Shown here in pieces: positions 1 through 64,000 of a stretch of 64,000 bases of DNA; the stretch's first letter is position 1; each line of letters starts with the position of its first letter. A model generated the notes under the pieces. That model did no database searches. It had not been told where the DNA came from and worked only from the letters and a program-made list of their open reading frames with translations. The position numbers and the translations under genes were made by a program. Origin of the DNA: Cyanobacterium sp. HL-69. Lineage in GTDB: Bacteria; Cyanobacteriota; Cyanobacteriia; Cyanobacteriales; Cyanobacteriaceae. The DNA is taken from NCBI GenBank assembly GCA_002813895.1, contig CP024912.1, positions 558,001 through 622,000 on the forward strand, given 5' to 3'.

Positions 1-212
1 AAATGACAACCGCCATAGTAGCGTTTCCCGGGTAAACCCTCTGCATATTTATTGGTTAAAACAGAACCTTGCGCCGCCATTACCGCAGGGGAGGTAAAGT
101 TTTCACTGGCAATTAATTCTAGGTGAGTTCTTTGGCGTTGTAACTCGTTAGAAATAATTTCCGCTATGGCTGGATCTGTATCGGCTAAATAGTTTAGGTT
201 AGTTTGGCTCAC
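1..212 (-). CDS. glyA: Serine hydroxymethyltransferase, N-terminal part (runs off window start)
   Basis: Reading the minus strand from a GTG at 212 gives about 70 residues containing [19 protein letters not shown] and [15 protein letters not shown], the characteristic N-terminal blocks of GlyA. The enzyme is a cytosolic PLP-dependent protein that interconverts serine plus tetrahydrofolate with glycine plus methylene-tetrahydrofolate. GTG is chosen because an in-frame TAA lies three codons upstream and no ATG lies between. The PLP lysine and C-terminal domain are outside the window. Confidence 0.93.
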
Positions 213-414
213 TTTAATTTATGTCTTAATTATATGTAATACTTCTATATATGATAATCCATTGTGGAGTACAAATTAATGGAGAATGGAGAATTGATAA
301 TGGATAATAAATAGTTTAGGCGATGGGTAAAAGTGGTGTCATCGAGTTAGCCAAGAGGGAGTAACTTGTTTCAGTTTGAATCGTTTATACTTGTGTGTCT
401 AAGGGTTTAAGGAA

Positions 415-984
415 TCATGCTTTTACTTGTAACCAGCCAAAAATATCCCCTAAAGTGACTTTTACATCTGTGGTGAAATCTGGTACAGGAATTACTTCGT
501 TTTCTGTTTCAAAATAGAGAGGATGGCTATTAATGGTATAGGTGAAAATTAGTTTCTGATTAGGATCAATTAACCATCCCATTTGAGTACCATTAGTGAG
601 ACAATGCACAATTTTTTTTGTAACTAAACTCTGGGATTGATTGGGGCTTAATATTTCAATTATCCAATCAGGAGGCAACAAAAATTGATTAGAAATAGTA
701 CCATCATCATTGACGGGTAAATTTTTCCATTCAAATACTGCTACATCTGGCACAATAGATTTATCGGTAAAGGTGCATCTTAATTCAGGAAAAGCCCATG
801 CAATTTTTGATTTTTTGGTAACACTGTTAATGATGGTAACGAGTTCGCCTTGAATTGTGCTATGTTGTCCTTGGGGCATCAGTTTCGTGTAAATATTTCC
901 CTCTATGTATTCTTGGGCGGGTTGTGTTTCTGGTTGTTGTAAAAATTCTTCTAGGGTAATGGGTTTAGATATGGCTTGAGTCAT
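415..984 (-). CDS. Uma2 family (DUF820) putative restriction endonuclease-like protein
   Basis: A 189-residue protein with the Uma2/DUF820 layout: ITLEEFL near the N-terminus, EYIEGNIY at about 26-33, IVPDVAVFEW at about 77-86 and PDWIIEILSPNQS at about 105-117. The PD...ExL pattern resembles a PD-(D/E)XK nuclease fold. Members are very numerous in cyanobacteria and their role is unknown, although a nuclease activity is inferred from the fold. It stands alone, facing away from dndE. Confidence 0.85.
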   Translation of the reverse strand: MTQAISKPITLEEFLQQPETQPAQEYIEGNIYTKLMPQGQHSTIQGELVTIINSVTKKSKIAWAFPELRCTFTDKSIVPDVAVFEWKNLPVNDDGTISNQFLLPPDWIIEILSPNQSQSLVTKKIVHCLTNGTQMGWLIDPNQKLIFTYTINSHPLYFETENEVIPVPDFTTDVKVTLGDIFGWLQVKA

Positions 985-1150
985 GGCTTTTATGTTTGAA
1001 GGTTGCCAGTGGTAATAATTTTTTATTTTAATACAATAAATTTCAAGGTAATGGTTGCATTGTTTGTGCGATCGCCCTTAAATATCAATATTCCGTTGGG
1101 TTGTTTGAGAGATATAATAGAATCCTATTCTCACCGTATTAAGGAATAAA

Positions 1151-1561
1151 GTGCGCTCGCCCATAGAAAGAATAAAAATATCAAAAAAAGGAAAAGATCA
1201 ACTAATTCGGCTAAAAAGGATCACCAAAATCGAAAACTGGAACGTGCTTTGTCGCTGGGCTTTTTGTCGTTCCATTGCCGAAGAAAATAAACCAACTCTT
1301 TACCCCATCCCTAACGACAGTAACCTCGAAATGACATGGCAAGTATTTGGGGGTGACATGGGAGATATACTATTACTCGTCCTCAAACAAAGATGTCATC
1401 AAGACGGTTTGGGGTTAGATGATGGTACCCTCAAGGAACAATTTTTGCTCCATCTCCATCGAGGTATTGGTTATTTGGTGGGGGATATGAGCTTAAAACA
1501 CATTGAAGATTTTGTTAATTTAAATGTCATCAATCAAGGATCTAATTCTGCCTTTAGATAA
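1151..1561 (+). CDS. dndE: DndE-like protein (DNA phosphorothioation accessory), solitary
   Basis: A 136-residue protein from a GTG start. It matches DndE in the sequence IERIKISKKGKDQLIRLKR, NWNVLCRWAFCRS and the QFLLHLHRGIGYL region. In Dnd systems DndE binds nicked DNA and assembles with DndC and DndD to put phosphorothioate into the backbone. No dndA, B, C or D is near; the cysteine desulfurase at 40731 is far away and looks like a housekeeping gene. It may serve a distant dnd locus or have an independent role. Confidence 0.8.
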   Translation: MRSPIERIKISKKGKDQLIRLKRITKIENWNVLCRWAFCRSIAEENKPTLYPIPNDSNLEMTWQVFGGDMGDILLLVLKQRCHQDGLGLDDGTLKEQFLLHLHRGIGYLVGDMSLKHIEDFVNLNVINQGSNSAFR

Positions 1562-1625
1562 GTGTTAATTCCCCTAACGCTATAATATTGATGATGATTA
1601 TTCCATAATCGATAAAATTACTCCT

Positions 1626-2195
1626 ATGCCACGTAGATCAAAACCTCCCTATTCCTATTCTGAAGCCCCTTCTCGTAAAAGTAAATATGGTAATAGTTCT
1701 CCCAAAAAATCTTCTTTTATAGAAGGATTAAACTATACCATTGCGGCTATATGTGCAGGGATATTTATGTTGGGTATTGGTTTGGGTATTGCCCTAAGTT
1801 CGGGACAAGCCAGTAACAGTCCCAATGTTGCCTCTCGGGAGGTGATTGATAGGGCAGCGCCTAATCCTGAAGTTTGCGTACAATTTGGCGCTAGTGCGAT
1901 GGTATCAGATTTACGGGTATTTATTACCCTCAACCCTTTTAATGTCTATGTTACTCAGCCCACCATGCAACCAGGTTGTGTATTGAGACGCAATAATTGG
2001 TCAATTCTTGAGAAGCAAAACTTGGTAAGTAATGAACAGGTGAAACAGTGTAAAAATAGAATGAATACCTTTGGTTTCACAGGGCCTTTGGAAGCATCAC
2101 CTCGGATTGAATGTATTTATCAAAATGATTCGGCAGGTAATTTATTTTTTAATCGTCCTGGTACGGTTAATCCCAATGACACTGGTAAATTTTAG
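1626..2195 (+). CDS. DUF3172 cyanobacterial membrane-anchored protein
   Basis: A 189-residue protein with a Ser/Lys/Pro-rich basic N-terminus (residues 1-34), one hydrophobic segment (about 37-57, IAAICAGIFMLGIGLGIAL) and a soluble domain with four cysteines (CVQFGAS, PGCVLRR, QCKNR, IECIY). This is the layout of the cyanobacteria-specific DUF3172 family, whose function is unknown. The soluble part is probably on the outer face of the membrane, where the cysteines could form disulfides; that is inference. It lies 64 bp after dndE and 97 bp before glmS. Confidence 0.75.
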   Translation: MPRRSKPPYSYSEAPSRKSKYGNSSPKKSSFIEGLNYTIAAICAGIFMLGIGLGIALSSGQASNSPNVASREVIDRAAPNPEVCVQFGASAMVSDLRVFITLNPFNVYVTQPTMQPGCVLRRNNWSILEKQNLVSNEQVKQCKNRMNTFGFTGPLEASPRIECIYQNDSAGNLFFNRPGTVNPNDTGKF

Positions 2196-2292
2196 AAAAG
2201 ATATTTTATAAATTTTGTTCATCGGGGCATGATTATTTCCGATTTTTTTGTTATGGTCTATAATCATTGACTAATCATTAACGATTAAATTT

Positions 2293-4161
2293 ATGTGCGG
2301 AATTGTAGGTTACATTGGAACTCAGAAAGCAGTTGGTATTCTCATTGGTGGGTTGGAAAAACTAGAATATCGGGGTTATGATTCTGCTGGTATCGCTACT
2401 ATTTATGATCAGCAGTTGACGGCCATCAAAGCGAAGGGCAAACTGCACAATCTCCGCACTAAGTTAGAAAATAATGTTGATTATGCTCAAATCGGTATTG
2501 GGCATACTCGCTGGGCTACCCACGGAAAACCAGAGGAATATAATGCCCATCCCCACGGTGATAATAAGGGAAAGTTTGCGGTGGTGCAAAATGGCATCAT
2601 AGAAAATTACCAAGATTTACGGAAGGAGTTGAAGGAGAAAGGACATAATTTTGTTTCGGATACTGATACGGAGGTAATTCCTCATCTATTAGCAGAATAT
2701 TATAATCCTCAAGGGGATGATCCTTTTATGGATGCGGTGATGAAGACGGTACATCGTTTGGAGGGAGCTTTTGCGATCGCCCTTTTGTGTGCTGATTATC
2801 CCGAAGAATTAATTGTTGCCCGTCAAAACGCCCCTTTGATTATCGGTTTTGGGCAGGGAGAATTTTTCTGTGCTTCGGATGTAACCGCCTTAGTAAACCA
2901 TACTAACGCTGTATTAGCCCTTGAAAATGGCGAAATTGGACGTTTAACCCCCCTAGGAGTAGAGTTATATGACTTTGGGGGTAAAAGATTACGCCGTAGC
3001 CCTAGGGTACTAGATTGGAATCCTGTAACGGTAGAAAAACAAGGTTTCCGCCATTTCATGCTCAAGGAAATCCACGAACAACCTTCGGTGGTGCGCACTT
3101 GTTTGGAGGTCTATTTTAATCCTGATTGGCAGATAAAGGCAACAAAACCTGTTAACCTCAATCTCAGCCCCGAATTATCAGAAGATTTAGAAAATATCCA
3201 AATCGTTGCCTGTGGTACTTCTTGGCACGCTAGTTTAGTCGGTAAATATTTGTTAGAACAAATTGCAGAGATACCTACTTTTGTTCAATATGCGTCGGAG
3301 TTTCGATATTCCCCAGGCCCAATTATGGCGAATACCATGACTATTGGGGTAACTCAGTCGGGGGAAACGGCGGATACTTTGGCGGCTTTGGGTATGGAAA
3401 GACAAAGACGCTCTCGTTTAGATAAACCTTTTCGCCCTCGCATTGTTGGTATTACTAATCGCCCTGAAAGTACCCTCGGTGGTATGGTCGATCAATTAAT
3501 TAACACCTATGCAGGGATTGAAATTGGGGTGGCAGCCACTAAAACTTTTGTGGCACAGGTGATGGCATTTTATGTGTTGGCGTTAGATTTGGCTTGGCAA
3601 AGAAAAACTATCAATCCCGAAAGAATTGACCAAATTTTGGCTGGTTTGTTGCAACTTCCTACCCAGATAGAGAAGATTTTACAAACGGAGGAGTCCAAGA
3701 TTGAGGAGTTGGCGCATAATTTCCCTGAAACTAGAGATTTTGTTTTCCTCGGTAGGGGTATCAATTTTCCCATTGCTTTAGAAGGGGCGCTGAAACTCAA
3801 GGAGATTAGTTATATCCATGCGGAGGGTTATCCTGCAGGGGAGATGAAACATGGCCCCATTGCCCTTTTAGATGCCCATGTACCTGTAGTGGCGATCGCC
3901 ATGGCAGGGAGTGTTTATGAAAAGGTCATTTCCAATGCCCAAGAAGCCAAGGCAAGGGATGCTCGTCTGATCGGAGTTGTACCCCAAAGTTATGATGACG
4001 AGGTATTCCACGATATTTTAAATGTGCCAGAGGTGGAAGAGTTATTGTCCCCTATTTTGGCGGTAATTCCTTTACAGTTGCTTTCCTATTACATCGCTTC
4101 TTTGCGTGGTTTGGATGTGGATCAACCCCGTAATTTGGCTAAAAGTGTTACGGTGGAATAG
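2293..4161 (+). CDS. glmS: Glucosamine-fructose-6-phosphate aminotransferase (isomerizing)
   Basis: 622 residues. The glutamine amidotransferase domain begins with the nucleophile cysteine (MCGIVGYIG) and contains HTRWATHGKP; two SIS sugar-isomerase domains follow (CGTSWHASL at about 307, FLGRGINFPIALEGALKLKE later). It converts fructose-6-phosphate and glutamine into glucosamine-6-phosphate for cell-wall synthesis. The C-terminus reads DVDQPRNLAKSVTVE. The DNA coding for this end is the conserved site that TnsD reads in Tn7, and a Tn7-like element indeed starts 25 bp after the stop codon. Confidence 0.97.
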   Translation: MCGIVGYIGTQKAVGILIGGLEKLEYRGYDSAGIATIYDQQLTAIKAKGKLHNLRTKLENNVDYAQIGIGHTRWATHGKPEEYNAHPHGDNKGKFAVVQNGIIENYQDLRKELKEKGHNFVSDTDTEVIPHLLAEYYNPQGDDPFMDAVMKTVHRLEGAFAIALLCADYPEELIVARQNAPLIIGFGQGEFFCASDVTALVNHTNAVLALENGEIGRLTPLGVELYDFGGKRLRRSPRVLDWNPVTVEKQGFRHFMLKEIHEQPSVVRTCLEVYFNPDWQIKATKPVNLNLSPELSEDLENIQIVACGTSWHASLVGKYLLEQIAEIPTFVQYASEFRYSPGPIMANTMTIGVTQSGETADTLAALGMERQRRSRLDKPFRPRIVGITNRPESTLGGMVDQLINTYAGIEIGVAATKTFVAQVMAFYVLALDLAWQRKTINPERIDQILAGLLQLPTQIEKILQTEESKIEELAHNFPETRDFVFLGRGINFPIALEGALKLKEISYIHAEGYPAGEMKHGPIALLDAHVPVVAIAMAGSVYEKVISNAQEAKARDARLIGVVPQSYDDEVFHDILNVPEVEELLSPILAVIPLQLLSYYIASLRGLDVDQPRNLAKSVTVE

Positions 4162-4166
4162 TTTTA

Positions 4167-4184
4167 GGGTGGGCTTTACCCACC
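4167..4184 (+). terminator. Hairpin after glmS, probable terminator
   Basis: GGTGGG-CTTTA-CCCACC forms a 6-bp GC-rich stem directly after the glmS stop codon. The expected T-tract is only TTTG because the transposon end begins three bases beyond the stem, so the insertion may have replaced the original T-run. Confidence 0.6.
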
Positions 4185-4196
4185 TTTGTAGCATGG

Positions 4197-4273
4197 TAAT
4201 AAAGTTGTATAACTTTTAATAAAGTCGTATATTAAAAAATAAAGTTGTATAATTTCAAGTAGAGTTGTATAAC
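4197..4273 (+). repeat. Right-end TnsB-binding array: four sites at 20-bp spacing
   Basis: Four direct copies of a 17-bp motif (consensus TAATAAAGTTGTATAAC) start at 4197, 4217, 4237 and 4257, exactly 20 bp apart and beginning 10 bp inside the terminus. A partial inverted copy lies at 4278-4290, between the array and the tnsA start. Tn7 right ends carry four abutting TnsB sites over about 90 bp, so the function is inferred by analogy. The inverted copy could allow TnsB to repress the tns promoter. Confidence 0.85.
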
Positions 4274-4317
4274 TTTGTTCGACTTTATTAAAAGAAAGAT
4301 TTTACTCACAAACTGCC

Positions 4318-5118
4318 ATGGCTCGAAAAAAAAGTGATTGGTCACAAAATAAACTGAGTCGATACTTACAAGAAGGTAGAGGAAAAGGAGAGGGAAAAAA
4401 TTATGTTCCTTGGAAAAAAATTCAAGATTTTCCTTCTTGTGGCCGTTCTTCGAGAATATCTGGTTGGAAAACAAATAGAATTCATCACTTCTTTTCTGAT
4501 CAAGAGAAGAAAATGTTTTTCTTGCTAGATTGGTCGGACATTGTTTTCGACATTAAAGAACATTATCCTCTCCAAGATTTAGAACTAGCAATGAAGATTG
4601 CAGATCAAATGGGAATAAAGTATCCTATTGATTCTCAGTCAAGCACTCCTTATATTCTCACAACAGATTTTATGATTTCTATTAAGACTGATGAGGGAAT
4701 AACTGATGTCGCAAGAACTATTGTAAGTTCTTCTGAACTTATTAAGAAAAGGAAAGTTGAGCTTTTGGAGCTAGAAAGAAGGTATTACCAAAATTTTAAT
4801 ATTAACTGGGGAGTAGTGACGGAAAAAGGTATATCAAAAATATTTGCTCAAAATATAGAGTGGGTTCACTCTAGTTACAACCTAGATGATACACAACAAA
4901 ATATTAAGACTTTAAAAACAATTCTTAAAGAAGAACTCAATCGCAAAAACAAAAGCATACAAGAAATTACCTCTGATCTTGATAATGTGATGAATTTGGA
5001 GCTAGGAACTTCGCTTTCTGTTTTTAAACATTTATTAGCCAGAAAGGAAATTTATTGTGATATGAGTTCGAGGAAAATTTCTACAAAATTCTCAACAAGT
5101 TTCATCCAAATAAAATAA
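4318..5118 (+). CDS. tnsA: TnsA endonuclease-like transposition protein, catalytic motif altered
   Basis: 266 residues, similar along the whole length to Tn7 TnsA: EGRGKGEGKNYVPW near the N-terminus, DIKEHYPL (E81), TTDFMI (D117) and ELERRYYQ. TnsA cuts the 5' strands at the transposon ends so that Tn7 moves by cut-and-paste. Tn7 needs an acidic pair plus a Q-x-K motif; here the aligned segment around 132-140 reads ARTIVSSSE, giving T134-I-V136 with no lysine nearby. The C-terminal half, which contacts TnsC in Tn7, is present. The gene is first in the tns operon, 15 bp before tnsB. Confidence 0.88.
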   Translation: MARKKSDWSQNKLSRYLQEGRGKGEGKNYVPWKKIQDFPSCGRSSRISGWKTNRIHHFFSDQEKKMFFLLDWSDIVFDIKEHYPLQDLELAMKIADQMGIKYPIDSQSSTPYILTTDFMISIKTDEGITDVARTIVSSSELIKKRKVELLELERRYYQNFNINWGVVTEKGISKIFAQNIEWVHSSYNLDDTQQNIKTLKTILKEELNRKNKSIQEITSDLDNVMNLELGTSLSVFKHLLARKEIYCDMSSRKISTKFSTSFIQIK

Positions 5119-5133
5119 ATATTTATCAAAGTT

Positions 5134-7413
5134 ATGGATCACGAGATTTTCGTTAACGATTTAATTAAATGGGAATCAACTAACAATGATTTTGCTGGAG
5201 TTGTAGAAAGAGTTTTATGGATTGATGAAGGGTATACAATCGCATTTATGTTGAATATCGAGTCAACCAAAGGATTTCCTCGTACTTTTTCTGTATCAGG
5301 CTTAAGAGAGGCTTTAAAACGAGGAGAGGCAAAAAAATTAAAAAAAGATCCTTGGTTCAAGATTATTGTGGAAGAAAATTTGTCAGATAAGGAAAAAGAC
5401 ATTCGGGATCATGCTTGGAATATTATAGAGCCAATAATTACACAAGAACCAGATATATATGATAGGAGTACGCGAGGAAATTTAGTTACACAAATAATAG
5501 AAAAATATAATCAAGGACGAGATAAAAATAAGTTAACAATAAGAAGTGTTCATAAATATTTAAGAAGATTTTGGCAGAGGGGAAAAATAAAAGATGCTCT
5601 TCTTCCAGACTATGCCAATTCAGGTGGTAAAGGGAAAACAAGACAATTGGGAACAAAAAAACGAGGAAGACCGAGAAAATTCAAAAACGTCCAAGAAATA
5701 GGCGAAGGAATAAATATTACAGAACAAGATAGACAGATATTTAGAATCGCAATTAATAAATATTATCGAGATTCCAAGAAAAATTCCTTACCAAAAGTAT
5801 ATAAATTAATGGTTAAGGAATATTACACAGAAAATTATCAAATAGATGAAAATAATCATCCACAGCCTATCCTAGTTCCTTCCGAAGAAAGACCAACGTT
5901 AGATCAATTTCGCTATTGGTATGAAGTCGAAAATAAAGATGTAAAGAAAGATATTACATCACGTCAAGGAAAGAAAAATTTTGATTTAAAATATCGTGCG
6001 ATCAAAGGTTCGTCCAAACAAGAAACCATTGGTCCTGGCTCTCGTTATCAAATAGATGCTACTATCGGAGACGTTTACTTGGTGTCGAAATATAACCGTA
6101 GCTGGATTATTGGCAGACCCGTTATTTATGTTGTAATTGATGTTTTCAGTCGTATGATAACGGGGGTTTATGTTGGTTTAGAAGGTCCTTCGTGGATCGG
6201 AGCAATGATGGCATTAGTTAATACGGCATCAAACAAAAAATCATTTTGTCAAAAATTTGGTATAGAAATAGATGAATCAGAGTGGTGTTGCCATCATTTA
6301 CCTGAGTGCATTCTTGCTGATCGAGGAGAATTTGCCGGTATGGGGGTGGAAACGATGATTCCTAATTTAGGAATTAGGATTGAAAATGCTGCTCCTTATA
6401 GAGCCGACTGGAAAGGTTTAGTAGAACGTCACTTCAGAGTTATTCACGATCATGTAAAACCCTTTTTACCTGGTTATATTGACAAAGATTTTCGTCAGCG
6501 AGGTGCTAGAGATTATCGTCTTGATGCTCAACTAGATATTGATCAATTTACAGAAATTATCATTGAATTAATTCGCTATCATAATAGTCATGAGTTAACA
6601 AACTACAACAGAGACGAAGAAATGATAGCTGATGATGTTCAGCCAATTCCCATAGACTTATGGAGATGGGGAATTAAAAATCGCTCTGGGAAATTACGCA
6701 CTGTTGACGAAGAACTTCTTAAATTTAATCTAATGCCCACCTCTAAGGCAACTATTACGGAGCGGGGGGTTAAGTTTAAGTCTATGTACTATGTCAACGA
6801 AAAAGTTGTTAGGGAAAGATGGCGAGAAAAAGCTAGAAGTGGGATGCTTTCTAAGGAAGAAAAATACATTACAGTATCCTATGATCCACGACAAACAGAT
6901 TTTATTTATCTTTCCTCTTCCGAAGACAACAGTTTTGAAAAACTAGAGCTATTCGATCCTGATGAACGCTACGCCAATAAAACGATGTTTGACATTGATT
7001 ATTTAATTGAATATGAAAAATTGCAAAGGAAAAAACGAGAGACAAATCAGTTGCAAAAGGAGGTGAATTTAATGTCAAAGATAGAAAGCATTACAGCTCG
7101 TGCTATGGAAGAAACTGCCAAATATCAAGATGATAGCTTGAGCAATTTACAAAAAACCTCCAATATAAGGGAGTATAGAGCATTAGAAAAAGAAAAACGC
7201 CGTCAAGAAGAAGCATTCGAGCTAAAAAAAGAAGAAGAGCAAGATCAAATAATGGTTGAGACAAAACCGAAGTCATCTCTTGAGGGCAAACAAAAACTAT
7301 CAGATAATAAACAGATAACATCGACTCCATCATCTTCCAGTCAACCAAATCGGTTAGAACTACTGAAACGAAAAAGACAGGAAAAACTAAATAAATCAAG
7401 GGGAGATAAGTAA
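5134..7413 (+). CDS. tnsB: TnsB DDE transposase
   Basis: 759 residues. An N-terminal DNA-binding region (about 1-200, with the basic run KKRGRPRK at about 182-189) precedes an RNase H-like integrase core. The catalytic triad is visible: D308 in YQIDATIGD, D396 in LADRGEF and E431 in GLVERHF, with D-x34-E spacing. The protein joins the 3' transposon ends to the target and binds the end repeats. The last 150 residues are charged and low-complexity; in relatives the tail touches TnsC. The gap to tnsC is only 2 bp, suggesting translational coupling. Confidence 0.93.
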   Translation: MDHEIFVNDLIKWESTNNDFAGVVERVLWIDEGYTIAFMLNIESTKGFPRTFSVSGLREALKRGEAKKLKKDPWFKIIVEENLSDKEKDIRDHAWNIIEPIITQEPDIYDRSTRGNLVTQIIEKYNQGRDKNKLTIRSVHKYLRRFWQRGKIKDALLPDYANSGGKGKTRQLGTKKRGRPRKFKNVQEIGEGINITEQDRQIFRIAINKYYRDSKKNSLPKVYKLMVKEYYTENYQIDENNHPQPILVPSEERPTLDQFRYWYEVENKDVKKDITSRQGKKNFDLKYRAIKGSSKQETIGPGSRYQIDATIGDVYLVSKYNRSWIIGRPVIYVVIDVFSRMITGVYVGLEGPSWIGAMMALVNTASNKKSFCQKFGIEIDESEWCCHHLPECILADRGEFAGMGVETMIPNLGIRIENAAPYRADWKGLVERHFRVIHDHVKPFLPGYIDKDFRQRGARDYRLDAQLDIDQFTEIIIELIRYHNSHELTNYNRDEEMIADDVQPIPIDLWRWGIKNRSGKLRTVDEELLKFNLMPTSKATITERGVKFKSMYYVNEKVVRERWREKARSGMLSKEEKYITVSYDPRQTDFIYLSSSEDNSFEKLELFDPDERYANKTMFDIDYLIEYEKLQRKKRETNQLQKEVNLMSKIESITARAMEETAKYQDDSLSNLQKTSNIREYRALEKEKRRQEEAFELKKEEEQDQIMVETKPKSSLEGKQKLSDNKQITSTPSSSSQPNRLELLKRKRQEKLNKSRGDK

Positions 7414-7415
7414 AA

Positions 7416-9137
7416 GTGAACCAATTGGATTTTGAGAATAAGTACAGTTATTACGATTGGATTGATATTTCCCATGGTACTAGAGGGGCGATCGCCAAAT
7501 ACCGTACTTTTCATCAGAAGGAATACAACGATAATCCCATGATTAAGACTTTGCCTCCCATTTTTTCCCAAGAAAGATTTATTGAACTGGTAGCTAAATA
7601 TCCTGATTTTGACCCTGGGGAAAGAAAATATGAAGCCGAGGAACGATTCCACTTTATTGAAAGATTATCAAGGTATTTCGACCCCATTGCCAAAACCCTT
7701 GATTTACAACAAACAATTTCAGTTTTACTAATGAGTGGCTACATTGGTAGAAATCTAATTAAACCCGAATACGCACGAAAATCAAGAGAAATATATGACT
7801 CCATCCAAGCAAAAGATGGTCATAATTTGGAAAACTATGTGACGATAATTCCTACTCCCACAACGGCATCGGGCTTGACCATTATAGGGGAATCAGGATT
7901 AGGAAAATCAACAAATCTAGCAAACATCTTAGAAGTATATCCACAAGTAATTGTCCACCCCCAACATAACGTTAGCCAAATTGTATGGCTTAAAGTCGAT
8001 TGTCCTCATGCTGGTTCTCTCAAAGGTTTATGTACCGATATATTTTTAGCTATTGATAAATTGCTCGGAACAAATAACTTCAAAAAATTTGGTTCAAGGG
8101 GTAACTCAGAAGATTATATGTTGGCACAAGTTGCCCAACTTTCTCATACTCATCATTTAGGACTATTGGTAATTGATGAAATGCAGAACTTGGCAAATTC
8201 CAGACGAGGAAGAGACGATCTTCTTAATTTTTTAGTCAAAATGGATAATGTAATTGGAATACCTGTAATTAGAGTGGGAACAAATGAGGCAGAACCAATT
8301 TTAACGGGGAACTTTAGAAATGCTCGAAGGGGAACAGGAGAGGGAGCAATCCGTTGGAAAAGAATGGAAAATAACGAGGACTGGTTATTATTTGTTGAGG
8401 GAATGTGGGAATATCAATGGACAAAAACAAATGTTGCTTTTACCAAAGAAATCAGTGATGTTCTTTATGAAGAAACTCAAGGAATTATTGACATACTAAT
8501 CAAACTTTATAAAATGCTTCAATGGCGTGCAATTTCTTTGGGGGGAGATGAAATAATTACAACAGATTTAATTCGTCAGGTTGCACAGGATGGCTTATAT
8601 TTGGTTAAACCAATGCTTGAGGCGATTCGGTCTGGAAACCTCATACAAATGAAAAAATACCGTGATATAGCTCCTTTGGATGTCTTAGAATATCGAGAAA
8701 AATGTCTGAATCAGACTAATTTTGAGGATTTAGCTCAAATACGGAGATTACAAAGAAAGCAACAAAAATCACAATCCATGTCTCCACTTCTCAAGCAGAT
8801 TATCAGTCAATTATTAGAGCTTGATGTTGATGCCCACAAAGCAAAAATTTTGGCACAGAAAATTATTCAAGAAAATCCTGATGAAGATAATATTTCCAAG
8901 TTAGTTAATTTAGCTTACAAGATCGCCATAGATGGAGAATCTTATCAGGAAGCGAATAAGGCTAAGACAAAAAAAGCAAAGATAGTAAAACCTGATCCAG
9001 AGTACATTGAAAATGACATGAGACTCTTGTTACAACAATCCCAAGCAGAAAACTTTTCTGTTTATGAGAAATTTATGGAAGTTGGGATCGTGAAAGATAC
9101 TCCTCAAGATGACTTTTATTTAAGTTATGCAGAATAA
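7416..9137 (+). CDS. tnsC: TnsC AAA+ ATPase, transposition regulator
   Basis: 573 residues from a GTG start. Walker A is GESGLGKST at 158-166 and Walker B is LLVIDEMQN with D254-E255. TnsC forms ATP-dependent rings on target DNA that recruit TnsA and TnsB after marking by TniQ/TnsD. It is longer than V-K CAST TnsC proteins and closer to Tn7 TnsC. The C-terminal 130 residues are charged and may hold the TnsA/TnsB contact region. tniQ follows 9 bp downstream. Confidence 0.92.
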   Translation: MNQLDFENKYSYYDWIDISHGTRGAIAKYRTFHQKEYNDNPMIKTLPPIFSQERFIELVAKYPDFDPGERKYEAEERFHFIERLSRYFDPIAKTLDLQQTISVLLMSGYIGRNLIKPEYARKSREIYDSIQAKDGHNLENYVTIIPTPTTASGLTIIGESGLGKSTNLANILEVYPQVIVHPQHNVSQIVWLKVDCPHAGSLKGLCTDIFLAIDKLLGTNNFKKFGSRGNSEDYMLAQVAQLSHTHHLGLLVIDEMQNLANSRRGRDDLLNFLVKMDNVIGIPVIRVGTNEAEPILTGNFRNARRGTGEGAIRWKRMENNEDWLLFVEGMWEYQWTKTNVAFTKEISDVLYEETQGIIDILIKLYKMLQWRAISLGGDEIITTDLIRQVAQDGLYLVKPMLEAIRSGNLIQMKKYRDIAPLDVLEYREKCLNQTNFEDLAQIRRLQRKQQKSQSMSPLLKQIISQLLELDVDAHKAKILAQKIIQENPDEDNISKLVNLAYKIAIDGESYQEANKAKTKKAKIVKPDPEYIENDMRLLLQQSQAENFSVYEKFMEVGIVKDTPQDDFYLSYAE

Positions 9138-9146
9138 AACTAACCC

Positions 9147-10061
9147 ATGTTACATTTATTTCCCACCCCGTATCCCGACGAACTTTTGTATAGCGTAGTA
9201 TGTCGTTATCATATCAGAAGTGGAAATAGAACAGTACAACATACACGATCAGATTTATCATTCCTAAATAATGGAAATAGTTATAGCCACATTTTACCTA
9301 GCAAATTGGGTCATTTAAGTAAACAACTTCCTTTTGCTTGTAGTTTAACCGTAGAGCAGTTAATCGAAAATCACACTTTGTTCCCTTACTATCGAAGTTA
9401 CTTGACTTATAAAGAACAAACTGTCTTAAAAAATTTCATGATAGGGAAAAAAGCAAGGTCGATCGCACTGTTGGCGAAAATACCCAAATTAGAGCTATAT
9501 AATTCATCCAATCTAAAATTTTGTTCGTTATGCTTAGAGCAAGACTTAAAAATATACGGTGAAACGTACTGGCATAGGTCGCATCAAATGCCGGGGGTAA
9601 AAATGTGCTTAAACCATAATCAGCAATTACAGGATAGTAAAGTTACAACAGAAGCAATTAGACGAAATTTTATATTGCCTACATTTAATCACTGTGATGT
9701 GAAAGAGTTACATGGTGATAGTTCGGTTAAAGAAACATTGTCAGTTTTTGCAAGAAAGATAATAGACGAAATCAATCAACCTTCCCAATTTATTAGTTTG
9801 AAACATTTGCGAGACAGTTATCGGCCACTTTTGAGACAAGAGGATTCAATAAATTTAAAGAATGGAGAAATTAATCCAGATAAATTAGCAGATCAGATAA
9901 TCCAATATTATGGTTTGTCAACTTTAAGCATAATTCATCCTGAAATCATGGACAAGTTTAGCGATTATCTTTCTCTTTCCTTGATGGCGTGTGATTTATT
10001 AACAGAGGTTGATCGAGTTTTGCATTGGTTAGTGCAAAAATTTATTGAGGATAATTATTAA
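9147..10061 (+). CDS. tniQ: TniQ/TnsD-like target-selection protein (short form)
   Basis: 304 residues. The start FPTPYPDELLYSVVCRY and the block QLIENHTLFPYYRSYL match the TniQ domain of Tn7 TnsD closely. A zinc-binding set C126-x2-C129 ... C154-x2-H157 follows in KFCSLCLEQDLKIYGETYWHR and KMCLNHNQ. TnsD of Tn7 has 508 residues and uses its C-terminal part to read glmS; this protein is about 200 residues shorter. It is therefore either a compact TnsD that reads attTn7 or the TniQ of a CRISPR-guided element. Its neighbour cas6 favours the second, its location at glmS the first. Confidence 0.9.
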   Translation: MLHLFPTPYPDELLYSVVCRYHIRSGNRTVQHTRSDLSFLNNGNSYSHILPSKLGHLSKQLPFACSLTVEQLIENHTLFPYYRSYLTYKEQTVLKNFMIGKKARSIALLAKIPKLELYNSSNLKFCSLCLEQDLKIYGETYWHRSHQMPGVKMCLNHNQQLQDSKVTTEAIRRNFILPTFNHCDVKELHGDSSVKETLSVFARKIIDEINQPSQFISLKHLRDSYRPLLRQEDSINLKNGEINPDKLADQIIQYYGLSTLSIIHPEIMDKFSDYLSLSLMACDLLTEVDRVLHWLVQKFIEDNY

Positions 10062-10100
10062 TCTCACAGATAATAAAATAGAAGATAGTCAAGAACATAT

Positions 10101-10697
10101 ATGTCTGTTGAAAAACCCATTATTTCCAACTATATCAATCTTATTTTTCCCATTTTAGGTGATAAAATTCCCTTAGATCATGGTTATCTTTTATATTCTG
10201 CCATTTCACGTCAATTTCCCATTATTCATGACCTAGATGAGTTTGGTATTTTACCTATTACTGGACAGCTTGAATTTCCTAAAAATCTTTGTTTAACTGA
10301 TGAATCTAAATTACATCTGCGTTTACCCATAGATAAAGTACCTTTGATTTATCGTTTAGCAGGAAAAACACTAAATCTCAATACCGATAAGATTCGTTTA
10401 GGCTTACCAGAATCTCAAGAATTAGAAGGGTGCGATCGCCTCTACTCTCGATTGGTCATTATAAGAGGTTTTGATGAACCATATAACTTCTTAAAAGCGG
10501 TAGAACGTCAATTAGAAGGCCTGAATATCTTTGCAAAAATAGATTTAATAACGAAATCGGGAAAACCTATTCGCCGCACCATGAAAATCAAAGGGAGAAC
10601 ATTGATTGGTTTTGGAGTAGAAATTAGTCAATTAAACGAACACAGTTCGATTTTAATTCAGGAGAGGGGTATTGGAGGAAAGCATAAAATGGGATGA
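10101..10697 (+). CDS. cas6: Cas6/Cmx6-type CRISPR RNA endonuclease, C-terminus cut short
   Basis: 198 residues with the Cmx6 (type I-MYXAN) pattern: IFPILGDKIPLDHGYLLYSAISR (14-37), HLRLPIDKVPLIYRLAGKTLNL (72-93), LVIIRGF (118-124) and a final IQERGIGGKHKMG. Cas6 cuts pre-crRNA in CRISPR repeats and often remains part of Cascade. In relatives I recall, the last motif continues as G-C-G plus about five residues; here a TGA follows KMG directly, so the glycine-rich loop is incomplete. It lies 39 bp after tniQ and overlaps the next frame by 26 bp. No other cas gene or repeat array is in the window. Confidence 0.82.
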   Translation: MSVEKPIISNYINLIFPILGDKIPLDHGYLLYSAISRQFPIIHDLDEFGILPITGQLEFPKNLCLTDESKLHLRLPIDKVPLIYRLAGKTLNLNTDKIRLGLPESQELEGCDRLYSRLVIIRGFDEPYNFLKAVERQLEGLNIFAKIDLITKSGKPIRRTMKIKGRTLIGFGVEISQLNEHSSILIQERGIGGKHKMG

Positions 10698-11187
10698 TGT
10701 TCATAAACCTACTTTTATTTTATTGTTACGTTTGCGACATCTATTAGAAACAAAAACCAGCAATAGGAGTGCAAGCGTCTCGCTTGCTAGGAAAAATCAG
10801 CAAGATACGTCTGTTTTTTCGATAAATGAGCAAGATGCTCATATTCCTAACTCCTCAAACTCTTTGGCGGAGGAATGTTTACTTAAAGGTTTTACAGGAA
10901 TACCTAGTAATCCTCAATGGCTTTCTCAGGCTCAAACCTTAGAGTTACTAGCTCAAGTTACCCCCTCAGGAGATTTACCTTTAATCCGTCAACAGGAATG
11001 GGTAGAAAAGATTTTGTCACGACTAACTGATTTAGAGGAGAGCTTGAAAACTATTGGGATGGAACGAGCTAATATTTTATTAGACTCCCATGATCGGATG
11101 AGAAAAGTCACCAAAGAGGCACAAGTAAAAGTAACTCCTCAATTACCAATGGATATTTTAGGGATTTATATTTTACTACCTGATTAA
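10672..11187 (+). pseudogene. C-terminal remnant of an SNF2/DrmD-like helicase
   Basis: 171 residues from a TTG, open only from 10657. The end (LEESLKTIGMERANILLDSHDRMRKVTKEA, then LPMDILGIYILLPD) resembles the tail of the large helicase-related proteins that precede DrmMI-type methylases in class 1 DISARM loci; this is from memory and not searched. No helicase motif remains. Residues about 30-65 are encoded by two palindromic REP units (10771-10787, 10826-10842) read in frame. The 5' end runs into the cas6 stop region, suggesting a deletion joined the two genes. Confidence 0.55.
10771..10842. repeat. Two REP palindromes inside the helicase remnant
   Basis: GCAAGCGTCTCGCTTGC (10771-10787) and ATGAGCAAGATGCTCAT (10826-10842) are perfect or near-perfect 17-bp palindromes of the same family as those at 15275-15326, 16281-16481 and 18135-18151. 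Confidence 0.75.
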
Positions 11188-11277
11188 TCTTATTCAAATA
11201 CTCCTAAGAACTTCAGTGACTAAGATGCTCACACTGCCAATACCAAATATTATCCGATAATTGTTTACTGAGAAAAA

Positions 11278-14200
11278 ATGACCATTACTGCTATTCACAT
11301 TGAAGGAAATTTAATCGCCCCCGATATGACTGCCGATATTAGTGCAGGAGAAATCAGGGGTCAAATTAACATTGACTTTGGCTTAGAAAAATCGGTTAAA
11401 TTAGAGGACGAAATTGCCTTTGCATGGGGGGAAGCAAAAGACCAATGGCGTATTTATCAACGACGTTTAGAACGCATTAAGGAAACAGATACAGCCACCA
11501 GTGAGACAAGGGAATATTGGGCTGTGCCATTGTTAAGATTATTGGGTTATGAACCTATTTATCAAGCTAAAGCTGAAATTATTGATGGTCAAACTTTTGC
11601 TATTTCTCATCGTTCCAATCAGGTAGTGGCAAATGATGAAATTCACCCTGCACCCCCTATACATATTATTGGTTCTCGTCTCAGTTTAGATAAAAAACCA
11701 CCTTCGGGCAATCCTCGCTTATCAGCCCATGCACTTTTGCAAGAATACTTGAATAAAACTGAGCATTTGTGGGGCATTGTCACGAATGGTTTATGTTGGA
11801 GGTTACTCCGTGATTGTTCTTTAATGACACGGTTAAGTTACATTGAATTTGACCTTGAACAAATCCTGAATGGGGAGAATTTTGCAGAGTTTAGTTTATT
11901 TTATCGCTTATTCCACCGCTCTCGCCTTCCTGTGAGTATAGATGATGTGGATTCTTGTTTATTGGAATTTTATCATCAAGAGGCTTTACAACAGGGCGGT
12001 AGAGTGCGCGATCGCCTACGGGATGGAGTAGAATTCGCCTTAAAGTTACTGGGCAATGGTTTTTTACAACATCCTGCTAATAATCGTTTACGGCATAGCC
12101 TCACCTCTAACCTTTCTAGTGGTAAAGAAGACATTGATCACCCCCAAGCTACAGAAAAGGGAGATAAATTGACAGAAACTCAGTTTTATCGTCAGTTACT
12201 GCTCTTAATTTACCGTTTATTGTTTTTGATGGTGGCTGAATCCCGTAATTTACTTTTGGCTGGGGAAGATGAGGAAAAAGCCCGAATTTATAATGAATAT
12301 TACAGCATAGATCGCCTTAGAGCTTTTGCTGAACGTCTTTTGGAGTGGGAGCGTCCCGCTCACCATCGCCGTGAGGGGTTTCAAGATAAATGGCAAGGGT
12401 TAAGGGTGACTTTCAGCCTATTTGATGAGAGTTGGCGAGGACAATTATTAGGTTTATCTCCTCTCAATGGGGATTTATTTGGCTCAAAAACTTTGACTGT
12501 TTTAGATGATTGTGCCATCGATAACTATGATTTATTGAGGGCGATTCGTCACCTTTCTTTATACGAAAATAAGGGCTTATTGCGTCGGGTTAATTATGCT
12601 GCTTTGGATGTGGAGGAGTTAGGCAGTGTCTATGAGAGTTTGCTTGATTATACCCCTAAAGTTACTGTTTTTGATGGTATTTATCATTTTAGACTGGTGA
12701 CCGGGAGCGACCGCAAGACTACAGGTTCATACTATACCCCTCCTGAATTGGTAGGACAGTTAATTAAATCCGCTTTAGAACCTGTTATTGAAGATAAGTT
12801 AAAAGGTTGTGATACCCAAGAGGAAAAGATAACAGCCCTATTAAGTATTAAAGTATGTGACCCTTCCTGTGGTTCAGGACATTTCTTGTTAGCTGCTGCC
12901 CGAAGAATTGGTAAAGAGTTGGCGAGAATCCGCACAGGGGAAATGTCACCCACACCCGAAGCCCTGCGCGTAGCCATACGGGATGTCATTCAAAATTGCA
13001 TCTATGGGGTGGACTTAAATCCCCTTGCGGTGGACTTATGTAAAGTAGCCCTATGGATGGAGGGATTTTGTAAGGGTTTTCCCCTCAATTTCCTTGACCA
13101 TCGCATAAAATGGGGTAATTCCTTAGTGGGAATACTCGATATTTCTGTGTTAAATGAAGGTATCCCCGATAATGCCTTTAAAGCTGTCACAGGGGATGAC
13201 AAAACCTCCGCTACCCTGTTGAAGAAGCGTAATAAACAGGAAAAACAAGAAAAAGGTCAACTATCCATTTTTGATCACGTTGAGACGGATAGAAGTGAGT
13301 ACGGTAAAACATGGCGAGAGTTGGGCAATATTCCTGAAAATAGTACCGATGAAGTTAAACGTAAACAACGGCAATATCAACAGAGTCACAGTGCCAAAAA
13401 CGAGGGATGGTGGCGTGATTTTAGTGCTTGTAATCTCTGGACTTCGGCATTTTTTATGGCTTTAACGGAGCAAAATTTACAGTTATTGCCCACTTCTAAG
13501 GCTTTACAACGGTTATTATCAGGAATGGAGAATACAGAAACTGGGGTGACTGTGAGGGAGTTAGTAGAATCTGCTAATCGCTTGGCACGGGAAAAGGGCT
13601 TTTTTCATTGGTGTTTAGAATTTCCTGAAGTGTTTGATCCCCCCCTGCCCCCCTTAATAAGGGGGGAGAATGAGAAAGTCCCCTTTTCTAAGGGGGATTT
13701 AGGGGGATCTGGTTTTGACTGTGTTTTGGGTAATCCGCCGTGGGAACGCATTAAGTTACAAGAAAAAGAGTTTTTTGGGGGTAAAGATGAAAGTATTGCA
13801 AATGCTAGAAATAAGGCTGAAAGGACAAGGTTAATTAAAAAGTTAGCTCAAACTAACCCTAATTTATTACAACAATTTGAGGATGAAAAGCATTTTGCAG
13901 AGGCTCAAAGTAAGTTTATTCGAGAGTCGGGGCGGTTTCCTCTCACTGCTAAAGGTGATATTAATACCTATGCTATTTTTGCCGAAACTGTCAGGGATAT
14001 TATTAATAATAATGGGCGTTGTGGCGTAATTGTTCCCACTGGAATTGCTACTGATAACACCACTAAAGACTTTTTTGGGGATTTAATTCAAAGGCAATCT
14101 TTAGCCAGTTTATACGATTTTGAAAATAGAGAAGCAATATTTTCTAGTGTTCATAGAAGCTATAAATTTTCTCTTTTAGTTATGACTAATAAATCGATAA

Positions 14201-15270
14201 AATCAACTAATTTTGCTTTCTTTTTAACCCAAGTAAAACATTTAGAAAATAAGCAAAGAGTTTTTACTTTAGCCCCTGAAGATATAGCTTTAATTAATCC
14301 TAATACTTTAACTTGTCCAGTATTTCGCACTCGTCAAGATGCAGATTTAACTAAAAAAATCTATCAAAGAATACCCGTTTTAGAAAATGAATCTACAGGG
14401 GAAAATCCTTGGGGTATTTCTTTTATGAGAATGTTTGATATGGCTAATGATAGTAATTTATTTAAGGATGAAAAGGGAGAGAATTTATTACCTTTATATG
14501 AAGCTAAAATGTTTCATCACTTTGATCATCGTTGGGCAAGTTATGACGATCAAAGGAATACTAATGATGTTAGTTTAGATGATAAAAATAACCCTGATTT
14601 TTTTGTTACTCCTCGTTATTGGGTTGATAAAAAAGAGGTTGAAAATAGATTAGCTAATAAATGGAATAAAGAATGGTTGTTAGGTTTTAGAAGAATTACC
14701 AACGCAACAAATGAAAGAACAGCTATTTTTGATTTATTACCTAAATATGGCTGTGGTGATAGTATTGCTTTAGTTTTACCAAGTACAAATAAAGCTAATT
14801 TAATTTGTTGTTTATTAGCTAATTTTAGTAACTTAGTTTTTGATTTTGTAATAAGACAAAAATTAGGGGCAACAACATTTAATATGTTCTATGTTAAACA
14901 ACTCCCCGTAATACCACCAGAAAATTATAGTGAAGAAGACATCGAATATATAAGCAGTAGAGTATTAGAATTAGTTTACACCGCCAACGATTTAAAACCC
15001 TTTGCTGAAGATTTAGGCTATGAAGGAAAACCCTTTATTTGGGATGAACAAAGACGGGCAATTTTAAGGGCGGAATTAGATGCAAAATATGCCAAATTAT
15101 ACGGCTTAAATCGTGATGAATTAAGATATATTTTAGACCCAACGGACATTTATGGCGATGATTTTCCCAGTGAAACTTTTAGGGTATTAAAGAATAATGA
15201 GATTAGGAAATATGGGGAATATCGCACCCAAAGATTAGTTTTAGCCGCATGGGATATGATGGGATATTAG
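11278..15270 (+). CDS. Large N6-adenine DNA methyltransferase, DrmMI-like
   Basis: 1330 residues. The SAM-binding motif I is CDPSCGSGHFLLAAARR near 527 and the adenine-methylase motif IV is LGNPPW near 816-821, the Eco57I/type IIG-like arrangement with motif I before IV. The N-terminal 480 residues and C-terminal 450 residues probably hold nuclease-like and target-recognition parts. The size and the helicase neighbours fit DrmMI of class 1 DISARM, which marks host DNA so that invading DNA is attacked. A C/G-rich palindromic repeat is inserted in frame at residues about 787-811, immediately before motif IV. It follows the helicase remnant by 90 bp. Confidence 0.8.
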   Translation: MTITAIHIEGNLIAPDMTADISAGEIRGQINIDFGLEKSVKLEDEIAFAWGEAKDQWRIYQRRLERIKETDTATSETREYWAVPLLRLLGYEPIYQAKAEIIDGQTFAISHRSNQVVANDEIHPAPPIHIIGSRLSLDKKPPSGNPRLSAHALLQEYLNKTEHLWGIVTNGLCWRLLRDCSLMTRLSYIEFDLEQILNGENFAEFSLFYRLFHRSRLPVSIDDVDSCLLEFYHQEALQQGGRVRDRLRDGVEFALKLLGNGFLQHPANNRLRHSLTSNLSSGKEDIDHPQATEKGDKLTETQFYRQLLLLIYRLLFLMVAESRNLLLAGEDEEKARIYNEYYSIDRLRAFAERLLEWERPAHHRREGFQDKWQGLRVTFSLFDESWRGQLLGLSPLNGDLFGSKTLTVLDDCAIDNYDLLRAIRHLSLYENKGLLRRVNYAALDVEELGSVYESLLDYTPKVTVFDGIYHFRLVTGSDRKTTGSYYTPPELVGQLIKSALEPVIEDKLKGCDTQEEKITALLSIKVCDPSCGSGHFLLAAARRIGKELARIRTGEMSPTPEALRVAIRDVIQNCIYGVDLNPLAVDLCKVALWMEGFCKGFPLNFLDHRIKWGNSLVGILDISVLNEGIPDNAFKAVTGDDKTSATLLKKRNKQEKQEKGQLSIFDHVETDRSEYGKTWRELGNIPENSTDEVKRKQRQYQQSHSAKNEGWWRDFSACNLWTSAFFMALTEQNLQLLPTSKALQRLLSGMENTETGVTVRELVESANRLAREKGFFHWCLEFPEVFDPPLPPLIRGENEKVPFSKGDLGGSGFDCVLGNPPWERIKLQEKEFFGGKDESIANARNKAERTRLIKKLAQTNPNLLQQFEDEKHFAEAQSKFIRESGRFPLTAKGDINTYAIFAETVRDIINNNGRCGVIVPTGIATDNTTKDFFGDLIQRQSLASLYDFENREAIFSSVHRSYKFSLLVMTNKSIKSTNFAFFLTQVKHLENKQRVFTLAPEDIALINPNTLTCPVFRTRQDADLTKKIYQRIPVLENESTGENPWGISFMRMFDMANDSNLFKDEKGENLLPLYEAKMFHHFDHRWASYDDQRNTNDVSLDDKNNPDFFVTPRYWVDKKEVENRLANKWNKEWLLGFRRITNATNERTAIFDLLPKYGCGDSIALVLPSTNKANLICCLLANFSNLVFDFVIRQKLGATTFNMFYVKQLPVIPPENYSEEDIEYISSRVLELVYTANDLKPFAEDLGYEGKPFIWDEQRRAILRAELDAKYAKLYGLNRDELRYILDPTDIYGDDFPSETFRVLKNNEIRKYGEYRTQRLVLAAWDMMGY
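13637..13710. repeat. C/G-rich palindromic repeat inserted in frame in the methyltransferase
   Basis: The stretch has outer arms GATCCCCCC / GGGGGATC and inner arms CCCCCCTTAATAAGGGGGG. It encodes DPPLPPLIRGENEKVPFSK and on to GDLGG. This is the form of a mobile palindromic repeat widespread in cyanobacterial genomes and often met inside genes. It adds about 25 residues between LEFPEVF and GFDCVLGNPPW without breaking the frame. Confidence 0.75.
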
Positions 15271-15274
15271 GAAT

Positions 15275-15326
15275 GTGAGCGTCTCGCTCACTAAGACTTC
15301 AATACAAGCGTCTCGCTCATTGTATT
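15275..15326. repeat. Two REP palindromes after the methyltransferase
   Basis: GTGAGCGTCTCGCTCAC at 15275-15291, and a longer one at 15301-15326 in which AATACAA/TTGTATT arms enclose an AGCGTCTCGCT core. They belong to the same REP family found around the RAYT remnant. Confidence 0.75.
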
Positions 15327-15360
15327 GGGTAATGAAATTATCCTGCTCACTATATTGTAT

Positions 15361-16272
15361 AGAACCCATTTGGTATCTAGTAGAATATTGAGATGAAAAC
15401 ATAGAGAAATAGAAGAATGGCTTACTCTAGCAGTCTAAGTGATCAAGAATGGGAAATAATTAAACCTCTGTTGCCAAAAAAGAAAAGAACTTGTCCCTCA
15501 AAATGGTCAAAAAGGCAGATTTGGGATGGTATTTTTTATCAGCTCAAAAATGGCTGCAATTGGTCTGATTTGCCTAAAGATTTACCCCCTTATTCAACAG
15601 TTTACTGGCATTATAAAAACTGGAAAAAGGAGGGAATCTTTGAAATAGTGATGTGTGAACTTCATAAGCAACTAAGGGAAAAAGTAAAAAAAAATCTACT
15701 TGGACTCGATTAATAATCATTGATTCTCAAGCAGTACAAAATACTTGTAATGCGGGGGTAGAGAGTAAAGGATTCTGTAGGTATAAACTGACCAATGGTA
15801 TTAAAAGACATTTAGCCGTAGATAGCCTCGGCTTTCCTTTTTTCACTTGTTGTACAAAGGCAAACGTTTCTGATGATAAAGGATTAATCATGATGTTAAC
15901 CAACCATATGGATTATTTTCGTCGCAAACCCATGAATGTTCATAAAATTACAATTTTGGTCGATTCAGGTTATCATCCTGGCTTTATCATGGCCGAATTA
16001 GAGAAAATTTATCCACAAATTGGAAGAAAAATTCGTATTGAAAAGTCCCCCAAAATATCTCCTGAACAGAAAAAGTTAGAAAGAAAAAAGGGCTTCGTGG
16101 TAGTCAAAGCAAGATGGATTATTGAAAGATCCAATGCCTGGATGGAAAGATGTAAAAATTTAGTCAAAAACTTTGAAAGAACCTTATTTAATTCTACCCA
16201 GAAAGTTAACTTATGCTTTATTCGACTACTCTTAAAAAGACTCACTGCTTCTTAAGATACCAAATGGGTTCT
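15361..16272 (+). mobile_element. IS5-family insertion sequence, complete
   Basis: 912 bp bounded by perfect 18-bp inverted repeats, AGAACCCATTTGGTATCT at 15361-15378 and its complement at 16255-16272. TAT precedes and ATA follows, so the target may be a TA-type site with a 2-bp duplication. The element separates the methyltransferase from the helicase of the cargo and sits among REP palindromes. A truncated second copy lies at 25467-25838. Confidence 0.9.
15417..16255 (+). CDS. IS5-family transposase, orfA/orfB joined by -1 frameshift
   Basis: Frame A (15417-15713, 98 residues) holds the helix-turn-helix half (WEIIKPLLP, DGIFYQLKNGCNWSDLP). A run of nine A at about 15685-15693 permits a -1 slip into frame B, which continues through LIIIDSQAV (first D), TILVDSGYHPGF (second D) and ERSNAWMERCKN (E). 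Two overlapping frames with such a slip site are normal for this IS5 subgroup, so I take the pair as an intact transposase rather than a broken gene. Confidence 0.85.
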
Positions 16273-16280
16273 ATAAAATA

Positions 16281-16481
16281 GCGAACAAGATGTTCGCATT
16301 CCGTTTTGGGGACGATGGTAATGTGAGCATCTTGCTCACTAAATTACTAAAAATAACTAAATCACTTAAAATAGTTGACTCGATCGTATAAAGTCATTGC
16401 ATAAAATAGCAAATAAGATATTATGTGGAAGAAGTAGCAAACAAGATACTATGTAGAGAAATTAGCGAACAAGATGTTCGC
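16281..16481. repeat. REP palindrome cluster upstream of RAYT remnant
   Basis: GCGAACAAGATGTTCGC at 16281-16297 and again at 16465-16481, with GTGAGCATCTTGCTCAC at 16323-16339 between them. Decayed copies (aataagatattatg, aacaagatactatg) lie at about 16412-16456. Clustering of REPs beside a RAYT gene is the usual REPtron layout. Confidence 0.8.
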
Positions 16482-16506
16482 ATTCCTAGTTTTTGGAGAC
16501 GGTAAA

Positions 16507-16956
16507 ATGGCGTATAAAAAACCATTACCCCAATTAGAGGTAAAAGGGGGAACTTATTTCGTTACTTTTAACACTTACGATCGATTAGAATTAAACTATG
16601 AAGCGAGAAAATTAGTTTTAGATTGCTGTTTATTTTTCCATGAAAAACGCTATTTTTTATATACTGGGGTTGTGATGTCAGATCATGTTCATCTTTTAAT
16701 TAAACCCTATGAAAAATCAGAAAATAAATATTGATCGATCGGCAGTATTTTACACAGTATAAAAAGCTATAGTGCTAAACAAATTCCTGAAGTAATGAAG
16801 CACATTGGGAAAGTATGGCAAGATGGACGTTATGATATTTTAATGAAAAATAACCAACAATTTCTCAATACTTGGGAATATATTAAAGAAAATCCTGTTA
16901 AGGCAAAATATATTAATAAAGAAGAAAATTATCCTTTTTTATGGGAAGTATTTTAA
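16507..16956 (+). pseudogene. REP-associated tyrosine transposase (RAYT, IS200-like), nonsense mutant
   Basis: The frame from ATG 16507 to TAA 16954-16956 has 149 codons with one internal TGA at 16732-16734. Before it, GGTYFVTFNTY and MSDHVHLLIKP (the HxH metal-binding signature) identify a Y1/RAYT enzyme. After it, SIGSILHSIKSYSAKQIPE and NTWEYIKENPVKAKYI continue in the same frame. The lost codon is most simply TGG (tryptophan) turned to TGA. RAYTs move or multiply REP palindromes; several such palindromes lie directly upstream. Confidence 0.85.
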
Positions 16957-16958
16957 GT

Positions 16959-17324
16959 TTAATTTTCTGTAATAGAATTAACTTGATAATTTTTGATGAT
17001 ATTAATAATTTGTTCATTACTAATATTAGCTTGTTCTGATTTTGTATAAACAGTTAATAAAATCACTGCATCTTCTATTTTTACATAGTAAATAAGACGG
17101 TATCCGCCACTTTTTCCTTTTTGAATATCACTATTTTTTACCCTTACTTTAAATACTGGATGATTAACACCAGTGATTCTATCCCCTAATAATTCTCCCG
17201 TTTCTAATTGTTCAATTATCGGCTTTATATCCTGAGCAATACTACCATATTTTTTCTTAAGATTTCGTAAATTACGTTTAAATGTGAGAGTAGCCTCTAC
17301 GGTAATTTTCCGATTATTCGTCAT
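16959..17324 (-). CDS. RelE/ParE-superfamily toxin
   Basis: 121 residues. VEATLTFKRNLRNLKKKYGSIAQDI, a basic VFKVRVKNSDI strand and the GKSGGYRLIYYVKIEDAVILLTVYTKSEQ block are typical of RelE/HigB toxins, which cut mRNA at the ribosome or in some members inhibit gyrase. It overlaps the upstream small gene at 17314-17547 by 11 bp, the normal antitoxin-first arrangement. It lies in the transposon cargo on the opposite strand and may stabilise the element. Confidence 0.8.
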   Translation of the reverse strand: MTNNRKITVEATLTFKRNLRNLKKKYGSIAQDIKPIIEQLETGELLGDRITGVNHPVFKVRVKNSDIQKGKSGGYRLIYYVKIEDAVILLTVYTKSEQANISNEQIINIIKNYQVNSITEN

Positions 17325-17547
17325 CTTCTAAACCTTCCCAAAGTTGACTAACTGGAATAGTTTGCCCTGTCATCGCCTCATGCCAAGAGATATGAAAGTC
17401 GTTCACAACATCAGTGTCACTTGAGTAATTAATACTGTTTTGGTTATATTTTTCCTGAAGATACTCTGCATAATGCAATAATTCTTCTTGCAAAGATTTA
17501 GGCATTTTTCCCAAAGTTTCTAATATTTTAGTTTCAATATTTATCAT
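17314..17547 (-). CDS. Antitoxin partner of the RelE-like toxin
   Basis: 77 residues. The N-terminus (KILETLGKMPKSLQEELLHYAEYLQEKY) resembles the DUF2281/VapB-type antitoxin helix; the acidic C-terminus (VSQLWEGLEDDE) would wrap the toxin. The gene overlaps the toxin start by 11 bp, so the two are translationally coupled. The family assignment of the N-terminus is moderate; the role comes mostly from the position. Confidence 0.68.
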   Translation of the reverse strand: MINIETKILETLGKMPKSLQEELLHYAEYLQEKYNQNSINYSSDTDVVNDFHISWHEAMTGQTIPVSQLWEGLEDDE

Positions 17548-17615
17548 AGTTTTTTAATCGATAATTTAAGGGTTTCTGCACATTGATTGTAACCAAAATC
17601 TCAATCTGATTTTCC

Positions 17616-20600
17616 TTGATTACATTTAACAGTGGATTATTGATAGTAATTTCCCCCATCAAAAGGCATAATTGGATCATAAGACAAATTCTCTTGGTTT
17701 TGCCTATGTTGCTTTCTCAGATTATTTCTAATGGTCAAAGTGCGATCGCACCTGTATCTACCCTTATCGCCACAGGATTATTAAAGCTAGATGCTACAGG
17801 AGTGAGTAACTTAACCTCTGAGGAAATAGAAGTCTTATTTTCAGCGATTCCCATTGATTTTGAACTAGAACAAATATTCCAAGAAGATACTGTTAATAAT
17901 AATTTTAGGGAACAAATAAAGGATTATATTAACCTACGACAAGGAAAAAGAATTAAATCAGTTAAAGAGTCTTCAGGTGCTTATAATATTGACTCTAGTG
18001 GAGTTTCAGAGAGCAATGTTGGTACGTCAGAGAGGGGTAATAATAGTTCAGAGTATGGTGTAGGAATTTCAGAAAGCGTTAGTAATAGTTCAGAGGATAG
18101 CGTAAGAATTTCAGAGAGCGTTAGTGGTATTTTAGAGAGCAAGATGCTCTCATTCCCTTCCAGTCAGGATTCTGTGCAACCAATACCCACTGATATATTT
18201 AGCCTGAGAGATGAAGTAATTAAGGATTATCGAGGTTATATTGAGGGTTTCTTAAACATCAAGGATGAGAAAGTCAAAGGGTTTGTAAAAACTGCTTTAG
18301 ATAAGGGTTATTTATGGACTGAGCCTCTCATTCAGCTTAATCCAGCCTATAAACGCACGGCGACAGTTAAACAGTTGATTGAGCGAAGTATTTTACATCC
18401 TGAGTGCGATCGCTACTTCCCCCAGTATAATTTTTATGAACATCAAGAAAAAGCCTTTAAATTAGCCCAAGAGGGATTACCCTATGTGGTAACGACAGGA
18501 ACAGGTTCAGGGAAAAGTTTAAGCTATGTTGTGCCGATTATTGATGATTTACTGAAGAATCCAGAGATAAAAGGGGTAAGGGCGATTTTAGTCTACCCTA
18601 TGAATGCCCTAATTAACTCCCAAGCAGAAGAATTTAAGAAATTTCTTGATAATGTTCCTAATTGCCCCATTAAAGTTAAAAAGTACACAGGGCAGGAGAG
18701 TTTAACCGAAAAAAGCGATATTCAGCAGAATCCGCCCCATATTTTGCTGACTAATTATGTGATGTTGGAGTTAATGTTAACCCGTGTTCATGAGTTACCG
18801 TTAATTGTCTCCCCTCACCTAAAATATTTGGTATTGGATGAATTACATACCTATAGAGGTCGTCAGGGGGCGGATGTGGCTTTGGTTATCCGCAAACTAA
18901 AACAGCGTAATCTAGCCAAACATAGGCAACAGAATATACTTTGCATTGGTACATCTGCCACCATGTCCACGGAGGGAACGAGGGAAAATCGTCAAAAAAC
19001 CGTGGCTACGGTTGCCAGTAAACTTTTTGGGGTAGAAATTCAACCACAACAGGTGATTGATGAAACCTTAGAAAGAGCTATTACCCGTTCTTTTCCTACC
19101 ATAACAGAATTACAAGATAGTATTAATCAGGGTTTACCCCCTGTTGAGCAACAAACAGAGGAAGCATTTAAAAATCATCCTCTTAGTGCTTTCATGGAAA
19201 TGACGTTTGGATTGGAAAAAGAAGATGGTCATTTACAACGAAAATCCCCTATTTCTCTGGGGGAAGGGGCAACTGAACTAGCTAAATTAACCGATATTAA
19301 CCTCGAAACCTGCTCAAATGTCTTAAAGGGGATGTTTTTATGGAGTAGCAAGTTAAACAGTGAAAATGAAAGTAATAAACTTCCTAAAGGCTTACCATTC
19401 CGACTCCATCAATTTGTCTCTCAGGGGGGAAGTGTTTACGCAACCCTTGAATCCCATGACAAAAGAGAATTAACCCTTGAAGGACAGTATAAGACTACGG
19501 GCGATCGCCTCTTATTTCCCTTACTATTTTGTCGTGAATGTGGTCATGATTATTATGGGGTAAAGTACGATAGGGAACGAGATCAAGTAACACCGCTTTT
19601 GCCTACTACCCTTGAAGATGATGATGAAGACACCCAAGAAGGATATATAACCTTAGATGAACCAGATTTATGGGATATACAGAATGAGGATCGTTTACCT
19701 GATAATTGGTATCGTAATCTTAAGAGTGGTAGAAAGATTAAAAAAGATTTTGAAGAGTTTGTACCCAGAGAACTTTATATTTACTCCGATGGTCATATTT
19801 TAACTGGGGCAGTGAGCAAAGATAATCCTATTCAACCAGTCCGCTGTTGGTTTATCCCTAAACCTTTTTTAACTTGTCTTAATTGTGGGGTGGTTTATAC
19901 CAAGAAACCTAGTGAATATATAAAACTTGCCCGTTTGAGCAGTGAAGGACGTAGTACCGCTACGACTTTACTTTGTTTATCCACTATCAATCGTTTAAAA
20001 TTAAATCCTTTAGTGGATGAGAGTGCAGAAAAAATTCTCAGTTTTACTGATAATCGTCAAGATGCTTCCCTACAAGCAGGGCATTTTAACGATTTTGTCC
20101 AAACTTCTTTTTTGAGGGCAAGTTTAAATAAAGCCTTACAAAAGGAAACCATATTAACCCATAAAAAACTAGCTTCTACAGTGGTTAAATACATGGGATT
20201 GTCTCAGGCTGACTATGCGGAAACTCCTTCCGACTCAGGTAGTGGCAAAAGACGTAATGAGGAAGCCTTTGAGCATTTAATCGAATATCGCCTCTATGAA
20301 GACTTAAAACGAGGATGGCGTATCGTTCAGCCCAATTTGGAACAATCTGGCTTATTAACCATTGAATATGACGGCTTAAAAGAACATTGTAACAATCAAT
20401 CAGCATGGGAAAAACATCCTCACCCTATTCTCTTAAAAGCTACTCCAGAACAACGATTTCAAGGTGCGATCGTCCTTTTAGATCAACTACGAAAAAAATT
20501 AGCCCTTGACGCTGAAATACTACAAGAACAAGAAATAAGAGAGTTAAAACGAGAGGTAAATCAAGCCCTAAAAGAAAATTGGAAGATTGATACAAATGAA

Positions 20601-21179
20601 TATACTCCATTTGCGACCTCTGCCACCATTGTAAACACTGGGGGTTCAGTTAAATTAACTCCCCGTAGTAAAGTAGCAGGTTATTTGCGTTCTTCTGCGG
20701 TATGGAATTGGTTGATAAATCCTCTGAGTGAAGATGAATATGAGAAGTTAATTGAAACCTTTATTAATATTTTGAAGGATGGGGGTTATTTAAAGGGTGA
20801 AAAGGATAATATTCAACTCAGAGTTGATTCTATGGTCTGGAAAGCTCAAAAAGTAGCTTCTATTCCTATTGACCCCACTACCATCAAAAGGTTGCAGGGC
20901 AGTAATCAAGATAGTCAACAGGTAAATAGGTTTTTTCAAAATTTTTATGAAGTCCAAGCCCAAACCATACAGGCAATGGAAGGGCGGGAACACACTGGAC
21001 AAGTAACAAATCAAAACCGTCAAATGCGAGAGGATAAATTTAGACAAGGGGAATTATCCGCTTTATTTTGTTCTCCTACCATGGAGTTAGGTATTGATAT
21101 TAGAGATTTAAGTGTTGTTCACCTCCGAAATGTTCCCCCCAATCCTGCGAATTATGCACAACGTAGTGGACGGGCGTGA
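17616..21179 (+). pseudogene. DEAD/DEAH-box helicase with DUF1998, first part, cut by TGA in motif VI
   Basis: Motif I (TTGTGSGKS) is near 293-301, the DELH box near 408-411, SAT (GTSATMS) near 447-453, a zinc-like FCRECG near 636-641 and QRSGRA at the end. The TGA at 21177-21179 replaces the glycine of QRSGRAGRGG; the same frame continues to 23219, giving about 1867 codons in all. DUF1998 helicases of this length occur in Druantia (DruE) and related DISARM-like systems. The start may really be the ATG at 17706, because the first 30 residues look non-coding. Residues about 125-180 are a Ser/Glu-rich repeat linker ending in a REP. Confidence 0.85.
18000..18151. repeat. Degenerate tandem repeat ending in a REP palindrome, read in frame
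   Basis: Units of the type TTCAGAGAGCGTTAGT recur at about 18007, 18034, 18076 and 18109 and encode repeated SES-V/SS motifs. The last unit ends with the palindrome GAGAGCAAGATGCTCTC (18135-18151), the same REP family as at 16281-16481. The low-complexity linker in the helicase therefore appears to have grown from REP-type DNA. Confidence 0.65.
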
Positions 21180-21200
21180 AGAGGGGGACAAGAAGCATTA

Positions 21201-23219
21201 GTGATTACTTATGCGGCATCGGGAAGTGGACATGATCAGTATTTTTATCATCGTCAATCGCAGATGGTGTCAGGGGTAGTTGCACCGCCAAAGTTAGAGT
21301 TGGGCAACCCAGATTTGATTAAATCTCATCTTTACTCGTTATGGTTATTTCACACTAAAACCAGTTTTGGGAACTCCATGAATGAGATATTGGATTTAAC
21401 TAAGCCTGATTATCCTATTTTGGATAGTTTGAGAGATCAATTCATTCTTTCTGAACATGGGTTACAGGTTTGTATTAAAGACGCTCAAAGGATTCTTCAT
21501 GATGCCTTTTGTCAAGAGGATTTGAACCGTACCAGTTGGTATAGTGAGGATTGGGTTAAACAAGTTCTTGAAAATGCCCTTTATAGTTTTGACCGTGGGT
21601 GCGATCGTTGGCGTAAACTCTATCATGAGGCGGAAGTTCAATTACAGGAAGCCCGTGAGATTAAGGATAAAAGTCGTACTGGTAGTCTAACGGAATCGGA
21701 TAGGGAAAAAGCGGATCGGTTAGAAAAAGATGCTTCCCGTCAGTTGGATTTATTGGTTGGGCAAAGCAGTAAAGGACGCTCTCAGAGTGAATTTGAGTTT
21801 TATCCTTATCGCTATTTTGCCAGTGAAGGATTTTTACCCGGTTTTAATTTCCCTCGTCTTCCTTTACGTTGTTTTATTCCTGCTGGGGATAAGGGTGAGT
21901 TCCTCTCTCGTCCTCGTAATGTAGCTATTCGGGAGTTAGCACCCCGTAATGTTGTTTATTATGAAAGCAGTAAGTTTCAAATTACCAAAACCAGAGTATC
22001 CCTCAAGGGGGTAAACTACAATTCGGTAAGTTGCTGTGAAAAATGCGGTTATTTCCATGAAGGTACAACCTTTAATCATAATACCTGTCAAAATTGTGGC
22101 TCTGCTGTAACCGATCGTTTAGATTATGGTTTAAAAATGGACACCATGATTACCCGAAGACGGGAACGCATTACTTGTGATGAAGAAGAGCGATTAAAAT
22201 ACGGTTATAATCTCACTACTCATTTTCGTTATGCCGATGGGAAGAAAAAAGAGGGTGTGGTTAGTTTAGAAGATGGAACGGAACTATTAAGGCTAACCTA
22301 TGGGGAAACGGCGGAAATTAGGCGCATTAACAGAGGGTTACGCCGTTCTCAAGTTAAAGGTTTTACTTTGGATACTCAGACGGGGGAATGGGGTGATACC
22401 AATGGTAATAATTCTACTCCTAGCCAACAGCTTCAATCAGGGGTCAATTTGATGGTATCGGATACTTGTAATATTTTGGTAGTTGAGCCTCTCAAGTTGC
22501 CCGGTAAGCAAATGAATGAATTTCTAACTACTTTTCAATATGCTTTGGAACGAGCAATACAGGCATACTATAAGCTAGAAATGGATGAGTTAGGTTCTGA
22601 ACGGTTGGGAGAGGGACGTTATCTTCTGTTTTGGGAGGCTTCTGAAGGTGGTGCAGGGGTTTTATCTCAATTATTTAACGACTCTCATGCTTTTCGTCAT
22701 TTAGCCGATCGAGCTTTGGATATTTGTCATTTTATCCATGATAAGCCCAGTTGTTCTGTTGCTTGTTATGAGTGTCTGTTATCCTATCAAAATCAGTTCG
22801 ATCACCCTTTGTTAAATCGTCATCTCATCAAGGATTTCTTAACCGAATTAACCGAAAGCGAATTAAGTTGTCTAAACTCTCATTCTAGTAACCATTTTGA
22901 TGATTTAATGGCACATACTGATCCTAATTCTGATTATGAACGGGTAGTTCTAAGGGCGATCGCCCAAATGGGGTTACCTTTACCTGATAAGGCACAAGAC
23001 TATTTTGCAGAAGCTCAATGTAAGCCTGATTTTACTTATACTAAGGCGAGGTTAGCAATCTTTTGTGATGGTTCAGTTCATGATAATCCTACTCAGATAC
23101 AGTGCGATCGTATTAAGCGTCAAGATTTAGAGTTTTTGACGGGCTATAAACCTTTTGTTTTTGATTACAAAAAAGATTTAATGAAGCAAATTTCCTCGTT
23201 AAAACATTTACTGGATTGA
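21201..23219 (+). pseudogene. C-terminal part of the DUF1998 helicase, downstream of the TGA
   Basis: 672 residues from a GTG at 21201, in the same frame as the preceding piece and only 21 bp after its stop. It contains zinc-like CCEKCGYFHEG and NTCQNCGSAV, a DUF1998 core (YLLFWEASEGGAGVLSQL) and the diagnostic SCSVACYECLLSYQNQFDHPLLNR. The last 80 residues (KPDFTYTKARLAIFCDGSVHD) resemble the PD-(D/E)XK-like tail of DUF1998 proteins. DISARM has the helicase and DUF1998 as two genes (DrmA, DrmB), so the split could conceivably still work if GTG 21201 is used, but the motif VI break suggests a dead helicase. Confidence 0.78.
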
Positions 23220-23295
23220 ACTTAATCAGTGAATAAATATGATTGTTTTGCAATAAAGCTAGAACCAGTAGTTTCTTTCAAAAATCGATGTTAAA

Positions 23296-23443
23296 AATAT
23301 ACAACTTTATTCCCATAACTTTATTGACCTCTAATTTATAGGTAATCTAGTCAGCTTTAAAATTATACAACTTTATTTTTAGGTAACAAAAAAATACAAC
23401 GAAAAAAATGGTTTATAGACCCTCAAATTATATAACTTTATTA
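23296..23443 (-). repeat. Left-end TnsB-binding sites: three dispersed copies
   Basis: Inverted copies of the right-end motif lie at 23296-23312 (AATATACAACTTTATTC), 23362-23378 (ATTATACAACTTTATTT) and 23427-23443 (ATTATATAACTTTATTA), spaced 65-66 bp. A half copy (ATAACTTTATT) lies at about 23315-23325. The outermost starts 10 bp inside the terminus, exactly as at the other end. Three spaced sites are what Tn7 has in its left end. Confidence 0.85.
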
Positions 23444-24493
23444 CCTCGCTACAAAAGTAATCCTTTTACCTTTGATTTTACTCCTGCGTATTTACTTGAT
23501 GAATCTGAAGAAACAAAATATCAATATCTACTATACTGGTTAAGTAACATTGGTAATTGTAGTTGGCAATTATTTAAGCAAACTTGTGAGTTATTAAATT
23601 TAGTAAATCCTCAAAGAATTATCAGAAGATTAAAATTATTAGGTCATGTTGAAATATCTGATGATGGAGCAAAATGTTTTATCAATCCCTGTATTCTACT
23701 AAAAATATTATCTAATTCAGAAGAAGAAACATTTATTTTATGTGGACAAAGAAACCAGAAGTTAATATCAATTTTGATAAACTATGGTGAGATAATATAT
23801 AGTTCTCACCCCTTAAAAAATGCTCCTTATACCATAGAAATAAAATTTAACCACAGTCTTGATGTTAAAAATATTATTCAAGAGATTAAGAGCAGATATA
23901 ATTTGGTAATTTATTATTATGATTTAACTATTTGTCAATTAGAAAATCTACCTAATTTTGAGCAATGGTTTGATGATTTACCGACTGTACAAGGTATTAT
24001 ACCTAGTTTATATGATTGGAAATATTTAGTTAATAATGATTTTACTGACTGTTTAAATCCAGATAAAACGGGAATGTACCAAATGTTCAAACATAATCAA
24101 GAAAAATCTTTAGATGCTATCAATTCTTTTTCAACAAAACCGATTGCAACTTTATTTTACGATCGAGATAAGCAATATTTTAAACAAGGGGATTGGTACG
24201 GTTTAAGATTTTTAACTTTAAAGAAAAATAATGAAAATATTTTATGGAAATATGATGTTAAATGGAAATATGATGTTAATAAGAGGCGTTTAGCTATTCC
24301 TTACAGTCAAAGATTACCAGAATTATATGAACGATTTTTGGTGTTAGCAGGAGGAATTTTACCTAGTTACAGCAAAACAGAAGACGATAATATCTGGTTA
24401 ATTTATGAAAATATTAGCCTTGAATTACTGCAAACATTAGCAAACAAACTTGATCTTATAGTCAATCAAAATAAGACTGAGACATTTAGCTAG
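23408..24493 (+). CDS. Unknown protein whose first codons lie in the transposon end
   Basis: 361 residues, not recognised. A small helical segment (PQRIIRRLKLLGHVEI, about 68-83) looks like a winged-helix; the C-terminal third has GDWYGLRFLTL and QRLPELYERFLVLAGGILP. No enzyme motif is visible. The start ATG and about 15 codons (MVYRPSNYITLLPRY) are encoded by the last 46 bp of the Tn7-like element, so the frame is chimeric; there is no clear ribosome-binding site. The 3' end abuts the IS630 element by an 8-bp overlap and may be trimmed. It could be a further component of the defence island, which is inference from position only. Confidence 0.55.
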   Translation: MVYRPSNYITLLPRYKSNPFTFDFTPAYLLDESEETKYQYLLYWLSNIGNCSWQLFKQTCELLNLVNPQRIIRRLKLLGHVEISDDGAKCFINPCILLKILSNSEEETFILCGQRNQKLISILINYGEIIYSSHPLKNAPYTIEIKFNHSLDVKNIIQEIKSRYNLVIYYYDLTICQLENLPNFEQWFDDLPTVQGIIPSLYDWKYLVNNDFTDCLNPDKTGMYQMFKHNQEKSLDAINSFSTKPIATLFYDRDKQYFKQGDWYGLRFLTLKKNNENILWKYDVKWKYDVNKRRLAIPYSQRLPELYERFLVLAGGILPSYSKTEDDNIWLIYENISLELLQTLANKLDLIVNQNKTETFS

Positions 24494-24941
24494 TACAATA
24501 ATTATAAATTATTTCATATAAAGTTATTGTACTATTGCTATACATTTTTGCTCTTTTTAAAGCACTAAAATCGTGTTCAATATCATTTAAATCTGGTGAA
24601 TAAGTTGGTAAAAACATTACTAGATGACCTGCTTCTTCTACTAATTCTTTTATCATATTTTTTCGGTGGATTGGTGCATTATCCATTATTAGTATTGAAA
24701 ATTGTTTTAGTGATGGTAATAAATACATTTTTAGCCATGATTCAACACTTTCTGCATTTAAACTTCCTGTAAAGATCATTGGAGCAATAAAATCTTTTTC
24801 TTTCTTTCTTCTTCCTGCTACTAAATTTTCTCTTTTTCCTCGTTTTCCTTGTTTCTCATCATAAATTTTTTTTCCTTTTTTTGACCACCCATAAATGCAA
24901 GTACTTATTTCCTCAAATCCTGACTCATCAATAAATACCAT
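24486..24941 (-). CDS. IS630-family transposase, orfB (DDE catalytic domain)
   Basis: The shifted frame enters from about 25035; the 151-residue piece from Met 24941 carries the catalytic set: MVFIDESGFE (D), ILIMDNAPIHRK (D) and YSPDLNDIEHDFSALKR (E). The catalytic residues are intact. It ends inside the 3' end of the unknown gene on the other strand. Confidence 0.85.
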   Translation of the reverse strand: MVFIDESGFEEISTCIYGWSKKGKKIYDEKQGKRGKRENLVAGRRKKEKDFIAPMIFTGSLNAESVESWLKMYLLPSLKQFSILIMDNAPIHRKNMIKELVEEAGHLVMFLPTYSPDLNDIEHDFSALKRAKMYSNSTITLYEIIYNYCTS

Positions 24942-24991
24942 ACTCTTACTTCCGTATTTTTTGACTAATTCTCTTAATTTTTGTAAGTATT

Positions 24992-25333
24992 CTATTCTTT
25001 GTTTTCTATTTCTTTCTCTATAACGTAACTGTTTTTTTTTCTTGTTATGTTCATTTTTTTGAATGCATGAGATATTGCTGACATTGTTACTCCAAATTTT
25101 TTCGCTCTATCTATTAATTTATCATCTGGATTTTTCACTACATCTTCATATAGTGCTGATTTATCTAATTTTCTTTGACGAGTTTTGACCACTGTTGGTC
25201 TTAAATCTTTTCTATTCAACCATCTATATATTGATGCTCTTGATATTCCAAATATTCTCGATGCTTTTGTTACGTTACCTCTATTTTCTACATAGTCAAT
25301 TACTTTTTGTCTTAATTCTATATCATGGGGCAT
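24992..25333 (-). CDS. IS630-family transposase, orfA (HTH domain)
   Basis: 113 residues. IELRQKVIDYVENRGNVTKASRIFGISRASIYRWLNRK is a classic helix-turn-helix of IS630. A run of nine A in the coding strand (complement of 25032-25040, after MNITR) allows a -1 slip; the shifted frame reads KKKQLRYRERNRKQ and runs into the DDE half. Programmed frameshifting is usual in this family, so both frames are probably functional. Confidence 0.85.
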   Translation of the reverse strand: MPHDIELRQKVIDYVENRGNVTKASRIFGISRASIYRWLNRKDLRPTVVKTRQRKLDKSALYEDVVKNPDDKLIDRAKKFGVTMSAISHAFKKMNITRKKNSYVIEKEIENKE

Positions 25334-25466
25334 TATACTTAAATATAAAAATAATTACTTCATCCATTATTTTACCCTTGATTGGTTCATACTTAAGTAA
25401 AGTGACTATAATATTAAGTTTGGATAATTCGTTATAAATAGATTGTATCTTCACAGTTACCCGACT

Positions 25467-25838
25467 GCTTGAGAATCAATGATTATTAATCGAGTCCAAG
25501 TGGATTTTTTTTTACTTTTTCCCTTAGTTGCTTATGAAGCTCACACATCACCATTTCAAAGATACCCTCTTTTTTCCAGTTTTTATAATGCCAGTAAACT
25601 GTAGAATAAGGCGGTAAATCCTTGGGTAAATCAGACCAATTACAGCCATTTTTGAGTTGATAAAAAATACCATCCCAAATTTGTCTTTTAGACCACTTTG
25701 GTGGACAAGTTCGTTTCTTTTTTGGTAACAGAGGTTTGATTACTTCCCATTCTTCATCACCTAGACTGCTAGAATATGCCATCCTTCTATTTCTCTATGT
25801 TTTCATCTCAATATTCTACTAGATACCAAATGGGTTCT
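25467..25838 (-). mobile_element. Truncated IS5-family copy
   Basis: This is the left 372 bp of the same element as at 15361-16272, in inverse orientation. The end repeat AGATACCAAATGGGTTCT is at 25821-25838, and identity stops at 25467 inside the orfB start (GACTGCTTGAGAATCAAT). The catalytic part is gone. Confidence 0.88.
25486..25782 (-). pseudogene. IS5-family transposase orfA, orfB lost
   Basis: 98 residues differing at only a few positions from the orfA at 15417-15713 (SLGDEEWEVI for SLSDQEWEII, CPPK for CPSK, FEMV for FEIV). The frame is intact, but with no orfB it cannot make a transposase. An isolated HTH domain of this kind may still bind the ends. Confidence 0.85.
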
Positions 25839-25887
25839 ATATGGCTTAATTGATGACACGCCCTAGAAAAAGAGAATATCTAAGAAA

Positions 25888-26130
25888 TTGTGGTGTGACA
25901 AAAAAGAATGTGAACGAGAAATAAGAAAAGAATTAAAAAGAAGAAAAGTAGGATTGAGAAACCAATTAGGAAAAAGAACAGAAAAAGTAACAATGAGATG
26001 GATATTCCAATGCTTTCAAGGAATATATCTAGCAAAAATAAATGAAGAAGAAAGAATCGTGAATATGAATAAAGATAGAGAAGAAATATTAAAATATTTA
26101 CCAGCAAAATGTCGTGAATACTATCAATAA
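25888..26130 (+). pseudogene. C-terminal remnant of an IS4/IS1634-type transposase
   Basis: 80 residues. LRNQLGKRTEKVTMRWIFQCFQGIYL and the end ILKYLPAKCREYYQ match the tail of IS1634-like transposases common in cyanobacteria (recalled, not searched). The start methionine is fortuitous and the catalytic domain is absent. The IS5 copy next to it may have cut the gene. Confidence 0.6.
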
Positions 26131-26500
26131 AAAAACCTTGATAGTTAGTTAGGAAAACATCAACAAAAATAAGAGCCATTACAACATAAAATAAAAGTTG
26201 ATGGCATAGGTTTGTGGTGAGAAAATATAGAGATAGTCCAAGAGTAAAATAGCAGAGAAAAAGACATATCGCCTTAAATTTGTTAAATCAGGAAAAGAGT
26301 TGTTCTCGAGGTAAAAAGGCAAAATGACTTAAGGCAGGATGGGATAATGATTACTTACTTAAGATTTTATCTGCTTGAGTATGCGTTCGCTCTGCCTTGT
26401 ATTTATAATTAATTCCCATGGTTTGAGAAATTACTGTATAATTGTAATTTGTGACTAAATATGCTAACTATAAGAATTTCATAAACTAAAAGAGGTTAAT
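26131..26500. other. Spacer between IS remnants and rplI
   Basis: 370 bp of AT-rich DNA without a supportable gene. Pieces such as CGCCTTAAAT and ACTTAAGGCAGG at about 26270-26338 form weak inverted repeats and are probably the end of the adjacent IS remnant. AGAGG at 26489-26493 is the probable ribosome-binding site of rplI. Confidence 0.5.
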
Positions 26501-26959
26501 ATGGCGAAAAGATTACAAGTAGTCTTAAATAAAGATGTAACAAAATTAGGTAAAAGAGGGGATGTGGTAGAAGTTGCTCCTGGTTATGCTCGTAACTACA
26601 TCGTACCCCAAGGATTCGGAGTATTAGCCACCGCTGGAGTATTACGTCAAGTAGAACAAAGAAGAGCAAAACAAGCCGAGCGTTTAGCCGCCATTCTCGA
26701 AGAAGCAAAATCTCGCAAAACTGCATTACAAACCATCAACAACTTTGTTATCCGTAAGCAATTAGGGGAAGATCAAGCAATTTTTGGTACTGTAACTACC
26801 CAAGATGTGGTAGAAGTTATCAAAACCAGTGCCGGTTTGGACATTGAACGTCAAGCCATTGAATTACCCGAAATCAAAAGAATCGGAACTTATAAAGCTC
26901 AAATCAAATTACACGCTGAGGTAATCGCGGAAGTTTCCATCGAAGTTGCTCCTCTTTAA
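26501..26959 (+). CDS. rplI: 50S ribosomal protein L9
   Basis: 152 residues with the L9 signature GDVVEVAPGYARNYIVPQG at about 19-38, a long connecting helix (VLRQVEQRRAKQAERLAAILEEA) and a C-terminal domain ending KLHAEVIAEVSIEVAPL. It binds 23S rRNA in the large subunit. It is monocistronic here, with a terminator 42 bp downstream. Confidence 0.97.
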   Translation: MAKRLQVVLNKDVTKLGKRGDVVEVAPGYARNYIVPQGFGVLATAGVLRQVEQRRAKQAERLAAILEEAKSRKTALQTINNFVIRKQLGEDQAIFGTVTTQDVVEVIKTSAGLDIERQAIELPEIKRIGTYKAQIKLHAEVIAEVSIEVAPL

Positions 26960-27000
26960 GCTGACAATTGTTTCAGTTTACAATGAAATCACGACAAAAA

Positions 27001-27036
27001 AAGGGTCAAGGATTTAACCTTGACCTTATTTTTTTA
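27001..27036 (+). terminator. Rho-independent terminator of rplI
   Basis: AAGGGTCAAGG-ATTTAA-CCTTGACCTT forms a long stem followed by ATTTTTTTATA. A run of A also precedes it, so it could act on both strands between convergent rplI and guaA. Confidence 0.85.
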
Positions 27037-27130
27037 TATTGAGGAATGGTGACTATATTTTCTCGAGAGAATTGAAAATTGTATATTCTATGAAAGTTTA
27101 ATTATCAATTCTCCATTATCAATTAATTAC

Positions 27131-28762
27131 CTATTCCCATTCGATAGTTCCGGGGGGTTTAGAAGTAATATCATAAACTACTCGATTAACGCCTTTAACC
27201 TCATTAACAATACGGTTAGAAATGGTTTCGAGTAAATCATAAGGAGGTCTTGCCCAGTCTGCGGTCATACCATCTTCACTGGTAATTAATCTTAAAACAA
27301 TGGGATAAGCATAGGTGCGCTTGTCACCCATTACTCCCACACTTTTTACAGGTAAAAGTACCGCAAAGGCTTGCCAAAAATCATGGTACATTCCCGCTTT
27401 TTTGATTTCATCCCTAACTACAAAATCAGCATCCCGAAGAATGTTGAGTTTTTCGGAAGTAACTTCCCCTAAGATACGAATGGCTAAACCAGGCCCGGGG
27501 AAAGGATGACGAGAAACAATCTCTTCTGGTAAATTGATGGCTCTTCCCAACTTACGAACTTCATCTTTAAATAGTTTGCGTAAAGGCTCAACTAATTTAA
27601 AGCGAAGATTTTTAGGTAAACCACCTACATTATGATGACTTTTAATTTTAACAGCTACTCTCTCCCCAGTTTTGGGATCTACATTGGTATCGGCAGATTC
27701 AATAACATCGGGATAAAGAGTACCTTGGGCAAGATAATCAAAAGGTCCTAGACGGGTAGATTCTTCTTCAAATACTTGGATGAATTCATGACCGATTTTA
27801 CGGCGTTTTTCTTCAGGGTCGGTTACTCCTTCGATTTGGGCTAAGAAGCGATCGCGCCCATTGACATATACTACATTGATATGGAATTGATCATTAAATA
27901 ATTCCACCAACCTTTCAGGCTCCCCTTTACGCATAAACCCTTGGTCAATAAACATACAAGTTAATTGATCTCCGATGGCTTCATGGAGTAAGAAAGCAAG
28001 GGTAGAAGAGTCAACCCCTCCCGAAAGAGCCAATAAAACCCTTTTATCTCCTACAGTTTCCCTAATCTCGGCAATGGATTGTTCTAAAAATGTTTGAGTA
28101 GTCCAAGTGGGTTCACAACCGCAGATATGATAAACAAAGTTACGAATCAGGGCAGAGCCATATTCAGAATGGATTACCTCTGGGTGAAATTGTACCCCAA
28201 ATAATTTTTTGTCATGCTCGGCGATCGCCGCACAGGGAGTGTTTTCTGTATGGGCAAGAATTGAAAACCCCTCTGGTAATTGGGTACAAGAATCGCCATG
28301 GCTCATCCACATAGTCGAACCATTGTCCACATTGGTTAATAAATCGGTAGGATCATCAATAAACAAAGAAGCTTTACCATATTCGCCTCTTTTTGCCCTT
28401 TCAACTCCTCCCCCCAACTGTTTTACCATTAGTTGCATACCGTAACACACCCCTAAAACAGGAATGCCAAGACTCCATATTTCGGGATCACATTGAGGAG
28501 CATATTGATCATATACAGAATTAGGACCACCAGATAAAATGATACCCTTGGGGTTAAGTTCTTTGAGTTTTTCTGCACTGGTGCGATAGGAAATTACTTC
28601 AGAATAAACTTCCGTTTCTCGTATGCGACGGGCAATCAATTCGGAGTATTGTGAACCAAAATCAATAATCAGAATCATTTGACGTTTTGTTGTATCGTTG
28701 TTAGAAGAATTATTATTAGGTTGATCTTGCTTAGGAGGGAGGGGAGTTTCGGTTATAGTCAC
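27131..28762 (-). CDS. guaA: GMP synthase (glutamine-hydrolysing)
   Basis: 543 residues. The class I amidotransferase domain contains GVCYGMQL (nucleophile Cys near 105) and VQFHPEV; the ATP pyrophosphatase domain has the P-loop [15 protein letters not shown]; the C-terminus ends [13 protein letters not shown], the usual dimerisation end. It amidates XMP to GMP. The first 25 residues are a low-complexity Asn/Pro-rich extension. Confidence 0.97.
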
Positions 28763-29148
28763 TTTCTCTGGTTGGTAAAGGTTGAGTAATCAAAAAATAA
28801 AAAATTCTAGCCTGAGAATAGCTAGAGTTTTCCTTAGAGGTGAAGAATTTTCGACCCTAATTTAAATATTCTTAACATCATATCATTACCTTTGAAGAAT
28901 TTGGAATGAGGTTTGATAAAAATGGGTTTTTATACAAAATCCTGTTTGAATAATATACTAATTAGGGTGGGGAACAGGCAAAAGATATTAATTATTTATT
29001 GTCAGTTGTTACACGGTGGACAATAGTAAACTTTACTAATCGGATTTGGTATTATTTTGTTGAGGAAATGGAAAGAACACCAAGGAGCAATAAATTGATA
29101 ATTGAAGTCACTCCTCTCTCCAATAATCAATACTCATTACTCTAAAAC
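28763..29148. other. Spacer between guaA and tRNA-Ser, containing a MITE-like repeat
   Basis: 386 bp without a gene. It holds the hairpin next to guaA and, at 28932-29052, a 121-bp unit bounded by imperfect inverted repeats (ATACAAAATCC... and ...GGATTTGGTAT). The unit begins with the same 42 bp, with few differences, as the spacer after the phosphoketolase gene (45914-45955). Confidence 0.55.
28803..28836 (-). terminator. Hairpin with T-run in the guaA leader, possible attenuator
   Basis: On the minus strand CTCTAGCTATTCTCAGGCTAG forms a stem (TCTAGC/GCTAGA) followed by AATTTTTTATTTTTT, about 40 bp before the guaA start. It may end transcription coming from upstream, or act as an attenuator. 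Nothing visible tells which ligand, if any, is involved. Confidence 0.4.
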
Positions 29149-29237
29149 GGAGAGGGAGGGATTCGAACCCTCGGTGGAGCTATAAACCCCACAACTTCTT
29201 AGCAGGAAGCCGCTTTCAACCGCTCAGCCACCTCTCC
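29149..29237 (-). tRNA. tRNA-Ser(GCU)
   Basis: The minus strand gives an 89-nt cloverleaf beginning GGAGAGGTGGCTGAGCGG and ending CCCTCTCC, with the long variable arm of class II tRNAs. The anticodon stem-loop CTTCCTGCTAAGAAG gives anticodon GCT, reading AGC/AGU. The T-arm is GGGTTCGAATCCC. CCA is not encoded. Confidence 0.95.
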
Positions 29238-29355
29238 AATTGCACTTAACAATTATAGCAGAAACTTAACTTTGTATGCAACTAAAATTGTGTGTATTTT
29301 AGGGGCTAAGGGCGATCGCCCCATAAACTAGAAAAATCGCCCTTAATATCTATCA

Positions 29356-30450
29356 TTAACCCAACTCTTGTAAAGTAGCTTCAAGACTTGAAATAGCAGT
29401 TAAAACATCACGATCAGACATAAATCCGAGGTGTCCGATACGGAAAATTTTACCTTTAAGGTGATCTTGTCCTCCTGCTAAGGCAATATCATATTTTTTG
29501 CGCATAGTAGAGCGAATCGCTTCCGCATCATGCTTATCAGGGGCTACGGCAGTAACCGCATAACTAGCACAATCATCAGGGGCAAACAAAGGTAAACCCA
29601 AGGCTTTTACTTTGTCTCTGGTGAGGTGAGTTAATCTCTTGTGACGAGCAAAGATATTTTCTAACCCTTCCTCTTTCATCATCTGCAAAGATGCTTGGAG
29701 AGCAAACATTAAATTAATAGGAGGAGTAAAAGGAGAGCTATTTTTAGCATTAGCTTTTTTGTAGGGAGCTAAATCTAAATAGAACTTAGGTAAAGTAGCG
29801 GTTTCATAAGCCTTCCATGCCTTATCACTCACCGAGATAAATCCCAATCCGGGGGGAATCATATATCCTTTCTGAGAACCCGATGCCACCACATCCAGGG
29901 CCAACTCATCAATTTTGAGATCCACCGCTCCTAGGCTGGTGACAGCATCAACAATGATCAGAGCTTCCCCATGGGCTTTAACGTGTTTGTTGATGGTTTT
30001 AAGGTCATTTAACACCCCTGTGGAGGTTTCGGAGTGGGTAATGATGACAGCCTTAATTTTTTTCTCGGTGTCAGCTTCTAATTTTTCCCTAAAGGCTTCT
30101 GGATCTAATGGTTTTCCCCATTCGGCAGTAATTTCCTCTACTTCTAAACCGAATTTACGGCTCATGATTGCCCAACGCTCACCAAATTTACCATTATTGC
30201 CGACTAAGACAGAATCTCCAGCACTCAAGAAATTGATGATACCAGCTTCCATGGCTCCAGTACCAGAAACACAGAGGGTTAAAACCTCATTGGTGGTTTG
30301 ATGTAACCATTTCAAATTATCATTAAGCTCTCCTATAATGGCACTAAAATCACCGCTACGATGCCCTATGGGATGTTGCGCCATGGCGAGTAAGACTCTT
30401 TCGGGAACAGGAGTAGGTCCCGGAATCATCAACATTAGTTTATCTTGCAT
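29356..30450 (-). CDS. Class V aminotransferase (serine/alanine-glyoxylate type)
   Basis: 364 residues. IPGPTPVPERVL, the SGTGAMEAG phosphate loop near 62-70 and the PLP lysine K194 in ASGSQKGYMIPPG define the alanine-glyoxylate/serine-glyoxylate transaminase group. In cyanobacteria this protein was once named the small subunit of a soluble hydrogenase, but the sequence is an aminotransferase, probably acting in photorespiratory glyoxylate-to-glycine conversion. It is transcribed as a single gene. Confidence 0.9.
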   Translation of the reverse strand: MQDKLMLMIPGPTPVPERVLLAMAQHPIGHRSGDFSAIIGELNDNLKWLHQTTNEVLTLCVSGTGAMEAGIINFLSAGDSVLVGNNGKFGERWAIMSRKFGLEVEEITAEWGKPLDPEAFREKLEADTEKKIKAVIITHSETSTGVLNDLKTINKHVKAHGEALIIVDAVTSLGAVDLKIDELALDVVASGSQKGYMIPPGLGFISVSDKAWKAYETATLPKFYLDLAPYKKANAKNSSPFTPPINLMFALQASLQMMKEEGLENIFARHKRLTHLTRDKVKALGLPLFAPDDCASYAVTAVAPDKHDAEAIRSTMRKKYDIALAGGQDHLKGKIFRIGHLGFMSDRDVLTAISSLEATLQELG

Positions 30451-30588
30451 ATTCTTTCTATCTTTAAAACTTAAGTCTTCAGTTTAATCGAAAAGGTGTA
30501 CAGGAAACAAATTTGCGTCTTTTTATTAATAAGATTTTTTTCGTTTCTATCGGAGTAAGTTTTTTGAGAAAAGTCCATAATGCAGACT

Positions 30589-32055
30589 TTACGCACAATC
30601 TTCATCACAGGGGCAATAATCAGCAGATGGCTTATGGCGTAAAATAATCATGGTCATATCATCTACATTGGAATGACCACCACCAATAAAGTTTTTGATT
30701 TCATCAAGAATATAATCGAGGATTTCTTGGGCATGGTCAAAATTTTCACAGGCATATTGAAAGGAGTTGACCAAATTTTCTTCATCAAACCTTTGGTTAT
30801 TTTGATTAATGGCATCAGTTAAACCATCGGTATAGTATAAAACAGTGTCATGAACTCCCAATATAACTTCATCATCTTCATAATTAGAGTTGGGTTGTAA
30901 ACCTACCAACATTCCCTCGGTATCTAGTTTTCTGACGTTGTTTGTGGAGGCATTCCAGTAAAGAGGGGGATTATGGGCGGCATTAGCATATCGGAGGGCA
31001 TGACTACGGGGATCGTATTCTGAGTAGAAAAGAGTTACAAAGCGGTGGGAATTGTCGAGATCTGCATACATAACCCGATTTAGATGTTTTAGTACCCTAG
31101 CGGGAGAGTGACGGTTTAATACTTCTGCTCTCAACATTCCCCTCGTCATGGTCATAATTAGTCCTGCGGGTACTCCTTTTCCCATGACATCTCCAATGAC
31201 AATACTCCATGATTGGCAGGGGGAATCGGGTACTTGTTCGGTATCTTGATCCCATTGATCGTAGTTGGCTGGGATAAAGTCGTAATAGTCTCCCCCTACT
31301 CTGTCGGCGGTTTCACATTTGGCAGCGAGTTCTAGTCCTGTGATGGTGGGACATTGTCGGGGTAATAGTCTGACTTGAATTTCTGAGGCGATTTCCAGTT
31401 CTCGATCTTGTCTTTCTTTGGACATTAATTTTACTGTTAATTCATGATTGGCGATCGCCACGGCGGTCTGATCAGAAACTAACTGAGTAAGGGTTTTACG
31501 GCTTTGAGTCCAAGAAAATTCGGGTTCGTGACTAAAAACATATAATCTTCCTTTTTCAACATTTTTACTCACCACAGGACTACTATATATCTGTAAATAA
31601 CCAGAGAAATGATTATGGATTTTTTCTTGCACAAATACGGGAAAACAAGCTAACTTTGGATATGATTGTTCATTGGATTTATGCTTAGTTTCATAGGTAT
31701 TTATTTCTTGAATAACCTGCAAAAAATCTTGATTTATTCTTTCTCTCAAAAGATTATTTTGACAATAAAACTGCTCTAATTCTACTTGATTATTTTCTTT
31801 ATATAATACTAAAGCTCCCCCTTCTGCGTCAGTAACTCTAGTCACCATTAAGGGAGTTAGTTCTAAAAACTGATTTAAATTATTAAAATTACGTAGGGCA
31901 AAACTAAGGGATGTTAATAAATTCTGAATTTTATTTTGCTCTCTATGGAGATTAGAGATCATTTCTTTTAACGCTAAAACACTGGTATAGTTACCAGATT
32001 GGTAATTCTGGCTGATGGTTTTGGGATCTAGAGAATTAGAGTTAAAAATAGACAC
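30589..32055 (-). CDS. GAF-SpoIIE type PP2C serine phosphatase
   Basis: 488 residues. An N-terminal GAF-like sensor (about 50-210) precedes a PPM/SpoIIE domain with GGDYYDFI, IGDVMGKGVPAGLIMTM and YTDGLTDAINQ, which supply the metal-binding aspartates. Such RsbU-type enzymes dephosphorylate anti-sigma-factor antagonists in partner-switching stress pathways. The C-terminus has a small Cys cluster (YCPCDEDCA) of unknown purpose. No anti-sigma gene is adjacent. Confidence 0.87.
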   Translation of the reverse strand: MSIFNSNSLDPKTISQNYQSGNYTSVLALKEMISNLHREQNKIQNLLTSLSFALRNFNNLNQFLELTPLMVTRVTDAEGGALVLYKENNQVELEQFYCQNNLLRERINQDFLQVIQEINTYETKHKSNEQSYPKLACFPVFVQEKIHNHFSGYLQIYSSPVVSKNVEKGRLYVFSHEPEFSWTQSRKTLTQLVSDQTAVAIANHELTVKLMSKERQDRELEIASEIQVRLLPRQCPTITGLELAAKCETADRVGGDYYDFIPANYDQWDQDTEQVPDSPCQSWSIVIGDVMGKGVPAGLIMTMTRGMLRAEVLNRHSPARVLKHLNRVMYADLDNSHRFVTLFYSEYDPRSHALRYANAAHNPPLYWNASTNNVRKLDTEGMLVGLQPNSNYEDDEVILGVHDTVLYYTDGLTDAINQNNQRFDEENLVNSFQYACENFDHAQEILDYILDEIKNFIGGGHSNVDDMTMIILRHKPSADYCPCDEDCA

Positions 32056-32293
32056 AGAAGTATGGGGATTAACGGTTGATAGTGAATATTAAGCTATTTT
32101 GGTTCAATTGACAATAAACTACGGGTAATTGAGAATTAATTTTTAGGGAAAAATTTTTAAGTCAAATTTTGACTATCCCTAGGGGTTTAGGGAAAGTAAA
32201 ATATAGTTAAAGGATTTCTAGTATAGTGCTTTTCTTTAGTTTTAGGGATCTTTCTTTTAAGGTAAACCAAATAACAGTTTTTAAATGTCGTTA

Positions 32294-33958
32294 TTACATC
32301 ATTTCTATGTTTAAAACTAATTTATCTAATCCTGCCTTTTCTTTGGAAACTAACTCTGTAGCAAAGAATGCTAATATATGTTGTTCTTTGGGACTACCTC
32401 TATTTACCCCTGTAGAACCCATGGCGATCGCAACCCCACATTTACCCTGCCACTTTTTCGTTTTTTGAGACCATTTTTTAACAGTATTGGCAAAAGTTTC
32501 CCCTTCCTGTTCAATTTCTGCAATCACATGATTAATTCCCCCTTGGGTTTTAATCATGGGAAGGTCAAAGGTTCCACCATAAAAAGGATCCTCCCCTGAC
32601 GTGAAAAATAAATACTCGATGCCTTCTTCTTTGATCAACTGTTCTACTACTAACTTACCTTTAGGGCGGGTAGTTTGTATAATAATTACGGGAATTTTGT
32701 CATTCTCATTTTCGAACTCTATTCCCTCCATATCAACCCATACCGAAGGTTTTGCCTCAATGGATTTAATAATATCTTCTGGGAAAGAAGCAAAAGAAAT
32801 TACGCAATCCTCTGGGAATAAGTCACTGGAGATAATATCTGTGTCTTCCTCCTCAGCAAAATCATCATGCAAATTTCCTTCAATGGCTTCTAACTCGGCG
32901 GTGACTTCTGGCATGGTTCTCACCTTGACAGGATGAGGTTTATTATTCCCCCAAGGAAGTTTGATGGAATATTGATGGGAAATGTTTTGGGTTGGATCTT
33001 TTTCGAGGCGTTTTTTATTTTTCTGAACAAATTTGCCGAGGGCTTCTATACCAAGATAGAGAGGATCTAATTCTTCCACATCCACTAGGGGGCGGATACC
33101 TTCGTAGGGATGGATACTGCCAAACACCACTTGTACAGGGACATCATATTGTGCTTCGGCGAGAAATAATTCGTACCACAGTTGTTGCTCTTCGTCTTCT
33201 TCGTCAAAGTCTGAGTCATCAAGGGAAAAGTTAACAAACCAGCAATCTTGTTGCAAAAAGGCTCTTTCTATATCTCCTTCTTCCATGGTACTGTCACCTA
33301 TTTCCCCTGCCATGAGTCTAAATTTTTTCATGGAATCAAGGGAACGATAGAAAATAACTCCAAATTCTTGACCCATCATGCCCATGACACAGGCGTACAA
33401 TGATTCTACGTTGTAGGCATTGATTTTGATTTCGATTAAGTTATATTCTGCCAGGAGAGTCCAGGGGGCTTGTTCCCACATAAGGGCGATCGCCCTTTCT
33501 TCTAGTTTTTCTAATAGTTGAGGAGGAATATTTCCCACCTTTTGGGGTTGAACTTGTTGTAAGTTGTTCCATAACTCATCAAGGAGGGGTAAATCTCCCT
33601 GATAATCTACGTCAATGTCTAAACCCTGTAATGCTCCGCGCAAGAAAAATTGTAATTCCCTATCCCTGACTACCACTTTATGGGGACGAGCAGGTTCTGC
33701 GGGGCTTTGAGGTTTTTCGATCGCCTTTAATAAAGCCCTAACCATAGCCTCTGGTCCTGTATTACCTTTTACCACATCCATGGTACGAATAAAACCTTCT
33801 GAGCCATCTACCCAAACAATACACTGACCATTACTTTTTAATTCAGGCTCTAGGTTATCAAGCATCTCCCCAATGGGAAAAATATCCCCCTCCCAAACAT
33901 GGGGAATTTGGGGAATTCTGTTAATACGATGTTTTGTGGTAACGGGTAAAGAGGACAT
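32294..33958 (-). CDS. DUF6930-type conserved cyanobacterial protein
   Basis: About 554 residues from ATG 33958 (MSSLPVTTKHRINRIPQIPHV); an upstream in-frame ATG at 34033 would add 25 atypical residues. The N-terminal part (CIVWVDGSEGFIRTMDVVKG, HKVVVRDRELQFFLRGALQ) and the middle (FGVIFYRSLDSMKKFRLM) match a protein family frequent in cyanobacteria and of unknown function. It is acidic, with no membrane segment. The C-terminal 130 residues contain PVIIIQTTRPKGKLVVEQLI. Confidence 0.7.
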   Translation of the reverse strand: MSSLPVTTKHRINRIPQIPHVWEGDIFPIGEMLDNLEPELKSNGQCIVWVDGSEGFIRTMDVVKGNTGPEAMVRALLKAIEKPQSPAEPARPHKVVVRDRELQFFLRGALQGLDIDVDYQGDLPLLDELWNNLQQVQPQKVGNIPPQLLEKLEERAIALMWEQAPWTLLAEYNLIEIKINAYNVESLYACVMGMMGQEFGVIFYRSLDSMKKFRLMAGEIGDSTMEEGDIERAFLQQDCWFVNFSLDDSDFDEEDEEQQLWYELFLAEAQYDVPVQVVFGSIHPYEGIRPLVDVEELDPLYLGIEALGKFVQKNKKRLEKDPTQNISHQYSIKLPWGNNKPHPVKVRTMPEVTAELEAIEGNLHDDFAEEEDTDIISSDLFPEDCVISFASFPEDIIKSIEAKPSVWVDMEGIEFENENDKIPVIIIQTTRPKGKLVVEQLIKEEGIEYLFFTSGEDPFYGGTFDLPMIKTQGGINHVIAEIEQEGETFANTVKKWSQKTKKWQGKCGVAIAMGSTGVNRGSPKEQHILAFFATELVSKEKAGLDKLVLNIEMM

Positions 33959-34100
33959 AGAATTTCTATTTAGATAGAACAGGGGAGCGGGAAAAACCAT
34001 TAATAATTGATAGTTGCCAACAAACAAAATCAATTAAAGTTGAATTTTCGATTTTCCCTTGATTTGTACATTGTACATTGTTAATCGGCGAATAAATGGA

Positions 34101-35729
34101 TTAACTTTCCATGACAATAGCCGAGTTTTGCAAAAGGTGATTAATACCATATTCTAAACCTTCTACCACCGCTTGATAGGAGGCATCGATGATGTTGGTA
34201 GATACTCCCACCGTAGTCCACCTTTGCGCCCCATTGGTAGATTCTACCAGTACCCTTGTTTTGGCATTTGTTCCTGCGGTACTGTTTAAAATTCTAACCT
34301 TATAATCAGTAAGATAAAATCCAGCTATTTGGGGATAAAATTTTACCAAGGCTTTGCGCAGGGCCGCATCAAGGGCGCTAACGGGCCCATTTCCTTCGGC
34401 TACTTCTAACAATTCTTCGTTGCCCATGACTAATTTTATGGTAGCGAGGGCGTGGGTATAGGGTATTTGTTCGGTAATGGTAATGTCGGAGTGAACTTGA
34501 AAACCTTTTATTTCAAAAAGTTGTTTTCTTTTACCCAAGGCTTCGAGCATCAAAAGCTCAAAACTGGCTTCTGCCGCTTCAAATTGATAGCCTTCATGTT
34601 CAAGGGTTTTCAGTCTTTGTAAAATTTCTCGACATTTGGGGTTATTTTTGTCTAAATCAATGCCAAAGTTTTGGGCTTTGGAAAGTACATTGCTCAATCC
34701 TGATTGATCTGAGATGACGATACGCCGTTCATTACCGATGGCCTCAGGGACTATATGTTCATAGGTAAGGGGATTTCTAGCCACGGCAGACACATGGATA
34801 CCGCCCTTATGGGCAAAGGCGGAACGCCCCACAAAGGGGGCATGGTCATCGGGGGCAAGGTTGACTATTTCGCTAATTAAACGGCTATTGGGGGTTAGTT
34901 GGGTTAGTTGTTCGGGTTCTAAGCAATGATAGTTTAGTTTTAGTTGTAGGTTGGGGATAAGGGTGCAAAGGTTGGCGTTACCACATCTTTCTCCATAGCC
35001 ATTGATGGTTCCCTGTACCATGGTTGCCCCTTCTAGGACAGAGGCGATCGCATTGGCCACCGCTGTACCACTATCATTATGGGTATGAATCCCCAGTTGC
35101 ACAGCGTCTGGATCATCCAAATCAAGGTTTAATTTATCCACCACCTCCCCTACAATCTGCCCGATTTCGTGGGGTAAAGTGCCTCCGTTGGTATCACAAA
35201 AAACTAACCATTTAGCCCCTGAGGCGATCGCCCCTTGGAGGGTAGCCAAAGCATAGTCTGGATTTGCTTTATAACCATCAAACCAATGCTCCGCATCATA
35301 TATCACCTGCCTTTGCTGAGAAATTAGATAGCTGATACTATCCTGAATCATAGCAATATTTTCATCGAGGGAAGTTTTTAAACCCTCCGTAACGTGCAAA
35401 TCCCAAGACTTCCCAAAAATAGTCACCCAGTGAGTGTTGGCCGCCAATATCGCCTTCAACATCGGATCTTCTGCCGCTTTTTTGTGGGGACGACGGGTAG
35501 AGCAAAACGCCACTACCTGAGCCTGTTTCAACGGCTCTTCCTTTAAACGCCAAAAAAACTGCACATCCTTCGGATTAGCACCCGGCCACCCTCCCTCAAT
35601 GAAAGGAATACCCATCTCATCAAGTTTGCGCACAATTTGCAATTTATCATTAAGAGATAGTGAAATTCCCTCCCGTTGAGAGCCATCTCTGAGGGTGGTA
35701 TCATAGAGCCAAATTTTTTTCCGAATCAT
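34101..35729 (-). CDS. cimA: (R)-citramalate synthase
   Basis: 542 residues. LYDTTLRDGSQREGISLSL is the catalytic start of the HMGL-like TIM barrel, with GIHTHNDSGTAVAN and the metal-binding HTH histidines, followed by a LeuA-type dimer domain. The length and sequence correspond to the CimA type that joins pyruvate with acetyl-CoA for threonine-independent isoleucine synthesis, rather than to LeuA or NifV. Assignment between these relatives is by overall pattern. Confidence 0.9.
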   Translation of the reverse strand: MIRKKIWLYDTTLRDGSQREGISLSLNDKLQIVRKLDEMGIPFIEGGWPGANPKDVQFFWRLKEEPLKQAQVVAFCSTRRPHKKAAEDPMLKAILAANTHWVTIFGKSWDLHVTEGLKTSLDENIAMIQDSISYLISQQRQVIYDAEHWFDGYKANPDYALATLQGAIASGAKWLVFCDTNGGTLPHEIGQIVGEVVDKLNLDLDDPDAVQLGIHTHNDSGTAVANAIASVLEGATMVQGTINGYGERCGNANLCTLIPNLQLKLNYHCLEPEQLTQLTPNSRLISEIVNLAPDDHAPFVGRSAFAHKGGIHVSAVARNPLTYEHIVPEAIGNERRIVISDQSGLSNVLSKAQNFGIDLDKNNPKCREILQRLKTLEHEGYQFEAAEASFELLMLEALGKRKQLFEIKGFQVHSDITITEQIPYTHALATIKLVMGNEELLEVAEGNGPVSALDAALRKALVKFYPQIAGFYLTDYKVRILNSTAGTNAKTRVLVESTNGAQRWTTVGVSTNIIDASYQAVVEGLEYGINHLLQNSAIVMES

Positions 35730-35949
35730 AGTAGCTATTATATTTAACTTGTTTCAAAAAGATGCAAATTTTTCTGGCAATGGTTTAACGGTAAATAAAT
35801 AAAACCATCTATTCATATTGTACCTTAGACCATTTATCCCCATGGCAAATAAGTTATTACTATCAATGTAGCGCCAAGAAAAAAGTTTGATTAGGATATG
35901 TGAATATGGGATAATAAAAGCGTTAATTCACGAAAATAAATAATTATTT

Positions 35950-38229
35950 ATGTCAGCGCCCTTTACCCCTGAAGAAATTGCATCCGAAGGCTTGAAACCT
36001 TCTGAATATGAAGATATAGTCCAACGCTTAGGCAGACACCCCAACAAAGCAGAATTAGGGATGTTTGGGGTAATGTGGTCAGAACATTGTTGTTATAAAA
36101 ACTCCCGTCCTCTCCTTTCCCAATTTCCCACTACAGGAGAAAGAATTTTAGTCGGCCCTGGGGAAAATGCAGGGGTAGTAGATTTTGGGGACGGTTTACA
36201 GGTTGCCTTCAAAATTGAATCCCATAATCATCCCAGTGCGATCGAGCCTTTTCAGGGAGCCGCCACAGGGGTAGGGGGCATCCTCAGAGACATTTTCACC
36301 ATGGGAGCTCGTCCTATTGCCATTCTTAATTCTCTCAGATTTGGAAATTTAGATAACCCCCACACCAAAAGAATTTTTAAAGGAGTAGTAGAGGGTATAA
36401 GTCACTATGGCAATTGCATTGGGGTTCCCACCGTGGGGGGTGAAGTGTATTTTAACTCGGCCTATAAAGGAAACCCTCTTGTTAATGCCATGGCTATTGG
36501 CTTGATGGAAACAGAAACTATTGTCAAATCAGGAGCTTCTGGGGTAGGTAATCCTGTTTTATATGTGGGTTCTACCACAGGGCGTGATGGTATGGGGGGA
36601 GCAAGTTTCGCCAGTGCCGAGTTAACGGACGATTCTATGGACGATCGCCCCGCAGTCCAAGTAGGAGATCCTTTCCTCGAAAAATCCCTCGTAGAAGCCT
36701 GTTTGGAAGCATTTAAAACAGGGGCAGTGGTAGCGGCTCAAGACATGGGGGCAGCAGGAATTACCTGTTCCACCTCTGAAATGGCCGCCAAAGGGGGATT
36801 GGGCATCGAGTTAGACTTAGACAAAATCCCAGCAAGGGAAACAGGGATGATTCCTTACGAATATCTCCTTTCCGAGTCTCAAGAGAGAATGTTATTTGTC
36901 GCCCAAAAAGGCAGAGAACAAGAATTAATCGATATTTTCGAGCGTTGGGGACTCCATGCCGTGGTAGCGGGGAAGGTGATCGAAGAGCAAATCGTCCGTA
37001 TCCTTCACCAAGGAAGCATCGCTGCCGAAGTGCCTTCCACCGCCCTAGCGGACAATACCCCTGTTTATCATCATGAGTTACTCTCCGAAGCCCCCGAATA
37101 TGCCCAAAAGGCATGGGCTTGGAACGAAGCAAAATTGCCTGAGTGCGACGAAAACGGGGTAAAAGATCAAAAATGGTCTGAGGTTCTCTTAACCCTCCTC
37201 GATCAGCCCACTATCGCCTCTAAACGGTGGATTTATCGCCAATATGATCACCAAGTACAAAATAATACTGTCATGCTCCCTGGGGGCGCTGATGCGGCCA
37301 TTGTTCGGGTGCGCCCTGTGAATGGTAAGCCTGAATTGGCGAAAACGGGTATAGCGGCAACCACAGACTGCAACCCCCGTTATGTCTATCTGGATCCTCA
37401 TTGGGGGGCATCTTTGGCAGTGGCAGAAGCGGCTCGTAACCTTAGCTGTGTGGGGGCTGAACCCATTGCAGTGACGGATAATCTTAATTTTGGTAGTCCT
37501 GAAAAGCCCATCGGTTATTGGCAATTACATCACGCCTGTAGTGGTATTTCCGAAGCCTGTCGTCAGTTTGAAACCCCTGTAACGGGGGGTAATGTTTCCT
37601 TGTATAACGAAACGGTGGATAGCGATGGTAATCCTCAACCCATCTATCCTACCCCTGTGATTGGCATGGTGGGTTTGATTCCTGATATTACCAAAATTGC
37701 GGGGCAAGGATGGCAACAGGAAGGGGATTTAATTTATTTCTTAGGGGCTTTTAATCCTAGTTTGGGGGCTTCTGAATATTTAGCCACTATCCACGATACC
37801 ATCGCTGGAAAACCTCCTACCCTTAATTTTGATTTAGAAAAAGCGGTACAAAAAGCCTGTCGTGAGGGGATTCGCCATGGTTTGGTAAATTCTGCCCATG
37901 ACTGTGCGGAGGGTGGTTTTACTGTTGCTCTTGCAGAATGTTGTATCGGTGGCAATTTGGGTGCAGTGGTTAATTTACCTGCTTTTGATGGTCGTTTCGA
38001 TACGGCTTTATTTGGGGAGTTGGCTAGTGCCATTATCGTCTCTGTTTCTCGTGATAATAAAGAGGCATGGGAACAGTTTTTGGCTGATAATTTACCTAAT
38101 AATTGGCAGGAGATTGGCACGGTTAAGGGTAATAGTTTGGAAATTAATTCGGCTCAATCCCTTATCAATATTGACCTTGATTCTATGGTTGATACTTGGG
38201 AAAGTGCGATCGCCCGTCGCCTTAATTAA
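35950..38229 (+). CDS. purL: Phosphoribosylformylglycinamidine synthase subunit II
   Basis: 759 residues, the small PurL form that works with PurQ and Pur[16 protein letters not shown] at about 43-57, [26 protein letters not shown] and [19 protein letters not shown] are the usual motifs; two AIRS-like halves are present. It makes FGAM from FGAR, glutamine and ATP in purine synthesis. It starts 220 bp after the divergent cimA; purQ and purS are not nearby. Confidence 0.97.
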
Positions 38230-39234
38230 CTATAAATGAACCTTCCCATCAGGCATGGTTGCCCCTGTCAGAATTGCATCTGATAAATCTATGCCTGATA
38301 AATCAGCATCCCGTAAATTTGCTCCTGTAAAATTAGCACCCCTGACAATAGCCCCATCAAGACAAGCCCCCCAAAGGTAAGCCCCGTGTAGGTTGGCATT
38401 ACTTAAATCAGCACCCTTCAAATTAACCAAATTAAGATTAGTAAAACTTAAATCCGCCATTCTCAAATCCGTTTCACTCAAATCACTTTTCATCAAATTT
38501 GCTTGAACAAATTGAGCACCTTTTAACTGGCCTTTATTTAACACTACATTTTTTAAATTGGCCTTATCCAAAACACTGCGACGCATATAGGCAGACTGCA
38601 TATTACTGCCACTAAAATCACTGCCATAGAGTTTCATGCCGCTCATTTTTGTCTCTTGTAAATCCATGGCACTAAAATTGATACCGTGTAAATCTAAGCC
38701 GTTGAGAAAAGCCCCTTTTAACTTAATGCCATAGAGTTTTGCCCCTCGCAAATTAGCACCACTTAACCTTGCCCCACTTAAATTTGTCCAATTCAAATTA
38801 GCCTTTTCTAAGTTAGCACCCCGTAAATTAATCCCTTCCAAGTTAGCACCACAAAGATTTACGGCTGGTAGATTTGCCATATAAAGGTTAACCCAATTTA
38901 ATACCGCACCGCTGAGGGTTGCCCCTTGTAAATCTGCTTTGTGTAGTTGAGCTCCCTGTAAGTCAGCTTTAGTTAAATCAGCCTCTATTAATAGAGCTTC
39001 TTTGAGCTTTACAAAACTTAGATTTGCACCATAAAGAAAAGCACCGCGCAAATCAGATTCAAGTAAAAAACATCGTTGTAAATCTGACCAAGCCAAATGA
39101 GCTTCCATCAATTTAGAGCGAGACAAATTAGCATAACTTAAGTTCATGCCGCTTAAATTACTCTTACTAAGATTGATTTCTCTAAAGTCGCGATCGCCCT
39201 GATTATAACGCTTGAGTATATCACTTATTTGCAT
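38230..39234 (-). CDS. Pentapeptide-repeat protein
   Basis: 334 residues, nearly all A(D/N)Lxx repeats (for example ANLSRSKLMEAHLAWSDLQ) that form a right-handed quadrilateral beta helix. Only about 20 residues precede the repeats and no signal peptide or other domain is visible. Cyanobacteria carry many such proteins and most have no known task; gyrase mimicry, seen in MfpA/Qnr, is not supported here. It ends one base after the purL stop, convergent. Confidence 0.9.
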   Translation of the reverse strand: MQISDILKRYNQGDRDFREINLSKSNLSGMNLSYANLSRSKLMEAHLAWSDLQRCFLLESDLRGAFLYGANLSFVKLKEALLIEADLTKADLQGAQLHKADLQGATLSGAVLNWVNLYMANLPAVNLCGANLEGINLRGANLEKANLNWTNLSGARLSGANLRGAKLYGIKLKGAFLNGLDLHGINFSAMDLQETKMSGMKLYGSDFSGSNMQSAYMRRSVLDKANLKNVVLNKGQLKGAQFVQANLMKSDLSETDLRMADLSFTNLNLVNLKGADLSNANLHGAYLWGACLDGAIVRGANFTGANLRDADLSGIDLSDAILTGATMPDGKVHL

Positions 39235-39624
39235 TTCTTCTCTCCTGAAACTAGGGGTTAAAATAGATTAATCAGTGATAAATAGCACCAAAAACAATTA
39301 TCTTGATAATCTTTATTTTGTCTAAAACAGATGCTTTTTATAGAAACTAATCCTAAATTAATCAAGTCAAAATAACCCCCAGAGCTTAACTATTATCAAT
39401 ATACTGAGTGATTCCCTTGAGTTATTTGTCTTTAATTATATTATCCCCATTTCAAAAATAGTTCTATTATTAATAAAACCTAGCCAAAGTTATCTAAACT
39501 TGATTTTTAGTTACAAAAATATACAAAAAAAATCCGTAAAAAATACGGACGTTAATAAAAATAATAGGGGGCTTAAACCCCTTCTCTCCCCATAGATAAA
39601 AAAAAGAATTAACCCTGAGTAAAT
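39235..39624. other. 390-bp spacer with two hairpins
   Basis: There is no gene. Two hairpins lie near the end of the next minus-strand gene: TCCGTA-AAAAA-TACGGA at 39533-39549 and an AGGGGG-CTTAAA-CCCCTT type at about 39566-39583. On the minus strand the second is followed by TATTATTTTTATT and probably terminates the gene at 39625. The remaining part is AT-rich and featureless. Confidence 0.55.
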
Positions 39625-40449
39625 CTAAGACTCCCGAGGAATAAACTCTTTTTCCTCCTCTTTATAAAACCATGGAATGCCATCAGGATCTCGACTTTGA
39701 CTCCAAATTCCGAAATCATCATCTAACTTTCTCTTACCCACAGTGCTAGGGCTAACCTCCAGACGCTTTGCCAACTCAGTTTGATTTAAAACTAAAGTAG
39801 AAGTCTCGATAACTTCCCCCAAATCAGACTTAATCACCTCTGGGGGGGCTACAGAAGGAGTATCATCCTCCTCAGAGATACTTTTGTTACTATGGTCACT
39901 AATAGATTCTTTGGTTGTCGATGAATCATCCGCGTCAACCGAAGTATCAACAACGGCAGAAGATTGGCTCGGAGTTTCAATTACTGTGGTAGCATTCTCA
40001 TCGGAACAATGAGAATCAGATGAAGAGATTAAATTAGTTTTTGGTGCAGATTCGGTTTCACTATCATCAAGAATACTGCCCAAAGTGTTGGCTGTTAAAA
40101 AATAATAAACAACTCCTTGATCATCATAAAGTCTTTTTACTGCTCCATATTCCTCTTTTTTACGATCTAAATACCATTTAGATATACGAGAGCTTAAACC
40201 TGTTTTTGAAGATAAATCCAATATAGTTAAACATCCTTTATTGACGTTAACTAGTTGATTAAATAGAGGATCAATTTGTGTAGATAGTTGTTGCCATTGG
40301 TAGGTTTGCCATAGCTTCCACCCTAGTGCAAAAGCAAAAGCTCCCACTATTAGGGGCCAGGCGACAAAAACCACCATGGTTATAAGAGCGAAAGGCAGTA
40401 ATACTAATAGTAAACCGTTAGCACCACTATCTATTACTTTTCCAGTCAT
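39625..40449 (-). CDS. Unknown cyanobacterial membrane protein with two HTH-like segments
   Basis: 274 residues. A long hydrophobic N-terminus (about 12-43, probably two membrane passes) is followed by a winged-helix-like segment (GCLTILDLSSKTGLSSRISKWYLDRKKEEYG, about 93-122), an acidic Ser/Thr-rich linker (about 150-205) and a second helix-turn-helix-like piece (LNQTELAKRLEVSPSTVGKRKLDDDF). No known family is recognised. A membrane-tied DNA-binding role is a guess from this layout. Confidence 0.6.
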   Translation of the reverse strand: MTGKVIDSGANGLLLVLLPFALITMVVFVAWPLIVGAFAFALGWKLWQTYQWQQLSTQIDPLFNQLVNVNKGCLTILDLSSKTGLSSRISKWYLDRKKEEYGAVKRLYDDQGVVYYFLTANTLGSILDDSETESAPKTNLISSSDSHCSDENATTVIETPSQSSAVVDTSVDADDSSTTKESISDHSNKSISEEDDTPSVAPPEVIKSDLGEVIETSTLVLNQTELAKRLEVSPSTVGKRKLDDDFGIWSQSRDPDGIPWFYKEEEKEFIPRES

Positions 40450-40555
40450 AGTGTTAAGTGGTTAATTTGATTATGAACATTCTATTTTAGCTGATTTTGG
40501 GCTATCTCCTAAAATTGCAAAAAAAATTAATACGTTATTGTCAAAAGTGGTGTTA

Positions 40556-40641
40556 CAAAGGTGGGTAATGGGGAATGGGCAATGGGGAATAGGCAATGGG
40601 TAATGGGGAATGGGCAATGGGGAATAGGCAATGGGCAATGG
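40556..40641. repeat. Minisatellite of GGGAATGGGCAAT units
   Basis: Short units of the type GGGTAATGGGGAATGGGCAA and GGGGAATAGGCAAT repeat about seven times without regular longer spacers. Such arrays are common in intergenic DNA of cyanobacteria and change in number between strains. It lies between divergent genes upstream of the cysteine desulfurase. Confidence 0.8.
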
Positions 40642-40730
40642 TAAACCATAATTGACAATCAACGACGATTAATGGACAATTAATTTATTATTAATTCTCG
40701 ATTATCCATTATCCATTATCAATTAAGATC

Positions 40731-41888
40731 ATGCGTCCAATATATTTAGATTGTCATGCTACTACTCCCATGGATAAAAGAGTTTTGGAGGCGATGATGC
40801 CTTTTTTTACGGATTATTTTGGCAATGCCTCTAGTGTTGCCCATGTTTATGGTTGGGAAGCAGAAGCAGGAATAAAACAGGCTAGAGAAATTATTGCGAG
40901 CGCCATTAATGCCAAGGAAAGTGAAATTGTTTTTACCAGTGGCGCCACGGAAGCAGATAATTTGGCCATCAAGGGGGTGGCAGAGGCTTATTTTGATAGA
41001 GGAAAACATATTATTACCGTGGCAACGGAGCATAAGGCGGTAATTGAGCCTTGCGAATATTTGATGGATTTAGGTTTTGAGGTGAGTTTTTTACCAGTAA
41101 ATCAAAATGGTTTATTGGATTTGGATTTATTACAAAAGACGATGCGAGAGGATACTATTTTGGTATCCGTGATGGCGGCTAATAATGAAATTGGAGTATT
41201 GCAACCTTTAGCCGAAATTGGGAAGATTTGTTATGATAGGGGGGTTATTTTTCATACTGATGGGGCTCAGGCTATTGGTAAAATCCCCATTGATGTGCAA
41301 TCAATGAATATTGATTTGATGTCTTTGACGGCTCACAAAATTTACGGGCCAAAGGGTATTGGGGCTTTATATATTCGTCGTCGCAATCCGAGGGTAAAAA
41401 TTGCACCCCAAATTCAGGGGGGAGGGCAAGAAAATAAAATTCGCTCTGGTACTCTGTGTACTCCTAATATTGTGGGGTTTGGTAAGGCGGTAGAAGTGGC
41501 GATCGCCCTTATGGAAGCAGAAAACCTCAAACAAAAACAATTGAGAGATTATTTATGGCAAGAAATCAGTCAACTAGAAGGAGTTATCCTTAACGGTGAC
41601 TTAGAAAAAAGACTACCAAACAACCTCAATATTAGTGTTAAAAATGTAGATGGTTCAGCTTTATTACTCGCCCTACAGCCCACTGTTGCGGTTTCTTCGG
41701 GTTCCGCTTGTACCTCCGAATCCACCAAACCTTCCCATGTTTTGACAGCCCTAGGACATTCCAAATCCCTTGCTCAAGCCTCCCTAAGATTTGGCATTGG
41801 TAGATTTAACACTGAGGAGGAAATAAAAAAAGTGGCACAAGCCACCCTAGATGCGGTTACAGCTCTACGAAAATCAGGCAGACAATAA
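40731..41888 (+). CDS. Cysteine desulfurase (IscS/NifS family)
   Basis: 385 residues. PIYLDCHATTPMD at the start, the PLP lysine in LTAHKIYGPKGIGALY near 203 and the catalytic cysteine in SSGSACTSESTKPSHVL near 327 in a long loop mark the group I IscS/NifS type. It takes sulfur from cysteine for Fe-S clusters and thiolated tRNA. No isc genes are adjacent. It could also serve as the DndA-like sulfur donor, but nothing here shows that. Confidence 0.93.
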   Translation: MRPIYLDCHATTPMDKRVLEAMMPFFTDYFGNASSVAHVYGWEAEAGIKQAREIIASAINAKESEIVFTSGATEADNLAIKGVAEAYFDRGKHIITVATEHKAVIEPCEYLMDLGFEVSFLPVNQNGLLDLDLLQKTMREDTILVSVMAANNEIGVLQPLAEIGKICYDRGVIFHTDGAQAIGKIPIDVQSMNIDLMSLTAHKIYGPKGIGALYIRRRNPRVKIAPQIQGGGQENKIRSGTLCTPNIVGFGKAVEVAIALMEAENLKQKQLRDYLWQEISQLEGVILNGDLEKRLPNNLNISVKNVDGSALLLALQPTVAVSSGSACTSESTKPSHVLTALGHSKSLAQASLRFGIGRFNTEEEIKKVAQATLDAVTALRKSGRQ

Positions 41889-41891
41889 TTT

Positions 41892-42317
41892 TTAACAGGA
41901 GCGAGAAGTGCGATTTAAACGGCGGTGAATATCACTCAATGCCTTGGTATTTTTCACAGGCTCTCGGGGAGATGGTAATTCATTATTGGGCCAGTTATCC
42001 AAATCATCACACACACAACTAGACTCTTGAAACCCAACCGCAATAATAGGAACAGGCATACTACAACGGGCGCAATCACTAATATCCCACTTAGAAGAAA
42101 GCAATTCTTGAATCGTTTCGTTAGTACCTTTAACATAACAATCACCCGTGGCAGGATCTGAAATTAAATCCCAACATCTCTCAAATTCTAGGCTATAGCG
42201 ATCGCCCATAACCACCCTCTTGGGCAAAATAGCCTTATTTTGACGGGCGATTATCACTGGTTTTTGTAACTGAAACCAATAGGCCAAATATTTTTTTACC
42301 GCTTCTGGAGATGCCAT
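41892..42317 (-). CDS. Conserved cyanobacterial protein, unknown function
   Basis: 141 residues. The C-terminal half has a cysteine pattern (CARCSMPVP ... CVCDDL) that might bind a metal; the N-terminus (AVKKYLAYWFQLQKPVII) is helical. No known domain is recognised. It converges with the cysteine desulfurase gene, 3 bp apart. Confidence 0.6.
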   Translation of the reverse strand: MASPEAVKKYLAYWFQLQKPVIIARQNKAILPKRVVMGDRYSLEFERCWDLISDPATGDCYVKGTNETIQELLSSKWDISDCARCSMPVPIIAVGFQESSCVCDDLDNWPNNELPSPREPVKNTKALSDIHRRLNRTSRSC

Positions 42318-42388
42318 ATATATCTACTTTTTTAGGTGTGTTAGCTCCATCCGATCATAACCCGTGATTTTCAAAACCCCCCAAATCT

Positions 42389-43042
42389 TTAGCTATTCTC
42401 AAGATTTGAATCATAACCAAAAACGTTTTTAAACATCATCACCAATTGTTTTTTAACCTCCTCCATGGACACATTAGACACAAAATTAACCAACCTCGTC
42501 ACCGACTTATCTCGAATCCCACAGGGAATAATCTGCTCAAACCCCTCTAAATTACAGTCCACATTGAGGGCTAAACCGTGCATAGTAATCCATCTTTTAA
42601 CCTTAATACCCATAGCACAAATTTTTTGCTCATTCACCCAAACCCCCGTTAAACCCTCAATTCTTGTTCCTTCCACCCCATAAAAAGCCAACAATTGAAT
42701 TATCACCTCTTCTAATTGCCGTAAATACCAATGTAAATCCTGCTGATGGTTGCGTAAATTCAAAATGGGATATATCACAATCTGCCCTAGGCAATGATAT
42801 GTTACCTCCCCGCCCCTTTCTGTGCGAAATAGCTGACCAGAAAAATCATTTAGGTCAAATTTGAGGTTGTCAAGGGTTGAACCCGTACCAAGGGTATAAA
42901 CTGCGGGATGTTCTACTAATAATAAAACATCATCTAAATCGGCATGGTCTAACCTGTTTTGTACCAATTTTTTTTGATAATTCCATACTTTTTCATAGGG
43001 CATGACACCTAAATTTTCGATTAATAATCTTTTTTTTGCCAT
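42389..43042 (-). CDS. lipB: Octanoyl-[acyl-carrier protein] transferase
   Basis: 217 residues with VLLLVEHPAVYTLGTGS, GGEVTYHCLGQIVIYPILNL and the catalytic lysine region WVNEQKICAMGIKVKRWITMHGLALNV. LipB moves octanoyl groups to lipoyl domains of 2-oxoacid dehydrogenases and glycine cleavage protein H. lipA is not in the window. The start ATG is directly followed by AKKRLLIENLG, typical for the family. Confidence 0.93.
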   Translation of the reverse strand: MAKKRLLIENLGVMPYEKVWNYQKKLVQNRLDHADLDDVLLLVEHPAVYTLGTGSTLDNLKFDLNDFSGQLFRTERGGEVTYHCLGQIVIYPILNLRNHQQDLHWYLRQLEEVIIQLLAFYGVEGTRIEGLTGVWVNEQKICAMGIKVKRWITMHGLALNVDCNLEGFEQIIPCGIRDKSVTRLVNFVSNVSMEEVKKQLVMMFKNVFGYDSNLENS

Positions 43043-43488
43043 TATTAAACAAATAAATAAAAATTAATTAAATACTAAAAAAATAATTTATTTAACCTAA
43101 TATTATAGTTGTTAAACTATCCATAGTGTAACTCTTAGCAAATTGTAGATGGTGAAATTTGCATGAAATAAAAAAATAGAGAATTAATTATAAAGTGATA
43201 ATAAACAAAAAGAGAACTATCCATTATTAAAAATTTCCCCATTAATCATGATGTAACATGGATTAATTCGTCCTAAATCATCAAAAAGAGTTAAATAATA
43301 TTTGTATTTGTGAAAAATATTGTCATCTTTTTTTAGTAGCCAATTATACTCTTATAACATTAATTTAATAAGCACATTTTTCAGAAAAAGTACACAAGGT
43401 TAAGCAATAGTTAAAAAATGCAAAAAAAGTTGAACCTCAAAAAATCTGATGCTAGACTGAGTACAAATACTGAAAGTATATTGCAATT
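43043..43488. other. 446-bp upstream region of phosphoketolase
   Basis: Very AT-rich DNA between divergent lipB and the phosphoketolase gene. Apart from the promoter at 43430-43458 I see no gene, RNA or strong repeat. Confidence 0.5.
43430..43458 (+). promoter_or_regulatory. Sigma70-type promoter of phosphoketolase gene
   Basis: TTGAAC (43430-43435) and TAGACT (43453-43458) are 17 bp apart and lie about 30 bp before the start codon. The match is fair, and the short leader would leave little room for a Shine-Dalgarno element. Confidence 0.45.
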
Positions 43489-45903
43489 ATGGTTCAAACT
43501 CCCACACAACTAAATCAAGAGTCTTTAGTGTTAGACTCTGAGGAACTGAGAAAAATAGATGCCTACTGGCGCGCCTGTAACTATTTGGCGGTAGGAATGA
43601 TCTATTTGCGTTCTAATCCTCTTTTAAAAGAACATCTAAAACCAGAAGATATTAAGTATAGATTATTAGGTCATTGGGGTTCTAGCCCAGGATTGAGTTT
43701 TGTATATGTGCATCTCAATCGCCTTATAAATAAGTATGACCTCAATATGATTTATTTGGCAGGACCTGGCCATGGGGCCCCTGGTATTCTTGCACCCGTA
43801 TATTTAGAAGGTACTTATTCCGAGATTTATCCAGATAAAAGCATGGATGAGGAAGGAATGCGCAAGTTTTTTAAACAGTTTTCTTTTCCTGGCCATATTG
43901 GTAGCCATGTAACCCCAGAAACCCCTGGTTCGATTCATGAGGGGGGAGAGTTGGGTTATAGTTTATCCCACGCTTACGGCTCTATATTGGACAATCCTGA
44001 TCTTATCTCCGTGGTGATGGTGGGTGATGGGGAGTCGGAAACTGGTCCTTTGGCGACTTCTTGGCACTCCAATAAGTTTATTAATCCTATCCGTGATGGG
44101 GCAGTGTTGCCGATTTTGCACCTCAATGGTTATAAGATTGCTAACCCTACTATTTTGTCTCGGATTTCCCATGAGGAGTTACACGCTTTATTTGTGGGTT
44201 ACGGTTATGAGCCTTATTTTGTGGAAGGGGATGACCCTGAAATTATGCACCAGAAGATGGCTAAAACCCTTGAGGAGTGTGTTAATAAAATTAAGGAAAT
44301 TCAGTCAGAAGCAAGAAACAGTGGTGTGCCTAAGCGTCCTAGATGGCCGATGATTGTTTTTCGCTCTCCGAAGGGGTGGACTGGCCCGAAAAATGTTGAT
44401 GGTCATAAGGTGGAGAATTTTTGGCGATCGCACCAAGTTCCCATGGGCAATATGCACAGTAACACAGAACATTTGCGCCTATTAGAGGAGTGGATGAGAG
44501 GTTATAAACCAGAGGAGTTATTTGATGAAAATGGTACCTTGATTCCCGAATTACGAGAATTAGCACCGAAGGGGGCTAGGCGTATGAGTGCCAATCCCAT
44601 TGCCAATGGGGGATTATTAAGAAAAGATCTTGATTTACCTGATTTTAAAGATCCTGAATATGCCCTACAAATTACCTCTCCTGGTAAAACTCGTTTTGAA
44701 AACACCAAAGCCATGGGGATTTTCTTGCGAGATGTTATGGCTCGTAATATGACCAGTTTTCGGGTATTTGGCCCCGATGAAACTGCTTCTAACCGTCTCC
44801 ATCCCATTTATGAAGTCTCCAAAAAGGTATGGATGGCGGATTATTTACCCGAAGATGAAGATGGTGGAGAACTTTCCCCCGATGGTAGGGTAATGGAAAT
44901 GTTGAGTGAGCATACCCTCGAAGGATGGCTCGAAACTTATCTCTTGACAGGGCGCCATGGTTTATTCCACACCTACGAAGCCTTTGCCCATGTCATTGAT
45001 TCCATGTTTAACCAACACGCTAAATGGTTGGATATATGTAAAAATCATGTGCCTTGGCGATCGCCCGTATCCTCCCTCAATATCTTACTATCCTCCACAG
45101 TGTGGAGACAAGACCACAACGGCTTTTCCCACCAAGATCCAGGTTTTGTGGACTTAGTCACCAATAAAAGTGCAGATGTTACTAGGGTATATTTTCCCCC
45201 CGATGCCAACTGTTTATTAAGCGTCATTGACCACTGTTTGCGCAGTAAAGACTATGTCAACGTCATCGTCGCCGACAAACAAAGTCACCTCCAATATTTA
45301 ACCATTGAAGATGCCGTCAAACACTGTACCAAAGGCATTGGCATTTGGGATTGGGCAGGGAATGACCATGAAAAAGGCAAAGCCAACGAGCCAGATGTAA
45401 TTATGGCATCCTGCGGTGATGTACCTACCATGGAAGCCCTCGCTGCCACAGCGATTTTAAGGGAAGAATGTCCTGATCTCAAAGTAAGATTTGTTAACGT
45501 GGTGGACATCTTCAAATTGCAAGATGAAACCGAACATCCCCACGGCTTATCTCACCGAGACTTTGTCACCCTTTTCACCGAAGATAAACCCATTATCTTT
45601 AATTTCCATGGTTATCCTTGGTTAATTCATAAACTAGCTTATCGTCATCCTAATCCTGAGCGTCTCCATGTGAGAGGTTATAAGGAAGAAGGTAATATTA
45701 ATACTCCCCTTGAGTTGGCTATTAAAAACCAAATTGATCGTTTCAATTTAGTTATTGATGTCATTGACCGTGTCCCAAAACTAGGATCTAAGGCAGGATA
45801 CCTTAAGGAATTGATGAAAAATGAAATCATCGATAATCTTAACTATGCCCATACCCATGGTATTGATAAGGAAGAAATGCGCAATTGGCAATGGCCTTTT
45901 TAG
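43489..45903 (+). CDS. Phosphoketolase (XFP family)
   Basis: 804 residues. The thiamine diphosphate domain has [23 protein letters not shown]; the N-terminal part has [17 protein letters not shown] and [27 protein letters not shown], all typical of Xfp. The enzyme splits xylulose-5-P and/or fructose-6-P into acetyl-phosphate and a shorter sugar phosphate. In cyanobacteria it gives a route to acetyl units that avoids the CO2 loss of pyruvate decarboxylation. Substrate preference cannot be told from the sequence. Confidence 0.95.
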
Positions 45904-45908
45904 GAATT

Positions 45909-46066
45909 ATACTAAATCCCGTTCTAATAATATACTAATTAGGGTGGGGAACAGGGAATAGGGAACGGGGAACAGTTTTTCAAGGTTGATAGTTGTAGAT
46001 TGATAAGCTAATTATCTCTATTCATAAGTTAACCCATAGGTATATTACCCAAGAAGAATTTGGTAT
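45909..46066. repeat. MITE-like unit, related to 28932-29052
   Basis: Bounded by ATACTAAATCC and, inverted, AATTTGGTAT. Its first 42 bp after the end nearly match the unit at 28937-28978 (common core AATAATATACTAATTAGGG). A short GGGAAC-type minisatellite has grown inside this copy. Confidence 0.5.
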
Positions 46067-46081
46067 TACTGCCAAGTAAGG

Positions 46082-46101
46082 CAAGGGGTTTAAACCCCTT
46101 G
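46082..46101. terminator. Palindrome between convergent genes, probable bidirectional terminator
   Basis: CAAGGGGTTTAAACCCCTTG is a perfect 20-bp palindrome between the ends of the convergent phosphoketolase and GH57-like genes. The same core recurs at 50874-50893 and, decayed, near 55732-55745 and 39566-39583. Confidence 0.5.
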
Positions 46102-46146
46102 TTATTCAAGAAACAATTTCCCCACAGGGTCTAAAATTGCTAAAAC

Positions 46147-48690
46147 CTATCTACCACAATGGACTGATAAATATTCCCCTAGCTTAAAGAGCGATCGCAA
46201 TTTAGGACTATTGGGTATTAATGTTTCTTTTTCGATGATACTCTCGATGGATTTTTGATGAACAAAGAAATATAATTGCTCTTGTACCTTATGTAAACAA
46301 AGATCAATTTTTAATAGTTTACCCAAATCGATGATACTTTTAATACTATCAATATCCTGTTCAATGGTTTGAATCGAAGCACCATCCAAAATTTGAGTCA
46401 AGAAATCTCCCATCAGTTTTTCCAAAGTTTCCTTAGCATCTGGTATCTCTAACTTACAGTTTAAATGATCCGCCTCCGATGCGATCGCCTCTAACTCCAT
46501 CAAATAACCCTCCACATTACAAGACATGGGGCATTTAGTCGCCAACTCCTGAATCACCTGAGTACAACGATAGGAAATTGCCACCTGGGCCGCCACCTGC
46601 AACTCTTGAGGCACGGGCATATCATCCCGATAATAAGCTAAAAGAATACTGTAATTATCTCGATATACCTGAGTATAAAGTTGATCAAGATGTTTTTTGG
46701 TCGTCTCCATCAACTTATCACGGATAATTAATTTCTCCTCCCCGAAAATCTGTTGCAAATCAAAAGACTGATTACCAAACAACTCACTCATCAACAAAAT
46801 AACTTCCACCACACTTATATCCTTAAGGGCAGAGAATAATTTAGACTTAATCTGACTATAGGCTAAACGACTGGTAAAAGGTTGGATACAACAATGGAAA
46901 TCCCACCCTCCTAGATGAATTACCCCAAAAACATAGTGAGAGCTTTCTAGGGTAATCTGAGAAGTTAATTTAACCTGCCCCACCGCTAAAGTTAATGAAC
47001 CAACTTGCTGTTTTTGATAGTCTAATTGGTGCGCATCATAACAGTAGATTGTCTCATCCGTTGAATAATTGGTATAGAGAGAACTAATAGCATAATGGGC
47101 GGCTACTTGCTTGAGGGTAATTTGACTAGGGATTACCGACTGTAGATATACTTGTCCACCATTGCCATAACTCTCCACATTACTAGGTGCCTTTTTGAGA
47201 CGCTTAATAAACTCTTTTTCTAATTGGATACCCGAAATTTCCCCCGCTAACTCCATAGCCCTTGAAGCATAACGTAATATCTGCGTACCCTCTGGACGGG
47301 AAATTTCTTCAAAAAACCATCCGCAACTGGTAAACATCAATAAAGAATTACGCTGCATCTCCAACAACCGTAAAGCGTCAATTTGTTCAGAAGGAGGTAA
47401 GGATTGACGGCTATGGTTTGCCAAAAACTTGTCCACATTGTCGGGGCTACGATCTAAAATAACTTTCACATACTCATCCCTCGCCTTCCAAATATCGATG
47501 AAATAGTTAGGGGCAACTTCTTCATATACCTTGGTTAACTCATCTCGTAACCAGTTGAGGCTATCCCGTAAAGGACGGCGCCATTTGAGGTGGAAACCTC
47601 CACCGCCCCCACAACCACAATCATCCTGCCACCTATCTACCCCATGGGAGCAACTCCAAGCGGTGACGGGTTTTAGTTCCACTTCCCAAGTGGGTTCTAC
47701 TAAACTAAGATAGTGGGCATAATTGGTTACATTCCAGCCTTGCTGGGGAAATTCTTTTGTAAAGGCATAGGCGAGACATCTTTCGGTATCTCTTTTGTGG
47801 TGTCCAAAGGTTTCTCCATCGGTGGCAACAGAAATTAACTGAGATTTTCGGTCATCTCCTCTGATGGCTAACTTGAGACGGGAATAAAAGTTATGGCTAC
47901 TAGATAACACATCCCCAAAACCCATATCTCCTGATATGGGGCCATCATAAAAGAATAGATCAATGTGACCATGTCCTTTAACATAACAACGATAGGGACG
48001 AGTAGGATCGATTTGTCCTCCTCCTACTTCTAACCATTCTCCTTTTGTGCCGTCGGGATTTGTGGGGCGACATTTTTTGGCTTGGCCTGGAGCAAGGATA
48101 ATAAACTTTATCCCTTCATCGATTAACACTCCTAGGGTGGCGTAATCCACGGCGGTTTCTGCTAACCACATTCCTTCTGGATGGCGTCCAAATCTTTGAT
48201 AGAAGTCGGTGATACCCCAGCGCACTTGGGTATATTTATCTTTTTCGTTGGCTAGGGGCAGAATAATATGATTATAAACCTGGGCGATCGCATTTCCGTG
48301 ACCATTAAGCCTTGCACAACTCGCCTTATCTGCTTCTATAATCTTCTCATATACTTCTTGATCATATTTTTGCAACCATGACATTAGAGTAGCTCCAATA
48401 TTGAAGCTCAAATATTCAAAGTTATTGACAATGCCCACTATCTGCCCTTGATCATTATATATACGAGCAAATACGTTGTTACGATAACATTCATGAAAAA
48501 TTCTTTCATTCCAATCATGGAAAGGATGGGCGCTCGGTTGACGCTCAATGGCATTTAAGTAGGGGTTTTCTCTGGGAGGTTGGTAAAAATGCCCATGGAC
48601 GGTTACATATATTCCTGTAGCTGTAGGTCGGGTATTTTCTTGCTTTTCAACGGTTAAATTCTTAGGGTTTGTTGCGGTAACTGTACTCAT
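46147..48690 (-). CDS. GH57-like protein with DUF3536
   Basis: 847 residues. YVTVHGHFYQPPRENPYLNAIERQPSAHPFHDWNERI near the N-terminus and the ATDGETFGHHKRDTERCLAYAF block belong to the glycoside hydrolase 57-like family with C-terminal DUF3536. Substrate is not known; relatives act on alpha-glucans. A Cys/Gly cluster (DDCGCGGGGGFHLKW) in the middle is also typical of the family. The catalytic pair should be checked against a structure. Confidence 0.88.
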   Translation of the reverse strand: MSTVTATNPKNLTVEKQENTRPTATGIYVTVHGHFYQPPRENPYLNAIERQPSAHPFHDWNERIFHECYRNNVFARIYNDQGQIVGIVNNFEYLSFNIGATLMSWLQKYDQEVYEKIIEADKASCARLNGHGNAIAQVYNHIILPLANEKDKYTQVRWGITDFYQRFGRHPEGMWLAETAVDYATLGVLIDEGIKFIILAPGQAKKCRPTNPDGTKGEWLEVGGGQIDPTRPYRCYVKGHGHIDLFFYDGPISGDMGFGDVLSSSHNFYSRLKLAIRGDDRKSQLISVATDGETFGHHKRDTERCLAYAFTKEFPQQGWNVTNYAHYLSLVEPTWEVELKPVTAWSCSHGVDRWQDDCGCGGGGGFHLKWRRPLRDSLNWLRDELTKVYEEVAPNYFIDIWKARDEYVKVILDRSPDNVDKFLANHSRQSLPPSEQIDALRLLEMQRNSLLMFTSCGWFFEEISRPEGTQILRYASRAMELAGEISGIQLEKEFIKRLKKAPSNVESYGNGGQVYLQSVIPSQITLKQVAAHYAISSLYTNYSTDETIYCYDAHQLDYQKQQVGSLTLAVGQVKLTSQITLESSHYVFGVIHLGGWDFHCCIQPFTSRLAYSQIKSKLFSALKDISVVEVILLMSELFGNQSFDLQQIFGEEKLIIRDKLMETTKKHLDQLYTQVYRDNYSILLAYYRDDMPVPQELQVAAQVAISYRCTQVIQELATKCPMSCNVEGYLMELEAIASEADHLNCKLEIPDAKETLEKLMGDFLTQILDGASIQTIEQDIDSIKSIIDLGKLLKIDLCLHKVQEQLYFFVHQKSIESIIEKETLIPNSPKLRSLFKLGEYLSVHCGR

Positions 48691-49121
48691 GGGGCGTAAT
48701 CTGATAATCTATGTATCTTTAAATATTCTCGCTTTCTTTAGCCTAACACCTATTCTATAATATACAAATTAAGTGCGATCGGTTGTTAATATTTACTGAA
48801 CTAACCACCCATTTTCCCTCAAATTATTTTTTTATTCATACTGTTATTTCCTTGTCCCCTCTACGTCCTAGTTCTTTTAGAGAATAATATTGTTATGAAA
48901 AACAACAACTCATTAAGATGTTAAGAATAGTTACAAAAATTGATTTTTTTGTTGACTTTTGTTCAAAAAACCCTGATAATAAGAGTGTATTTTATATAAT
49001 AAAGTCCCAACTGTTTTTAGTCGAAAAACATTATATCTCCAATATTAATCATGATAGTACACTGGGCATTAAAAGCCCAGCCCAAACGCCCTTTTTTTAA
49101 TATAAATTTACAAAATATTTA
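48691..49121. other. 431-bp spacer
   Basis: There is no supportable gene. A hairpin CTGGGC-ATTAAAA-GCCCAG at 49062-49080, followed by CCCAAACGCCC and TTTTTTT, looks like a plus-strand terminator although no plus-strand gene lies before it. It may end an unannotated transcript. Confidence 0.45.
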
Positions 49122-50294
49122 CTACCCATAAGCTCTGCCTCGCCATGTTTTGGGTTTAGTGATAGCAGATATAAAAATACGGATGACGGCGAAAATATCG
49201 GCGGTGGGAGATAGCCAAAATAAGAAACGACTCGCTGATTTTCCTTTTTCATAGCTAGGGGCGATCGCACCTAAAAGAGCAAAACGAATTAACAATAAAA
49301 ACAGATTAAGAATAAATAACAACTTAAAAGTCAGATAATCATAATGATGATAATTGAAGATACCGAAAATAGTTAGAGGTAACGGTAAACCCTGCACCAA
49401 AGCCAAGAAACCACACTCCCCCCACAACTGAGCCTTAGAAGCCGCATCCTTCAAATCCAAAGAGCGCCCCCACTCCTGCCAAGTTTCTTGCAAACCCTCA
49501 TACATTCTCACCTTAATCAACTTTGCCCCATCCGCAAAACCCACCTTATAACCCTTCATCGCAGCCCCACGGGCAAGGGTAACATCATCACAAAAAGAAT
49601 CAGAAGCCATGGAATATCCCTCTAAATCTTCCAATACCTTACGCTTAATCAAAAAACATTGACCATTGGCCATCACCGTTTCAGGAGTCATGGCATTTAC
49701 CCCCGAAGACTCGAAGCGATATAACAAAGTCATCAACAAAGCAGGTTGCAACCACCATTCTCCCCCAGACTTGAGAATAAACTGAGGAGATAAGGACAAA
49801 ACATCATAATTCTGAGTTTGGGCAAAATCAATCAAGCTAGGCACTAAACCGGGTTGGGGTTGAGTATCCGCATCAATGCCCAATATCCATTCACTATCTG
49901 GGGAACTAGACAAAAATCCGTTATGTAAAGCCCATGGGCGCCCTACCCAATTAGAAGGTAAAGGAGGATCACTTAGGAGTTTAACACGGGGATCTTTTTG
50001 TGCCACATCTTTTACTTTTTCCCTCGTGCCATCTTTCGAGTCGCTGTCAACTATTAATATCTCTCTTAGTTCATAGGTTTGACGGGTAATACCTGATAAC
50101 ATTCCATCAATGCGGTTTACTTCGTTGAGGGTGGGTACTACTACGGAAACTTTTGCTAACTGCTCAGGTTTTGCTGATTTGGGGGTAAGAGGGGGAAATC
50201 TTCTTGCCCCTCGAAATAGTCTGGCTAAAAGAATAAAGGTACAAACTCCCTGAAATAACAATAAAACGAAAAAAGTGAAGGTAACTATATCCAT
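49122..50294 (-). CDS. Family 2 glycosyltransferase, probably CruG-like
   Basis: About 390 residues from ATG 50294 (MDIVTFTFFVLLLFQGV), a better start than the one at 50393. A first membrane segment is followed by the GT2 fold (VSVVVPTLNEVNRIDGML, VDSDSKDGT, LGIDADTQPQPG) and a QEWGRSLDLKD motif (QxxRW-like), then three C-terminal hydrophobic segments. The layout resembles CruG, the 2'-O-glycosyltransferase that attaches sugar to myxol carotenoids. The exact acceptor is not shown by the sequence. Confidence 0.8.
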   Translation of the reverse strand: MDIVTFTFFVLLLFQGVCTFILLARLFRGARRFPPLTPKSAKPEQLAKVSVVVPTLNEVNRIDGMLSGITRQTYELREILIVDSDSKDGTREKVKDVAQKDPRVKLLSDPPLPSNWVGRPWALHNGFLSSSPDSEWILGIDADTQPQPGLVPSLIDFAQTQNYDVLSLSPQFILKSGGEWWLQPALLMTLLYRFESSGVNAMTPETVMANGQCFLIKRKVLEDLEGYSMASDSFCDDVTLARGAAMKGYKVGFADGAKLIKVRMYEGLQETWQEWGRSLDLKDAASKAQLWGECGFLALVQGLPLPLTIFGIFNYHHYDYLTFKLLFILNLFLLLIRFALLGAIAPSYEKGKSASRFLFWLSPTADIFAVIRIFISAITKPKTWRGRAYG

Positions 50295-50385
50295 ATTTCT
50301 TAATAAAATGTAATATGATTTTACCGTGATCAGGGTTATTTTTGAATTAAAAGGGGTTTTTTTAAGAGAGAAACTGAAAGTATCC

Positions 50386-50414
50386 TTGCACAATAAAAAA
50401 AGTTTCGCTATAAT
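50386..50414 (+). promoter_or_regulatory. Promoter of tRNA-Gly
   Basis: TTGCAC at 50386-50391 and TATAAT at 50409-50414 are separated by 17 bp and precede the tRNA by 20 bp, a near-consensus sigma70 promoter. Confidence 0.75.
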
Positions 50415-50434
50415 AGTTAACCAGCAAAGCGCCT

Positions 50435-50505
50435 GCGGGTGTAGTTTAGTGGTAAAACCTTAGCCTTCCAAGCTAATGATGGGGGTTCGATTCCCCCCAC
50501 CCGCT
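50435..50505 (+). tRNA. tRNA-Gly(UCC)
   Basis: 71-nt cloverleaf from GCGGGTG to CACCCGCT. Anticodon loop CTTCCAA gives anticodon TCC, reading GGA/GGG. The D-arm is GTTTAGTGGTAAAAC-like and the T-arm is GGGGTTCGATTCCCC. CCA is not encoded. Confidence 0.95.
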
Positions 50506-50592
50506 TTGTAGATAAAAGTTGTTATACAATTCAGTGACGACCTTCTGTTGTACGTCAATAAAAAAACACAACTAAAACCTTAGGAAAATCCA

Positions 50593-50724
50593 ATGGTTGC
50601 TCAAAAAGTCAAAAAATACCAAGACCTAGGGCTAAATTTGGACATGGTACAAAAAATCCTCGCCGATTTACAGATGAAAAACGATATATTCATCACTCAA
50701 GTGTTGATGAAAAATGTCAAATAA
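50593..50724 (+). CDS. Small putative protein of 43 residues
   Basis: ATG at 50593 opens a 43-codon frame ending TAA at 50722-50724. TTAGGAAAA lies about ten bases before it, a weak ribosome-binding site. The peptide begins MVAQKVKKYQDLGLNL and ends QVLMKNVK; it is basic and mostly helical, without membrane segment or known motif. It follows tRNA-Gly by 87 bp on the same strand and may share its promoter. Conservation in other genomes would be needed to accept it. Confidence 0.35.
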   Translation: MVAQKVKKYQDLGLNLDMVQKILADLQMKNDIFITQVLMKNVK

Positions 50725-50820
50725 TTTTTTTCCGCATAACTTTTTATTATTGAGGGAAAGTTTCTAGGGATCATTTTAGCCATGATTAATATATTTTTTC
50801 GATATTGATTTAATAATAAT

Positions 50821-50925
50821 AAGTAGGTTGGCGAAATTAATTATAGCTCTTATTTTATTAAGACTCTTATGAACAAGGGGTTTAAACCCCTTGTTCATAA
50901 GAGTCTTAATTATGTCCACTTACTT
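50821..50925. repeat. 105-bp MITE-like repeat with a 48-bp perfect palindrome
   Basis: The unit starts AAGTAGGTTGGCGAAATTAA and ends TGTCCACTTACTT, imperfect terminal inverted repeats. In the centre (50860-50907) both arms AAGACTCTTATGAACAAGGG and complement are perfect around GTTTAAAC. A second copy of the same length is at 55673-55776. It lies between the small gene and HepT. Confidence 0.75.
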
Positions 50926-50952
50926 AAGTGTTTTTTATTTAACTTTATGATT

Positions 50953-51282
50953 TTAACTCTCTAATTTATCAATAGACTCTAATAATTCAGGCATATTAGA
51001 TTGAGTCACTTCCCATAAAATTTGAACATCAACTTCTTTATATTCATGGACAACACGATTACGCATTCCCCGAATCGCATTAAAGGGAATTTGAGGATAT
51101 TTAGCAATAAAATCAGGAGTTAATCTGTTAACTGCTTCACCAATAATGATTATTTGATATAAAACCGATGATTGAGTTTTTTCGTCATTCAAAAAAGATT
51201 CCTGATCTAAATTAGTACAGAATTTAATAATCAAATTACAGGCTTTCATTAAATCTAAGATTGCTTCCTGATTTCTGTTCAT
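50953..51282 (-). CDS. hepT: HepT-like HEPN-domain ribonuclease toxin
   Basis: 109 residues of the DUF86 type. The HEPN motif R-x4-H-x-Y is visible in RNRVVHEY, within MRNRVVHEYKEVDVQILWE. Such toxins cut RNA and are neutralised when the partner nucleotidyltransferase AMPylates the tyrosine. The gene overlaps its partner by 47 bp. Confidence 0.88.
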   Translation of the reverse strand: MNRNQEAILDLMKACNLIIKFCTNLDQESFLNDEKTQSSVLYQIIIIGEAVNRLTPDFIAKYPQIPFNAIRGMRNRVVHEYKEVDVQILWEVTQSNMPELLESIDKLES

Positions 51283-51589
51283 AGATTATTTGAAAATGGT
51301 TTAAAACATTATTTTTTCTGATCCAGTTATGGCTATTTTCGATCGATCTTTTTGTCACCACATCAACAGCACGATTAAATAATAAACTGAATTGATATTC
51401 AATGGTGTCGAGATCGAAAAAAGTGATTTTTGCCTCTTCCGCAAAGGTGACTAATAAATCAATATCGCTGTTTTGATTAAAGTCATCTCTCAAAACTGAA
51501 CCAAATAGGGCTAATTCGGTAATTTGCCATTGTTGACATACTCTACTAACATCAGTAATTTCTGTGTTTAGGCGGTGATAAATGTCCAT
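51236..51589 (-). CDS. mntA: MntA-like minimal nucleotidyltransferase antitoxin
   Basis: 117 residues. LALFGSVLRDDFNQNSDIDLLVTF carries the GSxxR...SDxDLLV motif with the two metal-binding aspartates. MntA AMPylates HepT to silence it. It is first in the pair and overlaps hepT by 47 bp, the usual arrangement. Confidence 0.88.
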   Translation of the reverse strand: MDIYHRLNTEITDVSRVCQQWQITELALFGSVLRDDFNQNSDIDLLVTFAEEAKITFFDLDTIEYQFSLLFNRAVDVVTKRSIENSHNWIRKNNVLNHFQIIYEQKSGSNLRFNESL

Positions 51590-51793
51590 AGCTAAATATC
51601 AAAACTTTCTACATCGGGTATATTTTCTAAGTTAGCATAAAGGAAATCCTCTCTTTGCACATTACCACCATAGTCATTAGAGTTATGCATTGTTCATTGA
51701 CTTTTGCGTTGTCAATTGTTCCATTTTGAGGGAATATAGTTTAGGCGTTTTTATCGCTGTTGTATAAGATTTTGATTTGTATTAATAAATTGT

Positions 51794-52354
51794 ATGATTT
51801 CTAGTAATGATTTTCGCACGGGTGTCAGCATCGAATTAGATGGCAGTGTATGGAAAGTTGTTGAGTTTCTCCATGTAAAACCGGGTAAAGGTGCAGCCTT
51901 TGTCCGTACTAAGCTCAAAAATGCCCGAACTGGTAACACCATGGAAAAAACTTTTAGGGCGGGGGAAACTGTACCCCAAGCGAACCTTGAGAAGCGCACC
52001 ATGCAACATACCTACAAGGAAGGGGATCAATATGTGTTTATGGATATGGAAACCTTTGAAGAGGCGAGACTATCTGAGGAACAAATGGGCGATCGCTTCA
52101 AGTACCTAAAAGAGGAAATGGAGGTTAATATTCTTTTCTGGAATGATGCAGTTTTAGATGTGGAATTACCTACTTCTGTGGTATTAGAAATTACTGAAAC
52201 TGATCCAGGGGTGAAAGGAGATACCGCCACAGGAGGCACAAAACCTGCCATAGTGGAAACAGGCGCCCAAGTTATGGTGCCTTTATTTATCTCTATCGGT
52301 GAAAAGATTAAAATTGATACCCGTACCGATACTTATTTAGGTAGAGAAAACTAA
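51794..52354 (+). CDS. efp: Elongation factor P
   Basis: 186 residues in three beta-barrel domains. [42 protein letters not shown] contains the loop PGKG with the lysine or arginine that touches the peptidyl transferase centre; the end [16 protein letters not shown] is typical. It relieves ribosome stalling at polyproline. accB follows 56 bp downstream, as is usual in cyanobacteria. Confidence 0.97.
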
Positions 52355-52410
52355 GCTAAGATTAACCTTGACTTTGTTAACATAAACCCTTTAGATCATA
52401 AAATTTAACA

Positions 52411-52908
52411 GTGCCAATAGATTTTAAGCAACTACAAGAATTTATAGAGGCGATCGCCACTACAGATATTACCGAGTTAACCATCAAAGAAGGAGACTTC
52501 GAGTTAACGGTTAATAAAAGTAAACCTGAGGTGGCCATGCCCAACTATACCATTACTCCAGCCCCTGTGCCTGTCACCCCGACAGTAGAAAATCCAGCCC
52601 CAGAGGCGATCGCACCTCCTAGCAATAGTATAGAAAAACCAGCGGAAGATCACAACAAAAAACGAGATAACTGGAAAGAAATTACCTCCCCCATGGTAGG
52701 TACATTTTACCGAGCATCAGCCCCTGGAGAATCCGCCTTCGTTGAAATAGGTGATAAAATTAGTGTGGGTAGCGTGGTATGTATCATCGAAGCCATGAAA
52801 CTGATGAACGAAATTGAGTCTGAAATTACTGGGCAGGTGATGGAAATTGCCGTGGAAAATGGCGAACCCGTAGAATATGGACAAACCCTCCTTTGGGTTG
52901 CTACCTAA
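52411..52908 (+). CDS. accB: Biotin carboxyl carrier protein of acetyl-CoA carboxylase
   Basis: 165 residues from a GTG start. An N-terminal helical segment, a Pro/Ala-rich linker (about 45-75) and the C-terminal biotinyl domain with the EAMKLMNEIE motif, in which the lysine is biotinylated. It carries CO2 from AccC to AccAD in fatty-acid synthesis. It is probably co-transcribed with efp. Confidence 0.96.
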   Translation: MPIDFKQLQEFIEAIATTDITELTIKEGDFELTVNKSKPEVAMPNYTITPAPVPVTPTVENPAPEAIAPPSNSIEKPAEDHNKKRDNWKEITSPMVGTFYRASAPGESAFVEIGDKISVGSVVCIIEAMKLMNEIESEITGQVMEIAVENGEPVEYGQTLLWVAT

Positions 52909-53003
52909 ACCCCAATCTCATTAACTAAATTCCATGGTCATATTCAAGCCCCTAAATGACAAACCCTATTTCCTCACTCTTAGAAAATAGGGTAAAAACA
53001 TCG

Positions 53004-53210
53004 TTAAATCTCATCAGGAATAACCCATTTAGGAGGCTCACTCAACTTCTTCAACCGGGCGGCCTCCGCCATTTCTAGCATCTTATCTAAAGAAGTATCA
53101 TTCAAAAACTTTTTGGTTTCCTGAGCATATTCCTTATGGGGACAGTCATCCCCCAAAATACAACCGTTGACACACTCCACCTTACAATTTACATCTCTAG
53201 TCATAATCAA
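53004..53210 (-). CDS. Small conserved cyanobacterial protein with Cys cluster
   Basis: 68 residues. Four cysteines (NCKVECVNGCILGDDCPH) in the first 25 positions might bind zinc or iron; the remainder is helical and ends EPPKWVIPDEI. No family with known function is recognised. It is convergent with accB, 95 bp away. Confidence 0.6.
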   Translation of the reverse strand: MIMTRDVNCKVECVNGCILGDDCPHKEYAQETKKFLNDTSLDKMLEMAEAARLKKLSEPPKWVIPDEI

Positions 53211-53360
53211 TAATTGTCTTATCTGTGTTATTCCTCATCTGAAATTATCTCATATCTCGCCCCCCATCAAAGGATAGATAAACAAAAAAGGGCGATCGCC
53301 CCTTAAACATGAGTAAATTAGAATAAATTAACATCCCATATCCTGCCAAAACTTATCACC

Positions 53361-54098
53361 ATGAAAACAATCACCTGCCAAGGGAAAACATTTGAAAACA
53401 TAGAAGCCATCATCTTCGACAAAGATGGCACCCTAGCCGACTCCGAGAGCTTCCTACGAGAATTAGCCTTCAAACGTGCCAGACTCATTGACGTTCAAAT
53501 ACCAGGCACCAGCGAACCTCTACTAATGGCCTATGGAGTAGAAAGAGACTATCTCAACCCCACAGGATTAATGGCCGTCGGTAGCCACCACGAAAACTTG
53601 ATTGTCTCCGCAGGATATATCGCCGAAACAGGTAGAAGCTGGTTTGAATCCCTCACCATCGCCCGAAAAAGTTTTGAAGAAGCCGATAAATCCCTACCCA
53701 ATCGGGGTAACACCTCCCCCTTATTTGCAGGAAGTTTAGAAGTATTAGAAACCCTCTCCTCCGCAGGATTGCCCCTTGGCATCCTCTCCGCCGACAGTAC
53801 CCAAGGAGTAGCCGAATTTGTCAAAAATCATAAACTAACTCCCTACATAGACCTTATCATGGGCGTAGATAGCGGATTATCGAAACCCGACCCCCGTTTA
53901 TTTCTTCAAGCCTGTGAAAAAATGAAAGTCTCCCCCCAAAAAACCCTCATGATAGGAGACTCCCAAGGAGACATTGCCATGGCAAAAAATGCAGGGGCAG
54001 CAGGGGTAATTGGTATTTGTTGGCATAACCCCCAAGCCCATCACCTCAATACCGCCGATGTGGTAATCTCAGACTTAGCCATGGTTTCTGTTAGTTAA
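53361..54098 (+). CDS. HAD-superfamily hydrolase
   Basis: 245 residues. IIFDKDGTLADSE (motif I nucleophile D), ILSADST (motif II) and MIGDSQGDIAMAKNAGAAGVIG (motif IV) show a phosphoglycolate phosphatase-like HAD enzyme. The substrate is not visible. It starts 36 bp before the PBP4-type gene and could be co-transcribed with it. Confidence 0.88.
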   Translation: MKTITCQGKTFENIEAIIFDKDGTLADSESFLRELAFKRARLIDVQIPGTSEPLLMAYGVERDYLNPTGLMAVGSHHENLIVSAGYIAETGRSWFESLTIARKSFEEADKSLPNRGNTSPLFAGSLEVLETLSSAGLPLGILSADSTQGVAEFVKNHKLTPYIDLIMGVDSGLSKPDPRLFLQACEKMKVSPQKTLMIGDSQGDIAMAKNAGAAGVIGICWHNPQAHHLNTADVVISDLAMVSVS

Positions 54099-54134
54099 CC
54101 ATTAAAATGATTTTGTTATCATCATAAAAAAATC

Positions 54135-55577
54135 ATGTTAAAAACCAGTTTAAAAGTTGTTTTTTCCCTTGTCTTTGCCCTTAATCCCCTTTATGGATAT
54201 GAAGTCAAAGCAAAAGATAGCCCCAGAATATGCGAACAGGATTTAGGTAGAGAAATAGATGCCATTTTAAACAATCCAGCCCACCAAAGAGACACTTGGG
54301 GCATTTTGGTTCAGCAACTTAACTCAGGAGATACCATTTATCAGCGCAACAGCGAACAATACTTTATACCAGCCTCCAACGCCAAATTATTAACTACCGC
54401 CGCCGCCCTTCTCAAATTTGGAGCAAACCATCAAATTTCTACCCCCGTCTATTACACAGGGGAAATGCCCAATATAGATAGTTTAATCATAGTAGGTAAC
54501 GGAGATCCCACCATTACCACCGCCAAGCTAGATGAAATAACCCAAACACTAGCAGAAAAAGGCGTTACCAGTATTAACCAACTGATTATCAAAGATGATG
54601 CCCCCTTTAGCGACATTATTAACGGTACATGGGAAAATTCTGACTTACCTTATTATTATGCACCCCCCGTCAGTAATATTATTCTTAATGAAAACACCGT
54701 CACTCTAAGTCTTTTAGGGCAACGAGTTAATCAACCTGCCACCATTCAATGGTCAGATAATCTTGGGGGAAGACAATGGCGAGTTATCAATAACGTTATT
54801 ACTACCAATAATCCTGATGATAATAGTATTAGATTAATTCCTAATTGGCGGGAGTCAACGGTGGAGATTACAGGAGAATTAGGCGTAAATCAAGAATCTC
54901 GTCAGTGGTGGTTATCTATTCCTAATCCCCATCAATACTTTTTAGATAGTTTACAAGGGGCGCTCGGAGATCAAAATATTTCGGTTTCATCTACCCAAAT
55001 TATTACCGATAACAACTTAGATAATTTAACTTCAGAAAATCAGTTAATGGAGATAAAATCAGAGCTTTTGTCAGACATTGTTAATGTCACTAATAAAGAT
55101 AGTAATAACCTTTTTGCAGAAATATTATTAAGACAATTAAGAGAAGAAAATAGTAGCCAAAGTGAGCAACAAAAAGAGCTTTTGAACATGATAAACGTTG
55201 ATCCTCAAACACACAATCTTCGAGATGGTTCAGGACTTTCTCGCCAAAATTTAATTACCCCTTCTGCGGTAACTGCTACCCTACAGGGAATGGCTAACAC
55301 TGAGTATAGTAATCTTTTCCGTCAATCTTTGCCCATTGCGGGGGTTGATGGGACCCTTAGAAATCGTTTTCAAGATAGCCTCGCCCAAGGAAATTTTGCA
55401 GGTAAAACAGGAACTTTAACGGGGGTAACTGCTCTTTCGGGTTATTTGGAGGTGGAAAATTATCCTGATTTAGTAGTAAGTGTAATGGTTAATAAATCTG
55501 TACAAAATGCTGTTATGTTAAGGGAGACAACCGATAATATTATTGATACTGTTGCTCGAATAAAGGTATGTGAATAA
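54135..55577 (+). CDS. dacB: D-alanyl-D-alanine carboxypeptidase/endopeptidase, PBP4 (S13) type
   Basis: 480 residues with a signal peptide (about 1-27). The three penicillin-binding motifs are present: S81-x-x-K in PASNAKLL, S-x-N in KDSNNLF and KTG in FAGKTGTLTG. The long insert between the first two is typical of S13 peptidases. It trims or cuts peptidoglycan crosslinks in the periplasm. Confidence 0.93.
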   Translation: MLKTSLKVVFSLVFALNPLYGYEVKAKDSPRICEQDLGREIDAILNNPAHQRDTWGILVQQLNSGDTIYQRNSEQYFIPASNAKLLTTAAALLKFGANHQISTPVYYTGEMPNIDSLIIVGNGDPTITTAKLDEITQTLAEKGVTSINQLIIKDDAPFSDIINGTWENSDLPYYYAPPVSNIILNENTVTLSLLGQRVNQPATIQWSDNLGGRQWRVINNVITTNNPDDNSIRLIPNWRESTVEITGELGVNQESRQWWLSIPNPHQYFLDSLQGALGDQNISVSSTQIITDNNLDNLTSENQLMEIKSELLSDIVNVTNKDSNNLFAEILLRQLREENSSQSEQQKELLNMINVDPQTHNLRDGSGLSRQNLITPSAVTATLQGMANTEYSNLFRQSLPIAGVDGTLRNRFQDSLAQGNFAGKTGTLTGVTALSGYLEVENYPDLVVSVMVNKSVQNAVMLRETTDNIIDTVARIKVCE

Positions 55578-55672
55578 ACAAGATAAGCGAGTTGGACTGA
55601 AAAAGTGGAGTAGTGAAGGTGAGGAATGAGAAATCGGTAATGGTTTTTTTAAAGGGTTGAGCAATAAAATTT

Positions 55673-55776
55673 AAGTAGGTTGGCGAAATTAATTATAGCT
55701 CTTATTTTATTAAGACTCTTATGAAGAAGAGGTTTAAACCCCTTGCCTAAATCGATTTAATTATGCCCACTTACTT
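55673..55776. repeat. Second copy of the MITE-like repeat
   Basis: The first 54 bp are essentially identical to 50821-50874 (AAGTAGGTTGGCGAAATTAA onwards), then the central palindrome is decayed (GAAGAAGAGG-TTTAAACCCC) and the end TGCCCACTTACTT returns. It lies in the spacer before thiE. Confidence 0.72.
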
Positions 55777-55856
55777 AACCCCATAAAATAAACTTTCTGG
55801 CAAAGTCTTTAAGGGATAACTCTAGGGATAAAATTTTAAAAATTAAACTAATAAAT

Positions 55857-56870
55857 ATGATTAATCAAAAAACAGCTATATATCGAATTTTAGATGCTAA
55901 TTTGGACAGGGCAAGGGAAGGACTCAGAATCATTGAGGAATGGTGTCGTTTTGGGCTAAATGACGGCGATACTGCTTCGGTGTGTAAGGAGATGCGTCAA
56001 GACTTGGCTAGCTGGCACAGTGACGATTTACGCACATCTAGGGATACTCCTAATGACCCTGGGACGCAGTTAAGCCATCCCCAAGAGGAGGAAAGGGAAA
56101 GTTTAGAGGCTTTGTTACAGGCGAATTTTTGCCGTGTGCAGGAGGCTTTGAGGGTATTGGAGGAATATGCCAAGTTATATAACGGGGAGTTTGCTTCGGG
56201 GATGAAGCAGTTACGATACCAAGTTTATAGTTTGGAGAGTAAGTTGATTGGTAAATCTCGGCAACAGTTGTTGAGTAAGGTTAGTTTGTATTTGGTGACG
56301 ATGCCTGTAGATAACTTTTTTGGGGTTGTGGAGTCGGCTTTGAAGGGGGGTTTAAAAATTGTTCAATATCGCCATAAAAATCAGGATGATTTGATTAAAC
56401 TGAAGGAGGCATATAAGTTGAAACAATTATGCCATCAGTATGGAGCTTTATTTATTGTAAACGATCGCCCCGACATCGCCTTGGCAGTGAATGCGGATGG
56501 GGTACATCTGGGGCAAACGGATATGCCTGTGGGTTTAGCCCGACAAATATTAGGACAAAATAAAATTATTGGTAAATCTACCACTAACCCTCAAGAAATG
56601 GCGAAGGCTTTAGGAGAAGGGGTTGACTATATCGGGGTAGGGCCAGTTTATGAAACCCCCACCAAGGCAGGTAAAAAAGCATCGGGATTGGAATATGTGC
56701 GCTACGCCAAAGCTAATGCTACGGTACCTTGGTTTGCCATTGGGGGCATTGATGAAACTAATATCTCTGATGTGGCGAAGGCGGGGGCAAGTCGTACAGC
56801 GGTGGTGAGGGCTATCATGGAAGCGGAAAATCCTATGATTATGACTCAAAATCTTTTGTCACAATTGTAG
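55857..56870 (+). CDS. thiE: Thiamine-phosphate synthase, long cyanobacterial form
   Basis: 337 residues. The N-terminal 130 residues (YRILDANLDRAREGLRIIEEWCRF ... QEALRVLEEYAKL) are an extra helical domain found in cyanobacterial ThiE. The TIM-barrel part has KIVQYRHKNQDD, FIVNDRPDIALAVNADGVHLGQTDMP and GVGPVYETPTKAG. It joins HMP-PP with thiazole phosphate to give thiamine phosphate. I saw no TPP riboswitch upstream; that spacer is occupied by the repeat. Confidence 0.95.
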   Translation: MINQKTAIYRILDANLDRAREGLRIIEEWCRFGLNDGDTASVCKEMRQDLASWHSDDLRTSRDTPNDPGTQLSHPQEEERESLEALLQANFCRVQEALRVLEEYAKLYNGEFASGMKQLRYQVYSLESKLIGKSRQQLLSKVSLYLVTMPVDNFFGVVESALKGGLKIVQYRHKNQDDLIKLKEAYKLKQLCHQYGALFIVNDRPDIALAVNADGVHLGQTDMPVGLARQILGQNKIIGKSTTNPQEMAKALGEGVDYIGVGPVYETPTKAGKKASGLEYVRYAKANATVPWFAIGGIDETNISDVAKAGASRTAVVRAIMEAENPMIMTQNLLSQL

Positions 56871-56975
56871 ATGAGGGGAATGGGGAATAGGCAACGGTAA
56901 AAAAAAATTGTTGTTTTGCTCCTAAAACACCTACCTATTCTGGAGAAATTTAATCTTAATGGAATATTTTTCTCC

Positions 56976-57524
56976 TTATTTCCCGATGCTGTCTTTTTTC
57001 AGTGAAACACAGTCGTTTAAAAATTCACTGGCTTTGATGGATATTCCGTGGGGAATGGACATTTTATGAAGTCTGATTAGTCCATCTTCTATATAATAAT
57101 CTCTTACTGTCAGACGATCGCCCTTATTAAAATTCGTTTCGTAAAAAACTTCCCTAATACCAGCGGAAATAATTAATTTTAAACAGGAAATACAAGGCTC
57201 AAGGGTGACATAAATCGTGGCCCCCTCCGTAGAAATACCATGACGGGCTGCCCGCGCGATCGCATTTGCCTCGGCATGAACTGCCCTAGAAGGTAAATCC
57301 TTACTAGCATCACAACTGCTCAAACCCTCATAACAAAAACCTTGGGCTGTGCAATGTACCGAGCCAGAAGGGGGCCCATTATAACCCGTCGCCAACACTT
57401 GACGATTTTTGACGATGACAGCGCCCACGGGAAAAGCTAAACAAGTGGAGCGAGTAGCTGCCAACTTAGCCATTAGCATAAAATATTCATCCCATGAAGG
57501 GCGATTTTCTTCTCTATCAATCAT
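56976..57524 (-). CDS. Deoxycytidylate deaminase-like protein (ComEB type)
   Basis: 182 residues. The zinc site is HAEANAI (H-A-E) with PCISCLKLI (PCxxC), and the substrate loop ATGYNGPPSGSVHC is as in dCMP deaminases, which make dUMP for thymidylate synthesis. An extra cysteine-containing loop (CYEGLSSCDASKD) is usual for the bacterial form. Confidence 0.92.
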   Translation of the reverse strand: MIDREENRPSWDEYFMLMAKLAATRSTCLAFPVGAVIVKNRQVLATGYNGPPSGSVHCTAQGFCYEGLSSCDASKDLPSRAVHAEANAIARAARHGISTEGATIYVTLEPCISCLKLIISAGIREVFYETNFNKGDRLTVRDYYIEDGLIRLHKMSIPHGISIKASEFLNDCVSLKKDSIGK

Positions 57525-57581
57525 TTATCAAATATAATAGTTTCTGAAGGGATAAATTTTACCCCTCCGATGAAAAAAGAA

Positions 57582-57917
57582 TTAGTTTGTACCTGAGAAA
57601 ACAACTCCAGGAAACTTTTGTTGAGCCTGTACCATAGAGGTAACTTTACCTTTTTCCTGCCAGAAATTGATGATTTCGGTGGCTTGGTTTAGTAATTCAA
57701 TTTTTTCAGTCTCAGTAATCCAATTTTTTTTGTCTAACTCGTCTTTCAAGTCTTGCCAAGCATCACTACGAGGCCAGAAATAATAAGGAGTTAGGGGGCT
57801 TGTACCTTTGCTGATAACATAATCCACCGCTAAGGCAACGTCTTTATCTAACCAAACTACTTTTAATACAAAGCGACCGTCAATCTTAGTTTCTAAGGTT
57901 TCTACTGTGGCTTCCAA
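57582..57917 (-). CDS. Ribosomal protein PSRP-3 (Ycf65)
   Basis: 111 residues. [39 protein letters not shown] is the signature of the PSRP-3/Ycf65 family found in cyanobacterial and plastid 30S subunits. It is a strong marker for a cyanobacterial origin of the window. Confidence 0.92.
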
Positions 57918-58024
57918 TTAAACCTCCAAATAATAATTTTATATATAGTAACAATTTTGGACAATACTATATTATAGCTTAAATTGCATAGTGACAAAGT
58001 CTAGTTTTGGGGTAATTATTTTTT

Positions 58025-58795
58025 ATGAGAACAATTGTAATATTTGATATTGATGGCGTACTTCGTGATGTAACTAATTCCTATCGTCGGGCTTTGGGGG
58101 ATACGGTAGAGCATTTTACCCCAGGAAATTATCGCCCTACCATGGCGGACATTGATAGTTTGAAGGGTGAAGGGTTATGGAATAATGATTGGGAAGGCTC
58201 TCAGGAGTTGATTTACCGTTACTATGAAGGGGTGGGTAAATCTCGCTCTGATGTGAGTTATTCTTATGAGGAAATTGTACACTTTTTTCAGTGTCGTTAC
58301 CGTGGACAAGATCCTGAAAATGCCGATACTTGGGATGGTTATATTACCCAAGAGCCTTTATTGGTGGATACAGATTTTTTTGAGAGTTTAACGAATAGGG
58401 GCTATCACTGGGGTTTTTTTAGTGGGGCAACAAAAGGTTCGGCTGAATATATCTTAACCCGCCGTTTAGGTTTAAAAGATCCTGTTTTGGTTGCCATGGA
58501 AGATGCCCCCGGAAAGCCTGATCCCACAGGTTTATTTTTGGCGGTAAACTCTATTAGGGAGAGGGATAATATTCAGGAGTCTTTGCCGATTATTTATTTG
58601 GGGGATACTGTCGCAGATATGATGACTATTTCTCGGGCTAAATCTATTAAACCAGATCATGATTTAAGGGCGATCGCCATTTTACCTCCTCACATCCATG
58701 GGCAAGACAATTTAATCAGCGATTATAGTCAAAAAATGCTTGATGCAGGGGCGCAAGAGGTTTTAACCAGAGTCACAGACTTTCTCAAAGGTTAA
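58025..58795 (+). CDS. HAD-type hydrolase of the TIGR01548 group
   Basis: 256 residues. FDIDGVLRDVTNSYRRAL (motif I), FFSGATKGSA (motif II), APGKPDPTGLFLA (motif III) and IYLGDTVADMMTI (motif IV). This HAD subgroup is found mainly in cyanobacteria; its substrate is unknown. Confidence 0.85.
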   Translation: MRTIVIFDIDGVLRDVTNSYRRALGDTVEHFTPGNYRPTMADIDSLKGEGLWNNDWEGSQELIYRYYEGVGKSRSDVSYSYEEIVHFFQCRYRGQDPENADTWDGYITQEPLLVDTDFFESLTNRGYHWGFFSGATKGSAEYILTRRLGLKDPVLVAMEDAPGKPDPTGLFLAVNSIRERDNIQESLPIIYLGDTVADMMTISRAKSIKPDHDLRAIAILPPHIHGQDNLISDYSQKMLDAGAQEVLTRVTDFLKG

Positions 58796-59080
58796 AAATT
58801 TAAAATAGTGGGTAATAACTATCGAATTACCCATTATTAACAAGGAACATATCACAGATAGGTTATCGTAGCAATTCTGTAAATCATTTTTTGAGTGGCG
58901 TTAAATTCATTGTTTTTGACGGTGACAAAAAAAGTAATTTAATCAAAAGTCCTGTTCGTATCATTTGCTTATCTCCTTCTTATTCTATACTAAGGTAAAT
59001 GTTATACTGTTTAAGTAAAGTAAATTCTTCCTTACAAATTTCTAAATTTGATTTACTCATGGGAAGATGTCAATATTGTT

Positions 59081-60073
59081 ATGAGTTTTGACAAGGGAAA
59101 TTTGCGCACTACTGTGAATAATTATTATCAAATTTTAGGGGTTGAACCCTCAGCAACACTAACAGACATAAAAAAAGAATTTCGTACCCTTGCCAGGCGC
59201 TACCACCCAGACTTAAACCCGGGTGATAAAAGTGCCGAAGAAATGTTCAAGAAAATTAACGAAGCATATGACACCCTTTCCGATGATACTAAACGTTCTC
59301 AATACGATTTGTTAATTGGTAATTCCCGTCGTCGTGTTGTTCGCCCCAAAAGTAACAATAGCTCTGGTTTTCCTTTTTCCAATATCAATACGGTATGGGA
59401 TGACCTACGCAATAATACAAAAGCCAATAGCCCTCGGGGAAATGTTTCCGATAATTCTCCCTCCAACTATAATCGCACCCGCCCCACCCGTACAGAAGAC
59501 TATCAATCTAGCACGGCTAAACGCATTAAATCTGTACCTCCTCGCCCCAAATCAAAGGATATTGAGGCAAAGTTATCTCTACCCCTAGAAAAGGCATATT
59601 TAGGTGGTAGAGAGCGCATTCGTTTAGAAGATGGACGCTCTTTAGAGATTGATATGCCCCCAGCGATGTATCATGGACAAAAAATCAGACTCAAAGGGCA
59701 AGGTATTCGAGGAGGTGATTTATACCTCAAAATCCTAATTGAAGAGCATCCCTTTTTCAAGTTACAAAAAACAGACATTTCCTGTGAAATTCCCCTGACC
59801 CCTGCAGAAGCTATCGTGGGCGGTGCTATTGAAATTCCCACCATTGATGGCTTAGTCAAAATGAACGTCCCTTCAGGAGTTAAATCTGGACAGAGGTTGA
59901 AATTAGCCGACAAAGGTTATCCCAACATCCGAGGAGAAAGGGGTGACCAAATGGTTATTTTACGCATTGTACCCCCTAATCAGGTTTCCGACAAAGAAAA
60001 AGAACTATATAAACAAATTAGGGAAATAGAAACTTTTAATCCCCGTCAAGATTTATTAGATTATTATCAGTAA
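59081..60073 (+). CDS. DnaJ-like co-chaperone (CbpA type)
   Basis: About 330 residues from ATG 59081; a TTG at 59048 would add 11. The J-domain (NNYYQILGVEPSATLTDIKKEFRTLARRYHPDLNPG) contains HPD. A Ser/Pro-rich linker (about 85-150) and a C-terminal DnaJ_C beta-sandwich pair (EKAYLGGRERIRLEDGR, GGDLYLKILIEEHPFFKL) follow. There is no cysteine-rich zinc domain, so it is a CbpA-like type. It stimulates DnaK. Confidence 0.9.
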   Translation: MSFDKGNLRTTVNNYYQILGVEPSATLTDIKKEFRTLARRYHPDLNPGDKSAEEMFKKINEAYDTLSDDTKRSQYDLLIGNSRRRVVRPKSNNSSGFPFSNINTVWDDLRNNTKANSPRGNVSDNSPSNYNRTRPTRTEDYQSSTAKRIKSVPPRPKSKDIEAKLSLPLEKAYLGGRERIRLEDGRSLEIDMPPAMYHGQKIRLKGQGIRGGDLYLKILIEEHPFFKLQKTDISCEIPLTPAEAIVGGAIEIPTIDGLVKMNVPSGVKSGQRLKLADKGYPNIRGERGDQMVILRIVPPNQVSDKEKELYKQIREIETFNPRQDLLDYYQ

Positions 60074-60103
60074 TAATTTCTCCCAAGTATCTTGTCAAAA
60101 CTT

Positions 60104-60418
60104 TTAAACTGCTTCTGCTGCTTTTTTGCTTTGAAATTTAGCCCTAGCCTTTGATTTCTTTTCTTCTTCCTCTTGGTCAAATGGTACAAACTCGATATGA
60201 TTAAATAAAGTAGTTACGAAGGCAAATAGTAGGAAAGGTAAAGATAAAACCAAAACAATACCCACTGTAGCAAAAGCATAAATTTGTCTTGTACTACTCC
60301 AAAGGGCAAGGGTACTTGCCAGACTAATAAAAATTACAATCAACCAAATAATAATTTGGGCATAAATATCCCCAAAGGATAAAGTACAAATCATGCGATA
60401 TTTATTTTCGTTATTCAT
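60104..60418 (-). CDS. Small conserved membrane protein
   Basis: 104 residues with two membrane segments (about 21-38 and 48-70) and a charged C-terminus (DQEEEEKKSKARAKFQSKK). Function unknown. It converges with the DnaJ-like gene. Confidence 0.6.
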   Translation of the reverse strand: MNNENKYRMICTLSFGDIYAQIIIWLIVIFISLASTLALWSSTRQIYAFATVGIVLVLSLPFLLFAFVTTLFNHIEFVPFDQEEEEKKSKARAKFQSKKAAEAV

Positions 60419-60648
60419 AGTGCTAATAAAAAATTACTATAGTTAAACTAAACCTGTAAGTCCGTTTTAGCTCAAATTTTAAGATTTTTACCAGATTTGC
60501 AATAACAATTTACATTGTTTTTTTCTTTAGAAAAAATTAAGATTTCCTGAAAAAATGAGTAACTATCAATATTAGGATATTTTTTTCATAATTCAGTTAA
60601 AAATTTTAGCTATGATTCCTTATAGAAGAGATTTTAAGGAATTATATT

Positions 60649-61266
60649 ATGGATATAAATGAATTGGTTGATAATAGGGACTACACCTTAATTATTGATA
60701 AAAGTAGTAGCTTAAACACTGATGACGGCATGGGCAAAACTCGCTGGCAAATTGCCCAAGAATCAACTTTTGCCCTCGCCCAAAAATGTGATGAGTTAGA
60801 CTATGATGGCATCACTATTTATCTTTATTCAGGGCGCTTCCGCCGTTATGATAACGTTACTGCTGACAAAATAAAGGAAATCTATGCGGTAAATGAGCCT
60901 ATGGGAAAATCTGACTTGAAGAGTGTACTTCAAGACGCGCTTGATAATTACTTTCAGAGAAAAGCAGAAGGTAAAGCAAAAACTAATGGAGAAACCATGT
61001 TGATTATGACTGATGGTATTCCTGATGAGCCAAAAGAAATTATAAAATTGATCATTGATGCTACCCACAAAATAGATAAAGATGAAGAATTAGGAATTTC
61101 TTTTATTCAAATCGGCAAAGATAAAAAAGCAACGGAATACTTTAAGGCATTGGATGATTTGTTAGAAGAAGCTGGGGCAAAATTTGACATTGTAGATACT
61201 ATCACCCTAGAAGATATGCAACAAATGCCTCTTTCTCAGGTACTTCTAAACGCTTTGATTGATTAA
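60649..61266 (+). CDS. VWA-domain protein
   Basis: 205 residues. The MIDAS motif D-x-S-x-S is seen in IDKSSSLN (about 18-25), with T/D elements in MLIMTDGIPDEP. Bacterial von Willebrand A proteins bind metal and act as adaptors, often with MoxR ATPases or TerD; none is next to it. It is probably cytosolic, since there is no signal peptide. Confidence 0.85.
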   Translation: MDINELVDNRDYTLIIDKSSSLNTDDGMGKTRWQIAQESTFALAQKCDELDYDGITIYLYSGRFRRYDNVTADKIKEIYAVNEPMGKSDLKSVLQDALDNYFQRKAEGKAKTNGETMLIMTDGIPDEPKEIIKLIIDATHKIDKDEELGISFIQIGKDKKATEYFKALDDLLEEAGAKFDIVDTITLEDMQQMPLSQVLLNALID

Positions 61267-61276
61267 ATCGGTTTAA

Positions 61277-61293
61277 GGTGGGCATTGCCCACC
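61277..61293. terminator. Bidirectional hairpin between convergent genes
   Basis: GGTGGGCATTGCCCACC follows the VWA gene stop by 10 bp, with AGTGTTTTTAG after it. It separates the VWA gene from the convergent methyltransferase gene. Confidence 0.65.
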
Positions 61294-61300
61294 AGTGTTT

Positions 61301-62722
61301 TTAGTGTAAAAAGCCCATGACGGCATAATCTTGACAACCATAAAAGTATTCACTAAACCTCAACGCTAATTCATCCCCTGTTAGACTATGATTAGGGATG
61401 GGATGTAGGTTTAACACTTCAACCTTCGGAAAACCTGCACATTCCAACATAAATGCTAAAGTTGAACTAGGAATAGGATTACGGTGAGTAGGATCATTAT
61501 AAAAGTTGCGACTACCTACTAAAACATTATCAGGGTTTGGTGTCTCAAATATAACCATACCTTGGGTTTTCAAGACTCGTAAACACTGACGGAATAGATT
61601 GAGAATAATTTCAAGAGGTAAATGTTCGACTATATGAAATCCCGTAACTACATCTACGGAGTTATCTTCGAGAGATTGTAAATATTCGACACAGTCACTG
61701 ATAATTACGTTTAAGCCATGATCATTACAATCTTGACTCATTACTTGATTTAGATCAACTCCTATTCCTTGATAACCCAATTCTTGAACTATTTCTAACC
61801 ATTCTCCTCTACCACAACCAACATCGATAAAAAGAGAGTCTGCTTTGTTAATATTTAAATTTTCAATTAAATAACTATAGTCTTTTTTCAATACCGTTTT
61901 AATATCTTCTCTATCTCCTCTGAATTTATTTTCAAAGGCTAAATAAAAACTATCTAAGCTGTGATTATTTATTTTTTTATTAATATTTTCAATTCTAGAT
62001 AATTTTTTATCTGTATCTTCATTATTTATTATTTTTACTAAATATTTAATTATTTCTTCTTGCTGATTTAATGTTTTGTTTAAATAAACATTTTTTTGTA
62101 TTAAGTCATCATTTTCTCTTTTTAGTTGTCCAATAGATAACTTAACTTGTTCTATTTCCCATTGATTTTTAGTAAAATTTTCATTGATTTGTTTTTGTAA
62201 AATACGATTATTACTCTCAATATTTGCTGTGTTTTTATCTTTTAATTGATTAAAACTATGTTTGATTTCATTAGTAAAATGTATATTGTTATAAAAAATA
62301 GATTCTATTTTTGTATAGTTATTTTTGATAGACGTTAATAAATTTTTGTCTTGTTTTGTGAGAGTATCTAATGTATGAAATAAGTTTTTATTGACTTCTC
62401 TTTGATCCTTAAAAATATATGATAAACACTTTAATAATAAGCTAGCAAAAGGTTTAAATATTAAACGAGGAAACTTATTAAATGAATTAGGTAAACGGTT
62501 TCTTACTTTACTTCTTTCTAGGGCAAGTTTAGTAAAATGTTCAAATTCGTTGACTTGATGTTGAAATTCTTGTTCATTAATAGGTTCGATTTGAATTTGA
62601 TTTAATTCAGTGCTTTTTATCTCTATATTATTAAATGTTGATGAAGTTACTTTTTGAGCATTGAGTTTAATTTTCTGGCTAATTTCATTAATGGTAATCT
62701 TAGGGGTATGGGTTTCTAACAT
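61301..62722 (-). CDS. Coiled-coil protein with class I SAM methyltransferase domain
   Basis: 473 residues. The N-terminal 240 residues are Lys/Asn/Gln-rich with long helices (coiled coil likely, around 140-250). The C-terminal part has the methyltransferase motif I FIDVGCGRGEWLEIVQELG, then VDVVTGFHIVEHLPLE and MVIFETPNPDN. Similar architecture is known in enzymes that cap or modify surface polysaccharide chains, but no sugar gene is adjacent. Substrate unknown. Confidence 0.82.
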   Translation of the reverse strand: MLETHTPKITINEISQKIKLNAQKVTSSTFNNIEIKSTELNQIQIEPINEQEFQHQVNEFEHFTKLALERSKVRNRLPNSFNKFPRLIFKPFASLLLKCLSYIFKDQREVNKNLFHTLDTLTKQDKNLLTSIKNNYTKIESIFYNNIHFTNEIKHSFNQLKDKNTANIESNNRILQKQINENFTKNQWEIEQVKLSIGQLKRENDDLIQKNVYLNKTLNQQEEIIKYLVKIINNEDTDKKLSRIENINKKINNHSLDSFYLAFENKFRGDREDIKTVLKKDYSYLIENLNINKADSLFIDVGCGRGEWLEIVQELGYQGIGVDLNQVMSQDCNDHGLNVIISDCVEYLQSLEDNSVDVVTGFHIVEHLPLEIILNLFRQCLRVLKTQGMVIFETPNPDNVLVGSRNFYNDPTHRNPIPSSTLAFMLECAGFPKVEVLNLHPIPNHSLTGDELALRFSEYFYGCQDYAVMGFLH

Positions 62723-62972
62723 AAAATACTAAATAAAAATGAATAAGACAAATTAATTATACAAAAACTGTAGGATTACGAATAACAGGAAAAAATTAAT
62801 CTATTATTTTTCCATCATGAGAATAAAGAAAGTGTGGGGTTAGATAAGCAAGAAAAGGCGAAGTTTTAAAAAATAACCATTATCAAGGAAAGAGAAAGTA
62901 TGAAGAAAGATGAAAAAAATCGGAAGTTAAGGTAACTTATGATTAGCAACCCTAACGGTGTGAGTGAGGCAA

Positions 62973-64000
62973 ATGACAAATCCACAATCCCCCCAACCCG
63001 AAGACAATTCTAATACTTTTTTCCATAAAGTCAAACGAGTAGTCACTTCCCCACGAACTATTATTATTGTAGTAGTAGGTGGAGGTGCGATCGCCTCGGG
63101 AGCCTATTTAGGTGCAAAATATATTATTACCGAAGTCATACCCACCACCATCGAAGAAGAATTAGAAAAAGCCCTTGAAAGAGAAGTAAATATCGGCGAA
63201 ATAAGCAGTTTTGGCTTCTCTCACCTCACCATCGATGATGTAACTCTTCCCCCCACCAGCGAAGATAACAGCTTTGTAGAAATCAAAAATATTAACGCCC
63301 GATTCAACCCCCTCCATATCCTTTTCCAAAGCCATCTCCCCCTCGATATTACCATCGAAGAAATTACCGCCCTTGGGCAACTAGACACCCTCATAACCGT
63401 TGATGAAGAAGAAGAAACCGAAATCCCCGAGAGTATCGACTTACCAGAATTACCCATCACTGCCGACATCAATCTCACCATCCAACAAGCCACCCTTGCC
63501 ATTACCCCAAACCAATTAACCCAAGCCGTTGACATAGAAAACAAAATCAACCTTAACCTTCTCTATGACAACGACACCAACCCCCTCAGTTACAACATCC
63601 AATCCCAAATCGATGATAGTAATATCAACATTACAGGGAAAACTATCCTCACCACCACCCAAAGCGATAATAGAATCGAGATAGATAACTTTGACTTAAC
63701 CCAAATTAATCCCATTCTCTCCACCCTTCCCCTCAACCTCACCCAAGGATTAGTAAATACCAACCTTGAAATTAATATCCCCTCCTTTGATAATTATCGT
63801 CAAACTCAAAGCAGGGGAAGTATAGCCATTACCGAGGTAGAAGGAGATTATATTTTCATAGGTGAAGATGAAAGTCAAATCATTATCCAACCCCTTCGTA
63901 GTGAAGCCTACATCACCGTTAACGGACAAATTATTAACCTTCAAGAAATTAACGCCAGTCTTGGCAACCTAGCAGGAAACCTCACGGGAAACATAGACTT
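62973..64000 (+). CDS. TamB-like (DUF490 family) envelope protein, 5' part (runs off window end)
   Basis: Open frame from ATG 62973 to the window end, at least 342 residues. A short cytoplasmic tail, one membrane segment (TIIIVVVGGGAIASGAYLGAKYII, about 30-53), and AsmA/TamB-type beta repeats (GEISSFGFSHLTIDDVTLPPT, ITADINLTIQQATLAI). TamB-like proteins in cyanobacteria (related to plastid Tic236) span the periplasm and help lipids or outer-membrane proteins reach the outer membrane. The DUF490 end is outside. Confidence 0.82.
   Translation, partial: MTNPQSPQPEDNSNTFFHKVKRVVTSPRTIIIVVVGGGAIASGAYLGAKYIITEVIPTTIEEELEKALEREVNIGEISSFGFSHLTIDDVTLPPTSEDNSFVEIKNINARFNPLHILFQSHLPLDITIEEITALGQLDTLITVDEEEETEIPESIDLPELPITADINLTIQQATLAITPNQLTQAVDIENKINLNLLYDNDTNPLSYNIQSQIDDSNINITGKTILTTTQSDNRIEIDNFDLTQINPILSTLPLNLTQGLVNTNLEINIPSFDNYRQTQSRGSIAITEVEGDYIFIGEDESQIIIQPLRSEAYITVNGQIINLQEINASLGNLAGNLTGNID

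Follow-up and report, generated by a model that had tools for sequence, protein, structure and literature searches.

Type I-B1 CRISPR-associated transposons (CASTs) are the closest described systems to the locus analyzed here. In PMC11406308, these elements are described as close to Tn7, as found naturally only in cyanobacteria, and as combining a glmS-targeting TnsD with a second TniQ that works with a type I-B Cascade. The same source describes an I-B1 subgroup that has likely lost TnsD.

We analyzed a stretch of 64,000 nucleotides (C1:558001-622000, hereafter the window) from a genome of 3.3 Mb in three contigs, coded G000, whose relatives mark it as cyanobacterial. Downstream of glmS, the window holds an element in which a single cas6 gene closes a row of tnsA, tnsB, tnsC and tniQ genes. 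We consider that this element very probably arose by deletion from a cyanobacterial type I-B1 CAST that homed to glmS, with Cas6 left as a bystander. Its features are as follows.

2293-4161, + strand: glmS (622 aa), the attachment-site gene upstream of the element
about 4187-23453: the whole element, 19.3 kb
4187-4272, + strand: left end, with a TGT terminus and four TnsB-like sites
4318-5118, + strand: tnsA (Pfam PF08721, 7.9e-22; PF08722, 4.2e-10)
5134-7413, + strand: tnsB (weak Pfam rve/Mu-C matches, under their cut-offs)
7416-9137, + strand: tnsC (AAA/TniB, PF13401/PF05621)
9147-10061, + strand: small I-B CAST-type tniQ, 304 aa (PF06527, 1.6e-25; PADLOC TniQ_IB, 6.3e-35)
10101-10697, + strand: cas6 (Cmx6), 198 aa, truncated at a junction at about 10696
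10697-10839, + strand: putative deletion scar of about 140-145 bp, with copies of short dispersed palindromic repeats
10840-11187, + strand: cargo helicase of ~940 aa, reduced to a 3' remnant of roughly its final 110 codons, which forms the end of ORF 10672-11187
11278-15270, + strand: N6 DNA methylase, DrmMI/PglX-like (1330 aa), cargo
17616-23219, + strand: Druantia DruE-like helicase in two ORFs (17616-21179 and 21201-23219), split by an in-frame stop
23297-23453, - strand: right end, with three TnsB-like sites and an ACA terminus at 23451-23453

The genes from tnsA to cas6 all lie on the + strand, and because the gaps between them measure only 15, 2, 9 and 39 bp, a single operon is plausible from the spacing. 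As in I-B1 CASTs, TnsA and TnsB are separate proteins with TnsC adjacent, and the small TniQ is of the kind that partners Cascade. TnsC matched the Tn7 TnsC in the PDB with an E-value of 4.7e-86. Compared with the counterparts in two other genomes, G151, from the same taxonomic order, and G214, identity was 51-57% for TnsA, 60-72% for TnsC and 37-43% for TniQ (37% to the G151 TniQ that precedes cas6), and TnsB was 58% identical to that of G151 over 760 positions and 68% identical to that of G214. The lengths of the window tnsA, tnsB, tnsC and tniQ were about equal to those in G151.

The insertion at glmS, the TGT...ACA ends and the repeated TnsB-like sites, which are predicted binding sites, are those of a Tn7-like element. 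The left TGT begins at 4187, 26 nt past the end of the glmS stop codon, and is followed by TnsB-like sites at 4198, 4218, 4238 and 4258, spaced by 20 bp and carrying 0-2 mismatches to AATAAAGTTGTATAA; the inverted sites of the right end lie at 23297, 23363 and 23428. The elements of G151 and G214 likewise have glmS upstream, and the distance from glmS to the TGT, picked by eye in each genome, was 27 in G151, 25 in G214 and 26 in a third genome, G007, from the same family as the window, whose glmS product is 80% identical to that of the window over 625 positions. No 5-bp target duplication was seen at the two ends of the window element (ACCTT versus AAAGT). In G007, CCTTT stands on either side of a first element, with the left end of a second element directly after it; because of this difference, the right boundary of the window element is less certain than the left. 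A DruL-like ORF (23408-24493) spans the right end, and its match to a relative in the genome G010 starts at residue 18, just beyond the transposon end, with no target duplication there.

We further analyzed the cas6 gene. Its identity as a Cmx6-type Cas6, proposed in the first-pass annotation together with its place in the tns-tniQ row, was confirmed by NCBIfam TIGR02807 cas6_cmx6 (E = 1.2e-54, 185 bits against a curated cut-off of 98.85, profile positions 2-191 of 197), by Pfam PF09559 (1.3e-53, with no other PF09559 match found in the genome), by PADLOC Cas6b2 (1e-66) and by the Cas6 chain of PDB 8fcj (1.1e-41). The nearest Cas6 found was that of G007, with 83% identity. A feature that the first-pass annotation had not recorded is that the C-terminal end is missing: the window protein ends in GGKHKMG followed by a new stop after this glycine, where relatives carry on with CGVF, so that about 7 residues of the G007 form are absent. 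At the DNA level, the window and G007 are 86% identical over 10109-10696, ending in ...AAGCATAAAATGGGATG, and diverge beyond this point. Both G007 copies of cas6 and the copy in L003, a stretch of a Crocosphaera MAG, read on through the CGVF..P codons to a stop, with the start of cas8 a few bases later. Up to the junction, the window cas6 is open in frame and otherwise free of lesions.

The next ORF (10672-11187), which likewise went beyond the first-pass annotation, ends in a helicase remnant. Relatives were found only for its end, from about residue 59, with 48-52% identity over window positions 10840-11181. In tblastn searches, residues 823-939 of a Planktothrix helicase aligned with 10840-11181 and residues 836-941 of a Chroococcidiopsis helicase with 10864-11181, and the remnant matched the C-terminus of PADLOC DpdE at 2.5e-9. 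Because only the last ~110 residues match, this appears to be a cargo helicase that lacks about its first 820-835 residues. The junction segment itself (10691-10845) had no match among the sequences compared beyond itself and stretches of 14-15 bases.

The rest of the cargo is consistent with the origin of this remnant. The window methylase is 59-65% identical to the methylase encoded after the helicase on the Planktothrix and Chroococcidiopsis plasmids, and the order in these plasmids (helicase, N-6 DNA methylase, a few small genes and a large DEAD/DEAH helicase) is that of the window cargo. The cargo is decaying as well, since the DruE-like gene is broken by a stop. We take this stop to lie near a conserved helicase motif. 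Insertion sequences are also present in this region: an IS remnant at 15353-16280, inside the cargo, has 26-bp inverted ends with DUF4096 and DDE pieces; an inverted copy of 378 nt lies about 10 kb away at 25464-25841; and an IS630-type ORF pair occupies 24486-25333.

To place the truncated gene among its relatives, we compared loci that keep Cascade. At glmS in G151, tnsA-tnsB-tnsC-tniQ-cas6-cas8-cas7-cas5 are followed by four repeats 70-75 bp apart and then by tnsD. The order glmS-tnsA-tnsB-tnsC-tniQ-cas6 is thus the same as in the window, with TnsA to Cas6 37-60% identical, whereas only G151 retains cas8-cas7-cas5, the four repeats and tnsD, about 2.9 kb separating the array from tnsD. The G151 element may itself be ageing, because its tnsD has an open frame of 456 aa, compared with 627 aa in L003, and one stop interrupts its Cas7 match. 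The L003 stretch, which begins within cas6 and leaves tniQ outside, carries cas6 (63% identical to the window), cas8, cas7, cas5, three repeats and the 627-aa TnsD. In G084 the order is tniQ-cas6-cas8-cas7-cas5. In both further tniQ-cas6 pairs observed (G151 and G084, a small number), Cascade is therefore adjacent, with cas8 coming next, which is the arrangement that the first-pass annotation had named as pointing to a simple recent deletion.

A survey of 100 genomes, our own included, gave Cas6 matches in 27 genomes at 30 places; the genes number one fewer than the places, because L038 and L039 come from a single G007 gene that is broken in two. Within the 1.5-kb flanks, cas3 was present at 21 places and cas8 or its 5' part at 6. 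Neither was found at 2 of the 30 (L027, a fragment with a stop, and L036, which is degenerate), and a helicase remnant stands beside Cas6 in the window only (1 of 30). Among 12 TniQ places, cas6 adjoins tniQ in the window and G151 only; at the other 10, no Cas6 was found within 1.5 kb, and several of them are long TnsD-like frames. When plasmids were searched with nucleotides 9147-11187, a single short cas6 match was returned. The four plasmid records with Cas6 relatives that were examined, out of ten, comprised two cas6-cas3 loci, one cas6-cas8-cas7-cas5 locus and one fragment.

Several other loci came to light in these comparisons. In L002 (a Xenococcaceae MAG; 7347-8732 and 9998-13886), cas6-cas8-cas7-cas5 occur with no cas3 match and with eight repeats, seven identical and one with a single change; a 461-aa TniQ-domain protein lies nearby, no match to the window tns proteins was found within 15.7 kb, and the locus may represent another CAST type. 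L098 (a Tolypothrix sp. PCC 7601 plasmid; 4136-10338) encodes TnsB and TnsC 56-57% identical to those of the window, plus a TnsD-like gene, with no annotated cas gene within 9 kb, and is possibly a non-CRISPR sister line. We dropped the claim that the Cascade of L096 lacks tns genes, since a TnsC-like match beside it makes this doubtful.

Because homology breaks inside cas6 and the 3' end of a helicase follows, we infer a deletion, and the decayed type I transposon proposed as one option in the first-pass annotation is strongly supported: the break lies within cas6, the gene that cas8-cas7-cas5 immediately follow in relatives. The ancestor would have had the order tnsA-tnsB-tnsC-tniQ-cas6-cas8-cas7-cas5-array-tnsD, with a defence cargo of helicase, methylase and DruE helicase. 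The complete arrangement, the same CAST with the same cargo, was not found in any relative examined. The deletion would have run from some seven codons short of the cas6 end to a point inside the cargo helicase, taking the cas6 tail, Cascade, the array, tnsD and the beginning of the helicase. This was probably a single event; more than one is possible, because the ~140 bp between the junction and the helicase remnant lack a gene assignment. RNA-guided insertion and homing to glmS would both be expected to be lost, the latter because TnsD is missing. Unless a related element provides the missing parts in trans, the window element has thus most likely become immobile at glmS. Such a rescue is possible, since both ends remain and TnsA, TnsB, TnsC and TniQ have kept about their full length. 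With Cascade and the array gone, the truncated Cas6 has no known substrate or partner, and its part as a bystander is very probable together with the deletion as a whole.

One alternative, raised in the first-pass annotation as a Cas6 that serves a complex encoded elsewhere, is a split CAST, in which a functional Cas6 matures crRNAs for a Cascade elsewhere in the cell, such as a type I-D complex. The frame of Cas6 is intact up to the junction, and comparison with the G007 copy gives a dN/dS of 0.20 (dN 0.098, dS 0.483), a value that cannot separate the readings because much of this divergence may predate the deletion. We searched the window and the genome for the missing parts. In the window, tblastn with cas8, cas7, cas5 and TnsD of L003 and cas3, cas8, cas7 and cas5 of L042 gave matches at tniQ and cas6 only, the L003 repeat was not found at <=3 mismatches, and a general repeat scan of 4150-30000 gave no CRISPR array among the 20 largest families listed. 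The absence of cas5, cas7, cas8 and repeats from the element, as first noted, was therefore upheld, and the Cascade, short array and glmS-directed TnsD that accompany cas6 in I-B1 CASTs were not found.

Across the three contigs of the genome, profile searches detected no I-B Cas7, Cas8 or Cas5 at E<=1. These profiles were two-row alignments from L003 and L002, and in the control genomes they gave matches in 4/4, 3/4 and 4/4 other genomes, respectively; they also picked up stand-alone I-B loci that are only distantly similar (G003 and G007). An earlier single-protein Cas7 query of the genome, run without a control genome, was also empty and was redone with the profiles and controls. The Pfam DevR model PF01905 was dropped as a Cas7 model, because it matched 0 of 5 genomes even though that of L003 has Cas7. 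The CAST repeat core, at <=2 mismatches, occurred at four places in G000, all with two mismatches, compared with three for the reversed control, and was found in four perfect copies in G151 and three in the genome of L003. A TniQ-domain search of the genome yielded three PF06527 places, namely the window tniQ and two distant open frames of 157-159 aa, and therefore no TnsD was seen.

The genome-wide search proposed in the first-pass annotation thus found neither an I-B Cascade nor the CAST repeat above background, and what it did locate was one CRISPR system, of type I-D, with an array. By NCBIfam, this locus contains Cas10d/Csc3, Cas3', part of Csc2, Csc1, Cas6 (TIGR01877), Cas4 and Cas1d; the single Cas1 of the genome and its single PF10040 Cas6 both lie here, and the eight repeats seen in its array differ from the CAST repeat. 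A I-D system could in principle supply a partner complex; however, it already encodes a Cas6, from a different family, and the window Cas6 lacks its last residues. A split CAST is therefore very unlikely.

A second alternative accepts the deletion and supposes that the tniQ-cas6 pair was retained afterwards, the truncated Cas6 aiding target choice by TniQ or TnsC, or binding RNA supplied in trans. If true, the element would be a Cascade-free transposon that binds RNA. We regard this as very improbable, as nothing supports a function kept by the clipped Cas6. Similarly, TniQ and Cas6 might form a new target selector that reads host RNA or structure without Cascade, in line with the new use of Cas6 RNA binding suggested in the first-pass annotation. 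The pair lies within the closely spaced gene row, and TniQ contacts Cas6 in I-F3 and Cas11, Cas7 and Cas6 in I-B2, as described in PMC11406308. However, the abrupt break, the new stop in cas6 and the helicase remnant are marks of deletion, cas8 follows the other pairs seen, and nothing positive was found for this reading, which is extremely improbable. That an intact Cascade escaped notice because the assembly wrongly fused two distant regions is hardly credible, given a contig of 3.16 Mb, a genome 99.99% complete and 0% contaminated, and the result for I-B Cas5, Cas7 and Cas8 in all contigs.

A deletion derivative of a I-B1 CAST also fits the company of other decayed loci at glmS. In G007 (L040-L042), two decayed I-B1-like elements lie head to tail, joined as right end, CCTTT and left end, and a cas6-cas3-cas8-cas7-cas5 locus comes after them. 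Like the window element, they sit at glmS with the same TnsB-like sites and at the same distance from the gene; unlike it, they retain cas6, present as one whole and one broken copy, along with tnsD pieces and the 5' portion of cas8, and CCTTT duplications flank the first element. No tnsABC or small tniQ was found at these elements in the 60 kb examined. At glmS, G010 carries tnsD pieces and a possible tniQ scrap. At the same gene, G214 has tnsABC together with a tniQ that breaks off near residue 280; an IS630 transposase comes next, and the following 28 kb gave no match to cas genes or tnsD. Because the four decayed loci (the window, G007, G010 and G214) each retain a different part, they suggest that I-B1 CASTs at glmS have eroded piecemeal in the cyanobacterial order of the window. 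Another remnant, annotated as Cas6, is found in L094 (Gloeothece verrucosa PCC 7822 plasmid Cy782201; 11998-12610), where a cas6 piece overlaps a cas8 piece with IS transposases near. For surveys, these results caution that single cas genes beside tniQ can be deletion scars. The locus looks like an ordinary remnant and not a new mechanism, and what is known of CAST mechanism is unchanged.

In the titles and abstract openings among the matches listed, which leave most subscription literature outside their scope, neither this locus nor a lone tniQ-cas6 pair is described. Compared with the I-B2 CAST of PDB 8fcj, which we take to be PmcCAST, the window shares a homologous Cas6. Unlike the window, I-B2 CASTs have TnsA fused to TnsB and home to tRNA genes, according to PMC11406308. 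Compared with I-B1 CASTs of the AvCAST/Tn7743 kind, as described there and with G151 standing in for AvCAST, the window element shares separate tnsA and tnsB, a Tn7-like TnsC, a small I-B TniQ, insertion after glmS and a cyanobacterial host; it differs in that no cas8, cas7, cas5, array or tnsD was found and in that the 3' end of cas6 is clipped. Loss of targeting modules is a known theme among such elements in the same source, and the window locus is therefore one more case, in which the scar is visible.
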